In this document: one piece after another, positions 1-64,000 of the stretch
How positions within the stretch are numbered: position 1 is the first letter of the stretch
How the letters are laid out: each line of letters starts with the position of its first letter
DNA from: Musa acuminata AAA Group
Taxonomy: Eukaryota; Streptophyta; Magnoliopsida; Zingiberales; Musaceae
Length of the DNA: 64,000 nt
Assembly (NCBI RefSeq): GCF_036884655.1
Contig: NC_088342.1
Location: 29,402,001 to 29,466,000 of the forward strand
Reading direction: 5' to 3'
The notes under the pieces: model-generated
The model's database searches: none
What the model saw: the letters and a program-made list of their open reading frames with translations, nothing else
What the model was told of the DNA's origin: nothing
Translations under genes and position numbers: made by a program

Positions 1-995
1 CCCCCCCCCGTCGATGTGTCGCTCGACGGGGCCCTCCGGGCGAGGTGATAGCTCTTTGTCCGGCAGAAGGTAGTGGCCGAGATGCCCTCTGCGGATGAGC
101 TCCTCGATTTGCCTTTTTAGCTCATGGCACTATTCAGTGTCGTGCCCATGTTGCCGATGGAAGCGGCAATATTTTGAACGGTCCGCGAGCTCCCGCGGGT
201 TCCTCATTGGGTGGGGCTCCTTGAGTAGTCCCTTCCCCTTCTCATGGAGAAATATTTCTGTTCGGGATGAATTCAAGGCGAGGAGAGGAGGCCTTGGGTT
301 GGATCTGTCCAATTTACGCCGGGACGCAGCGGGTTGTTGCTATCGGGGCGGCTCCGACTTGACCTTTTTGTGCTCCTCCCGTTTCCCAGCCATCCACCTC
401 TCCGCGGCGATGAACTGACTAGCACGCTGAAGCATTTCGGGGACCACGGCGGAGGGTCGTTCCATGAGAGACCATAAGAACCTGGAAGGCCGCAGGCCTG
501 TCATGAATGCCTGCATCAACAGAGAGGGGTGAGCATCTGACAGCCCGCGAATTTACGTCGTGAAGCGGTTCACAAAAAGGGAGAGGGGCTCGTCCTCCCT
601 TTGGTTAAGTCCGAGGAGCAACGCCACGGACGACTTTGGTCGAGCGTAAGCCAGGAAGCTAAGCTCGAAATCCTTAGCGAGTTGGTCGAAGGAGGCGATG
701 GTCCCAGCCTTTAGGCTACTGTACCACGCGCGGGCTGGCCCCCACAGGGTTGTTGGAAATGCCCTACACATGTCGATGTGTCGCTCGACGGGGCCCTCCG
801 GGCGAGGTGATAGCTCTTTGTCCGGCAGAAGGTAGTGGCCGAGATGCCCTCTACGGATGAGCTCCTCGATTTGCCTTTTTAGCTCATGGCACTATTCAGT
901 GTCGTGCCCATGTTGCCGATGGAAGCGGCAATATTTTGAACGGTCCGCGAGCTCCCGCGGGTTCCTCATTGGGTGGGGCTCCTTGAGTAGTCCCT
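1..995 (-). pseudogene. Gypsy gag, capsid end and zinc-knuckle region (duplicated part)
   Basis: Minus-strand translation gives capsid-end peptides such as [20 protein letters not shown] and [20 protein letters not shown], then [14 protein letters not shown] followed by a stop, and [15 protein letters not shown]. The zinc-knuckle-like stretch has the spacing of gypsy gag nucleocapsid but is followed at once by a stop where a charged residue is expected. The sequence is present twice because of the 762-bp duplication. It cannot give a working protein. Confidence 0.75.
10..771 (-). repeat. Tandem duplication unit A inside gypsy gag (762 bp)
   Basis: The block starting GTCGATGTGTCGCTCG at 10 recurs at 772, giving a period of 762 bp, which is 254 codons. 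Unit B runs 772-995, is broken by the Sirevirus, and resumes after 10331 to about 10868. I counted only about six differences between units (for example CTCTGCGG against CTCTACGG, and CACGGACG against CACGGATG). Both units carry the same stretch of gag in minus orientation. Only unit B holds the copia insertion, so the duplication is older than the insertion. Confidence 0.85.
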
Positions 996-1507
996 TGTTG
1001 AATCTCGGATTTTGATGATAAAATCAATTGATGGGTTATTTGATCTAATCCATATTATTGAGTTAAGTGTGCAGGATTAACTACGATAATCAGAAAACAT
1101 AAAGCAAGGATACCGGAGTCGAGCTCGATGGACGTTTAAGAGACCGGAGAATCATCGGAGATGCTGCCGGAACCATCCGAGAAGAAATCGGGAACGTGTC
1201 GGAAGTTCACCGAAGAAATCATCGGAGGCTCGCGGAGATCACCAAGGAGGCTCGGCTACTCGTTAAAGTCATCACAAAGATTGGGAGCTAGCAGGGAGTC
1301 CGTCGGAAGAAGTTCGTCGGAAAGCTCGCCGGAACAAGACTCGACGTTCGCGGTTAAAAAAAAACTTGCTTAGGATGTTTTTTTTATGTTATGTAGTTCA
1401 CCTGTAATTAGGATTAGGATTAAGAGATAATCCTATATCCTGGTTAGGGGCCAACTGGGCCCAAAGTCAAATTTGGTTTGGGCGAAAAATAAGCCAAACC
1501 AATGAAT

Positions 1508-1625
1508 CGGAAAGCCAGGCGGTGGAACCGCCTGGCTGGGCGGTGACACCTCCTGGCTGGGCGGTGGCACCGCCCAGCACCCGAGCCCTGGGCGGTGGCA
1601 CCGCCTGGCTGGGCGGTGGAACCTC
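1508..1625 (+). repeat. Array of short GC palindromes in the LTR
   Basis: At least five units resembling GGCGGTGG(A/C)ACCGCC, separated by CTGGCTGG-type spacers. Each can fold into a hairpin. The same array occurs in the 3' LTR at about 9639-9756 and a looser form in the pol to env-like spacer (7019-7160). Clustered palindromes in non-coding DNA are reported as a trait of Sireviruses; a function here is not shown. Confidence 0.75.
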
Positions 1626-1688
1626 CAGCACCGGGAACCCTAAGAGAATTCAAATTTTGAAACCCAAAATTTGAATCCTCTTGAGGCC

Positions 1689-1696
1689 TATAAATA
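1689..1696 (+). promoter_or_regulatory. TATA box of Sirevirus 5' LTR
   Basis: TATAAATA in the context GGCCTATAAATACCCCTC, placed as expected for the U3/R boundary. The same box is at 9820-9827 in the 3' LTR. Confidence 0.7.
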
Positions 1697-2196
1697 CCCC
1701 TCAAATCTCAGCTGAGGTTACAACTTTTGAGAAGCATTTTGATTGAGAGAAAAGTCTTAGAAAGTCTTAGCAAGCCTTGTTTTCAATTTGCTAGAGAGTT
1801 CTCCTCCTTCTTTTTTATTGGAAATTTGTAAGAGGTTGAGCTGCTTGTAAAAGGTTGTAAGAGGGGTGTTTACCTTTCCATTTTCAAGAGACTTGCTAGT
1901 GGAAGGTGGGAGCCTCATCGAAGAGGGGCCTCGCAAGTGGAGTAGGTCATTTGACCGAACCACTCTAAAAATCGGCGTAATCTCTGGTTTGCTTTTTATT
2001 ACTGTCATTTACATTACTGCAAATCTTCTTACTGCTTTAGTTCCTTATTACTCTTGCTGCGCATTTTCAAGAATACGCCTTCAAGTTAAATTTCTCAAGT
2101 TTCGTTCTTAACGTACGAAAGATTTGATTAAAATCGTAGTTTTAATCCACTGCACTAATTCACCCCCCCTCTTAGTGCCGCTCCGATCCTAACAAG

Positions 2197-2208
2197 TGGT
2201 ATCAGAGC
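2197..2208 (+). other. Primer-binding site, initiator tRNA-Met
   Basis: TGGTATCAGAGC lies three bases inside the 5' LTR end, complementary to the 3' end of plant initiator tRNA-Met. It marks the minus-strand priming site. Confidence 0.9.
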
Positions 2209-2246
2209 GAGGTTATCTCTCATATTTGGTTTAATACCCAAGAGAG

Positions 2247-3812
2247 ATGACTTACTCCGGCATGCAAGAGGGCCATTCTATTGCACGACCACCTTTGTTT
2301 AATGGGTCGGATTACACATATTGGAAGACTCGCATGAGAATCTTCCTCATTTCTATGGACTTTGAACTTTGGTCTATTGTCGAGAATGGATTTCAAAAAT
2401 CCTCTCTTCCGATGAGCGAATGGGATGAATCGGAGAAGAAGGTTTTTGCTTTAAATGCAAAGGCTATGAATGCCTTGTTTTGTGCACTAGACAAAAACGA
2501 ATTTAATCGTGTTTCAATGTGTGATTCGGCTTTTGATATTTGGAGAACTCTTGAGGTCACTCATGAAGGCACTAGCCGAGTGAAAGAGTCCAAAATCAAC
2601 ATCCTTGTGCACTCTTATGAACTTTTCCGAATGAAACCAAGTGAGTCCATCGGAGACATGTACACCCGGTTTACGGATGTCATCAATGGACTCAAAGCTC
2701 TTGGTAAAGATTTTACTAACTTTGAACTAGTAACTAAAATCTTAAGATCCCTCCCTAAAAGTTGGGATCCAAAAGTTACGGCCATTCAAAAGGCCAAAGA
2801 CCTTAAAGCATTCCCTCTTGAAGAACTCATTGGGTCTCTAATGACCTACGAAATGACATGTCAAGCTCATGATGAGCTCGAGAACCCCCTTCCAAAGAAC
2901 AGGAAGGATATGGCACTCAAATCACAAGAAGACCACTTGAAAGGAACATCAAGTGATGAGGACAGTGACAATGACATTGCACTTTTGACTCAAAAATTTA
3001 AAAAATATTTAAGAAAGAACAGATTTAAAAATAATGCAAAAAATAAATTTGAACAAAAGAAGGACCAAGTGATTTGCTATGAATGCAAAAAACCGGGCCA
3101 CTATAAGAACGATTGTCCTCAAGCCAAAAAGAGAACATCAAAGAAAAAGGCATTCAAGGCAACGTGGGATGATTCAAGCGCATCCGAAGAAGAGGAGTCC
3201 AACACCGAGCAAGTTGCTCATTACGCGCTAATGGCGTTAGAAGAAGAGGTATGCGATTTATTTAATGAAGATTTATCTTTTGAAGAACTGTCTATCGCTT
3301 TTCATGAATTATTTGATGAATGTAGAACTGTTAGCAAGAAGTTAAGTAGCTTAAAGAAAGAGCATGCTTTGCTACAAGATAGGTTTGATAGTCTTCAAAC
3401 TCCTCCATGCTCTAAGTGTGAGCACTTAGAAGCCATAAAAAGTGAAAACTTGCTTCTTAAGGAAACCTTAAACAAGTTTAAGGTTGGTAGCAAAGGATTA
3501 GATATGATCCTTGCACACAAGGGACACATCGCAAATAGAAATGGAATTGGATTTGTAAAAGGATTACATCAAAATCCTACCACTTTCATAAAAGGACCTA
3601 CATTACATGTTTCCTCTTATATGAAATGCAACTTTTGTTGCAAATTCGGACATATTGCCTACAAATGCCCATTTAGGAAAATTAGTTCACAAAAATTAAT
3701 ATGGGTTCCTAAAGAAACTATAAAGAATTCAATCATAAATAACAAAGTTAGTGGGTCAATTTTTGAGGCACCCAAAATCAAATGGGTACCTAAAAATCAT
3801 CCTCTTTTGTAG
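2247..3812 (+). CDS. Sirevirus Gag polyprotein
   Basis: 521 residues, starting at the first ATG after the PBS leader. Residues about 20-200 match the Copia gag fold (motifs NGSDYTYWKTRMRIFL, NEFNRVSMCDSAFDIW and LKALGKDFTNFELVTKILRS). There are two CCHC knuckles, CYECKKPGHYKNDC near residue 277 and CNFCCKFGHIAYKC near residue 461; the second knuckle and the long linker are typical of Sirevirus-type gag. Gag packages the RNA into cytoplasmic particles. The frame ends in UAG at 3810-3812, and the same frame goes on directly into the protease, so gag and pol are one frame split by a single stop. Confidence 0.9.
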   Translation: MTYSGMQEGHSIARPPLFNGSDYTYWKTRMRIFLISMDFELWSIVENGFQKSSLPMSEWDESEKKVFALNAKAMNALFCALDKNEFNRVSMCDSAFDIWRTLEVTHEGTSRVKESKINILVHSYELFRMKPSESIGDMYTRFTDVINGLKALGKDFTNFELVTKILRSLPKSWDPKVTAIQKAKDLKAFPLEELIGSLMTYEMTCQAHDELENPLPKNRKDMALKSQEDHLKGTSSDEDSDNDIALLTQKFKKYLRKNRFKNNAKNKFEQKKDQVICYECKKPGHYKNDCPQAKKRTSKKKAFKATWDDSSASEEEESNTEQVAHYALMALEEEVCDLFNEDLSFEELSIAFHELFDECRTVSKKLSSLKKEHALLQDRFDSLQTPPCSKCEHLEAIKSENLLLKETLNKFKVGSKGLDMILAHKGHIANRNGIGFVKGLHQNPTTFIKGPTLHVSSYMKCNFCCKFGHIAYKCPFRKISSQKLIWVPKETIKNSIINNKVSGSIFEAPKIKWVPKNHPLL

Positions 3813-6800
3813 ACAAACCCACAAGCTAGGAGCAAGAGATGGTATCTCGATAGTGGATGCTCAAGACATATGACTGGAGATCCATCTCATTTCTCTATGC
3901 TCACTAGCAAAGAAGAAGGGTACGTTACCTTCGGAGACAACAACAAGGGCAAAATCATTGGCAAGGGAACTATTGGTAACAAATTTAATTTTTCCATTGA
4001 TGATGTCTTACTAGTTGATGGATTGAAACATAATCTCTTAAGTATTAGTCAACTATGCGATAAAGGTTACATCGTTAGATTTGAATCAAATATGTGCATT
4101 ATTGAAAAACCAAATCATAACATGACTATGATTGCTTTAAAACAAAATAATGTCTATACCATCAATCTTGATGAACTAAGTAATGAAATGTGCTTCTCCG
4201 TCGTAAATGATGATGCTTGGCTTTGGCATAGGAGATTAGGCCATGCAAGCATGAAAACAATATCTAAGATCTCATCTCAAGAATTAGTACGAGGAATTCC
4301 AAATTTAAAGTTTATTAAGGACAAAGTATGCGATGCATGTCAACTAGGCAAACAAATAAAAACAAGCTTCAAACCAAAAAATCAAATTAGCACTACTAGA
4401 CCATTACAATTGATCCATTTGGACTTATTTGGACCAATTGATACAACAAGTCTAGGTGGAAGCAAATATGCTTTTGTGATTGTGGATGACTACTCTAGAT
4501 ACACTTGGACCTATTTCTTAGCTCACAAAAGTGATTGCTTCAAGTGTTTCTCTAAATTTTGTAAACTCACTCAAAACGAAAAAGGCTTCATGATTTCATC
4601 AATTCGGAGTGATCACGGTGGTGAATTCCAAAACCGTGACTTTCAAAATTTTTGCGAAAGTAATGGGTACAATCACAACTTCTCAACTCCAAGAAATCCT
4701 CAACAAAATGGAGTAGTTGAAAGGAAAAATAGAAACCTACAAGAAATGGCAAGAACTATGTTGAATGAACAAAGTTTACCTAAGTACTTTTGGGCCGAAG
4801 CCGTAAATACGGCTTGCTACATCATGAATAGAGTCCTAATAAGACCATCCTTATCCAAAACTCCCTATGAATTATGGAATAACAAAAAACCAAACATCTC
4901 CTATTTTAAAGTTTTTGGTTGTAAATGCTTTATTTTAAATGAAAGGGATGCTTTAGGAAAATTTGATGCTAAATCCGATGAAGGCATCTTTCTTGGTTAC
5001 TCTTCCGTTTCTAAAGCTTTTCGGGTTTTTAATAAAAGAACTTTAGTAATTGAAGAGTCTATTCATGTAGTTTTTAATGAAATTTCCGATTTAAAGAAAA
5101 ATGATTTTGATGATGATCTTGGTTTCGATAATTTGAATTTAAATGAACCCTCTCCTCAAAATAGCCATTTGAATGCATCTTCTTCCGAAATTTCTTTACC
5201 AAAAGAATGGAAGTATGTAGATGCTCATCCAAAAGAGCAAATTATAGGAGATACATCAAAAGGGGTTCAAACTCGTTCTTCTTTCAAAAATTTTTGTGCT
5301 AACGCCGCTTTCCTTTCTCAAATTGAACCTAAATGCATTGACGAAGCCTTAAAAGATGATTTTTGGATCATTGCAATGCAAGAAGAACTGAACCAATTTG
5401 AGAGGAATGAGGTATGGAAGCTTGTTCCTAGACCAAGTGACCACTTAGTCATAGGTACTAAGTGGGTCTTTAGAAACAAGCAAGACGAAAATGGTATTGT
5501 GGTTAGAAACAAGGCTAGATTAGTGGCCAAAGGTTTCAACCAAGAAGAAGGTATCGATTACGAAGAAACCTTCGCTCCCGTGGCTCGATTAGAAGCCATA
5601 AGGATGCTCCTTGCCTATGCTAGTAGTAATAATTTTAAACTATTTCAAATGGATGTTAAAAGTGCTTTCTTGAATGGTTTTATTTCCGAAGAAGTATTTG
5701 TCGAACAACCTCCCGGATTTGAAAATTCTCTTCTTCCTAATCATGTATTCAAATTGACTAAAGCTCTCTATGGCTTAAAACAAGCTCCTAGAGCTTGGTA
5801 TGAAAGGCTTAGTTCCTTTCTTATTTTAAATAATTTTACCAAAGGCAAGGTTGATACTACATTGTTTATTAAACATTTTGAAAATAATTTTCTTATTGTG
5901 CAAATTTATGTTGACGATATTGTGTTTGGCTCTTCGGATGAATCACTATGTGAATCATTTGCCAAATGTATGAGTCTTGAATTTGAAATGAGTTTAATGG
6001 GTGAATTAACTTTCTTTTTGGGATTACAAATCAAACAACTTAAAGATGGTATATTTATTAACCAATCTAAATACACATTAGAATTGTTAAAACGATTTAA
6101 CATGGATAATTCAAAAGCAATAAACACCCCTATGAGTACTGCGACTAAGTTAGATATGGATGAAAATAGTGAAAATTTCGATCAAAAAACATATAGGGGA
6201 ATGATAGGTAGTCTACTCTACCTCACTGCGACTAGACCGGATATTATGTTTAGTGTAGGACTTTGCGCTAGGTTTCAATCTAATCCTAAATTATCTCATC
6301 TTAAGAGTGTTAAAAGAATATTTAGGTATCTTAAAGGAACTTCAAATTTAGGATTGTGGTATCCAAAATCTGAAAAATTCGATCTAATAGCTTATGCAGA
6401 TGCCGATTTTGGTGGATGCAGGATAGATAGAAAAAGTACATCCGGAACATGCCAATTTTTAGGACATGCACTTGTTTCTTGGACTTCCAAGAAACAAAAT
6501 TCAGTTGCACTATCTACGGCGGAAGTCGAATACATTGCTGCAAGTGCATGTTGTGCACAAGTAATTTGGATGAAAAATACATTAGAAGAGTATGGAATTC
6601 ACCTTGAAAATATTCCCATAAAATGCGATAATACTAGTGCCATATGCCTTACTAAAAATCCAATTCAGCACTCTAGAACTAAGCACATCGACGTTAGGCA
6701 TCATTTCATACGCAATCATGTTCTTAACAATGATGTTGTTCTAGAATTCATTGACACAAAGCATCAATTAGCAGATATATTTACAAAAGCTTTGAATGAA

Positions 6801-6851
6801 GATCAATTTGAATTCATCCGAAGGGAATTAGGCATGCTAAATTGTCCCTAA
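3813..6851 (+). CDS. Sirevirus Pol: protease, integrase, reverse transcriptase, RNase H
   Basis: The first ATG is at 3870, but the open frame begins right after the UAG at 3810 and the protease motif [14 protein letters not shown] lies partly upstream of that ATG. So the protein is probably made as a Gag-Pol fusion rather than from 3870. Domains in order, residues counted from 3870: pre-integrase/zinc finger (LWHRRLGH about 117, CDACQLGKQ); integrase core with D, D and E ([24 protein letters not shown]); RT about 510-720 with [11 protein letters not shown] near 593 and the catalytic YVDDIVFGS near 679; RNase H about 835-970 ([31 protein letters not shown]). No frameshift is seen. All catalytic motifs look intact. 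Confidence 0.92.
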
Positions 6852-7365
6852 AATGAACTTCACAAAAAGGACTCGTTCTTTTCCCTTCGTTTATGAATTT
6901 GAATTCTTCCTTCTTCTTCAATTCAAAATGATCCATTAAAGTATAAATTATGATCTTGAGGGAAGAAGCTAAACAAAAGGAAGGAAGAAAATTTTTTTTC
7001 TTTCCTCCGCGTGATGCCAGCGGTGGCACCGCCAGATTCGGCGGTGGCACCGATTGGCGCTCGGGCGCCAGGCGGTGACACCGACCAGTTTGGCGGTGAC
7101 ACCGACCGAGTCATCCTTTTTAACCCGAGGGGTTAGGGCCGGCGGTGACACCGCCCCCAACCCGAAGAGAGACTTCTCCAAAACCCTCTCCCATTCCCTC
7201 TAACCCTCATTCTAACCCTTAGAAACATTGGAGAAGGATTCTTGGTGGTCCAAGCTTTCCATCTCTCAACATAATCTCCACAAGGTAACTCTTGAAATCC
7301 CACCTTTCTTTTCTCTTTCTCTTGCTTATTTTTTTAACAATTGGTATCATCATCTTGTCTAGAAA
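6852..7365 (+). other. Spacer between pol and env-like ORF, with GC palindromes
   Basis: About 510 bp without a long frame. At 7019-7160 it has palindromic units GGCGGTGGCACCG and GGCGGTGACACCG like those in the LTR. A pyrimidine-rich stretch at about 7305-7330 (CTTTCTTTTCTCTTTCTCTTG) precedes the next ORF and could be the end of an intron for a spliced env-like mRNA. That use is inference. Confidence 0.5.
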
Positions 7366-8463
7366 ATGGCTCCAAAGAGATCAAAAGGAATAAGGATTGA
7401 AGGAGATTCATATAACCATGACCTTTTTAGATCAAAAGAGGTAGCCCTTAGCTTTCCAAAATTTGAAACACGATGTGTCCATAAGGGAAAATACATTGAT
7501 TTGGATGAACTAGAGGACTTAGATCCCATTAAGTGGTTTGCTCAACTAGAAGCTCTACCTCTACTACAAATAGATGAACCAATCTACCCACGGTTAGTAA
7601 GATTGTTCTATACCAACCTATATGAAGACAATGATAGCCTAAGCACTTACATTCTAGGAACACCCATTAGAATTTTTGACAGCACCATTTGTGAGATAAT
7701 TGGCATAACTGAACAAGATAGGGGATGCTATTTTAAAGGTAAATGGGACGTCAAAAAAATAGGAGCAACCTATTCCGAAGCCGTGAAAATAATTTTTGCA
7801 AATCCAAACCTTGACTTCCTACCCAAGAGCTGTGAACACTTAATGCCTTTCAACTCCAAAATTCTTCATCACATTATCACGAGCATCATATTCCCCAAAC
7901 AATTTCACCTTGACGAAGTAAGTCAATTAGAGATAGGAACCATGTATTGGATTATGACCGGTCAGTATAATTGTTTCGGGTACTTGATTCGCCAACACAT
8001 GCAGGAAATTATGACTAAGGATACTATATTGCCATATGGGAGGTTAATCACTAGAATTCTTCATGCCTATGACATTTGCATTCCACCCGATGAAGAATCT
8101 ATTCAAAATGATCGATATAACATAATAAATAAAAACCTGCTACAAAAAAAACTTAGGTGCACTTTTAGCAATGGCATATGGGTTAGGCAGCCTAGAAAGA
8201 CGGATCAAATTCCTACACCAATAGAACAACCCGAAACACCAATTCTTATGGGAAATGAATCTCCTTCTCCTAGTCTCTTAGGAGCAGCACCTTCAGCTCC
8301 TGTTTCCTCTTCTGAAGATATCATTATGGCAGAGCTATCTCAGATCAAATCACAGCAAGAACAAATTCAGAATCAACAAGTTGAAATTTTGAAGACACTA
8401 CGACAGATGAATGAAAAAATAGATATCATGTATCAGCACTGTGGATTACCTCCTAAGGATTAA
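7366..8463 (+). CDS. Envelope-like / plant transposon-domain protein of Sirevirus (ORF3)
   Basis: 365 residues in the position of the env-like gene of some Sireviruses. The body (about 10-270) has motifs such as FPKFETRCVHKGKYIDLDEL, YPRLVRLFYTNLY and GTPIRIFDSTICEIIG, like the 'putative plant transposon protein' domain found in these ORFs. Residues about 225-320 are linker, partly Pro/Ser-rich. Residues about 320-355 form a coiled coil rich in Gln, Glu and Leu (AELSQIKSQQEQIQNQQVEI). I see no signal peptide, transmembrane segment or Cys-rich surface domain, so a real envelope role is doubtful. The frame is intact, in keeping with the young age of the copy. Confidence 0.75.
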   Translation: MAPKRSKGIRIEGDSYNHDLFRSKEVALSFPKFETRCVHKGKYIDLDELEDLDPIKWFAQLEALPLLQIDEPIYPRLVRLFYTNLYEDNDSLSTYILGTPIRIFDSTICEIIGITEQDRGCYFKGKWDVKKIGATYSEAVKIIFANPNLDFLPKSCEHLMPFNSKILHHIITSIIFPKQFHLDEVSQLEIGTMYWIMTGQYNCFGYLIRQHMQEIMTKDTILPYGRLITRILHAYDICIPPDEESIQNDRYNIINKNLLQKKLRCTFSNGIWVRQPRKTDQIPTPIEQPETPILMGNESPSPSLLGAAPSAPVSSSEDIIMAELSQIKSQQEQIQNQQVEILKTLRQMNEKIDIMYQHCGLPPKD

Positions 8464-9126
8464 ATTGATGTATCTTTTTATTCTGTCCTGTTTGTTTTAA
8501 AAAAAAAAAAAAAGTTCATGTTTATCATCGATTGTACGATAACTGATCTTTCCTTTAGATAACTACTGTCTTAATCTGCATAGATGATGATGTCTTTTGG
8601 ATAAACTATTTCTGGCAAATTTGAATGAAGAACTTTGATCAATGCTAAACCTTTTTCTATGATCTAGCTTGTCTTTTTTGTTGATGACAAAGGGGGAGAA
8701 GTGATGACTTACACCAGAACAATAGCATGACAAAATATGAATTGCAAAATCCTTGAGAAAAGTGATCGATCGATGATTATCTTATATGCCTTGCAAAATC
8801 CTTGAAAATATCGTAAGATTGATTGATCATATTGAATGCATGTCTAAAATGTATAATCATGCAATTCAAGTTGAAAATCTTTATCTCTTGTCATAGTAAA
8901 ATTTGTCTCTTATCTTTCGACTTGAAAAAGATTTTCATCAAAGTTTCGCATTTACATTATGCTTAATGAGAATAACGATAAGTTCTACGGTTAGAGCTTA
9001 TAGGTTTATACTTGAATTCAATGATGAAATTCAAGTGTTTTATCTTCTCATAATATGGCATATAGATAGGGGGAGTTACGTTTAACTCCGTCATCAATTG
9101 ATTGTCATCATCAAAAAGGGGGAGAT
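8464..9126 (+). other. Sirevirus 3' internal region with repeated polypurine tracts
   Basis: Non-coding tail of the internal region. Three purine tracts of similar make-up are seen: CAAAGGGGGAGAAG near 8688-8701, TAGGGGGAGTTACG near 9067-9080, and AAAAAGGGGGAGAT at 9113-9126 directly before the 3' LTR. Only the last is in position to prime plus-strand synthesis. Repeated PPT copies are a known Sirevirus trait. Confidence 0.7.
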
Positions 9127-10326
9127 TGTTGAATCTCGGATTTTGATGATAAAATCAATTGATGGGTTATTTGATCTAATCCATATTATTGAGTTAAGTG
9201 TGCAGGATTAACTACGATAATCAGAAAACATAAAGCAAGGATACCGGAGTCGAGCTCGATGGACGTTTAAGAGACCGGAGAATCATCGGAGATGCTGCCG
9301 GAACCATCCGAGAAGAAATCGGGAACGTGTCGGAAGTTCGCCGAAGAAATCATCGGAGGCTCGCGGAGATCACCAAGGAGGCTCGGCTACTCGTTAAAGT
9401 CATCACAAAGATTGGGAGCTAGCAGGGAGTCCGTCGGAAGAAGTTCGTCGGAAAGCTCGCCGGAACAAGACTCGACGTTCGCGGTTAAAAAAAAACTTGC
9501 TTAGGATGTTTTTTTTATGTTATGTAGTTCACCTGTAATTAGGATTAGGATTAAGAGATAATCCTATATCCTGGTTAGGGGCCAACTGGGCCCAAAGTCA
9601 AATTTGGTTTGGGCGAAAAATAAGCCAAACCAATGAATCGGAAAGCCAGGCGGTGGAACCGCCTGGCTGGGCGGTGACACCTCCTGGCTGGGCGGTGGCA
9701 CCGCCCAGCACCCGAGCCCTGGGCGGTGGCACCGCCTGGCTGGGCGGTGGAACCTCCAGCACCGGGAACCCTAAGAGAATTCAAATTTTGAAACCCAAAA
9801 TTTGAATCCTCTTGAGGCCTATAAATACCCCTCAAATCTCAGCTGAGGTTACAACTTTTGAGAAGCATTTTGATTGAGAGAAAAGTCTTAGAAAGTCTTA
9901 GCAAGCCTTGTTTTCAATTTGCTAGAGAGTTCTCCTCCTTCTTTTTTATTGGAAATTTGTAAGAGGTTGAGCTGCTTGTAAAAGGTTGTAAGAGGGGTGT
10001 TTACCCTTCCATTTTCAAGAGACTTGCTAGTGGAAGGTGGGAGCCTCATCGAAGAGGGGCCTCGCAAGTGGAGTAGGTCATTTGACCGAACCACTCTAAA
10101 AATCGGCGTAATCTCTGGTTTGCTTTTTATTACTGTCATTTACATTACTGCAAATCTTCTTACTGCTTTAGTTCCTTATTACTCTTGCTGCGCATTTTCA
10201 AGAATACGCCTTCAAGTTAAATTTCTCAAGTTTCGTTCTTAACGTACGAAAGATTTGATTAAAATCGTAGTTTTAATCCGCTGCACTAATTCACCCCCCC
10301 CTCTTAGTGCCGCTCCGATCCTAACA
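9127..10326 (+). repeat. Sirevirus 3' LTR
   Basis: Near-identical copy of 996-2194: about three substitutions (for example A1209 against G9340) and one extra C in the C run before the end. Followed by the target duplication TCCCT at 10327-10331. Confidence 0.95.
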
Positions 10327-10331
10327 TCCCT

Positions 10332-11334
10332 TCCCCTTCTCATGGAGAAATATTTCTGTTCGGGATGAATTCAAGGCGAGGAGAGGAGGCCTTGGGTTGG
10401 ATCTGTCCAATTTACGCCGGGACGCAGCGGGTTGTTGCTATCGGGGCGGCTCCGACTTGACCTTTTTGTGCTCCTCCCGTTTCCCAGCCATCCACCTCTC
10501 CGCGGCGATGAACTGACTAGCGCGCTGAAGCATTTCGGGGACCGCGGCGGAGGGTCGTTCCATGAGAGACCATAAGAACCTGGAAGGCCGCAGGCCTGTC
10601 ATGAATGCCTGCATCAACAGAGAGGGGTGAGCATCTGACAGCCCGCGAATTTACGTCGTGAAGCGGTTCACAAAAAGGGAGAGGGGCTCGTCCTCCCTTT
10701 GGTTAAGTCCGAGGAGCAACGCCACGGATGACTTTGGTCGAGCGTAAGCCAGGAAGCTAAGCTCGAAATCCTTGGCGAGTTGGTCGAAGGAGGCGATGGT
10801 CCCAGCCTTTAGGCTACTGTACCACGCGCGGGCTGGCCCCCACAGGGTTGTTGGAAATGCCCTACACATCAAGGTGTCGAAAGTCCCGTACAGCGCCATC
10901 TGGGCGCGAAAAGTGACCACGTGGTCCGCTAGGTCAGCGGCGCCGTCATACGCATCCAGCGAAGGGAGGCGAAAGTGTGACGGGATCGCTTGATCTTGGA
11001 TCTCGGGGGTGAACGGGGATCCTTGCTGACCATCTACCCCGAGCTCTCCTTTTGACTTTCGAACTTCCTGCTGTACTTCGTCGAGTCTTTGACTGACGAG
11101 GCGCAACTAAGCTCGCAGGACATTTGTAGAGTCTGCGGACGGAGCCTCGCGCTCGGGGCGGCTCACCGTGTCTTCTGCCTCCCGGCTCCCGGGCCAGGTC
11201 ATCGGGTTTCGAGGCGAGCCAGGGAGCTCGAGAAGTGGTGCGTGAGTCCGGACGAGGGTCTCCTGTTGCTGCGAAGGTCGAGTCGTATGCGGAGTGGTCC
11301 GCTGGGAGACGATCGGGATGATAGTCTGCACCAT
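10332..11334 (-). pseudogene. Gypsy gag, capsid part
   Basis: A minus-strand frame from an ATG at 11334 reads through one UAG at 11107-11109, continues as [20 protein letters not shown], then the capsid domain with [36 protein letters not shown] and [19 protein letters not shown], and meets a UAA near 10648. The UAG sits where relatives have Gln (RAQLRLV in my recollection of the family), so CAG to TAG is likely. Beyond the UAA, homology runs on to the copia insertion. The true start may lie further upstream, as the leader is also partly open. Confidence 0.75.
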
Positions 11335-11592
11335 GCTTTTAGAGCTCGGACTTGATGAGCGAGGTCATGAAAGGCCTCTGGTGACACCGGCGATGGGCCG
11401 GCGGGTGCGCCGTCGGTAGGTGACAAGCCTGGGTCATTGAACAATTGCCAGTAACGTTCCGACGTCGCTGCGGGGCGTTCGTCCCGGGTTTCGTCATGCG
11501 GGGGGGGGGGGGGGGGTGTTCCCCCGGGGTGGGGAGCCCGACGGCTGAGGGCTCGCCAAAGTGGATTCGCTGATCGCTTGACATTCGGACGA

Positions 11593-11610
11593 GCCCTCCT
11601 TCTAGCGCCA
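11593..11610 (-). other. Primer-binding site of the gypsy element
   Basis: Minus strand reads TGGCGCTAGAAGGAGGGC three bases after the LTR end (spacer AAA). It has the position and TGG start of a PBS. I do not assign the tRNA with confidence. Confidence 0.6.
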
Positions 11611-11613
11611 TTT

Positions 11614-12163
11614 TGTTGTGGGAAACAACTTTGAGTCGTGGCCTCGGGGCCGACGCGGCTCGGTTCGGGTCCGGACGACGGGGATCTCCCTGGGGCGTTC
11701 CTCGAGCCCGCTGGGGTGGTCGAGTGCGGTGGTTCGATCGGGACGATGTAGCCGTCTCCTCCGGGAAGGAACTCCTCGCCTGCGCGTCCGACGAGGACCT
11801 TCGGCTTCGCACCTGCACAAAGGTTGGGCCGAGGTGCTCGGCCCGACCCCTCCGACAATCAAGTCAGATGATAGTGGAGGGGGTTTCAGATAAAGAAATG
11901 TTTTTGTGTCCTTCCCTCTCTTTGATGAACGAGAGGATATTTATAGAGAAGCTTACTGCTTCCTGAGCTGCCCACTTGCAGAGGGCAAGCTGATAGCGTC
12001 TGACGCTTGGGTTGGCGTGACGTGAAGAACGAAGCTTGAGCAAGGTGTTTAATGTGCCTCGATCGACGTTCCGATCTGCATTGATCAGGTGCTGTCGCGT
12101 CGATCGATGCATGAGGCGTCATCTGACATCAGTCGAGTCTTATCATAATTACTATCCTCATCA
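11614..12163 (-). repeat. Gypsy 5' LTR (550 bp)
   Basis: Minus strand begins TGATGAGGATAG at 12163 and ends CCCACAACA at 11614. A TATA box (TATAAATAT) lies at 11937-11945 in minus orientation. A part of about 365 bp recurs inverted at 13673-14036 with roughly 95% identity, and a more distant relative in the same orientation is at about 14037-14626. The LTR start abuts the pyruvate kinase fragment exactly. Confidence 0.85.
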
Positions 12164-12772
12164 AAAGGACAGGACAATCATGTCAATTTTGTTTGGGATG
12201 CCCCATTTCAGGATATCCTCCTTGTCCTTCTCTATTAGAGTTGGAAGATCGACGATAATGCCGGGAAGATTGACATTTTTCCTCTCACCAAGGACTGCAG
12301 AATTCTCGTAACGGCAGCGAACTAGTCCTGACTCGTTGTCGGAAGCAAGCACCGTAAGTGTAATAGTCCCGTCAGCACATAAAATGGCACTGTTTGGCTT
12401 CAAATCCTCTGCTAGCTTTTTGTAGCTCATTGATATCATGTTTTCATCACCCTTTATGCTGTAATCTGTAGTGAGAGTGATTTCTTGGCCCTTTTGTAGA
12501 TGGATAGGTTTGCCATCTTTCAAAAACCCAGTCCGGATCTCAGGGCCCTTCGTATCGAGCATGACAGCGTAGAGGATTCCGGTCTTGTCCATCGCGGCGC
12601 GGAGGTTGTCTAGGGTTTCCTAATGGTAAGCGTGGGAACCATGGGAGAAGTTGAACCTGGCCACATTCATCCCCGCCATCATAAACCTCTCGATCATCTC
12701 CTCGGACCTCGAAGCTAGGCCCAAGGTGCACACGATCTTAGTCTTCGGTCTTCTCCTCGACGCCTCCGCCAT
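12161..12772 (-). pseudogene. Cytosolic pyruvate kinase, 5' fragment with nonsense change
   Basis: 204 codons on the minus strand from ATG at 12772. They contain the start of the pyruvate kinase barrel ([24 protein letters not shown]), the domain A/B hinge DTKGPEIRTGFL, the B domain (LCADGTITLTVL, NSAVLGERKNVNLPG) and NKIDMIVLSF. Codon 51 is TAG (12620-12622) within YH*ETLDNL, where the family has Gln. Homology ends at the gypsy LTR, whose first bases TGA close the frame. The rest of the enzyme (about 300 residues of a usual 500), including the substrate and K+ sites of the later barrel, is missing. No intron is seen in the piece. It is either a gene remnant hit by the LTR element or a retrocopy/captured fragment. 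Confidence 0.9.
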
Positions 12773-13006
12773 TCCCGATAAAGCTCCCACAGGTCCTACC
12801 CTCCCGGAGAAGAATCAGAGACCGGATCGGCAAGATGGGTCTGAGGAGTCGACGAGCACCAATGAAGCCGACGGCGTGGCAATGTCGACCATGATCCTTC
12901 TCACCTACGTGTTGGCAGTGTCCTACTCACGCACCACTGGACTTGATGAGCGAGGTCCCCGAGGACCGCCATCACTGGCGTGGCAGTGTCCTACTCACGC
13001 ACCACT
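12773..13006 (+). other. Scrambled filler DNA between pyruvate kinase and RNase H fragments
   Basis: A mosaic of short copies. GGCAGTGTCCTACTCACGCACCACT-type DNA (25 bp) occurs at 12914-12938 and again at 12982-13006. GGACTTGATGAGCGAGGTC at 12939-12957 is identical to 11348-11366 in the gypsy leader. GAGGACCGCCATCA near 12961 repeats the start of the RNase H piece near 13017. Such patchworks are typical of template-switching break repair. No gene is seen. Confidence 0.6.
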
Positions 13007-13690
13007 AGCGTGCCCAGGACCGCCATCAAGGCCCAGGCGGTAGCCGACTTCATCGTGGAGTTAACGTGGATGGCAGACGGGGATCTCGAGCAACCTCCCG
13101 AAGCTTGGATTCTTCACGTGGATGGCTCGGCTAGCTCGAAGGGTGCCAGCGCAGGGCTGGTCCTGCTCGCCCCCGACGGACGCTCGTTTGAGCGCTCCCT
13201 CCGCTTCGGGTTTAAAGCCACTAACAACAAAGCAGAATACGAGGCGCTCCTAGCGGGACTCAGGTTGGCCCTCGAGATGCAGGTGGCTGCTATACACGTC
13301 CTCACCGACTCGCAGCTTGTGGCCGAGTAGCTCAGCGGTGGATACGAGGCTCGAGACCCAACCATGGCGAAATACCTAGCACGGGTAAGGGACCTGACTG
13401 CCAAGTTCTCTTATTTTACGTTGTCTAATGTTTCGAGGGAGGAGAACGAGCGAGCCGATGCGCTAGCTAAGCTGGCGTCGAAGTCGACCCGCGAAGCATG
13501 GCCGGAGGTCGAGGAGCTTCCTACTCGCGCCATCGAAGTAGCAGCTACGGCCCCCGGCAGTGCGCCAATCACATGGGTACAGGAGCTGCTACGCTTCAAG
13601 CGGGATGGGACCCTTCCCCACGACAAAGTTGAGGCTCGACGCCTGCGTCGTACACACGCATGGTACACTGAGGAGAGTGGGCAGCTCAGG
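13007..13690 (+). pseudogene. Ty3-gypsy RNase H fragment
   Basis: Plus-strand frame with the gypsy connection and RNase H domain: VPRTAIKAQAVADFIVELTW, HVDGSASSKGASAGLVLL, TNNKAEYEALLAGLRLALEM, LTDSQLVAE, then NVSREENERADALAKLAS. The catalytic Asp (VDGS), Glu (AEYEA), Asp (TDSQ) and Asp (ERADALA) are present. A TAG at 13328-13330 breaks the frame after LVAE, at a usual Gln. At about 13673-13690 the frame runs straight into LTR sequence, so the C-terminal end is a chimera. The strand is opposite to the neighbouring gypsy gag, so this is a separate piece. Confidence 0.85.
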
Positions 13691-14036
13691 AAGCAGTAAG
13701 CTTCTCTATAAATATCCTCTCGTTCATCAGAGAGAGGGAAGGACACAAAAACATTTCTTTATCTGAAACCCCCTCCACTATCATCTAACTTGATCGTCGG
13801 AGGGGTCGGGCCGAGCACCTCAGCCCGACCTTTATGCAGGTGCGAAGCCGAAGGTCCCCGTCGGATGCGCAGGCGAGGAGTTCCTTCCCGGAGGAGACGA
13901 CTACATCGTCCCGATCGGACCACCGCACTCGACCACCCCAGTAGGCTCGAGGAACACCCCAGGGAGATCCCTGTCGTTCGGACCCGAACCGAGCCACGTC
14001 GGCCCCGAGGCCACGGCTTAAAGTTGTTTCCCACAA
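13673..14036 (+). repeat. Inverted partial gypsy LTR
   Basis: Plus strand from AGTGGGCAGCTCAGGAAGCAG to GTTTCCCACAATA matches the minus strand of 11614-11977, with about 20 differences in 364 bp. It lacks the 5' part of the LTR. It joins the RNase H fragment in a shared stretch, GTGGGCAGCTC, suggesting a microhomology junction. Confidence 0.85.
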
Positions 14037-14626
14037 TAGACAACGTGGCTGGTTCAGGGGTCCAAACGGTTGAGATCAGGCGTGACTCCTCTCGGGGTCT
14101 TGTGGCGGCCGATTGCAGGGGGTCCAACTGGAAGGCTCCGCGACGCCGGGTTGGGTCGGCTCCGGTCGAGTACCTGCACAAAGGTCGGGCCGAGGTGCTC
14201 GTCCCGACCCCTCCGACGATCAAGTCAGTGATTGGGAGAGGAGTTTTTGGGTGAAGTTGTGCTTCTGTGTGCTTGCCTCGTTCGTTTGGGGCCTTGGAGT
14301 ATTTATAGGTGAGTTTGATGTTACCTGATGTGCCACCCTATCGGGGCAGGGCCGTACCTCCGATGGCGCCTGTCGTCGTCGTGGGCGTTGCGTGGAAGGC
14401 CGAGCTACCGCAGGGTATGGCGAGCCTCAGTCGACGCCTTCCCTTGCCTCGGCCGGTCGTGCGGGGTCAGACGATGAGGTCGTCTGGGTACGGTGAGTGA
14501 GGGTGCACATTATGTTGATGTTTAATGCTCGCCCCCTAGAGCAGTGTGCCGTCCAAGGGGGGCTGACGTCGTGATATATTACGTCAAATCCTGTGTGTTA
14601 CGTCAAATCTATTTTTACCCCTATCA
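14037..14626 (-). repeat. Related gypsy LTR, minus orientation
   Basis: It shares blocks with the 11614-12163 LTR, such as TGCACAAAGGTCGGGCCGAG and CGACCCCTCCGACGATCAAG. The minus-strand start TGATAGGGGTAAAAATAG is at 14626. TATTTATAG at about 14311 would be its TATA box on the minus strand. It abuts copia pol at 14627, so it inserted into or recombined with that element. The left border next to 14036 is not sharp. Confidence 0.65.
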
Positions 14627-16690
14627 CTACTGATTACAAATTTTATGGATTTGGGATCAGAATACCATAATCTATATCCTTTCACCCCAGAAGCATACCC
14701 AAGGAAAATATACTTTTTAGCTCGAGGCTCTAATTTTCCTTCATTTACATGCATGTATGTTGGACACCCAAAAATTTTTTAATCAAAGTAATCAGCAGGA
14801 GTACCTAACCAAACTTCCTCCGGAGTTTTAAAATTAAGTGCTACAGAAGGAACGCGGTTGACAATGTAATAGGCCATATTGATCGCCTCTGCCCAAAAGT
14901 CCTTTGTCAATCCTACATTTGAGATCATACACCTTACTCTCTCTAAGAGTGTTCTGTTCATATATTCAGTCATACCATTTTGCTGAGGCATCATCCTAAC
15001 AGTGCAATGCCGAATAATTCCTTCATTTTTGCAGAATTCATCAAAGTCACCTTCACAAAATTTCATGCCATTATCTGTTCGAAGCCGCTTAATATGTTTA
15101 CCTATTTGCTTCTCAATCAAAGCCTTCTATTGCTTAAAGGTTAGAAAAACATCATTTTTATGCTTCAAAAAATAAACTCAAACTTTCTTAGAATAATCAT
15201 CAATGAAAGTCAACATATACCTAGCACTACCCTTAGTCTGAACACGAGTTGGAGCCAAAGGTATGAAAGAATATAGTCAAGAGTACCTTTCATTTTGTGA
15301 ACTGCCGTAGAATTGAAGCTGACTCTTTTTTGCTTTCCAAAAATGCAGTGTTCACAGAAATCCAGTGGCCCAGTACTTTATCCGCAAAGAAGACCCTTTT
15401 TGCTCAATATGCTCAAACCTTTTTCGCTCATATAACCCAAACGCATATGCTATAATTTGGTGATGTCAGAATCAGATAATGATGATGATGAGACTGCAAC
15501 CGAGCATGTGACAATAGTTCCCTGCAAAATATACAATCTACCAGACCTATAAGCTTTCATAACAACAAAGGCGCTTCTAGAAACTTTCATAACTCCACCT
15601 TCAGCTGTGTATTTACACTCAAGAGTCTCTAAGGTGCCTAAAGAGATGAGATTATTTTTTAAATCAGGAACATATCTAACATTAGTGAGTGCCTCTACCA
15701 ACAACATCACACGCGATATTATTGCCCATCAAAATAATTCCATCATTACAAGATTCATACGTGGAAAACAAATCTCTATTGGGATACATGTGATAAAAAC
15801 AACTTGAATCTAAAATCAATTCATTTTTAGACATCATCCTATCATCAATAGGAAAGAAAATATTTTCAACATTCTCATCAACTGCTACACTAGCTTCAGT
15901 GGACTGAGTAGATTTCTCAATAATTTTTTCCTTTTTATTTAATTTATTTTTTAATTTAAAGCAATCAACTTTAATGTGCCCCATTTTTTGACAATATTTG
16001 CACTCCAAATTTCTATGTCTAGACTTAGATCTACTATTGTCAAATTCCCTTTTATCCGTTCTACCCCCGACAACCAGACCCTCAGCCTGATTCCCTCTAC
16101 TTTCCCCAATGATATCCCTGTCTATCTACTCCTTAGATTTTAGTGCAGATTTAATTTCCTAATACGAAATTATTTCTTTTCCATAAATCATAGTGGATTA
16201 GGGAAGAGAACACAAAAGTAGCAGGGCCTTGTCATCGTCATCAATTTTCGTATCTATATTCTCCAAATCCATAACTAAGGAATCAAATTTATCAAGATGT
16301 GAGAGTATAGATGTACCTTCAGTCATCCGAAGTATATACAAACTCTACTTTAAGTAGAGACGATTATCCACTATCCTCTTCATATACAAGGTTTTAAGCT
16401 TGTCTCACATGTTCTTAGCCGTAGTTTCCATAGCTACCTCCCGTAAAACCTCGTTAGAGAGATTTCGAATAATGCTTGATCGGGCCTTCTTATCCATACC
16501 CGCAAGATCTTCCTTTGATGTATCATCTAGAATGTTCTCAGTTCCCTATAGTGCCAAATCAACTCCGTCTTGAATCAGAATGGCCTCTATCTTGAACTGC
16601 CACATGCCGAAATTCTCGACAACGATCTCAACGATCTTTGTTATTATCATCGTTGCTAAAAGATCTCGAAACCATGAACTGATACCAATT
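14627..16690 (-). pseudogene. Ty1-copia gag-pol, truncated in the integrase region
   Basis: Minus-strand frames give, in order: gag (FETVVENFGMWQFKIEAI, SIIRNLSNEVLREVAMETTA), a CCHC knuckle [14 protein letters not shown], a protease start [15 protein letters not shown] (DSG changed to DSS), the pre-integrase region, integrase with QNGMTEYMNRTLLERVRCM and FWAEAINMAYYIVNRVPS, then GCPTYMHVN and YRLWYSDPKSIKF. It stops at the LTR at 14626. RT and RNase H are absent. Several stops interrupt gag. It is a different copia lineage from the Sirevirus and the Tork copies. Confidence 0.8.
16671..16689 (-). other. Primer-binding site of minus-strand copia
   Basis: Minus strand TTGGTATCAGTTCATGGTT follows the LTR end CTCTAACA. 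Its TGGTATCAG core fits initiator tRNA-Met priming. Confidence 0.65.
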
Positions 16691-17000
16691 TGTTAGAGTT
16701 GGTCCTAGAAAATTTACCAAAGGGTAATTTGGCAACCCAATAAAGATAATAAAACAGAAAAATAAAAGAGACACGGACACCAGATTTACATAATTCGATC
16801 AATTGACCTACGTCCAGGATGGAAAAGGAGCAAAACTCTACTATAAAAAAGAAAATTATAAATGCCTTAGAAAAATATTCCTAAGCCATAAAACACCTGA
16901 AATTATTTAAAAAAAAAAATTAATTCGATTAGCTCGGCTCCTGTTTCTAGGTTGGAATGTCTCAAGATTGCTGGAATTGAAATGCTCCCGACAGGTGATG
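16691..17000 (-). repeat. LTR of the minus-strand copia (outer edge not determined)
   Basis: Begins TGTTAGAG on the plus strand, which is the CTCTAACA end on the minus strand, directly after the PBS. It includes an A-rich run near 16903-16920. I could not find the matching outer end, so the right border is a guess. Confidence 0.5.
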
Positions 17001-18357
17001 CCTTGATCAAGAACTTCACAGCATTGATCAGCTGCAGAAGAAAAGAACTTCATAGCATTTAACTATCTATGCAGTAATTGCATAGATAGTAGTCGTTAAA
17101 TGCTCAACTTAGCCTAGAACAGACAATAGTTAATTAGCCAGAAATTAGCTTATATAAGCAACATTTAGCAAATAGTAGTCATTCTTGAATATTGCAGTCT
17201 ATCTAGATATCCAAAAAGATGCATACTGAAGTTTTAGAGCCTTTGCAGAAAAACAAAAGAAAGTATGAAGCACAGAACAATATTGCAATTTGAAATTTTC
17301 TGTGCTTCAAGGAAAGTGGAAGGAAGTTGATGAACCAGAAATCAGAGAGTAGAAATTTCAGTCACAAATGCTCGAAACATCAGCACCTTCAGCCGGGCTA
17401 TAAGATGTTAAAATTAAAATTTCTTAAGCACCCAGAATCTGCAGTAAAAATGCTAGATGAAAACATGAAAAGCAAGTCCAGCAAGCCTGCATTTGACATA
17501 AACGAAGAAATAGTACTTTTATAGCTCTCAGAATGTTGGTTCCATGTTAAGTGATTGGCCAAGGCAGCATGAACAAGGGAATAAAACAACGGTTTGGTAT
17601 TAGTGCACTGCAAATTAGCAACTTTTCAGGATGGAAATCGGATATACGTTATCATGTGAATGAAGCACGTTTACCTTGTGGAATTAAATCATCAACCAAC
17701 CATGTGGTGTTGACAAATCGGGCGTCACGCATTGATCGTGTGGTCTTGACGTATTTACGAGACGTTATTAACAATACGATATCGATATTACTATGTCGAC
17801 TCAATAGCAACGTGATATCAATGTGTCAATTTTATGCCAACTCTGTCATTGGCCACATTTCCTCGTTCCTCCTATAGCGATATATATAAATATATATAAT
17901 TTATTTTAATTTTAAAATTATAAAATGTAATATTTAGACCGCAACAAAGTCCACAAATTCGGACTTGGCATGATATCTTTACGATGGACTCCACGAAAAA
18001 GTCAACTGTAGCCACATCCTGTATAAGAAGAATGACCAAACTCTGATCGATTTAGTACAGGAGGACACGGTTTGATTTTATTCGAAGCTTAGACTTCCAA
18101 CCCCATATTCTATCTCAGTTTCTTTTCTCTCATCTTTTTGTCCAATTACTTAAAGAGTAAATACTTCAAAGCTTTATCCAGTTTGATTTGCTTTGAACTC
18201 GTAGTTCTCGATTCTAATGCTTTGTTTGAAGGCGACAGCAAAAGAACTCCAATCATCACTGCAACGAGCAGCACGAGTTGGACACGCATCAACTTCATGC
18301 CTACAGAGGAAGAAGACGGAAAACTGGCATCAGTAGCTGAGATTAGAAGCAACTTGT
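17000..18357. other. Non-coding stretch downstream of the bZIP-like gene
   Basis: AT-rich with only short frames (for example 17551-17877) and no recognisable domain. It probably contains the 3' UTR of the minus-strand bZIP-like gene near 18100-18357. Nothing else can be supported. Confidence 0.4.
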
Positions 18358-20391
18358 TCAACCGTGCTTCCCAGCCCAGCTTCCATGGCTGTGCTTCAAC
18401 TTCGTGAGTTGCTTCCTCCTCTTCCTTGCCTCCGTCGCCGCCGCCGCAGCTGCAGCCGATGATGTGCTCGACGATTCGCCAGGAGAGCGAGCCTGCAGCT
18501 TCTCTGGCAAACCTTCATCACGCTGCAGCTCAGATTTCTCTTTTGACGTGGATCGTGGCATCTTGACCGTCATCTCATCTTTGTGGGTTCTTTTGGTGAC
18601 GAGTGCATCTTCCTTTTCGTTCCCAACTCTTGCTATCAAGCATTGATCCTTCTCGTCCCTGCCATGAACAGAGACTCTCGCTTCATTGTCCCTGGATGCA
18701 GCAACATCTTGGTCTCCAAATGGATGAGAAACTTCATGGTGCGATGGATAGTACCACACACAGGGTGGCACGTAAAGAGGCCGCACTGATCCACTGTGCT
18801 CGAAGAAACCTATGGTGTCGGCACAAGTCAAAGGCTTGTGCATGGAGAACCCGGGAGAACATGTTGATGACTCCATCTCTTTGCCTGCAGCAGTCCCACT
18901 GCTCTCCGTCCCAGACCTCACTGTCATGGCAATCTGCACAAGCAGAAAACTTTTCTCAAGCTGTATCATCAACCACATCTTGGTTCCAGGAGATCGCAGA
19001 GGTCAAACCTGCTCCTTCAGTTGTTCATTTGTGTCCTTGAGTGAAAGGTACTCTTTCATGGCCACATCCTTTTGCTACAGTCAAATCCAAGGATCAATGG
19101 GAGCTATTGAAAGTTTGGGAGGAAACAACTTCACGAGGTGGAATGTTGCTTACCATCCTCATATTGTCATTCTCCAGGGACAAGTAAGCAACTTTTCTGG
19201 TCAACTCCTCCCGGAGAGCCTAAAGTCAACAAAGAAGAATGATACAGTGAGGAGAGATGGAGTAATTAATGCTCGTCACCTGACGCCGACGGATGGTCTG
19301 CCTCGCAGACTCCCTGTTAGCTAACACCCTGCGCAATCTCCTTTCTTCCTTCTCAGCCTGCAGCAAACAGAGATTTCAGCCTCCACTCGAAGAAGGATCA
19401 CGGCAAATGAGGTTCGAAATCGTTACCTCTGTCAAATTCTGTTTACATCTCCTACCAGGAAGTGAAGGCTGACTGCTGGGGAACTCGGTGTGTGCTCTGT
19501 ATTCCGCTCCATTGCCTGAAGCAGTGTGGCCACCATCGCAACCAGCGGTCGAACATGGATCCTGTAGCACAGGCATGGATGGGACTGAGGAGAAACTGAC
19601 ATGATGTTGTTTTGACAGAGATGTGATCTCACTTGTTTATATTTATGAAGTGCAAATTCGAAACAAACGAATCAAGGTAATAATCCAATATTTTGTTTTT
19701 GGGTTCATCAACAGCAACCATACTTTGACACTCAACATGCTTCTGTAGGGTAGATGAATCTACAAGTTGCATGAATGGATAGCTTCCTCCTACGAGTTAA
19801 AGCCAATCTCAGCAGCAAAACTAACGCTTTACACATTTGATGATGAAAAGACTATGAATAAGAGAAAAAAAGAGGAGCTTTTTTAGCCTCCTACAGCATA
19901 GCACAGCAACAGCAAGAGCTTTGTGTTGTTCCTTTCACTCCTCTCCATCTCTTAAATGCCATCATATCTCAGATTGCTTCTCAATTTTTTTCTTTCTGGT
20001 TTCAAATCGAAAGAAGTAGCCAATAGATGAACTCTCCCAGGTGCCTCAATTCCACCATTGAGATTAAGGGACAAGTATGTTGCATTAGAATTGACTAAGT
20101 TAGGCTCTCACACTACGACAAACACCTGATATGGGCCAAAGAGACGAGCAGAGTTCGCTTTCTTACTCCTAAAGCTGAACTCTCCCGACCGCCATGGAAG
20201 CTCTTTTGCTGAGCTCTAACAGGCGACTCGCTTGTGCTCCTCTCTCTGGACCTACTCCCGTCGCCGTCGCCGCCCCCCGCTAGTCCTGCGAGGTGCGCCA
20301 GGGCCCGCGCCGCGCCGAGCTCCATCTCCACCATCCGGCAGCCAGTTGCGTGTCGCTCCTGCGGCGACGCAGGAGGCGAAGACGAAGCCAT
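18358..20391 (-). CDS. bZIP-like transcription factor, six exons
   Basis: Exons on the minus strand: 20167-20391, 19427-19561, 19280-19357, 19154-19219, 19009-19074 and 18358-18933. All introns are GT-AG and phase 0, giving 1146 nt or 381 residues. Exon 3 is the basic region (EERRLRRVLANRESARQTIR). Exons 4 and 5 give the zipper (REELTRKVAYLSLENDNM, then MKEYLSLKDTNEQLKEQ). Exon 6 carries the variable C-terminal part with PLYVPPCVWYYPSHH, an Ala/Ser run and a basic tail EARKRRKQLTKLKHSHG. In the basic region the usual Arg eight residues after Asn is Ile (NRESARQTI), so DNA binding may differ from G-box bZIPs. It resembles a plant family with the same ANRESARQTIRRRQ signature and basic C-terminus. 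The start (MASSSPP) is the most family-like; ATGs further up, to 20667, are possible. Likely a nuclear regulator; targets unknown. Confidence 0.85.
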
Positions 20392-23320
20392 GGCAACCGT
20401 CTTCGAAGCGCGCTCTCGAGCTCTGTTGCTCGACGAGCCACCTCGGAAGGAGACCGGCAGGTCTACGCTCGAGGCGCGGCCACGCTGGGGGCTTCCCAGC
20501 CGTCGGATGGTGGCCTCCGTGTCCATGTTTGCAGGACAGGTGGGGAGGTCGAGCGCGACGGAAGCGCCGCTTGCGGCACTGGGCACACGTGGTGAGCGGT
20601 GACGGCTCGTAATTTCCGGGCTGACGTGGGTCAATGCCGGACCTCCACATATGCGTGTCGTAGCCAAGAATATACATTTTTAACACTCTATATATATGTG
20701 GTCTCCTCGGAAGGAAGTATATTTTCTCATCTAATTATCATTTCCTCGTGAATGAATCAATGCTTCAAATTGATGCCGGAAGAAATATTTTCCCATAATA
20801 AATCTACTGATGTGAGGGCCCCTCAAGGACATGGGCAAATAAAATTATAAAACAAAAATAATTTATACTAATTATCAATTATACAATCTATCACCAGCCA
20901 TGTACATGTGTGGGTAAGCCAATCCAAAAGCACATCAATATCTTCATCGTAACTCAACTCTGATATCTTCCTTGGGTAGAATGTGAAGTACTATGACTAC
21001 TATGACATCTCGATAAGATCGTGTATACTCTCATCTTAGACATTGGCAACTTTATCTCACAACCAACGTTGTGAGGTGACATCAAAAGAGGCAACTATGT
21101 GCTTTTTTAAATTATAGATTTACTCCATCGTCATAACTCTAGTAAATCAAAATGATAAGATCAATATTATTTGTGCCAACAAAATATCCTCTAGTATTGT
21201 TGTATATTACACAAAGATCATAATCTTAGTGTTCCTTTTTCAGTGTAAAGGCTCGTCTCCATAGGACATGACAACTCCATGATCGTAAGAGAAACATTGA
21301 CACTTCTCCATCTCTATCCATTAGTTATTGAGAAATACCTTTAGATTTCATACATGTGGAGGATCATCAGGAAATTTTCATCTCCCTTTTTGTTTTGTAG
21401 ACTTAGTCATATAATAAAATAAATAAATTGATGAAGATATTATTTATAGTATAAACTAGAGTCGTAAATTAGTAAGGGGCATTTGTATGATTGTCAATAT
21501 ATTTAAAATTTTAAGAAAAATTATAATATAATTATTAGACTATCAATATTTTATGAATTTAAATGTTGGACTATTAAGAAATAATATATACAAAAGATTT
21601 ATATTATTGAGATAAAAATATTGGTGTGGATCTATTGAGTCATTAGGAAAGATAAAATTAAAAATATTTTTATTCGTGAACAATTAGGTATCACCTCAAT
21701 AAATAATAAAATGAGAAAGAATCATTTAAAATTATATTGACGGGCTCGTAATCGATTTAACAATTCCATTTTAGTTGATATTTTTTATTATTTTAGGCTT
21801 GTACACATAGCTATTTGTGATCGTCTTGTACAAGTAAAACTATTCAAAAGAAGACCATTCAAATAGTCATTTTAAATATCTTTTGAGTGTGTAGAACAAT
21901 ACAAAATATCAATCATCTCAACACCCTATAGCTACCCAGGTGACACAATGCTATATGGGCATTTGGGTATATAGGGTTGGTTCATTATCTCATTCCGTAA
22001 TAATATTATATGGGCACTTTTGGGTATTTCTAGTTAGATCGTTTTGGTTCCTTTGTTGTACTACTATTTAAAGCTTGTGAAATCTATCTTCGTATTTTGT
22101 ATTACCTATATAGTGTTGGTTGAAATATTTGTTTGTTGGGTCCCGAGTATAAAGCTTTTTTTAACCACTTTTCTCTTTTACAAGGAGGTTGATTCCTTGC
22201 GGATGGATATACAAAAGTGTTACATGACTTGGACAAATCCATCTAAGCTCGTGATAATATACTCACGAGACTAACATATATATTAGTTAGAAAAGATGAA
22301 ATGATTAGGAGAGATAAAGGAAGACTTAAAGAATTTTATTAAAAAATATAAATAAAAATTATAATACTTTTAACTTAACTAAATATATGATTATTAAATA
22401 CCAGATCCATATAACTAGCACTTGTAGATTTAGTTAAATAGAGTCTAAATATCATCAACTAGCTAGTAGAGTCTAAATTCTGGTTCTAAGATGCTAAAGA
22501 AATAATATTGCTCTTGTCAACAAACTTGATGAAAAAGTCCCGATCGATATCATCCATCTTACTTTACATGGATGATGGATGATCAAAATCTGACCTCATC
22601 AATTTGCAATTTATGATCATAGTATAAAGCTGTTTCTTTGTCTGCATATTATAAAATCACTAGTTAGATTATTTATTAGTATCGTTCCTTCTAAAGCTTA
22701 ATGCATAGATCATGCATATTTATTAATTTACATTATGAACATTGAGAAAATACTTTAAAAATAAATAAACTCTAGAGATCAACAATTAAAGAAAATATCA
22801 AAAAATCTATGTGAACTTCAAAACCAAATTCTTCACTAGATAAGAAAAATTAATGTAACAAATCATTTTTTCTTGAGTTCACCCAAATCAAAGCCCCAGA
22901 TTTCTTATAGATATTTTCACATAAATCCCAAAAACCTCCTTTCAACCTTTTCAAGATCCGCTAGAGAGAAATTCATTGTAAGTCTTTTCACTTTTCTAAA
23001 ATTTTAAGACTCATGATGTCTTTATACAAATAAATCCTAATTTATTAATAATTTTTTCTTCCTATTTAGATCCTTAGTCTAAATTCTAATCCTAACCTAT
23101 AAGAGAATTTAAATCTAATGAATACTAGTTAAAATCTTATTGAGACTCAAAATTCTTACCATTCACAATAATATCTCTCTTAATGATTATTTTATTTATT
23201 TTTTTAAGAGTACACAGTGCTTCGACCAGCAAGATTCTAATCTTCCTAGAGGAAAAAAAGAGTTCAAAATATAAAAAGAAGTCAAATATCAATAATTTAA
23301 TAATATAGATGCAAGATTAA
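20392..23320. other. AT-rich intergenic stretch
   Basis: The first few hundred bases hold the probable 5' UTR and promoter of the bZIP-like gene on the minus strand. The rest is AT-rich, with no frame above 76 codons and no domain I recognise. Probably decayed repeats. Confidence 0.4.
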
Positions 23321-23612
23321 TGTTGTTCACGGATGGCCCATTATTCAGCCTATAATGGACTTTAATTACCCATAGCCCAATTTAGCTTTCTCTCTTCTCA
23401 TTTAATCTAAACCCTAACTCTTTTAACAAGTGGTACGACGATTGGGGAAGAAAAAGTGGGCAAAGTGGCTGTGAAAAAGAGAGAAGCACAATGATAGTTA
23501 AGGGCAGAAAAATAAGAGAAAAAAAAACGAGGAAGAAGACAAAGACAACGTAGAGGTTATTCTAATCATCCAAGCACTGTTCTCGTCTTAGATAAAATTT
23601 ATAGTGAACTTT
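23321..23612 (+). repeat. Tork I 5' LTR, truncated
   Basis: Matches 28111 onward: GGATGGCCCATTATTCAGCC against AGATGGCCAATTATTCAACC, through to TTCTCGTCTTAGATAAAATT. It ends where the Sirevirus gag remnant starts. Confidence 0.7.
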
Positions 23613-24480
23613 TAAGGCATAGTTCGCCACCTCACATTTGTTGGTTTGCTCCTCATCTTCGGATGTACTCGATTTGTCCCATATCACATTGAATATTTTC
23701 TTTTTCTTTGGTAGCTTCTTTGATTTATAATAAATTGTTATGTTATTTTTAATTTTATTTTTATAATTAGTCTTTTTCATGAACTTTTTAAATTTTTTGT
23801 CAAAAGTTATATATCATCATCACTAGCTTTCGCTCGAGTGGTCTTCTATTGTTCGAAGTACTAAATCCTTTCTGTTCTTTGGAATGTAGTTCTTATGTTA
23901 ATCATGTTCAATACAAGTTATTCTATAGGTCATTAAAACCCGATAAGTTTTTCAAGTGGAAAATTATTTAGATCCTTTGCTTCTTGTATTGCCATTATTT
24001 TTGAATCTCAACTTTTTAGAAAGAATCTTAGAATCTTATTTATAAGTTTAAGATTAGAAAAATATTTATCAAGAGCTTTTAAACTATTGACGACATATGT
24101 AAAACAAGTGTATATGTCAATAATAGTTTCACTTGGCTTTATTCGAACTAATTTAAAAGTATGCATCAAAAGATTGACTTTAGACTCTTTAACTCTACTT
24201 GTACCTTCATATGTGATTTTGAGTGTATACCAAATATCATACGCAGTTTCCCATATAGAAACCTGATTGAATTTATTTTTATCTAGAGCACAAAATAAAG
24301 TGTTCATCGCTTTAGCAATAAAAAAAAAAGTTTTCTTCTCCAAATCATTTCATTCGTTCAATATATTAGAAGATTTTTGAAAATACTTTTGATAATATTC
24401 CATAAATTCAAATACATATAAAGTAAAAAAACTATGATTCAAGTTTTTCAATAAGTGTAGCAACTAAATTATTTGAACAA
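23562..24480 (-). pseudogene. Decayed Sirevirus gag
   Basis: Minus-strand peptides match the Sirevirus gag at 2247-3812: AKAMNTLFCALDKNKFNQVS, YEGTSRVKESKVNLLMHT and the acidic stretch SSTSEDEEQTNKCEVANYAL. The CCHC knuckle region and the first residues are damaged. The 5' end is near 24480 and a diverged PBS follows near 24565-24580 (minus strand TTGGTATCATAGTCACG). Confidence 0.8.
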
Positions 24481-24583
24481 AAGAGGATGAATGATAAAAT
24501 TACCCTCTAAATTATCGAAAAAAGTTATCTCTCTTGGGTGTTAAACCAACGGAGAGAAACGTGACTATGATACCAACTATTAG

Positions 24584-25920
24584 GACTAAAATCGACACTA
24601 AGAGGGAGGGAGGGAGGGAGGGGGGGGGGGTTGAATTAGTACTTACATAAAAATTATGTCGATTTGAAAACTCATTCAATGTAGAAAAACCATTTCGATA
24701 AAGCCCATATTAGAAAGTGTTTGAGCTTGACTTAGAGTAAATGTAAAGTGAAGTGAGTAGCTAAGTAAGTAATAAAAGTAACTAGCAAAGGAAAATAGTA
24801 CATCGAATTTATAGTGGTTCGATCATCGTGACCTACATCCACTCCCGATTCCTCTTCACTTGAGGCCACCAACTTCCACTATCGATCTTTTTTCCAATGG
24901 ACGAAGATCAACTACAATTATAACTCTTTCTCCTTTTTATAGGCTCAGGAGAGAACTTTTATACCCCTCTTTTACAAGTGTTTCCTCACACACCTCCCTT
25001 AGGACTATCACTAAGCTCTAAGAGAAGGGACTCTACACTTTAAGATATTACAACCTTAGAATCATAGAGTTTTTATTCTACTTTCATATGTTTATCAAGC
25101 AGGAATTTGTGGAATATTTATAGACCCTAAATGACTTCAAAAATTGGAGTCAAAGTTCAAATCTTCGAGATTTCGGGGTACTGATGGTACCATCGCCTGT
25201 TAGACTAACAATTGGCGATACCACCACCTATCAGTCTGACACTAGGTGGTACCACCGCCAAGTCACACTGACACTAGGTAGTACCACCACATAGTCTGGT
25301 AGTATCATTGGTTGACATAGTTTGGAAAACTATATCTGGGTGGTACCACCGCCTAGACAGCTTGGGAGGTCGAGCCTCAAGCGATGGCATCGCTTGGGCC
25401 AGCTAAGGGTCACTGAATGAGCTTTTATCTTAGCCCAAAATAGCCCCAACTCTGGCCTAATGGGCCCCTAATTGAGTTAACCTGATTACACTCGAAACTA
25501 ACTCAATTAGACCTAAACTATTTCGGTCTAGACAAATTATTATAAGCATGAATCATATGTTGTCCGATATGTCATTGGTTTATATAACGCTTCATCCGAT
25601 CTTTTGGCACATCATTCTCTACTTTAGTGTATTGCCCAATTGGCATGTTGACCTCTCTAACATTCGATCTCCTTAACATAATGTTCGATCCTTCGGCTCG
25701 ATGCCCGAACTCATGGCACGAAGTCCTTATGTCGGTATGTCGACCGATCCTTCGACTTGACATCCAATCTCCTAACATGTTTCACTATGACCCAATGTTC
25801 GATTCCTCCTACTTTAATCGATTTGTCTTTTCTGATCGAAGTTAGTCTTGTGTCATTCAAAACACAGATTAGATCATAAACTCATCAATTGATTTTATCA
25901 TCAAAATATGATATTCAACA
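24584..25920 (-). repeat. Old Sirevirus 5' LTR, minus orientation
   Basis: Minus strand starts TGTTGAATATCATATTTTGATG at 25920, like the young LTR start TGTTGAATCTCGGATTTTGATG. It ends after a long purine/pyrimidine run (24601-24634) and TCTTAGTGTCGATTTTAGTCC. It has degenerate palindromes (GGTGGTACCACC, 25195-25350) in place of the young GGCGGTGGCACCGCC array. It is strongly diverged, so much older than the copy at 996-10326. Confidence 0.75.
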
Positions 25921-28060
25921 CCCGGTATTAGTAGTGCACTTTATTTTGTCACTTTTATATATGACTTTTCTAGGAAAGTTTGGGTCTATGCTATAAAGAC
26001 CAAAGATCAGGTTATTAATGTCTTCAAAGAGTTTTATGCTAGAGTTGAAAAGGAGACAGAAAGGTACTTGAAATGCATAAGATCATATAATGGTGGTGAG
26101 TACATAAGATTGTTTAATGGTTATTGTAGGTCATATGACATCCAACATGAGATGATAGTTCTTGGTATACCTCAGTATAATGCAATTGCAAAGAGGATGA
26201 ACTGTACACCATCATAGAAAAGATAAGATATATGCTTTCATAGGTCAAGTTACTCAGAAAGTTTTAAGATAAGGCTTTGAGAACTGTAGTTGATGTGATC
26301 AACTTGTCACTCTATATAACCCTAGATAGTGATGTTGTAGAGCATGTATGGTTAGGTAAAGATGTTTCTATAGGCATTTGAGAGTATTTAGTTGTCATAC
26401 ATTTATACATATTTCAAATAATAAGAGGTCCAAGCTGAATAGTAAGACAAAATAATGTATTTTTCTTGGCTACTTATATGATCATTTTGGTTATAGGCTT
26501 TGGGATCTAGAAAAACAAAAGGTATTTAAAAGTAGAGACATGATCTTTTTTAAGGATTAAACCTTTGAGGATTTAAAAAAGGAGACACCAACCGAGACTT
26601 CTGCAGAAGGATTAGTATATTATGACCCAATTACTCCTCTAGTATATCAGGGTGATGAGGGAGATGTGTAGGAAGATGGTGTCGAGCCCGATGTTGATCT
26701 ACATATAGGACATGTTGAGTAAGAAGAAGTTAGGGAGCAATTTCCATAGAACCTCAATTGAAAAAGATCTTCTAAACAACATCAATCTTCCAGAAGATAC
26801 TCTACAGATGAGTATGTGATGCTTACTAATACAGGTGAACCAAAGAGTTACTAGGAAGCAGTTGAAAGTGAGCAGAAAAAGAAATGGTTAGTTGCTATAC
26901 AGGAAGATATGGATGCTCTGTAGAAGGACCACACATATGATTTGGTACAACTACAAAAGAGAATAAAGGTCTTGAAGAACAAGTGAGTTTTCAGGTTGAA
27001 GACTCAAGAATATTATTCTTGAAGGCTTTGGTCAAAGGAAATGTACTGACTTTGAAGAGATTTTTTCTCCTTTTGCTAAAATATCTTCTATTCATGTAGC
27101 TCTTGGTATTACTGTTAGCTTGGACTTGGAGGTTGAGTAGTTGGATATGAAGACGACTTTCCTTTATGGTAATTTAGAGGAAGAAATTTATATGGAGTAA
27201 CTAAAAGGCTTCAAAGTCAAAGGTAAAAAAATTTTGTTTACAAGTTAAGAAAGAGTTTGTATGGGTTGAAGCAAGTTTCAAGACAATGATACAGAAAGTT
27301 TGATTCATTTATAATTGAAAATGAATACAAAAGAATGACTTCAAATCATTATGTATACATCAAACGGTTTGGTGAAGATTTTATTATTCTCTTATTTTAT
27401 GTTGATGACATATTTATCTTTGAGAAAGATATATCTATAATTGACAAGTTAAAGAAGGAACTAAGTTAGTCCTTTACAATGAAGGACATGAGGCTAGCAA
27501 AGCAAATATTAGGCATGCATATTTTTTGTTATAGAAAAAAAAAAGATTTGATTGTCACAAGAGAAATACATCGAGAAGATACTAGAAAGGTTCTAATATT
27601 TGTTTAAGCTTTGGAGGTGGACCACATATGTTGACGGGTTACACAAATGCACATATGTTGACGGGTTTTGTACTCACTTTTGCAAGGGGAGTTTTGTCAC
27701 GATAATCTAGATTACAAATGTGCATTGCTCTCTCCACTACAGAGGAAGAATATATCACTGCTATAAAGGTTTGCAAAGAAATATTATACATGAAAGAATT
27801 CTTATAAGAATTGAGGCTGAAACAAGAAAACTATGTGGTGTATTGTGACAGCCATAGCGCCATCCATTTTTGTAAAAATCCAACTTTTTATTCCAAGTCA
27901 AAGCAAATAAATGTTAGATATCACTAGATTCGAAATATACTTGAAGAAAAACAGTTGCAATTTTAGAAAATTCACACAAATGACAACAAAGCAAACATAT
28001 TAACAAAGATCTTACTAAAAGAAAGACATGAGATATGCTGATAGCTGATCGACATGGCTT
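25921..28060 (+). pseudogene. Tork I pol remnant
   Basis: Plus-strand homology in broken frames to integrase (SALYFVTF, FSRKVWVYA, KCIRSYNGGEYIRLF), RT (QLDMK-like and YVDDIFIFEKD near 27400) and RNase H (STTEEEYITAIKVCKEILYM, VYCDSHSAIHF). A short repeat, ACATATGTTGACGGGTT, occurs twice near 27626-27668 beside an internal deletion. Stops and frameshifts occur throughout. Confidence 0.75.
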
Positions 28061-28110
28061 CACATTGAGGAATCATGAGACAACCTCCCTTGTGGGCTGA
28101 AGGGGAAGGT

Positions 28111-28670
28111 TGTTGGGTAGATGGCCAATTATTCAACCCATCGTGAGTTTTAATTATCCACATCCCACTTTAGACTTCTCTGTTCTCATTTAATCTAAAC
28201 CCTAACTCAGTTAGGGAAGAACAAGGGGGTATTAGTGGTTATGAAAAAGAGAGAAGCAGCAATGATAGTTGAGGGCAAAAAAATAAGAGAAAAAAGAAAG
28301 GGAAAAAGATAAGGATAACGCAAAGGTTGTTTTTAATCATCCATGTAGTGTTCTCATCTCAGGTTAGATCAGATTTATAGTAAATTTTTACTGCGATCAC
28401 TTCAGGAGATTTTAGATATTGTGCACAGTAGCATAATCCTTGTATCCTAATTATTTTTTTGTGATTGTTGCTTGGGTTTTGGGCAAGAGATTTTGAGATT
28501 TGTACATTCATTATTTTTATAGTAGATTTTCCCTTACTTGCCTCATGGTTTTTATCTTTCACGTTGGACGGGTTTTACACGAAATCTTGGTATCCTATTT
28601 AATTGTGATTTTCATTTAATTTCGTTATGTGTTACGATCGACTTATATTTATTTGTATATAAACTTTTTT
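28111..28670 (+). repeat. Tork I 3' LTR
   Basis: Begins TGTTGGGTAGATGGCC after a purine tract GGCTGAAGGGGAAGG. The body matches the 23321 and 52953 LTRs. The end is placed by likeness to the 53395 end and is approximate. Confidence 0.65.
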
Positions 28671-29234
28671 TTAATTAATGTTGTTTAACACTTTCTACCT
28701 ATATTTATAGAGAAAATTATAAAATCAAACTAGGTTAAAATTAAAATTGGCATAATTATGTTGAACATATATACGTGATCAACAAAAATTGATGCACATT
28801 ACAAATATTAAGCCGTAAAGGAACATAATATAAAATTGATATAATTATATGACAGGTAGATATTATGTCTAATTGCAGATTTTATCTTCGGACGATATAT
28901 GTTGCATCAAGTTAGTACTTCAATTACATTTTTAATTGCATGTAAACGCATATAAATGTCGTATTTGAGACTAATCATAGCCTATATATCTAACCTTCGA
29001 TCATTTAACTGTACATATAATAAGTAATTCTGCCGAGACTTTATCAAGTCATAATAAAAACCTAAAAAAAAATTTCTTCCATAATTACTTAAAATCCAAA
29101 AAATATAATGTGGGTCCCAACATCAAAATGATTCTCAGTGTGGGCCCCAATTTGGTTCCTACTCAGCAATAGAGATAAGCCTTTGAATCCCTCCCTCACT
29201 CTCACACCTTCGAAGCCAAAACAGCAGCGAGAGG
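28671..29234. other. Upstream region of plastid RPS5
   Basis: AT-rich to about 29100, then the probable promoter and 5' leader. GATAAG at 29174-29179 is an I-box-like core seen in light-responsive genes. I see no clear TATA box. The leader just before the ATG is rich in C and A. These are suggestions only. Confidence 0.35.
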
Positions 29235-29893
29235 ATGGCTTTAGCGACAGCGGCCATCACCGCCGCTCTCTCCTCCCTCTCCCTCCGCCCTCCTCTTCAC
29301 CGCGGCGGCCTCTGCCTCAAGCCCCTCTGTGCCACCCTGCTCCCTTCCTCCTCCTCCTTCCGCGCCCGAACCCTCCCCAAATTGGCCGCCACGGCCGACA
29401 TCGACACCTCCTTCTTCGACAACGTCGACCCCAACGACGACATCCCCTTCGACCCCCCGGCCCCGCCGGAAGGCTACGTTGCCCCACCCTCCTTCGACGA
29501 GCTTCCCCCCGAGTCCGAGGAGGAGGTCGCCGCCGCCTACGAGGAGATCTACGGCGCCGCCTACAGCGGCGAGTCCGTGCTCGGGAACGACATCTACGTC
29601 ATGGACGGAAAGGTCAAGAAATCCAGCGGCCTCCTCGGCCGGAAGAAGCGGGACAGGCCCAACGATGGGTTCGAGGAGCGGGTCGTCCAGGTGAGGAGGG
29701 TCACCAAGGTCGTCAAGGGCGGCAAGAAGCTTTCTTTTCGTGCCATCGTGGTGGTGGGGGACAAGAAGGGGCAGGTTGGCGTCGGGGTCGGGAAGGCCAA
29801 GGAGGTGGTCGACGCTATCGCCAAGTCCGCAGGGAACGCCCGTAGGAACATCGTGTCGGTGCCCATGACCAAATACTTGACCTTCCCTCACAG
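29235..29893 (+). CDS. RPS5: Plastid ribosomal protein uS5 (30S S5), exon 1
   Basis: Codes for residues 1-220 of a 302-residue protein. Residues 1 to about 50 form a Ser/Leu/Arg-rich, acid-poor plastid transit peptide. An acidic linker follows (about 54-120, rich in D, E and P), typical of plant plastid S5. Residues 145-210 are the S5 RNA-binding domain ([40 protein letters not shown]). The exon ends with CAC AG and a donor GTAATCC; the split Arg codon is completed in exon 2. The ATG context GAGGATGGC is good. The protein binds 16S rRNA in the plastid small subunit and helps decoding accuracy. GC content is high, as in many monocot first exons. Confidence 0.95.
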
Positions 29894-30456
29894 GTAATCC
29901 ATCCGTTTCTCTGTCATTTTTCCTTCAAATGCAAAGTTGGGCTCTTGATTCATAAGTTTTTGTTAATGCTTGCTTCAAATCTCTTGTTGTTCTGCTTTCC
30001 CTATAAGATGTTTGTCTTTATGGTTGATTTATTGAGAGGAATCGGAGAAGTTATAAATAAGCTAAATCTTTAGTTTACCGTGATGAAATCATATTTTTTG
30101 CCAATGCCGAAATGTGCTTGATAATTTAGAGTGCAAGTTTCATGGATGCTGATGCTCAGGAATCACACTATTCCTGTGATGAAGAAGTGTTACAATACTC
30201 AATCTGACACATTTTTCAAAACCTAGAGGCCCAGCTCAATGTGGTAGAGGCAGATGATAAGCTGCTTTCTGTTGCATACTTCTGATCACTCCATTAAAAT
30301 GAGTTTTGTATGCTTCAATTATGTATAGTGGTTTATGTGAAACAGATAATATGATATTGGAGTATTGATTTTTCTGTATCCGCCGTCTATTTTCTTTTTT
30401 ATTTCCTCGTAATTGTTTTATTTACCAATTATAACATTTTCCCTTAGTGTGTTCCT

Positions 30457-31786
30457 ATATTCTAAGCTACTAATCTAATTCTATGGTCCCATTCTAATTC
30501 ACCTTTGTACTTTAGGGCACTTGAATTGTAAGATGCCTAATGTCACTGTTGGATGATGATCTAATCCTATAATGAAATTAGTTAAGACTAATGTTAATGA
30601 GATCCGATAAAGTTTTATGTTGGCTATTAATAGCTTAACATGACCCTCATACTCTTTTGGGCTTGGAACTGACATTGAAAACACAAGAGCAAGTTATAAA
30701 GAAATGGAAACTGCTAAAGAATTTTTGTTTGCTCCAAACTAGGATTTTGATTCACCAACATAGATCTCAGACCATAAGAGACCTTTCCCTTTAAGCACCA
30801 ACCTCTAGAGGTCTAGCAAATTACACCATAATTCAGTTGTATGTTTTATGTTGCAATACAAAATCCAGAAAATCCCTAGACTGCTTTTCCAATCAAGAAA
30901 GAAAAATAACATTCACTAAGCCAAGACTTAATGCAGAAGACTTTACAAAGTCAAGACCTAATAGCTAATATACCGCAGTTTAATCCTTCTCATCAATGAA
31001 CTTGGAGGGCTCAGTGCTAGGTCTCAACATCTAATCTAGTGTTTTCCAAAGCACAAGATGCCAAAACGCTCGAGGCAATAGGTGCTTTCCCAAGCGAAAC
31101 GAGACGTTCCCAAATATTAAAATTAAAAATATATATATTATGATTGATAAATATGATTATAAAATAAATATGGCTGGGGGTGAGTGTTGTTATTAGTTAG
31201 TTTGGTTGAGCTAACTATGTGAAATTGGTTGAACTTGAACTCAATTTGATTGGACACATGCCCGAGTCACCCAATGCGTGGGCTCGGGCATGCACCTGAG
31301 TGGTGCCTCCTTCAAATGCCTCGCTCGGCCCTGTTACGAAGTGCTCGGGCTTCGCCTCGCCGAGGGCCTTTTGAAAACACTGATCTAATCAGCACTTTAT
31401 AATGATAATACTCGTCATAATTATCATTCTTATCTTATAGTGATTAGATCTCAATTTGAGGTAGCAATGGGTCTAATTTCAATTGCAATAGGATTTTGCA
31501 ACAATGTCGGGTGATTAAGTTGCATCTAGATAAAGCTCGAAGTGGACCTAATCTGACCAGATTTAAGCCAAAGTTGTCAGACTACTCTTAGAGAGAGATC
31601 TTGATTAAAGGAGAGTTCGTCCTTTAAGAGGAGGTCTAGCCATCCATCGTATGAGGGCTTCCTACCCAAGCCAGGAGAGAGATGAGGCAGCCACCCAACT
31701 CCTACTCCCAACACATGAGGGAGGACACATGTCTCTAACATTCGAAGACTGTAGCTGACTAAGCCTAAAAAAGTCAGCGAGGAGGC
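30457..31786 (+). repeat. Intronic duplicated segment, copy A (left part)
   Basis: From ATATTCTAAGCTACTAATC onward this matches 43461 onward. Its right part continues after the LTR element at about 43170-43312 (GGAGGATAACCGACTATTAG). The two copies share the region around a hAT insertion, with scattered substitutions. Confidence 0.85.
31037..31382 (+). mobile_element. hAT-type non-autonomous element, short copy (346 bp)
   Basis: Terminal repeats TAGTGTTTTC and GAAAACACTG, flanked by a perfect 8-bp target duplication ATCTAATC (31029-31036 and 31383-31390). Eight-bp duplications and CAGTGTTTTC-like ends are the hAT hallmark. No transposase. It is an internally shorter form of the 44039-44973 copy. 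Confidence 0.85.
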
Positions 31787-32233
31787 TATCATGTACTTAG
31801 ATGTTTTTGCCTAAGTCGTGCGGCACCCTTGCGTGTCAGTCCACAAAAGTCAGCCTCTCCTAAACCTCCTACGGTCCCTTAGGACCTACAAAAGAGAAAA
31901 CGGGTTAGAGAAAGAGTCTTACTCGAGATCCACAAGCAATCATTTCAGTAAACACTTCATAGCCAATGCAAATTACAAACATACTTCACAAGTCCTGAAC
32001 GATCGCACAACAAAGGGTCCAAAATGATCCACTATAGACCGAAATCCCCACAAGTGCCCACATGACATAACCTTTGTTTGCAAACCTAGGACGATCACTA
32101 AAATCAAAGAAAATGGGGCTGTTAAGCCTACTGGTAGCCTTTTACATACTATGTAAAGTATGAACAAAACTGAAAGACATGGACATACATGAGCATTACA
32201 TCAAACACCCCGTTTACATTTTTGTCCGTGACA
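31787..32233 (-). repeat. LARD-like LTR 1 (3' LTR of outer element)
   Basis: Plus strand TATCATGTACTTAG ... TTTTGTCCGTGACA. Pairs with 42715-43164 by shared variants such as AATCATTTCAGTAAACACTT. Confidence 0.8.
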
Positions 32234-33570
32234 TTATCCCCCACTTATTCCTTCGACGTCATCGTTGAAGCCTTTGCAGACGCTGCATCTCCTCGCCTTT
32301 GTTGAATCTTCAATCTTTTTCTCCAGTTGCGATGCGCCTCTTGGCTTCAACGACATTTCGCCGCTGTTGTTGAGTAGTCGAACTTTGATATGCCATGTTG
32401 CTTCAACTCGCCCATGACTCTGACTCTGAATCTGGTGTGGGGTCGGTTGAGTTGTGTTGATCCTTGTTGTTTCCTGCGGATCTCTCAGATGAAGGAAAAG
32501 ATCATCCTTAATATGCGTTAGTCTCTTAAATGTCACATGTCGCTTGAACTAGGTGGATGCTTGTTAAAGCTTTAACGAGCATCGCCTCGCAGACTTTAAA
32601 ATTTTTGGTCCTTTGTAAAATTTGTCTATCGATTCTTCTTCCACTTAGTCGTCACTTCCAAGTAGGTTCACATCACTTCCGTTTTTTATTAGCATTTTGT
32701 TGGGAAATGAAGCGGATAATATACTTTCAGTGGCACTGATCACCATTGGTGAGGATTTGACAACTATCGTCTTCCACTAGGTTTCGTCGAACGGTATTTG
32801 AATATGTGTAGAGCTCCTCTGCTGGATAGATAAAAGAATTAGGGTATTCGGTTTCGCCCATTCTCTTAAGAGTTAAGAAGGCAAATGTTACTTGACTTCG
32901 CCTGCCTCCTTGAGGGTTGTACTTCATGCATCGAGCTGGTTACTAGCCTTCGCCCGCTCTTTGCTCACACTTCTGAAGCACTCGAAGTGTTTGCACTCAT
33001 TGCGTTGAGTTAGCTACTGTGATTCACCTTCTCAATGCCATCGAACTTCTGGAATAAAGAAAGTTTTTGCCCCAACTTGGAGTAAGTCTCTAATAGTTTT
33101 GGTCGCCTCTGAGATTGTACCGTCTTCTCCATCATCTTTGCAGCCCACTCCTCTGAGTCGCAAAGGTACAGCACCGTGTACTGCCTACTTCGTTCCTTGG
33201 TTGAGCACTCTTGTATCGACCCGAAGTCCTTCATTTTCGGCTATCTTGATGAGAAACTCATTGACACCACTCTTACGAAGTTCCTTGGCCTCTGTCATTC
33301 AGTCTTGTCTCAGTACTTAGAGTTTGCCTCTGCATTTTCCACCTCATCGGCCCCTTTCACGACCAAGCGCTCTCCCTTCATGAGAACAAGGGATCGATGA
33401 CTTCATTGAAGTCCTGTCTTTGTGGTACCATGGCGTTGCCATGCCCATGGCCCTATTATCTATCGCCTCGCATCTGCGTCTCTTTCTTCGTGGTCGGTAG
33501 ATCTACCTCTGTGGCACTATGACATTCCTCCAAGTCCACCTCCATTCTAACCGATACTTAGTTTTTTTGG

Positions 33571-36150
33571 GTAGCTAAGTCTCTCTGGACTCATCGTCGC
33601 TTCCTCGCCCCTTTCGACCCCCTGCTTCAACACCTTTGTATTCTCAGAACAATTCCCCATGGTTGATGGAAAGGCAGACTGCGACTCCTATGTAGGGCAT
33701 TTACTATCATGTTGTAGGGTTTGCACCGATTCTGTTCTCCTTAGCTTCCTTGGTAGCAACGTTCGCTTACTCGACCTTGTCCTCTGACTTGCCGAGCTCC
33801 CTTAAGCGAATATGAGCTCTGGAGCACTCCAACTCTCCAGCAGCTCCGATCATACCTCTGCATGATCAAGTCCCTCCCATGGGACTCGCTAGTTTTTGGG
33901 TAGCTAAGTCCCTCTGGACTCGTTGTTGTTTCCTCGCCCCTTTCGACCCTCTGTTTCAACACTTTTATGTTCTCCGAGCAGTTCCTCTTGGTCAATGGAA
34001 AGACAGACTGCAACTCCCATGCATGGACTTCGCCATCATGTTGCAGGGTTTGTACCGATTCTGTTCTCCTTAGCTTCCTTGGTAGCAACGTTCGGTTGCA
34101 TGGCTGGTTTTCTTCTGACTTCGCCATCATGTTGCAAGGTTTGTTCGATTATCAAGTTCCCCCATGGGTCTCACTAGTGTTTAGATAGCTAAGTCCCTCT
34201 GGACTCGTCGTCGCTTCCTCGCCCTTTTAGACCTCCTACTTCAAAACCTCTGTGTTCTCCGAGCAGTTCCCCTTGATCGTTGGAAAGACATACTGCAACT
34301 CCCATGCATTGCCTCCGTCATTATATTGTAGGGTTTGCACCGATTCTGTTCTCCTTAGCTTTCTTGGTAGCAACGTTCACTTACTCGACCTTGTCCTCTG
34401 ACTTGCAGGGCTCCCTTAAGCAAATACGAGCTCTGGAACAGTCCAACTCTCCAACCGCTCCGATCATACCTCTACATGATCAAGTCCCTCCCATGAGACT
34501 CACTAGTTTTTGGATAGCTAAGTCCCTCTGGACTCGTCGTTGTTTCCTCGCGCCTTTCGGCCCTCTGCTTCAACACTTTTGTGTTCTCCGAGCAGTTCCT
34601 CTTGGTCGATGGAAAGACATACTGCAACTCCCATGCATGGCCTTCGCCATCATGTTGCAGGGTTTGTACCGATTCTGTTCTCCTTAGCTTCCTTGGTAGC
34701 AACGTTCGGTTACTTGGCCTTGTCCTCTGACTTATCGGACTCCCTTAAGCGAATATGAGCTCTAGAGTAGTTCAACTCTCCAGTCGCTCTGATCATACCT
34801 CTGTATGATCAAGCCCCCCCATAGGACTCACTGGTTTTTGGGTATCTAAGTCCCTCTGAACTTGTCGTCGCTTCCTCGTCCCTTTCGACCTCCTACTTCA
34901 ACACCTCTATGTTCTTCGAGCAGTTACCCTCGATCGATGGAAAGATAGACCGCAACTCCCATGCATGGCCTTCACTATCATGTTGTAGGGTCTGCACCGA
35001 TTATGTTATCCTTAGCTTTCTTGGTAGCAACGTTCACTTACTCGACCTTGTCCTCTTACTTGTCGGGCTCTCTTAAGCGAATGCGAGCTCTGGAGCAATC
35101 CAACTCTCCAACCGCTCCGATCATACCTCTGCATGATCAAGTCCCTCCCATAGGACTCACTAGTTTTTGGGTAGCTAAGTCCCTCTGGACTCGACGTTGT
35201 TTTCTCGCCCCTTTTGACCCCTTGCTTCAACACTTTTGTGTTCTTCGAGCAGTTCCTCTTAGTCGATGGAAAGACAGACTGCAACTCCCATACATGGCCT
35301 TCACCATCATGTTGCAGGGTTTGTACCGATTCTGTTCTCCTTAGCTTCCTTAGTAGCAACGTTCGGCTACTTGGTCTTGTCCTTTGACTTGCCAGGCTCC
35401 CTTAAGCGAATATGAGCTCTAGAGCAGTTCAACTCTCCAACCGCTTTGATCATACCTCTGTATGATCAAGCCCCCCCATAGGACTCACTGGTTTTTGGGT
35501 ATCTAAGTCCCTTTGAACTTGTCGTTACTTCCTCGCCCCTTTCGACCTCCTGCTTCAACACTTCTGTGTTCTTCGAGCAGTTACCCTTGATCGATGAAAA
35601 GATAGACTGCAACTCCTATGCATGGCCTCCGCTATCATATTGTAGGGTTTGCACCGATTCTATTCTCCTTAGCTTCCTTGGTAGCAATATTCGCTTACTC
35701 AACATTGTCCTCTAACTTACCGGGCTCCCTTAAGTGAATATAAGCTCTGGAGTAGTCCAACTCTCTAGCCGCTCCGATCATACCTCTGCATGATCAAGTC
35801 CCCCCATGGGACTCACTGGTTTTTGGGTAGCTAAGTCCCTCTGGACTCGTCGTTGTTTTCTCGCCCCTTTCGACCCCTTACTTCAACACCTTTGTGTTCT
35901 CCGTGCAGTTCCCCTTGGTCGATGGAAAGATAGACTACAACTCCCATACATGGCCTCTACCATCGTGTTTGTTGGGTTTGAACCGATTCTGTTCTCCTTA
36001 GCTTTCTTGGTAGCAACGTTCGCTTACTCGGCCTTGTCCTCTGACTTGTCGGGCTCCCTTAAGCGAATATGAGCTCTGGAATAGTCCAACTCTCCAACCG
36101 CTCTGATCATACTTTTGTATGATTAAGTCCCCCTATGGGACTCACTGGTT
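33571..36150. repeat. Tandem array, eight units of about 328 bp
   Basis: Units start at the conserved GTAGCTAAGTCCCTCTGGACTC-like site near 33571, 33900, 34184, 34513, 34842, 35171, 35499 and 35827; the second is short (about 330 less 45 bp). Units at 34842 and 35499 share variants (GTATCTAAG, GAACTTGTCG) absent from their neighbours, so a two-unit block seems to have been copied. The sibling element has a single unit (39031 to about 39351). The unit length is not a multiple of three and no frame stays open across units, so it is not a coding repeat. Confidence 0.85.
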
Positions 36151-37315
36151 CTTGCATTCGAAATTCTCCCTCGGTGGTACATAACCCCTATATGCTGATG
36201 ACTAAGGCTTTTATCCGATGCAAAATTCGATGCACGCACAGAAGATCCGCCTCTTCGATACCATGACATTCACTCTTTGAATCCATAGCCTTTCTTGCCG
36301 TCGTGTTGTTCACCGAAGTCGAGCTCCCAATAGCTCCAGATCATACCTCCGTATGATATAGTCCCTCGCGGAACTAGTTTCTTGTGTATCGCAATGCCAT
36401 GAGCTATTCCATTATGATCGCTGCACCATGTCGACAACTGTTGACATTTTCATTGCATTCTGATCATTGTGAAATGAATTCGGATAGCGATCCCTCCATG
36501 TATGACCTTTGCCAACACATCATAGGGCCTCTTCCATCTTCGATTGTGTTTGCTCCACTGGCAATCGACCTTCATCCACTCGCTCTCGGGTCACACCCAA
36601 ACGAAGCACAGCTCTAGGATAGTCCATTGCATGGTAGCTCCTGAAGTCCACCGACTTCGCTGAAATTGGTGCACCATTATTTGGATCCTAGGCCTTTAGC
36701 CCCACCAGCATAATCTCCACTACACACCGCTTCCTTCATGAAAACTTGAATAGCAGCACTATGACATATTCTTCAAGAGTACATACCTCCGTGTCCTCTT
36801 ACCCCGTGCCAAGGCCTTTTGAACCCAACTTCACCTCCGTAAGTTGAGTCGTCTTAGTTCCTCCGTTAAATGCTTCTCCAAGATAAGGTGCATGTGCTTT
36901 GAAGCTTCCTTCGTCTTTGGCACCATGCAGGATGAGTTCGCTCCATCAAAATGAGGGATCCATAGAACAATATGATCCTGCTCTTGCCTCTACAAGAGTT
37001 CATGTCCTGGATCTCTGTCTAAGTAAAACTTCATGCCTCCGCTCTATGTTTCATCTTCTGTGCCAACTCCCTTTATGTGGCTTGGGTCCTTTACCAAGTT
37101 ACACCCAAGTTGCTCCGCTCCTCGATTTGCATTAAGTTGATAGTGGCCCTCGTGCCCACCATTCCACGGGTCAACCCTTTGTTGAGTCCGATTTATATAT
37201 CGGCTCCAAGAGTGCCTTCATTTATGTCGTTTTGGGTCGCTTCCCCACTTGATCTCGTAATGCCTCCCCCAATGCATTATCTCAAGCGAGATCATGCGAC
37301 GACTCCTCGCCGTAA

Positions 37316-37762
37316 TGTCACGGACTTAGCTGTTTTTGCCTAAGTCGTGTGGCACCCTTGCGTGTCCGTCTGTAAAGGTCAGCCTCCCTGAAACCTCCCA
37401 TGGTCCCTTAGGACCTACAAAAGAGAAAACGGGTTAGAGAAAGCGCCTCACTCGGGATCCACAAGCAAACATTTTCGAAAACACTTCATAATCAATGCAA
37501 ATTACAAACACACTTTACAAGCTCTGAATGGTTGCACAACAAAGGGTCAAAATGGTCCACTACAGACCGAATATCTCTCACAAGTGTTCACATGACACAA
37601 CTTTTATTTACAAGCCTAAGAAGGCCACCAAATCCAACTAAAATGGGGCTGTTAAGCCTTCGACCGTCCCTCTACATGCTGTGCAAAGCATGAACAAACC
37701 AAAAGACATGGACATACATAAGCATTACATCAAACATCATGTTTAGAATTTTGTCTTTGACA
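37316..37762 (-). repeat. LARD-like LTR 2 (3' LTR of nested sibling)
   Basis: TGTCACGGACTTAG ... TTTGTCTTTGACA on the plus strand. Complementary ends TGTCACGG and CCGTGACA are best seen in its partner at 41398. Confidence 0.85.
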
Positions 37763-40700
37763 TTCTCCCCCACTTATTCCTTCGACGTCCTCGTCGAAGC
37801 CTTTGCCGACACTGCAACTCCTCGCCTTTGTTGAGTCTTCAATCTTCTTCTTCAATCTTCTGCTTCAACTGGAATGCACCTCTTGGCTCCTAGCTGCTCT
37901 CTACTGCTGTTGTTAAGTAGTCGAACTTTTGATCCCTGTTAGTTTCTACGGGTCCATCAGATGAAGGAAAAGACAATCCTTACTATGCGTCAGTCTCTCA
38001 AATGTCTCATGCTGCTTGAACTGGGTGGATGCTTGTTGGAGCTTTAACGAGCATCGCCTCGCAAACTTCTGAAGTTTTGGGTCCTTGCTCCACAAAATTT
38101 TCCCATCGACTCTTCTTTCATTTAGTTGTCACTTTCAAGTAGATTCGCATCACTTCCGCTTTCGATTGACATTTTATTAGGAAATGAAGCGGATAATCTA
38201 CTCTCAGTAGCACTGATCACCATTGGTCAGGATTTGACAACTATTGTCTTCCATTATCTTCGAAGGGTCTTTGAACTTGTGCAGAGCTTCTCTGCTGGAT
38301 AGATAAGAGAATTGGGGTACTCAGTTTCGCCCATTCTCTTAAGAGTTGAGAAGACAATGGTTACTTGACTTCGCCCACCTCCTCAAGGGTTGTACTCCAT
38401 GCATCGAGCTGGTTACTGACCTTCGCCTGCTCTTTGCTTACATTTCTGAAGCACTCAAAGTGTTTGCACTCCTTGCATTGAGTTAGCTATTGTGATTCAC
38501 CTTCTCAATGCCATCGAACTTCTGGAATGCAGGAAGTTTTCACCCCAACTTGGAGTAAGTCTCTAATAGTTTTGGTCGCCTCTGAGATTGTACCGTCTTC
38601 TCCATTAACCCTGTCGCCTACTCCACTAAGTAGCAAAGGTATAGCACCGCGTACTGCCTGCTTCGTTCCTTGGTCGTGCACTCTTGCACGACCCGAAGTC
38701 CTACACTTTCGGCTATCTTGATGAGAAGCTCGTTAACACCGGTCTCACGAAGTTCCTTGGTCTTTGCCCTTCAACCTTGTCTCGGTACTTGGAGTTTGCC
38801 TTTGCATGCTCCACCTCCTCGGTCTCTTTCACGACCAAGCACTCTCCCTCCATGAGAGTAAGGGATCAATGACTTTCACAGAAGTCCCACCTCTGCGGTA
38901 CCATGGTGCTGCCATGCCCATGGCTCTATTATTCGTCGCCTCGCATCTGCATCCCTTTTCTTCACAATCAGTAGATGTCGTTATGGCACTCCTCCAAGTT
39001 CACCTCCATTCTAACTGATGCTTGATTTTGGATAGCTAAGTCCCTCTGGACTCGTTGTCGCTTCCTCGCCCCTTTTGACCTCCTGTTTTAACACCTCTAT
39101 GTTCTCCAAGTAGCTCCCTTTGGTCGATGGAAAGGCAGACTGCGACTCCTATGTAGGGCCTTTACCATCATGTTGTAGGGTTTGCACCGATTATGTTCTC
39201 CTTAGCTTCCTTGGTAGCAACGTTCGCTTACTCGACCTTGTCCTCCGACTTGCCGTGCTCCCTTAAGCGAATATGAGCTCTGGAGCAGTCCAACTCTCCA
39301 GCTGCTTCGATATGCCTCTGCATGATCAAGTCCCTCCCATGGGACTCACTGGTACTTGCATTCGAATATTCCCTCGATGGTACACAGCCCCCATATTCTG
39401 ATGTGCAAGGCTTCTATCCGATGCAAAATTCGATGCACGCACGGAAAACCCGCCTCTGCGATACCATGACCTTCACTCCTTGAATCCATAGCCCTTCTTG
39501 CCGTCGTGTTGTTTCACCGAAGTGGAGCTCCTAGTAGCTCTCGATCATACCTCCGTATGACATAGTCCCTCACGGGGCTACAATTTGTGTGTATCGAATT
39601 GCCACGAACTATTCCACCACGATCCGCTGCACCATGTCGCCTCCTGGTGACATCTCTATTGCATTCTGATCATTGTGGGATGAACTCGGATTGCGATCTC
39701 TTCATATGTGACCTCTGCCAACATATCGTAGGGCCTCTTCCACTTTTGATTGTGTTCGCTCCTTTGGTAATCGACCTTCATCCACCCGCTCTTAGGTCAC
39801 ACTTAGATGAAGCACCGCTTTAGGACAGTCCGTCGCTTAGTAGCTCCCGAAGTCCACCGACTTCGTTGAAAATGGTGCACCATTGTTTGGATCTTGGGCC
39901 TCTGCACCTACCAACACAATCTCCGCTGCGCACCGCTTCCTTTATGGCAACTTGAATGGCAACACTATGGCATATTCTTCAAGAGTACTTGCCATCGCGT
40001 CCTCTTGCCCCATGCCAAGGCCTTCTGAACTCAACTTTGCCTCCGTAAGTTGAGTCGTCTTAGTTCCTCCATCAAATGCTTCTCCGAGATAAGGTGCATG
40101 TGCCCAGAAGCTCCCTCAGTCTTTGGCACCATGCAAGATAAGTATGCTCCATCAGAGTGAAAGACCCATTAAACGACATGATCCCGCTCTTACCTTTGCA
40201 AGAGTTCATGTCCTTGACCTCTGTCCAAGGAAAGCTCTGTGCCTTCGCTCCATGTTCCATCTTTTATGCTGGCTCCCTTCATGCTGCTTGGGTACTTCGC
40301 CAAGTTACACCCAAGGTGCTCCGCTCCTCGTTTTGCATTAAGTTGATGGTGGCCCTCGCACCCACCATTCTACGGGTCAGCCCTCCATTGAGTTCGATCT
40401 CTATATCGACTCCAAGTGTGCCTTCATTTGTGTTGTTTTGGGTCGCTCCCCCACTTGATCTCGCATGTATCCACCAATGTATTATCTCAAGCGAGATCAT
40501 GCGATGACTCCTCGCCGCTCACTCGGTCCATTGAGCTTCGTGGAGTTGTTGTTTTTGAGGTACTCCTCCTCAACATGTACGGTCTGTTGCACATGATTCT
40601 CCTTCTAGAAAGCCGAGACTTATCCCTCCTGGATATCTATCCCATTGGAGCAATATCTCTCTTCGTTTCCTTCTCTCTAAAAGTTTCGGAGACCACCATC

Positions 40701-41397
40701 CCCTTGGACTACTCCGATTTGCTGAACAAACTGTACATTGTTTTGCCTCCTACAAACGCACTTGCTAGATTGTGACTCCACGTCAATACAGTCCCCGTTA
40801 CACCACTCAAGGCCTAGCAATGTGCTAAACTCGTTGCACACTTTAGCCTCCTACGGATATATCGTTCGCATGTCGAAGAGAAAGTTTCAATGCTCTATGG
40901 GATCGAGTTTCGGTCACCTTGGGATGGCCACGAACATTCCATCGTCTGCATATAAGCCCTTGTATGAGTACCAAATTTTTCGAGTTAGCAATTCCCCTCA
41001 CCTTTGTGAGCTTTGCATAACTCTTTCGGTCGCTGAGCAACCCATTCCATATTGTATGGTCTCATCCTTTACCAAGCGCCTCGCTTGCCTTGAGCACCAT
41101 CAAGTATTTTTGTCAAGTCGAGCCGTAGCTCGAACTCAGCCATCCCAACCTTTGTGCGCTACGCATTCTTCCAAGCTTACTTGTTCTCGTGGTGCCTCTT
41201 GCGCGAAGGGTTGGTCATTCCTCTGAGTGCCAATCTCAGATGTCCGCTCATTTGAGCGACTCATTTTCCCTACATCTCCATGCTCGTTTTCCCCCAAACG
41301 GTCGCGTGTGCTGGCTGCACTCAACGCAGCCTCACTAGGTCCCCCACGTTTGCATGCCAAGTGTTTTTATGAGTGTTTTTCCCGCTCTAATACCATC

Positions 41398-41838
41398 TGT
41401 CACGGACTTAGTTGATTTTGCCTAAGTCGTGCGGTACCCTTGCGTGTCCGTCTGCAAAGGTCAACCTCCTCGAAACCTCCTATGGTCCCTTAGGACCTAC
41501 AAAAGAGAAAACGAGTTAGAGAAAGCGCGTTACTCGGGATCCACAAGCAAACATTTTCGAAAACACTTCATAATCAATGCAAATTACAAACACACTTTAC
41601 AAGCTCTGAATGGTTGCACAACAAAGGGTCAAAATGGTCCACTACAGACCGAATATCTCTCACAAGTGTCCATATTACACAACCTTTATTTACAAGCCAA
41701 GAAGGCCACCCAACTAAAATGGGGATGTTAAGCCTTCGATCGTCCCTCTATATGTTGTGCAAAGCATGAACAAACGAAAAGACACGGACATACATAAGCA
41801 TTACATCAAACATCTTGTTTAGAATTTTGTCCGTGACA
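41398..41838 (-). repeat. LARD-like LTR 3 (5' LTR of nested sibling)
   Basis: TGTCACGGACTTAG ... TTTGTCCGTGACA with perfect 8-bp inverted ends. The minus strand continues into TGGTATTAGAGCGGG, the primer-binding site, at about 41382-41396. Confidence 0.85.
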
Positions 41839-42714
41839 GCTCGCTCGGTTCGTTGAGCTTTGTTGAGTTGTTGTTTTGAGGTACTTCTCAATATATGCGG
41901 TCTGTTACAGATGATTCTCCATCTGGAGAACCATGACTAATCCCTCCAAGGTATCTATCACGTTAGAGCAACTTTTCTCTTCGCATCCTTCCCTTTGAAA
42001 GTTTCGGAGACCACCATCCCCTTGGACTACTCCACCTTCCTGAACAAACTATGCATTGTTCTGCCCTCGCAAACGCACTTGCTAGATTGTGACTCCACGT
42101 CAATATAACCCCCGCTGCACCCCTCAAGGCCTAGCAACATGCTGAACTCGCTACACACTTCAGCCTTCTACGGACATATCCTTCTCATGTCGAAGAAAAA
42201 GTTTTAATGCTTTATGGCACCGAGTTTCGGTCACCTTGGGATGGCGACGAACATATCATCGTCCGCATAAAGCCCTTCCATGAGTATCGAATTTTTCGAG
42301 TTACCAATTCCCCTCACCTCTGTGAGCTTTGCACAATTCTTTTGGTCGCTAAACAATCTATTCCATCTTGCATGGTCTCATCCTTTACCAAGCGCCTCGC
42401 TTGCCTTAAGCACCATCAAGTATGGTTTTCAACATTCAGCCGTAGCTCGAACTCAGCTATCCCAACCTTTGTGCGCTACGCATTCTTCCAAGCTTGCTTG
42501 TCCTCGTGGTGCCTTTTGCACGAAGGGTTGGCCATTCCTTTGAATGTCAATCTCAAATGCCTGCTCCTTTGAGCGACTCCTTTTCCCTACATCTCTATGC
42601 CCGTTTTCCCCCAAACGGTCACGCATGCTGGCTGCCCTCAACGCAGCCCTACTAGGTCCCCCACGTTTGCATGCCAAGTGTTTCTATGAGTGCTTGTCCC
42701 GCTTTGATACCGTA

Positions 42715-43164
42715 TATCACGCACTTTGTTGTTTTTGCCTAAGTCGTGCGGCACCCTTGCGTGTCCGTCCGCAAATGTCAGCCTCCCCGAAACCTCCTAT
42801 GGTCTCTTAGGACCTACAAAAGAGAAAACGGGTTGGAGAAAGCGTCTCACTCGGGATCCACAAGTAATCATTTCAGTAAACACTTTATAGCCAATGCAAA
42901 TTACAAACATACTTCATAAGCTCTGAACGGTCGCACAACAAAGGGTTCAAAATGATGGTCCACTACAGACCGAAATCCCCACAAGTACCCACATGACACA
43001 ATCTTTGTTTGCAAGCCTAGGACGACCACCAAAACCAAAGAAAATGGGGTTACTAAGCCTACTATTAGCCCTTTACGTGTTGTGTACAGCATGAACAAAA
43101 CCGAAAGACATGGACATACATGAGCATTACATCAAATACCCCGTTTACAGTTTTGTCCGTGACA
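42715..43164 (-). repeat. LARD-like LTR 4 (5' LTR of outer element)
   Basis: TATCACGCACTTTG ... TTTTGTCCGTGACA. About 91% like LTR 1 by eye, so the outer copy is older than the nested one. Confidence 0.8.
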
Positions 43165-43460
43165 AGGCGTTGGTCGGAGGATAACCGACTATTAGTCCCA
43201 CACCCCTTGGAACATGAGAGAGGCAGAAAGTCCATAAATGAAGACTATTATAAGCTTATAAGATACTATGACTTGATCACAGCTTGACTTATCAATGCTG
43301 TCCACTCTATAAGTCCTTATCAATACTACCCTCTCTTCTATTCCCTTGTTTCTTTTCTCTGTCCTTATGAAAGAAAGAAGACCTTCAGTAGGTGGCATGA
43401 GATCTTATCATTAACTGTGTTGCCATCATGGACATGAATGATCTTTGTCTTCTTTGTTGG

Positions 43461-45517
43461 ATATTCTAAGCTACTAATCTAATTCTGTGGTCCCATTCTA
43501 ATTCACCTTTGTACTTTGGGGCACTTGAATTGTAAGATGCCTAGTGTCACTGTTGGATGATGATGTAATCCTATAATGAAATTAGTTAAGACTAATGCTA
43601 ATGAGATCCAATAAAGTTTTATGTTGGCTATTAATAGCTTAACATGACCCTCATACTCTTTGGGGCTTGGAACTGACATTGAAAACACTAGCAAGTTATA
43701 AAGAAATGGAAACTGCTAAAGAATTTTTGTTTTCTCCAAACTAGGATTTTCATTCACCAACATAGATCTCAGACCATAAAAGACCTTTCCCTTTAAGCAC
43801 CAACCTCTAGAGGTCTAGCAAATTACACGATAATTCAGTTGTATGTTGTATGTTGCAATACAAAATCCAGAAAATCCCTAGACTGCTTTTCCAATCAAGA
43901 AAGAAAAAGAACATTAGCTAAGCCAAGACTTAATGCAGAAGACTTTACAAAGTCAAGACCTAATAGCTAATATACCACAGTTTAATCCTTCTCATCAATG
44001 AACTTGGAGGGCTCAGTGCTAGGTCTCAACATCTAATCTAGTGTTTTCAAAACCACAAGGTGCCAAGGTGCCAAAACACTCGAGGCGCTAGGCGCTCACC
44101 CGAGCGAAACGAGATATTCCAAAATATTAAAATTTTAAAAAATATTATGATTGATAAATATGATCATAAAAATAAAAATAACACATCAAACTGCAATCAT
44201 ATAAAGTACCAAGTTACATTGCAGGAAATAAAAGCAGATATCAAAGTTGTGATGTTCTTACCTAACAGTATATTATGTTCTAACCCCTAACAGTGTACTT
44301 ACCTCAAGCTGATGTTGGAAATTTAACAAAGTGCAGGAAATACAAATAGGAAATAGGAGATCATTAAAGGTGTAGGAAAGAGATCATTTAACAAAGCTGT
44401 TGTTACCTACAAACTGAGAAAGAAGAGATGGAGAAGTAACTGGCAGAGGAAGGTGGTGGTTAGGGCGGAGGATAGTGGCAATCGACGGAGGAAGGTGGTG
44501 GTTAGGGTGGAGGATAGTGGTAAGGCAAAACGAAGCTGGTCAATGATGTAAGCTCACATGTCGGAGAAACAAAGATTCAAAGATGGCATAATGTGGGGGA
44601 TGCTTGTGGTTCAACAACCTAGGGCGGAGGAGGCTCGCGGCCTAGTGGCGTAGAGTAGAGGAAGCTCTAGCGGCATAGGGCAAAGGAAGCTCGCAATCTG
44701 GTGGTGAAGGGTAGAGGCATCTCACGGTAGGCTTTTTGATTCCTTACATTTGGTCGGGAGGGAGGGCTAGGGGTGAGTGCTGTGATTTGTTGGTTTGGTT
44801 GAGCCAACTATGTGAAATTGGTTGAACCTGAACTCAATTTGATCAGACACACACCTGAGTCACCCAACGCTTGGGCTCAGGCACGTGCCTGAGTGGTGCC
44901 TCCTTCAAATGCCTCGCCCGGCCCTGTTACGAGGCGCTCGAGCTTCGCCTCGCTGTGCCTTTCGAAAACACTGATCTAATCAGCACTTTATAATGATAAT
45001 ACTCGTCTTAATTATTATTCTTATCTTATAATGATCAGATCTGAATTTGAGGCAGCAATTGGTCCAATTTCAATTGCAGTAGGATTTTGCAACAACATCC
45101 TTTCTAGTTGGGTGATTAAGTTGCATCTAGATTAAGCTTGAAGTTGACCTAATCAGACCAGATTTAAGCCAAAGTTGCCAGACTACTCTCAAAGAGAGAT
45201 CCTGATCAAAGGAGCGTTCGTCCTTTGAGAGGAGGTCTAGCCAACCATCCTACAAGGGCTTCCTACCCAAACCAGGAGAGAGATGGCACGGCCACCCTGC
45301 CCCTACTCCCAAAACAGGAGGGAGGACTCATGTCTCTTGCCTTGGAAGACTAGCTAACCAAGCCTAATAAAAGTCAGCCAGGAGGATAAGCGACTATTTG
45401 TCCCACACCCCTTAGGAACATGAGAGAGGTAGAAAGTCCATAAATGATGACCGTTATATGCTTATAAGATATTACGACTTGATCACAGCTTGAGTTATCA
45501 ATGCTGTCCACTCTATA
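43461..45517 (+). repeat. Intronic duplicated segment, copy B
   Basis: About 2057 bp matching 30457-31786 plus 43170-43312. It lacks the LTR element and keeps the undisturbed site AGTCAGCCAGGAGGATAAGCG near 45373-45393. The 148 bp between copies (43313-43460) are single copy. Confidence 0.85.
44039..44973 (+). mobile_element. hAT-type non-autonomous element, long copy (935 bp)
   Basis: Same ends (TAGTGTTTTC, GAAAACACTG) and the same 8-bp target duplication ATCTAATC (44031-44038, 44974-44981) as the copy at 31037. It has about 590 bp more in the middle (about 44175-44765). No transposase frame. Confidence 0.85.
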
Positions 45518-45886
45518 GTATATTGTTTTTGTGGTAAGTGAATGCCTGCTTGCTTTTTTAAATAATTTCAGTATCCGATTATCTGGTACGTAAACATTTG
45601 AGTACACGAAACAGTTGATTTTCTCTTGCATTGAACCCATCGATGAAACTAGTGAACTGACAGTCTTGCTTCTAGCATGAGATTCGAGAGTTATTTCTTT
45701 GAAAGGCGCAGAATATTGTAACCTGAAGAGTCATCAAGCTAGTATATTCTGCCAGAAGTTAGATGGGATTAACTGTAACCATACACTTTACTGCTTACTA
45801 TGATATCTTGGTTCATATGCCTTGTCTTTTGGCCAATAATCCAGTAGCCATAGATCTGATTACTATCTCTTTCCAATCCTCTATAG

Positions 45887-46136
45887 ATGTGATGGAGATT
45901 ATGGAGCAGCAAAAGTCATGCTGAGACCTGCTTCACCTGGTACTGGTGTCATTGCTGGTGGAGCTGTCAGGATTGTGTTGGAGATGGCTGGTGTAGAGAA
46001 TGCTCTGGGGAAGCAACTAGGGAGTAAAAATGCCCTTAACAATGCAAGAGCAACTGTTGCCGCTGTCCAGAGGATGAGGCAGTTCCGAGATGTCGCTCGT
46101 GAGCGTGGAATCCCAATGGAAGAATTGTGGCAGTGA
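45887..46136 (+). CDS. RPS5: Plastid ribosomal protein uS5, exon 2
   Basis: Residues 221-302, preceded by the acceptor TCTATAG. It holds the C-terminal S5 domain: [46 protein letters not shown] and the end [12 protein letters not shown]. Exons of 659 and 250 nt join to 909 nt without a stop. The C-terminal domain contacts uS4 and uS8 at the back of the small subunit. The exon stays clean despite the repeat-laden intron, as expected for an essential gene. Confidence 0.95.
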
Positions 46137-46699
46137 ACCAAACCCAAAGGCTGTTTCTGCTAAATCTGTTTGACAGTTCTGTTGACTCTTTTCATTTGGA
46201 AAAAAATTGCAAAATTTACCCTTATCTACGATTTCCATATGTTTGCACCCCCAACTTATATCAATCATCTCCGACAGGATCCTTATTTTTCACTGCAGGA
46301 TATTTGTGTTTTTTTTTTTTTGAAAGATAAATGAGAAAGACAGGATATAAGTCCAATACCTTGCGATGTACCGCAGGATACTTGTGTTGGTTATGGTGTA
46401 TGCAGAAGCAAATCAGCCAATATTCTCAAAAGCCTTCATTTCTGGTTAGATCAGTTTGGGGCATTTTGTCGGTAGCATTATATGAATGTTGATCTTTGTG
46501 GTAGACACATGGAAAGGAAATTAATACTGCAAATTACTAAGCTGCATAAGCCTCGATGATTGTGCCGATGATGTACTGTTTAAATTCAGCACAATTGAAA
46601 AAATAGATGATAAATATGAATAGCTTTTTTGGTAAGTGGTGCATTGCTATATGTCGACCCAAGTAAGTAAGTAGTTGAGACATTATAGCTTGTTTTTAA

Positions 46700-46700
<1 letters not shown>
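46137..46700. other. RPS5 3' region
   Basis: Probable 3' UTR followed by AT-rich sequence. No other gene is seen. Confidence 0.5.

Positions 46701-46702
<2 letters not shown>

Positions 46703-46738
<36 letters not shown>
46703..46738. repeat. (AT)n microsatellite
   Basis: An uninterrupted AT run of about 36 bp, at the edge of the second Tork remnant. Confidence 0.9.
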
Positions 46739-46740
<2 letters not shown>

Positions 46741-46901
46741 TGGTGTTTTATTTGATTATGGTGTTGTATTTGATTATGGTTCCATTTAATTCTGCTATCT
46801 GTTATGGTCTGCTAGTATTTTTTATATACAAAAGCTCATTTCTCTTTATATCCCATCAACTGATATCGTAGGGTTGTGGTGATTTAATTTTTATATTTGA
46901 A

Positions 46902-47430
46902 TATGGAGTTCAGTAATGTTTCTCGCATAATTAGTTTAAATGGAAATAATTGGATAATATGGAAATCAAGAATGAAAGATCTCTTATATTGCAAAGATTT
47001 ATATGGATTTTTGCAAGGAGATAGTGCAAAACTCACAACTATGACAAATGATGGTAGAAGAGGTTAGATCGAAAAACAGTTAGGTTTATTCGACAGTGGC
47101 TTGATGATAGTGTCTTTCACTATGTTTCTACTGAAAGATCTGCATATTCTCTTTGGAAAAAATTGGAAGATTTTTATGAAAGAAAAACAGCATGTAACAA
47201 AGCTTTTTTGATTAGAAAACTTGTGAACCTAAAATATAGATATGGTGCTTCTATTGCTGAGTATTTGAATGAAATGCAGAGTATTACTAACTAGTTATCT
47301 TCTATAAAAATATCTCTTGATGAGTTGCAGGCATTGTTACTTTTTAGTTCATTACCAGAAAGTTGGGAGACACTAATGGTTTCCCTCAGTAATTTTGCGT
47401 CAAATGGTGTTGTACTATGAGTCAAGTAAC
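46902..47430 (+). pseudogene. Tork II gag remnant
   Basis: Starts MEFSNVSRIISLNGNNWIIW and goes on MKDLLYCKDLYGFLQGD, then breaks into other frames (for example RLVNLKYR-like and SLPESWETLM-like peptides). It matches the gag at 60140. Stops and frameshifts prevent expression. Confidence 0.7.
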
Positions 47431-47433
47431 AAG

Positions 47434-48296
47434 TGTTGGGTTGTCTTGGGGGCGACATCACATGCGCAGCGGAAGAATAAGAAAACAAAATCCCCGATTC
47501 CCAAAGAGATGTTCGTCATCGTGCGAAGATTGGTGCGCAAAATCCGCGAAACTTAAAACTGCGTATAGGGTAGATTGTGTTACCTAGGAAGATCATATAT
47601 CCCTGTTTCCTCGCAGATCTTTAGGAGAGGGTGAAGGAGGTCAAGCGTCCTCCTCTCTAGCGGTGATACACACAGCAAGACTACGACGACGCTCCTCAAA
47701 ACTTCAGGCCTACTCTGAGATGGAGAGGGGGAGGAGAATAGGAGAGGCAAGCAAAAGCTTTGACCTATGAGGCTCTGAATCCCTCCTATTTATAGAGACC
47801 CCCTGTCAAACCCTAATGGGTCCTCCCCTCTTGGGTATTGGATCTGCATCCAATAAAACAATGGCTCCGTCGGATATCTCATATCCGAACCTCTACTCAT
47901 CGCAATGCCTACCATATGTGTGTGACCCTCTAGGCCCAATATCGAGCTGGCCGTGAGTCATACCTGTCAGAACTCCTTTTAACTCAGTGAATTATTATCT
48001 CTATAATAATTCACTTGACTCATCGACTACGGACGTACTAGGCCACTACGCCTTAGTCCCCAGACGATACAGGGGAATCCAATCCATTGGACCTATCTGT
48101 CCTCAGTTACCATGTACCTATAGTCCCTTATCCATCTAATATCCCTGAGACCGTATATCGAGCATTGTGCTGTCAGACTCATACGGTTTCTACTCGAGTC
48201 TCGCTCTAATGGATTCTCTCGAAGAACTCTTTCTCTCTCAACCCGAATGACCCTGACTAGGGATTTTTCTGAGCAAGAACACATGGGATATTCCTC
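47434..48296 (-). repeat. Non-coding LTR, conserved part, copy 1
   Basis: Plus-strand start TGTTGGGTTGTCTTGGGGGC. About 860 bp match 49799-50656 with roughly 10% differences. TATA box on the minus strand at 47788-47795 (TATTTATA on plus). Beyond 48296 (CTCAGGTCACCGGTAACATC) the two copies are unrelated. Confidence 0.75.
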
Positions 48297-49798
48297 GTAT
48301 ACTATGCCCTCAGGTCACCGGTAACATCTCTATGTCGTAAGCAAGATAGCGAATCACGATATAGGTGAGTCTCGAGGGACTTGACCAACTCAACCTACAC
48401 TAGGAATCGGTTCCTACTTATAACGATGGAAGACCACATGGGTCAATCTAATTGCCTCACGTTTACCGACTTAATATTATCGAGAGATGGTTCTATGATT
48501 TGGTCTCCTAATATGACATGTCACACATATACATATTTAATATATATCTACATTGCATGCAAATATATATACATATCTAGTATGTGTATAAGCAATCATA
48601 CCAGATGATAATGAACCACAACCTAATATGATTAGGCCCGAGCCAGTAGGTCTAATTACTTACATCAAGATCTATGTGTGCAACGGTGCATCTTCATGCC
48701 CTGTGATCGTCCATCTCGTCCTCGTCGGTTCTGTCGATATCTTGATGCATTTTCATGCATCACGATCGTCCGTCTCATGGGTCCTGCTACCGCATCCACA
48801 CTCCCGCTGCGCCTCCTCATGTGATTACAACTTAATCATAGGCACGCAGGCCCGACAATAAACGAGAAATATAATGGAGGCTCGCAGACCTAAATAATAA
48901 TAATCACAAGTACACATATCACACGGTCCATGATCATCCGTCCACACATCATACATCACATGTATAAATAATCATCATCATGTAGGACTACTAGATAATA
49001 ATAAAAATAATAATCAACTAAACCTTTTAATTAATTAATATTTTCTGAAATCAGAGACATGTAGGAAATTTCTGAATTTATAGGGGTATTTTCGTAATTT
49101 AGACAAAAGACAGAAGCTGGAATTTCTCAAATTTCGAGGGACAAAACTGTCTTTTGCCCAGAAAACCCTAATGCCCTACTACCCTTTGCTGCTGCCGCCG
49201 CCGCCACCCTGCTGGCGGCGGCCTGTGCGGCGAGGGGCGGGGCGCTGCCGCTGCAGGTGGGCGACCCCGCGGGCGTCGCCGCCTCCGCGGGCAGTTCTGC
49301 CGGCGGGGCAACGCCCGCAGGCGGTGCTGCCCCTGCAGGTTGGCGCCCCAGCGGGCGCCGCCGCCTCCGCGGGCGGTTCTGCCCGCGAGGCAGCGCCCGC
49401 AGGCGGTGCTGCCTCGCTGGCGGCCGCCCCTGCGGGGTTTTTGCCCGTGGGAGCAGCGGCCACAGGCGCCGCTGCCCTGCGGTGCCTCAGCCCGCGCTGC
49501 TGCCCCGCGGCGCCTCTGCCCGCGGGCTCAGCGGCCGCAGGCGCCTCTACCCGCGGGCTGCCAGCCCCGCCGGCCGGCTGCTGCAGCCACAGCGCTTGCG
49601 CATGCGCCGGCGCTGTGCTGCCTGGCTGCGGCTGCGGCTGCCGCTGCAGGTAGCTGCAGGCATGCAGATCGAGGGCAGCAACTGTTGCTGCCCTTCCTCG
49701 CTTTTGCGTCAATGATTTTGACATCAAAATTCTTCCTAAACACAACACACGCAGTTCAAAACCAATCATTCACACGAACAACCTGGCTCTGATACCAC
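48297..49798 (-). other. Distal U3 of copy 1 and short internal region with GC-rich core
   Basis: About 48297-49100 is AT-rich. About 49150-49680 is very GC-rich and built of imperfect 84-88-bp repeats with GCCGCCGCCTCCGCGGGC motifs. It opens Ala/Gly/Pro-rich frames on both strands, which reflects composition rather than coding. On the minus strand a PBS (TGGTATCAGAGCC, 49785-49797) follows the LTR at 49799. Confidence 0.6.
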
Positions 49799-51240
49799 TG
49801 TTGGGAAATCTTGGGGATGACATCACATGCGCAGCGGAAGAACAAAAAAATAAAATCTCCGATTCCCAAAAAGATGTTCGTCATCGTGCGAAGATCGGTG
49901 CGCAAAATCCACGAAACTTAAAACTGCGTATAGAGTAGGTTGTGTTACCTAGGGAGATCGTATATCCCTGTTTCCTTGCAGATCCTTAGGAGAGGGTGAA
50001 GGAGGTCAAGCGTCCTCCTCTCTAGCGGTGATCCACACACACAGCAGGGTTGCGACAACGCGCCAGGCCTACTATGAGGTGGAGAGGAAGAGGAGAATAG
50101 AAAAGGCAAGTAAAGGCTCTAGCCTATGAGGCTCTAAATCCCTCCTATTTATAGAGATCCCTTGTCAAACCCTAATGGGTCCGCCCTTAGTGGGTATTGG
50201 ATCTGCATCGAATAAGATAAGGGCTCCATCGGATATCTCATATCTGAACCTCTACTCATCGCAATGCCTACCATATGTGTGTGACCCTCTAGGCCCAATA
50301 TCGAGCTGGCCGTGAGTCATACCCGTCAGAACTCCTTCTAACTCAGTGAATTATTATCTCTGTAATAATTCACTTGACTCATCGACTACGGACGTACTAG
50401 GCCACTACGCCGTAGTCCCTAGACGATACAGGGGAATCCAATCCATTGGACCTGTTTGTCCTCAGTTACCGTGTACCTATAGTCCCTCATCCATCTAATA
50501 TCCCAGAGATCGTATATCGAGCATGGTGTTGTCAGACCCATACGGTTTCTGCTCGAGTCTCGCTCTAATCGGATTCTCCCGGAGAATTCTTTCTCTCTCA
50601 ACCCGAATGACCCTAGTCAGGGATTTGTCTGAGCGAGAACATATGAGATATTCCTCTCATGATGCCGAGAGTGGATGATCCTCTATCGACACTCAATAGC
50701 CCTCGTAAGGTCGACTACCACTCCCAATGACCAGTTGTACTAGATCTGGGACAGCCAAACCTATAAGTCTGGTATCAAAGAGTGGAACACTCATATAGGA
50801 CATCCTTTGTGTCTCAAGTCTAAGAACCAGATACACCACTAGGACTACGGAATCGCTGTTTGACAATAAGGCATCATCAACCATCCAGCATTCCATAAGC
50901 GGATCAATTAGTGAACTCATTCTCCAATGAGCACCTGTATCCCTAGTGTCCCTACACGAGCAGCTATGAGACCAACTGCATCCATCATATGAACGGGTAT
51001 ACAGCACACCAGTCTATCCGGTTATCACGATGTCCCTCTCGAGTAACCTATGACCGGGATTATTTAGGATATGTGTTTAAAGGTGAATCGATCTCATTAT
51101 TGTGATCTCATCACGATCCGATTCCCATTGCACAAATCCAAGGACATCACAATATATATATGCACATATGCAATAGTTATAAAGTGATATACGCCAAAAT
51201 ATAATAAGCAAAAAGATTCTATATCAAGTCACACGTGCCA
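49799..51240 (-). repeat. Non-coding LTR, copy 2 (5' LTR in minus orientation)
   Basis: Plus-strand start TGTTGGGAAATCTTGGGG, directly after the minus-strand PBS. TATA box on the minus strand at 50147-50154. 49799-50656 matches copy 1; 50657-51240 (CTCATGATGCCGAGAGTGG onward) does not. The outer edge near 51240 is set by where copia protease homology resumes. Confidence 0.65.
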
Positions 51241-51255
51241 TCACTCACGTGATTG

Positions 51256-52880
51256 GCTTGTTGGGCACCTATGACTAGCAATATCTATTTAAAGACCAAC
51301 CTTGGCTGCAAGTTGGTGCTTGAGGATATGAGGCATATGATTGACTTGAGGCTGAATTTAATTTTAGTTGAAAAAATAGATGATGAAGACTATGATAGCA
51401 TATTTTACAAAGGGCAATGGAAGTTTAGTAAGGATTCTCTTGTTATAATTAGTAGAAAGAAATGTCATACTTTGTACAGGTTGCAAGCTAAAGCTTATGA
51501 TGAGTAGTTAAATGTTACAGAGAAAGACTTCAACATGGAGTTATGGCTATGATGAGCAGTTAAATGTTACAGAGAAAGACTTCAACATGGAGTTATGGCA
51601 TAGGCGACTGGGACACATGAGCGAGAAGGGGCTGCAAACTCTTTCCAAGAGAGAGATATTGCCAGACCTCAGAGGTATACATTTAAACCCTTGTATTGAT
51701 TGTTTGGCTGGTAAACAACATAGAGTTTCATTTACTAATCCTGCTTTGTCTAGAAAAATGCATAACTTAGATCGTGTTTATACAAATGTATATGATCCTT
51801 TGAGGACAAAAACTCATGGTTGATTTGTTGATATTTCCGGTATAAGTGGTGCACTTTATTTTGTCACTTTTATAAATGATTTTTCTAGGAAAGTTTGGGC
51901 CTATGCTTTGAAGATCAAGTGATTAATGTACTCAAAGAGTTTCATGCCAGGGTTGAAAGAAAGATAAAAAAAGGCAATTGAAATGCATAAGATCAGATAA
52001 TGGTGGTGAGTACACAGGATTATTTGATGATTATTGCAGGTCACAAGGGATCCAACATGAGATGATAGTTCTTGGTACACCTCAACATAATGCAATTACA
52101 GAGAGGTTAAATCGCACCATCATGAAAAATATAAGATATATGCTTTCATAGGCCAAGCTACCCAAAAGGTTTTGGGATAAGGCTTTAAAGACTGCAATTG
52201 ATGTGATCAACTTGTCGCCATGTATAACTCTAGATAGTGATGTTGCAGAGCATGTATGGTCAGGGAAAGATGTTTCTTACAGGCATTTGAGAGTGTTTGG
52301 TTGTCGTGCATTTGAATATGTTCGATACAATAAGAGGTCCAAACTAGATAATAAGACTAAAGAATATATTTTTCTTGATTACTCACATGATCAGTTTGGT
52401 TACATGCTTTGGAATCCAGAAAAGCAGAAGGTGTTCAAAAGCAGAGATGTAGTTTTCTTTGAGGATCAAACCTTTGAAGATTTGAAGAAAAAGACACCGA
52501 CCAAGACTTCTACAGAAGGATTAGCAGATTGTGACCCAATTACTCCTCCAGTATATCAGGGTGATGAGAGAGATATGCAAAAAGATGGTATAGAGCTTGA
52601 TGTTGATCTGCCTACAGGACATGTTGAGTAAGAAGAAGTTGGAGAGCAACTTCCCATAGAATCTCAGTTGATAAGATCTTCTAGACAACGTCAACCTTCC
52701 AGAAGATACTCTACAGATGAGTATGTGATGCTTACTGATACAAGTGAACCAGAAAGTTACCAGGAACGAGTTGAAAGTGAGTAGAAAAAGAACCAGTTGC
52801 AGCTTTAGAAAATTCACACAGATGACAACGAAGCAGACATGTTGACAAAGACCTTACCAAAAGAAAGACAGGAGATATAT
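51256..52880 (+). pseudogene. Tork II pol remnant (protease end, integrase)
   Basis: Homology to NIYLKTNLGCKLVLEDMRHM (end of protease), [20 protein letters not shown] (pre-integrase), CIDCLAGKQHRVSF, SALYFVTF with FSRKVWAYA, then VFGCRAFEYV and FFEDQTFEDL. After about 52790 the frame jumps to KIHTDDNEADMLTKTLPKER, the C-terminal end of RNase H, so RT is lost. A 52-bp tandem duplication at 51496-51599 adds a stop and repeats DFNMEL. Confidence 0.75.
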
Positions 52881-52952
52881 TGATAGTTGGTCGGTATGAC
52901 TTCACATTTAGGAGTCATAGGATAGCCTCTCTTATGGGCTGAAGGGGGAGGT

Positions 52953-53395
52953 TGTTGGGCTGACAGCCCATATTCAGCCTAAGGTGGGCTTTATCAGCCC
53001 ACAGCTTACCCCATCTTAACATAACCCTAATTTATATTAGGGGGGGGGTGTGATAGCTATAAAAAAAGGCAGAAAAAGGCAACAAGAAGGTAGTTTTTGG
53101 CAGCCATGGGATTCCAAAGAAAAGGAGGAGAACAAGGTAGAAAAGGAAAATAAAGAAAGGGAAGAAGACAAGGACAGTACAGAAAGACTGTTCTCAATCA
53201 TCTAGCAATGCCTTCATCTCAGGTTAAATCAGATCTATAGTGGATTATCTCTAGTTTGCCCCAAGTTTTTACCTTTCATATTGAAGAGGTTTTCCACGTA
53301 TATTTTGGTGTTATATTTGATTGTAGTTCTATTTAATTCCACTGTGTATTATGACCTACTAAAATTTGTTCATATACAAAGTCATGACAAAGCCA
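52953..53395 (+). repeat. Tork II 3' LTR
   Basis: Begins TGTTGGGCTGACAGCCC after the tract GGGCTGAAGGGGGAGG. It shares blocks with the LTR at 28111. The end is approximate. Confidence 0.7.
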
Positions 53396-54905
53396 CTTCC
53401 CAAAGCTTGCTTCTTGCGAGCCATGAACTACCGTCCCATCACGTTAGAGAACTTGGCTGCTTCACAAGTACATGAAAAATGAGCCCAATTTATGCCTTCC
53501 ACTCCCCATCATAAATTCTCGACGAGTCCTACACAATCACTGCCATTCTCATGTTACATCTCTCATCAATGCCTTGCGTATCCTTTATTCCGTTCCACCT
53601 TGAACCAACCATTCTCATGTTAATCCTCTTGAGATGCATCGAGACACGGTCACAAATCATACAGATTTTGTACTATTTTGCCATACCCATAATTAACTCT
53701 CCCAATGCTGAAGCAAAGAGAATCGGTTCGGGTCATCAGGATAACTCGAGCATCGAATAAGGAGAATCCCATTGACGTCCATTCTCATCCATCTATTTTC
53801 ATAGATTTTCCCCAACTCAGACCACCCATTATTTTATGCATTACTATTTCGGATAGGTCTATCTCAGTACCTCTCGAGTTTATAATGAATGTCTTGAGAA
53901 AGGTGAATCGGATCGCTAGCCCTCATCAACTGAATTCACTATATGATAAGTCAGCATCTCATCTTTCAATTTCCGATCATTCTTTTTTGGCTCTAAGTAT
54001 GAGGTCGAAATGAAACAAGTAATCGACAAGTTTTCTGGGACACACTGCATTACTCGTATGCTTACCGAAGGAAAATTGAGGACATATACTAATATCCTAT
54101 GAGGAAAAGTCATACGAAGTCTGTCTGCTTCGTATATCAAGTAAATCCGTTGAGCAGCAGAATACCAAGCTTCTACATTTTAACTCGGCGGTCAACTTTG
54201 CATGTGCAGATAGGAGGATTTCAGCCGAGAAGCCCACCAGAAGATGATATTTTCCAACACGAGATATGTTAGACAAAGAGAGAGGGAAAGAAGAAAAGAA
54301 CAATGGCATGGATATTTCATTCAGTTTCCTTCGTCGCATGATGACCATGAATCAGACAGTTTTATCTCGTTGTGTGGCTTAGTATGCCACAAGATTCTGA
54401 GACCCATGAATCTTTCATGTAACTGATACCACACACAGAACCTGATCAAATCGATGAATGCATAAATATCACTGATTAACTACTTACTTTGATATCCTCC
54501 CTCAACCCAACCCATATTGATGAGGTGCTTTTGCTTCTTTCTTCATCGGAAATAGAAGACGGTAACTCCAAACTTTTGGTTTCATCGTACACTAAATTAA
54601 TTGGCTCGGAACTTAATTCTTATTTTGAAATTACAATGACCACTCACCAGTTGTTTGGGGAGTGAAGATGGTTACTTTCACTATTATTCTCACACAAGTG
54701 CCAAATATTTTGATCCAAGAATGATTCATGATGGTGTGCAGGAAGGAGATTTGTTGAGCCTGTTCATGACACGGTGTTTCAGATCGCAGAATAGTATTCC
54801 AGAAGAAGAGAAGAGGAAAGAAATGTAGTGGCTAAAAGGCTCGTGGTTTACTGAGAAGGTGAAGCAATAAATTCCATCTCATGTCTCCATCGACCTTCCA
54901 TTAAT

Positions 54906-54957
<52 letters not shown>

Positions 54958-55661
54958 TCATGTTAGCATGCAAATCGAAGCCAAGCAAAAAAATTAATGT
55001 GCCTTCAATGTTTGATTAGAACAATTGATTGGAAGTCTTTGATCACCCAAAGGAAGTACTTTGAGACACCGAACGCAAATCATTTCAGAGGATCGCCAAC
55101 ACATTCAATATGGTCCTTTTATTTTTTTTTTCTGCCAATCATTTATGAAAGTGATCAGCTTTTCAGGAACTGGAAAAACGACTGTCCTTTCATGATATAT
55201 GTAATAATACATATACATAATTCGGAGTTGTCGAAGCAAATCAACCTTGGGACACTTCTCGTCCAGGACTATGATCCTATGATTTGAAGTATGTGATCAG
55301 TGACACAGAAGCCATGTCTGATACGTCAAGTTTTGTGCAGATCATCAAGTGACCATGATGGATGGATTAAGGTGGCATCATCATTATTGCCTGTTAGCTT
55401 TAGCTTAAACAAGTGTATTATTCTATGATGCAATGCAGCACCAAAGCCTACAGTTGATGACCGCATGAGTCACCCCACCACACACACACACACACACACA
55501 CACCTCCTCCCTACCCCTGCGGTTGTATAAGGAAGTGAGCTCAAGATTCCCTCACCTCCTCTCACCTTCAATTAATGCATGCCGCAGGCCATACAGACTC
55601 CATGTGAGAATTCAAAACCTGCCTCCTCCTCCTCCTCTTCCTCCTGTGTCTGAGAAACCAG
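53396..55661. other. Intergenic region upstream of the OVATE family gene
   Basis: No recognisable gene. It has a (CT)n run at 54907-54950 and a (CA)n run at about 55480-55502. TATAAGG near 55527 could be the TATA box of the OFP gene; the CT- and CA-rich DNA before it is typical of plant promoters. Confidence 0.45.
54907..54950. repeat. (CT)n microsatellite
   Basis: About 44 bp of uninterrupted CT. Further simple repeats: (CA)n about 55480-55502, (CTT)n about 56425-56443, (GAA)n about 56546-56571 and (CT)n about 57998-58027. Confidence 0.9.
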
Positions 55662-56333
55662 ATGGGGAAGAAGCTAGGCTTGAGCTCTCTCTTCTTCAGG
55701 CTTAGGGACACGCCAAGGCCTTCTTGCCACTCCTCTTCTCCTTCTCCTCCTTCTTCATGGCCTTGGCCTTCCTGCAAGCACCCCAAGACCAGTTCCTTCC
55801 GTGAGGTGGAGGGCGACGCCACGTACAAGACTGTCAACTCGGTGTACGTCGAGTCCACCGAGTCGTGCTTCACCCGCTCGTCGGCGGAGCAGGAGAGCTT
55901 CTCCACGGTGTCGGACCGCTCCGGCGGTGGCTCGGTGGAGACCGTGGTGCGCGGGCTGCGGTCGGACCGGCTCTTCTTCGAGCCCGGCGGCGACACGAGC
56001 TCGATACTGGAGGAGGCGAAGGCAGGCGTGTCGCCGTTCGAGGGCAGCGTCGTGCTGGCCATGGAGTCGGAGGACCCCTACCGCGACTTCCGGCGGTCGA
56101 TGGAGGAGATGGTGGCGGCTCATGGGCTGAATGACTGGGAGCGGCTCGAGGAGCTGCTGGTTTGGTATCTAAAGGTCAACGGGAAGAAGACCCATCGCTT
56201 CGTAGCTGCAGCCTTTGCGGATTTGGTCCTAGGCCTTGCTTCACCTCGGCCTCCTCCGTCTTCTTCCTCATCATCTTCCAATTCTTTTAAGATCGAGGCA
56301 ATCAAAGAGGCGGAGAGAAGTGAGTCCAGTTGA
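55662..56333 (+). CDS. OVATE family protein (OFP), transcriptional repressor
   Basis: 223 residues, no intron, as usual for OFPs. The OVATE domain is at about 128-192 (SVVLAMESEDPYRDFRRSME, NDWERLEELLVWYLKVN, THRFVAAAFADLVLGL). Residues 98-118 have RSDRLFFEPGGDTSSILEE, the motif of the OFP13/15/16/18 clade by my recollection. The N-terminus MGKKLGLSSLFFR is basic and the C-terminus is a Ser run. OFPs bind TALE homeodomain and TRM proteins, act in nucleus and cytosol, and shape organ growth. GC-rich coding sequence and an intact frame suggest a working gene. I chose the first ATG; it fits the family start. Confidence 0.93.
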   Translation: MGKKLGLSSLFFRLRDTPRPSCHSSSPSPPSSWPWPSCKHPKTSSFREVEGDATYKTVNSVYVESTESCFTRSSAEQESFSTVSDRSGGGSVETVVRGLRSDRLFFEPGGDTSSILEEAKAGVSPFEGSVVLAMESEDPYRDFRRSMEEMVAAHGLNDWERLEELLVWYLKVNGKKTHRFVAAAFADLVLGLASPRPPPSSSSSSSNSFKIEAIKEAERSESS

Positions 56334-57994
56334 CTTATTGACATGTATATTGTTCGAGTTTTTCAGATAGTGAAGTTTCAAGGCAGAGAGCTATCAACTC
56401 TCTCTCTCTCTCTCTTCTCGTTCTTCTTCTTCTTCTTCTTTTCTTCCACTTGCTATGTCTTGATTAAGCTCATGTTGTTAGTTTAATTGGAAGATAGAAG
56501 AAGCTTGTTGTCTCGATGGACTCAGATTCAGAGTTGTTCTGTCATCGAAGAAGAAGAAGAAGAAGAAGAAGAGGCCAGCCGGGTGGATGTCCTCTTGCAT
56601 AGTAGATGAGAAGGGCATCACAGTTGTAACCAATTATGGACATTAGCATGACACCCAATAATTCTGGTAGAGCAAGACAAGTGATCCTATGGATGCTTTG
56701 GAACACCACTTCTTCTGCAGCAGATGATGACAACCATGAAGCACTGCTGATGCAGGGTTGGTGTTCTCCATCAGGCCACACCCACGAGGAGTGCTGCTCT
56801 CTCATCCTTCTCCAACAGGACCTAGGAAAGGTCACATCTTTTCAGGTCAATGAGAGCAGCTGTCTGATTCTTTTTATCACTCAATTACAAGGTGTTAATG
56901 TTGAGTTTCTTCGTTAATTGAAGAACATGGAATGTCCCAACTCCACCTGGCCTGCTTCTCCCACCCAGATACCACTAATTTTTGTATCTCTACTATCTCT
57001 ATCTTCAATCTCTAATTTAAACTCTACTATCTCTACGTACTTAAGCTAATATAATCGACTATCATTTTATTAAATGATAGTCAGTCGGATTTAAGCTGAA
57101 TAGACTCATTCGTCGAGGCTTTATCCCAAGGAAACTTAGTACAGAATAATTGCCGTCAAATAAGATAACCAGCCAAGAAATCCTAGTGAAAACTCTTTGT
57201 AACAGTTGTTACTTGTACGAGGAAGACGTATCTATCTCATCTCCTTTCCTTTCACAAGAAGACAAAAAGGTTAAGCAGCCTTAAACTTCATCCACTAACA
57301 AAGCCTGCACATGGGTTAATTATGGCATGCATCACTGTCTAACTTTAGAGAAGGACGAGGAGATGGATAAGAATTAGATTCTTGTCTGTAGTTTCAACTG
57401 AGAAGCTTCTAAAACCTGCATCGTGTTGTGAACTGCCAAAAACCATGCAAAAGCCCTTTGTTTCCTGAGCAATTAATTAATACTTGTTGGGGCGACCATC
57501 GTCATTAATAATATATATTACACTGCTCGAGAAAGCCAGTTATGGAAGGGCTAAAACCATACTCAGATATGTTATTTAAATAGAGCAACAATGTAGTCAT
57601 CACATTGCTGACTGCTCTGAACCCAAGCAACTGGTGGTTACTTTCCTCCCACTCCTTTCCTGCAGGTTGGAATTGCCAAATGTGTTAGCGAGAGACACTT
57701 TATTTCGAGGGAAATTGATGTTAAGTTAACAAGGCCTGACATCCTTGGGTGTCAACACATTGTGTTAATGTTAATCACAAGCATTGAAGTGCATGACTTT
57801 TAATGAGGACTTGCTCATTGGGGTTGGGGGGGGAAGACCAGAGCAACTTGTTTAGTCATTGTGTCTGATGCAGCTGCACACCACACGTCCACAGTAGCTG
57901 CTGTGTCTGCTTAACGGCTTTAAGCCCTCTATACTTTTGATCTTTAGATTAATTGGCATCAACACTAGTTCCAAAAGAGCCTTAGCCTAATGGT

Positions 57995-58029
<35 letters not shown>

Positions 58030-59410
58030 AGGTTTCAGACTTAGTTGAAGGTGATACCCAAGCATTAGAATCAGGCATTTCTTTCTAAATGGGGGATAAA
58101 AACAGAAGAATTTCATTAAGTCAATGAGAGGATCTGGTTCCTCAATCAACAAAAACTTCCAAACTTGGCCATTTTTGCTGTAGCAATTAAATGAATTTTA
58201 ATTCCAGTAAATTGTGATCAATAATTTTGCTGTCCTTTAGTGACTCTGAAAGTTCAGCTGCAATGGTGCGTGACTTGCTGAATGTTTCATGCACCATAAT
58301 ACAACAAAACTAATTAAGAACATATGTCGTGACTTCAGAACAAGTCAATATGAGACACCAACAAAATAGCAAGCTTGGGACAGTTGACCATAAAACAGGA
58401 ACTCTTTCCTTTTGCTGACAACCATAAGTACAACATCCAACATCATCATGCTCTACAATCTTCACCTCTGCAATTGCTGCAAGTGATTAGCATGTGGACT
58501 TTTGTTTTGTACACTTATAATCGTATGAGATTAGTTCAGAAGATAGGAATATGAAGTCAAAGCCATTTGTCCAGAAACTACTTATCTTAAAGATTGATAT
58601 AACGCATGGACATTTATAAAAGGGAACAGCCATTTGCGTGAAAGTACCTATGTTTCATCAAGCTCACAGGGTTCTTGGTAAAGCCAAAAGGTGGTCCATT
58701 GATGGCCACTGCCATGGGTTTCAACCTCTCGCTTCTCGTCAGTCATGAGGTCTGTGACCACCACGGGTTTCCCACTGCTGTCTCTCGTGATTTCTTTAGG
58801 ACCATGTCAGCACAGGGCGCCTGCATTATTCATGGGGAATATTTACTGCTCACCTATCCATTTAGCATTGAGTATCCAAGCTAGACAAATTAGGTCTCGA
58901 GGTTTCTAACATTCGAGTTGATTGGACTGATGTACCAGAGTTCAGAAGGCCACAAAGAAATCACAGTTTCTTTTAGAGAAACTGTGAACAGGAAACAAAA
59001 GACCACAGTAAGCTGAGTGTAAAAAGTTCAGATACCTGAAGCCTCCAAAAACGGAACCGAAAACTAGTGACTTTTGTCCTTGACAGAGTTGGCTAATGAG
59101 AAAGTATTTGTGAAGCAGATATGAACAGTTGGGAACAGTAGCTTCTTGTTGCTGTCGCCGTCTTCAATCACATTAGGGCGAAAACATGGGTGCACTCTGA
59201 TTCTGCAGGTATACTAACTGCACCCCAGGGACATCTTAAAAAACCAGCTATCTATACATCACCCTGAAACTTTCATCCAACTTAGAATGCACCAGAAAAT
59301 TATGTGATAAGAATTACAAATGTGGTTCTTCTATGGACCACAGCTCTATATGTTTTCGGCACCATCCAACTGAAACTAAATACGCTAGCCAGAGCCAAAC
59401 ACTAAGGACT
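56334..59410. other. Intergenic region between OFP and Tork III
   Basis: Contains simple repeats and no frame with recognisable domains. Small frames such as 56636-56917 and 58675-58884 have no family likeness and are probably chance. The first 100-200 bp are likely the OFP 3' UTR. Confidence 0.4.
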
Positions 59411-60086
59411 TGTTGGGTCCAGCCTATATGGGCTTAGACAATTGGGCCTATTGAATCCAAATCAGCAAATGAAAGAAATTAAAAAGAGAAAAAAAAAGAT
59501 TAGAAAAAAGAGATCAGATTCCTGTTTATGGCGTGCAGAGGAAAGAGGAGAGAGAAAGATTGAGTTTCTGAGTTTTCTATTTGACGATCGGTGACCAAAC
59601 GTTGTCAATTTCAGCCCAAATTTTATGTGGAGAATCCTTGCAGCAAACTTTACAATCCTAACGGTGTTGATCTATAGTTTACCCTCTCTAAGGTACTTTC
59701 CTGTGATATCCATTTTGTGAGACCTAGAATTCTCTTTTGAGCAGATCCATCCTATATGATGAAGATATGCTATTCTTGAGCCAAGATCTATGATCTTGAT
59801 GTTATTATGATCCTCTAGTTATTTTAGAGAAGACCTACTATAAATCTGTTATCATTATTATTGATAGTGAAAGTTTGAGGTGGACTACGGTCCCGTGATT
59901 TTTTTCACATTGGGTTTTCCACGTTAAAAAGATTTGGTCTCACTGTGTGATTGATTTTTGCTCTATTGTTTATGCTGTGCTGGTTGATATTTTCATTTGG
60001 ATATCAAGTTTGTATTTTGATGAGGAACCTATTTTGATACACAAAGAGGGAAATAATTATTCCGCTTTAATAGATTTTTCCCAACA
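59411..60086 (+). repeat. Tork III 5' LTR (676 bp)
   Basis: Begins TGTTGGG and ends CCCAACA, a perfect 7-bp inverted repeat. It is followed by AG and the PBS. Confidence 0.92.
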
Positions 60087-60088
60087 AG

Positions 60089-60100
60089 TGGTATCAGAGC
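60089..60100 (+). other. Primer-binding site, initiator tRNA-Met
   Basis: TGGTATCAGAGC two bases inside the LTR. Confidence 0.9.
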
Positions 60101-60139
60101 AGCAGGTTATTTGGTGCTAGTTTTTCTTGTGTGATTGAA

Positions 60140-60889
60140 ATGGAGCAATCAGATGGTATGATTAAATTGAACTCATCAAATTATTCCACTTGTAGGCGTC
60201 TGATGGAAGATTTGCTATATTGCAAAGATTTGTATAAGCCTATCAAGGTTAAAGATAAACCTTCTATTATGGACGATGAAGAATGAGAAGTTCAACATAG
60301 AAAAGTTATTGCCTATATTAGAAGATGGATGGATATAAACTTGCATGAGCATATTTCAGATGAAACCAGAGCTGATGTTGTTTGGCAAATGTTAGAAAAC
60401 CTCTTTGCGAAAAAGATAGTGGGAAATAGAATTTCTCTCCTCAGAAGGCTTGTAAATTTGAAGTATAAAGATGGTGGTAACATTGTTGAGCACATAAGCC
60501 TATTTCAGAGTCTTGCAAACAAGTTGGTTGCTATGAAAATAAATATAGATGATGAGATACAGGGATTGTTACTTCTCAGCTCTTTACCAGAAAGTTAGGA
60601 AACGTATGTGGTGACTATTTGTAACTCCACGCCAGAGGGGACTCTAACTATAGATATGGTTAAAGACAATTTGCTAAATGAAGATGCCAGAAGGAAAGAA
60701 TAGAGTGAATCTTCTTTTGGGGCATTTGTTACTGAAAAACAAGAAAGACGTGGAAGAAGTCATAGCAGAAATCCACATGGTTATAGAGGAAGATCCAAGT
60801 CTAGAAGAGATATCAAATGTTTTCACTGTAATAGGCCAGGTCACATGAAGAAAGAGTGTATGTTTGGAAGCAAGAACAGAATGAAATGA
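60140..60889 (+). pseudogene. Tork III gag with stops and frameshift
   Basis: Starts MEQSDGMIKLNSSNY. Stops in frame: TGA at 60284-60286, TAG at 60596-60598 (after SLPES), TAG at 60701-60703. Homology runs on through each: gag core RKVIAYIRRWMDINLHEH, LVNLKYKDGGNIVEHI, then RGRS-rich linker and CCHC knuckle CFHCNRPGHMKKEC near 60817-60858. A frameshift near 60858-60887 separates it from the pol frame. Confidence 0.85.
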
Positions 60890-63800
60890 AGAAAAATGAG
60901 AAAGAGACCAATACAATTACTGTTGAAGGTAATATCACTATTGTCTGTGATGAAGGTTGTGTTAGCCTTGTAGCTCAGGACAATAATTGGGTAATTGACT
61001 CTGGTGCTTCATTTCATGTTACTTCTCATGGAGATTTCTTTAGATCTTACACTACTGGTGATTTTGGTAATGTCAGAATGGGAAACAACGATACATCTAA
61101 GATTGTAGGTATTGGAGATATTTGCTTGGAGACCAGTATTGGGAGCAAATTAATACTCAAAGATGTAAGGCATATTCCAGATATTCGTCTTAACTTGATA
61201 TCTACAGGTAAACTTGATGATGAGGGTTTTGCACGTTATTTTGGTGAAAGCAAATGGAAACTCACTAAAGGTTCTCTAATTGTGGTAAAAGGAAAGAAGA
61301 TTAATTCTTTTTATGTCATGGAAGCTAAGCTACACAAAGGAGAGATTAATGCAATTCGAAAAGGTGAAAGTATAGATCTTTGGCATAAGAGACTTGGACA
61401 TATCAACGAGAAGGGACTTCAAACTCTTGCTAGAAAGCAGTTCTTACCAGAGTTGCAAGGTACATCTCTTAAATCTTGTGATCATTGCTTAGTTGGAAAA
61501 ACACATAGAGTTGTATTTCAGACATATCCATCATCTAGAAGATCAGATGTTATTGATTTAGTTCATACTGATGTCTGTACTATGCAAACTAGAACTCTTG
61601 GAGGTGCTCTTTATTTTGTTACTTTTATTGATGACTATTCTAGAAAAGTTTGGGCTTTTGCTTTGAAATCTAAAGACCAGGTACTCGATGCTTTCAAGGA
61701 GTTTCATGTTAGTGTTGAAAGAGAAACTTGCAGAAAACTAAAATGTATTCGATCAGATAATGGTGGCGAGTACAAGGGTCCTTTTGAGAATTATTGCAGG
61801 TTTCATGGAATCAGGCTTGAGAAAACAGTTCCTAAAACTCCTCAGTAGAACGGTGTGGCAGAAAGGATGAACAGAACCATTGAAGAAAGGATTATGTGTA
61901 TGCTTTCTCACGCCAAGTTACCGAAGTCATTTTGGGGGGAGGCTATGAGAACTACAATTGACCTGATAAATCTTTCTCCATCAGTTCCTCTGCAAGGTGA
62001 TGTTCCAAAGAGAGTATGGAGAGGAAAAGATATATCTTATAATCATTTGAGAGTATTTGGATGTAAAGCATTTGTTCATATTCCTAAAGATGAGAGGTCC
62101 AAGCTTGATAGTAAAGCAATAGCATGTATCTTCTTGGGATATGGTCATGAAGAGTTTGGGTACAGATTATGGGATCCAGTGAACAAGAAGATTATTAGAA
62201 GCAGAGATGTTGTGTTTCTTGAAGACCAATTGTTTGATGATGGTAATAATATTGAGAAGCCAGAAACCTCTGTTTATATTCCTTGGAGTTTGGGTCCAGT
62301 TCCTTCACCTATAGTTCATGATAATCATGGGGGAGATGAACAAGAAGATTGTGGTGAGAATACTAGTGATGATACACCTACAGTTGATGATGCTGAACCA
62401 ACTAAACAAACACCTCCACCACTAGTTGAGATTCCATTGAGAAGATCCACTAGAGAGCGACAACCCTCTACCAGATATCCTCCACATGAGTATGTTATGC
62501 TTACTGACGGGGGAGAGCCAGAAACTTACCAAGAAGCTATTCTACATGAGAATAAGAATGAGTGGGTTAAAGCCATGCAAGAAGAGATGAGATCCTTACT
62601 TAAGAATCACACCTATGACTTGGTAAAGTTGCCTAAAGAGAAGAAAGCTCTCAAGAATAAGTGTGTTTATAAATTGAAGACTGAAAATAATAGCTCACAA
62701 CAGAGATACAAGGCACGACTAGTTGTGAAAAGATTCAGTCAGAAGAAAGGTGTTGACTTTGAAGAAATATTTTCTCCGGTTGTGAAAATGTCCTCTATCC
62801 GAGTTGTTCTTGGTTTGGCTGCCCGCTTGAATTTAGAAGTTGAGCAACTTGATGTAAAAACAACATTTCTTCATGGTGACTTAGAAGAAGAAATTTACAT
62901 GGAGCAACCAGAAGGTTTCAAAGTCAAGGGAAAAGAAAATCTGGTATGTAAGCTTAAGAAAAGCTTATATGGACTCAAACAAGCTAGACAGTGGTACAAG
63001 AAGTTTGATTCCTTTATGATGAGCCAAGGGTATGATAGAACCACATCTGATCATTGTGTGTTTATGAAGAAATTTTCAGATGATGATTTTATTAGTTTAC
63101 TGCTATATGTTGATGATATGTTGATTGTTGGCCATGATGTTGAAAAAATTGGAAAGCTTAAAAAAGAGCTAAGTAAGTCTTTTGCCATGAAAGACTTGGG
63201 ATCGGTGAAACAAATACTTGGCATGAAGATTCTTCGTGATAGGAAGAAAAAGAAGATTTGGCTATCTCAGGAGACTTACATTGAAAAGGTTCTTGAAAGA
63301 TTCAACATGAGTAAAGCCAAAGCAGTTTGTTCCCCACTTGCAGGTCATTTTAAGCTTAGTTCGAAACAATGTCCTACAAGTGAGAAAGAAAAAGAAAAAA
63401 TGTTCAAAGTACCTTACTCATCTGCAGTAGGTAGTTTGATGTATGCTATGGTTTGTACTATGCCAGATATAGCTCATGCAGTTGGAGTTGTCAGCCGATT
63501 TCTCTCTAATCCTGGAAAGGAACATTGGGCAGTAGTGAAATGGATATTAAAATATCTAAAACGTACTTCTAGGTTGTGTTTATGTTTTAGCAGTGATAAA
63601 CCTGTGTTAGAAGGCTACACAAATGCAGACATGGCAAGTGATACTGATTCCAGGAAATCCACTTCGGGATTCTTGATAATATTTGTAGGAGGAGCAGTCT
63701 CTTGGCAGTCTAAGTTATAGAAGTGTGTTGCTCTATCAACCACAAAAGTAGAATACATAGCAATTACTGAAGCCTACAAGGAAGTTTTATGGATGAAAAA

Positions 63801-64000
63801 TTTTCTACAGAAATTGGGTTTGAAACAGGAAGGATATACTGTTTACTGTGATAGTCAGAGCGTCATTTACCTCTCCAAGAATTCAACATACCATTCTAGA
63901 TCCAAGCATATTGATGTGAGATATCACTGGATTCGTGATGTGCTTGAGATGAAAGAATTACAGTTAGAAAAGGTATATACCAATGAGAATGGATCAGATA
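60856..64000 (+). pseudogene. Tork III pol, nearly complete, two stops
   Basis: Domains: protease WVIDSGASFHVTSHGDFF; pre-integrase LWHKRLGHINEKGLQTLA and CDHCLVGKTHR; integrase DDYSRKVWAF, SDNGGEY, then a TAG at 61846-61848 just before NGVAERMNRT; RT with QLDVKTTFLHGDLEEEIYM and YVDDMLIVG near 63110; RNase H with YTNADMASD and SWQSKL followed by TAG at 63718-63720, then KCVALSTTKVEYIAI and YCDSQSVIYLSKN. The RT motif normally read QAPRQWY lacks a residue here (QARQWY). The element is inactive as it stands. Confidence 0.88.

Follow-up and report, generated by a model that had tools for sequence, protein, structure and literature searches.

Is the mutation rate of plant DNA set by transcription or by chromatin? 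In the banana gene for plastid ribosomal protein uS5 (RPS5), a single transcription unit brings together stretches that are duplicated, free of transposons or filled with them, so that the question can be asked here. The gene carries a 16-kb transposon-filled intron, no intact second copy was found in the assembly and, as described in the available part of PMC4629159, an insertion in exon 2 of the Arabidopsis orthologue is embryo-lethal. The window analysed here comprises 64,000 nucleotides of Musa acuminata AAA Group (NC_088342.1, positions 29,402,001 to 29,466,000), and all coordinates refer to it. The assembly has the appearance of a three-haplotype Musa genome, and the haplotype comparison concerns one locus in three haplotypes (C5, C16 and C27), two of which are close. 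Among the literature matches listed, no paper title dealt with the RPS5 gene in Musa.

The RPS5 Gene and Its Product

The coding parts of two forward-strand exons—exon 1 at 29235–29893 (residues 1–219 and two bases of codon 220) and exon 2 at 45887–46136 (the S5 C-terminal region down to the TGA)—join in frame to a CDS of 909 nt, specifying 302 amino acids plus stop. Between them lies the single intron of the coding region (29894–45886, forward strand, GT–AG), which is 15,993 bp long and 79% transposon-derived; its boundaries read CACAG/GTAATC at 29893 and TATAG/ATGTGATGG at 45887. Residues 10–302 of the product align with spinach chloroplast S5 (PDB 4v61) without a gap at the junction, and the product matches full-length 302-residue gene models from a Musa hybrid cultivar, M. 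balbisiana and M. textilis. Since the joined exons form one S5 frame, similar over its full length to a chloroplast S5 of solved structure, the product is, judged by its sequence, the nuclear-encoded plastid ribosomal protein uS5 (RPS5/SCA1). The CDS is intact in all three haplotypes, with one of its 909 columns variable.

An earlier note, made from the DNA letters alone, had described two perfectly joining RPS5 exons separated by a 15,993-bp intron consisting mostly of non-coding LTR elements, hAT copies and a duplication. The join is borne out to the base by frame, splice sites and the spinach alignment, and both the length of the intron and all of its named constituents were recovered. The window gave no RNA-family match at gathering scores and no tRNA in a tRNA search.

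Other uS5 Copies in the Assembly

A six-frame protein search of the assembly, in which all 31 candidates were scored, returned 26 matches: six rows for the chr5 gene, five for copies on chr6, and 15 at 32–35% identity, presumably further genes of the S5 type, for instance that of the cytosolic protein. No intronless plastid-type uS5 copy was among the 26. In the chr6 paralogue, the only one found, the intron measures 3.5–3.6 kb wherever both exons survive, in two of the haplotypes. The paralogue is broken in all three haplotypes: in each of them the start lies in a different frame from the body, near-invariant residues are changed, and the C6 copy has lost exon 2, with 136 of the 546 bp of that region left. 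The C28 and C17 copies differ by 11 nonsynonymous and three synonymous changes. Relative-rate counts gave 21 chr6-specific against five chr5-specific residues for C28 (p 0.0025) and 22 against five for C17 (p 0.0015), while the count for C6, confined to exon 1, was not significant (14 against five, p 0.06). A shorter intact copy carrying all expression, which had been named as a potential refutation, is rejected, as the chr6 copies are broken and no other intact copy was found in the assembly.

Build-Up of the 16-kb Intron

The ancestral 5′ part of the intron (29894–30456, forward strand) shows no SNPs in 563 aligned columns and contains segments that match the intron of the chr6 paralogue at about 67–69% identity; across the 5′ and 3′ parts together, such alignable segments stand at about 67–70%. 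The ancestral 5′ part is followed by a tandem duplication on the forward strand. Unit 1 (30457–31786) resumes at 43165–43311 past the LTR insertion, and unit 2 (43461–45517) is without an LTR element at the matching site, which is thus an empty site. The two units are 97.1% identical before and 88.9% identical after the hAT-like copies they contain—copy 1 of 346 bp (31037–31382), internally the shorter, and copy 2 of 935 bp (44039–44973). Both copies are flanked by the same 8-bp target duplication, ATCTAATC, and the inverted ends of the element, TAGTGTTTTC and GAAAACACTG, are complementary at nine of ten positions, as is characteristic of hAT elements. Reading the intron as one large element with LTRs of 1.3–1.9 kb (30457–31788 and 43461–45388) was rejected in favour of a tandem duplication, since the repeat runs on past the LTR element (43176–43311 corresponds to 45381–45517).

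Inserted in antisense to the gene is an outer LTR retrotransposon (31787–43164, reverse strand) with LTRs at 31787–32233 and 42715–43164 (K2P 0.110). It harbours a nested element of its own family on the same strand (37316–41838; LTRs 37316–37762 and 41398–41838, K2P 0.059) as well as a 329-bp unit repeated about eight times in tandem (33564–36154, reverse strand), of which the inner element has one copy. Their assignment to LTR retrotransposons follows from paired LTRs with TG..CA ends, a PBS and a PPT; these LTR ends are seen in the inner copy, the outer left LTR now beginning with TA. Clean target duplications were not found, the flank letters of both elements giving no clear pair. At a rate of 4.5e-9 per site per year, the outer and inner LTR pairs date to about 12 and 6.6 My, so that the outer element would be expected in M. 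balbisiana as well, whose lineage split off 4.4 Mya, unless the island has a much faster clock. The outer element has a purine tract at its left end and PBS-like letters at its right end, the latter presumably matching initiator-Met tRNA. Of the 25 ORFs of at least 85 aa overlapping the LTR island, ten were compared with Pfam at E 0.1, and none gave a match. With their paired LTRs, PBS-like letters, purine tract and lack of Pfam matches in the ORFs tested, the elements resemble what we would regard as LARD-like non-autonomous, non-coding LTR retrotransposons, from which the outer copy differs by its 329-bp array. The family has 6,683 first-look places in the assembly; scoring of the best 40 gave identities of at least 90% throughout, with 34 of these places lying outside the RPS5 locus. 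AATAAA occurs once on the gene strand and four times on the opposite strand of the LTR island, counts too few for a conclusion.

The nesting, the target duplication common to both hAT copies, and the unoccupied LTR site of unit 2 suggest an order of events. A hAT-like insertion would have come first, then the duplication in tandem of about 1.5 kb, then the antisense LTR retrotransposon and, finally, the nested copy of the same family.

Divergence Between Haplotypes

The intron measures 15,993 bp in the window and 15,998 and 15,996 bp in the other two haplotypes, which share 98.8–98.9% identity with the window across some 19.8 kb. Variable columns are distributed unevenly, with 155 of 11,376 in the LTR island against 9 of 3,332 elsewhere in the intron, both hAT copies being left out of the latter count (Fisher p 2.7e-9). 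The rate of change in the transposons is about fivefold that of the surrounding intron. The contrast is found on the C16 branch (109/11,376 against 6/3,332, p 4.9e-7) and between C5 and C27 (46/11,376 against 3/3,332, p 0.003), while the LTR island and the 2-kb flanks do not differ in divergence (p 0.19).

An annotation-blind five-segment fit placed its inner breaks at 31,050, where hAT copy 1 starts, and at 43,150, where the LTR element ends. This delimits (i) a slow zone at 28700–31050 (0.17% variable columns), covering the promoter side, exon 1 and the transposon-free 5′ intron, (ii) a fast zone at 31050–43150 (1.38%), composed of hAT copy 1 and the LTR island, and (iii) a second slow zone at 43150–46600 (0.20%), also retrieved in the three-segment fit, which runs from the remaining intron through exon 2 into the sequence directly 3′ of it. 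By BIC, the three-segment fit, with breaks only at 43,150 and 46,600, is slightly better (2989.6) than the five-segment fit (2991.2), the null model standing at 3017.3. The broken chr6 gene shows no dip in divergence.

Possible Methylation-Type Signatures

In the LTR elements, transitions at CHG sites (37/674) exceed those at CHH sites (57/3,809; p 5.5e-9), and CG transitions are likewise in excess (30/948, p 0.0016). CHG transitions also exceed CG transitions (p 0.02), which simple deamination would not predict. Between the outer LTR pair, CG transitions (5/38) are not above those at CHH (25/147). The ratio of observed to expected CpG is 0.75 in the LTR island and 0.38 in the intron outside it, so that the elements show no depletion. 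This counts against long-standing methylation, of which CpG depletion is expected, although depletion is not a defining feature of heterochromatic introns in the available part of the literature describing them. Transversions are raised in the LTR island as well (31/11,376 against 1/4,276 in a remainder that includes hAT copy 2); methylation alone, therefore, does not explain the contrast.

The earlier note had proposed that such an intron probably needs silencing that does not block transcription. This proposal gains indirect support from the divergence step at the transposon borders and from the surplus of transitions at CHG and CG sites in the LTR elements. The step, however, is not confined to sites open to methylation, and the elements show no CpG depletion.

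Interpretation and Alternative Explanations

We consider it likely that RPS5, the only intact uS5 gene found, has had its intron enlarged by transposons, that this intron is most probably spliced, and that the LTR island is most probably heterochromatin in an active gene. The intact reading frame, splice sites and conservation suggest that transcription runs through the whole of RPS5 and that its intron is removed by normal splicing. A heterochromatic state of the LTR island is indicated by its flank-like divergence rate and CHG-biased spectrum, the transposon-free intron to either side being slow. The low rate of the latter could stem from repair or chromatin of the transcribed DNA, and a complex of the IBM2/EDM2 type (IBM2 presumably being synonymous with ASI1 and SG1) might prevent premature polyadenylation within the island. 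More tentatively, at somewhat less than even confidence, the LTR island may constitute its own mutation-rate domain within this probably essential gene, with edges at most about 50 bp from the transposon borders and with chromatin rather than transcription setting the rate; the copy with the bloated intron would have been kept while that with the short intron decayed.

Purifying selection on a regulatory intron could keep the transposon-free parts slow, in which case the LTR island would be merely neutral and need be neither silenced nor mutation-prone. The persisting alignment of both intron ends to the chr6 paralogue and an LTR rate equal to that of the flanks, as for neutral DNA, agree with it. 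We nevertheless regard this explanation as unlikely, because the second slow zone holds duplication unit 2 and the 935-bp hAT copy, which can hardly be regarded as constrained: 2 of 935 columns vary in this copy against 9 of 346 in hAT copy 1, which adjoins the LTRs (p 0.0002). Moreover, it leaves the CHG bias unexplained.

Gene conversion between the duplication units and between haplotypes would also keep the transposon-free parts alike, and the higher identity of the units ahead of the hAT copies speaks for it. It is improbable as the cause of the contrast, given that the exons and the unduplicated intron ends are equally poor in variable columns and that the divergence breaks coincide with transposon borders.

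Comparably improbable is that the intron is a burden, with most transcripts terminating or polyadenylating inside it, weak expression and little controlled silencing. In ibm2 mutants of rice and Arabidopsis, the transcripts of some genes do stop prematurely inside heterochromatic introns, according to the available part of PMC7145194, which makes the risk a real one, but the near-invariant CDS intact in every haplotype, the broken state of the only paralogue found and the embryo lethality of the Arabidopsis insertion argue against a gene left to fail.

An assembly artefact, also named beforehand as a potential refutation and conceivable because a repeat family with first-look places in the thousands is difficult to assemble, is largely refuted and hardly credible, since the gene is intact and the structure identical in three haplotype contigs, with lengths within 5 bp and a similar share of C5–C27 difference relative to C16 in island and flanks.

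Relation to Known Systems

With heterochromatin in a transcribed gene as the preferred reading, the RPS5 intron would fit a kind of intronic heterochromatin already described in rice and Arabidopsis. Transposons and repeats make up 79% of its 15,993 bp, and substitution is faster than in other intron sequence, although the rice paper excluded repeats, so that the tests are not identical. As far as the available part of PMC7145194 goes, IBM2/EDM2-dependent introns share with it a long transposon-bearing intron in a functional gene and fast evolution. In rice and Arabidopsis, the state was measured by bisulfite sequencing, H3K9me2 and mutants, whereas in banana RPS5 the evidence is sequence divergence. 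Rice heterochromatic introns occur in less constrained genes (KA/KS 0.473 against 0.384; PMC7145194), unlike banana RPS5, which is constrained and has no intact backup found in the assembly. Intron 7 of Arabidopsis IBM1 likewise has heterochromatin in the intron of a needed gene, but its island derives from an organelle-genome insertion, not from LTR elements (PMC7145194).

Loss of silencing, e.g., in tissue culture, could in principle affect banana plastid translation. That the transcription unit changes more slowly than its flanks is a feature shared with the study of reduced mutation in plant gene bodies, which we take to be that of Monroe et al. 2022. There, in the available part of the report, mutation in gene bodies was 58% lower (PMC8810380); in RPS5, the drop is interrupted inside the gene at the transposon island and concerns divergence between haplotypes, not new mutations. 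Finally, short transposons in introns are often hypomethylated (available part of PMC7145194), with which the slowly changing hAT copy 2 would fit.

Gene Structure and Haplotypes

The nuclear RPS5 gene, coding for the plastid ribosomal protein uS5, consists of exon 1 (coding part 29235–29893, 3′ end CACAG/GTAATC) and exon 2 (45887–46136, preceded by TATAG), and the exon and intron positions proposed in the earlier note proved exact. The joined exons give one frame of 909 nt encoding 302 aa, of which residues 10 to 302 align to spinach chloroplast S5 (4v61) with a gap-free junction. Among 120 listed protein-database matches, the best three all span the full 302 aa and come from Musa, namely a Musa hybrid cultivar, M. 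balbisiana (at a locus called Mb05) and M. textilis. All three are gene models rather than reads, and from the sequence we infer that the 16-kb intron is spliced. For Ensete glaucum, a mean intron length of 2,816 bp, possibly per gene, is tabulated (PMC9055855); with this single mean as a yardstick, 16 kb is long for an intron.

The searched assembly comprises 1.53 Gb in 1060 contigs, with the window on contig C16. Intact RPS5 is present on C16, C5 and C27 (“chr5” set), and a paralogue on C6, C17 and C28 (“chr6” set). The contig spacing by 11, together with the Musa protein matches, suggests that the host is a triploid banana whose three chromosome sets number 11 each; an assembly published for Cavendish totals 1.42 Gb, its 33 pseudo-chromosomes being divided among three haploid sets (PMC10493638). 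The intron measures 15,993 bp in C16, 15,998 bp in C5 and 15,996 bp in C27, and the coding sequence is intact in all three haplotypes, with a single varying residue. Over ~19.8 kb, identity to the window is 98.9% for C5 and 98.8% for C27. A misassembly of the intron would need to have arisen identically three times. Around the gene, the haplotypes seem to differ structurally, considering that window positions 1–10326 and 49818–51547 had no match of >1,500 bp at >95% in 70 kb each from C5 and C27.

Decay of the Paralogue

Searching the assembly in six frames with the RPS5 protein yielded 26 matches, comprising the chr5 gene, the chr6 copies and 15 weak rows at 32–35% identity; an intronless plastid-type uS5 copy was not found in this search. 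The chr6 intron is at the identical position and is ~3.5–3.6 kb long in C28 and C17. In all three chr6 copies, the frame set by the original ATG and that of the protein body are out of register, and the former runs into a stop; exon 1 lengths are 651, 640 and 643, while being in register requires a remainder of 2 on division by 3. None of the three has a Met upstream of the body in the body frame, and a 5-nt gap near the start is common to all. C6 is, in addition, devoid of exon 2, with 136 of 546 bp of the region left and ~470 bp deleted (C6 locus sequence L013 versus C28 locus sequence L014, 5586–6056).

C28 and C17 differ by 11 nonsynonymous and 3 synonymous changes, the pattern expected without constraint; for C6, with exon 1 only, the ratio is 5:2 versus C28 and 6:2 versus C17. 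For chr5 versus C28 or C17, dN/dS is 0.19–0.20. Compared with Canna and Zingiber, private residues number 21 in C28 (p 0.0025) and 22 in C17 (p 0.0015) versus 5 in chr5, and 14 versus 5 for C6 exon 1 only (p 0.06). At 15 of the 36 chr5–C28 differences, the chr5 residue occurs in at least 90% and the chr6 residue in <2% of the 120 listed homologues, which, being the best matches to the chr5 protein, are biased towards chr5. Based on this frame, exon-loss and substitution evidence, no intact plastid uS5 gene other than the long-intron chr5 copy was found in the assembly; the intact shorter copy elsewhere that the earlier note had considered did not emerge, all three chr6 copies being broken. For the Arabidopsis RPS5 gene, a Ds insertion in the second exon is reported as embryo-lethal, with weaker alleles being viable (PMC4629159).

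Anatomy of the Intron

Both intron ends have segments in common with the chr6 intron (~67–70% identity) and are ancestral; of the whole intron, 79% is transposon-derived. A tandem duplication of a ~1.5 kb stretch comprises unit 1 (30457–31786 plus 43165–43311) and unit 2 (43461–45517), each containing a hAT-like copy, of 346 bp (31037–31382) and 935 bp (44039–44973), respectively. Since both are flanked by the identical 8-bp target duplication ATCTAATC, the hAT insertion came first and the tandem duplication second. An outer LTR retrotransposon (31787–43164) is present only in unit 1, with unit 2 carrying an empty site at the matching position, and an inner element of the same family (37316–41838) is nested in it. 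The K2P distances (outer LTR pair 0.110, inner pair 0.059, cross pairs 0.18–0.21) pair best according to this nesting.

Primer-binding-site (PBS)-like letters on the right (TGGTATTAGAGC in the inner copy), presumably matching initiator-Met tRNA, and a purine tract on the left put the outer and inner elements on the minus strand, in antisense orientation relative to the gene. A 329-bp tandem unit is present in about eight copies in the outer element and one in the inner. Ten of 25 ORFs were tested against Pfam, with no match. The LTR family gave 6,683 first-look places; the best 40, which were scored, all share at least 90% identity with the LTR used as query, and six of these are the RPS5 locus itself in the three haplotypes. 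Given that intragenic transposons in rice are described as being without strong orientation bias (PMC7145194), no meaning is attributed to the antisense orientation.

A Divergence Step at the Transposon Borders

Across the three haplotypes, two of which are close, variable columns at this one locus amount to 155/11,376 (1.36%) in the LTR elements versus 9/3,332 (0.27%) in the transposon-free intron, excluding the two hAT copies (Fisher p 2.7e-9); with hAT copy 2 included, the slow intron has 11/4,276 (p 1.6e-11). The contrast is present on the C16 branch alone (109/11,376 versus 6/3,332) and between C5 and C27 (46/11,376 versus 3/3,332). The RPS5 coding sequence has 1/909 variable columns, and the 2-kb flanks, with 26/1,999 and 40/1,992, are jointly not different from the LTR island (p 0.19). 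A segmentation over 26–49 kb, blind to annotation, placed five-segment breaks at 28,700, 31,050, 43,150 and 46,600, the middle two lying next to the start of hAT copy 1 (31,037) and the LTR end (43,164), with BIC slightly favouring three segments with breaks at 43,150 and 46,600 only (2989.6 versus 2991.2; null 3017.3). In the haplotype comparison of the broken chr6 copies, no divergence dip at the gene was found.

Transposon identity is insufficient to account for the step: hAT copy 1, separated from the LTRs by 404 bp, has 9/346 variable columns, against 2/935 for hAT copy 2 within the slow zone (p 0.0002), so that nearness to the LTR island plays a part, on the left side at any rate; to the right of the island, the rate drops immediately. 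The fast zone possibly spreads into the transposon-free 404 bp in between (31383–31786). This stretch has 3 variable columns and is 88.9% identical to its duplicate, the part before the hAT copy 97.1%.

Deamination, Regional Rate and Age

Transitions in the LTR elements are more frequent at CHG (37/674; p 5.5e-9) and CG (30/948; p 0.0016) than at CHH sites (57/3,809), which fits CHG methylation. However, the CHG excess exceeds that at CG, a CG excess is absent in the outer LTR pair, CpG depletion is not seen in the island (0.75 versus 0.38), and transversions are raised as well (31/11,376 versus 1/4,276); hence, a regional difference in mutation or repair accounts for more of the pattern than does deamination by itself. 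Such a regional difference also agrees with the stratigraphy: the outer LTR element must have arrived after the tandem duplication, but the first part of the duplication diverges by 0.0295 versus 0.110 for the LTRs, implying either that the clock outside the island is slower by a factor of at least 3.7 or that gene conversion has occurred. For the later parts of the duplication (0.121 and 0.078), no clock difference or a smaller one is required.

In rice, ~11% of gene models are reported to have heterochromatic introns, which are longer, mostly linked to transposons or repeats and faster evolving, and some of which undergo premature polyadenylation when OsIBM2 is lost (PMC7145194); in Arabidopsis gene bodies, mutation is given as 58% below that of nearby intergenic DNA (PMC8810380). 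The Musa locus matches both patterns, and RPS5 may depend on IBM2. While rice genes with such introns are described as being under weaker constraint (PMC7145194), RPS5 is constrained; three points are unusual here, namely this constraint, the lack of an intact backup in the assembly and the abrupt borders of the fast zone within one intron.

At 4.5e-9 per site per year, a rate used for synonymous sites (PMC11754795), the outer element dates to ~12 My and the inner to ~6.6 My; a faster island clock would make both younger. The splits from M. balbisiana and M. textilis are placed at 4.4 and 7.8 Mya (PMC11754795). Set against the 4.4-Mya split, the LTR ages predict presence in M. balbisiana.

Other Features of the Window

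A very GC-rich stretch at 49084–49792 contains an 82-bp tandem repeat, along with four ORFs of 189–206 aa that overlap and lie on both strands. Two adjoining long ORFs of 525 and 1012 aa (2235–6851) resemble what we take to be a rather complete Copia-type element, and two further adjoining ORFs of 337 and 623 aa (60835–63720) resemble another. A minus-strand ORF of 152 aa (12161–12619) looks to us like a pyruvate kinase gene fragment, and an ORF of 241 aa (55608–56333) presumably encodes an OVATE-family-like protein.
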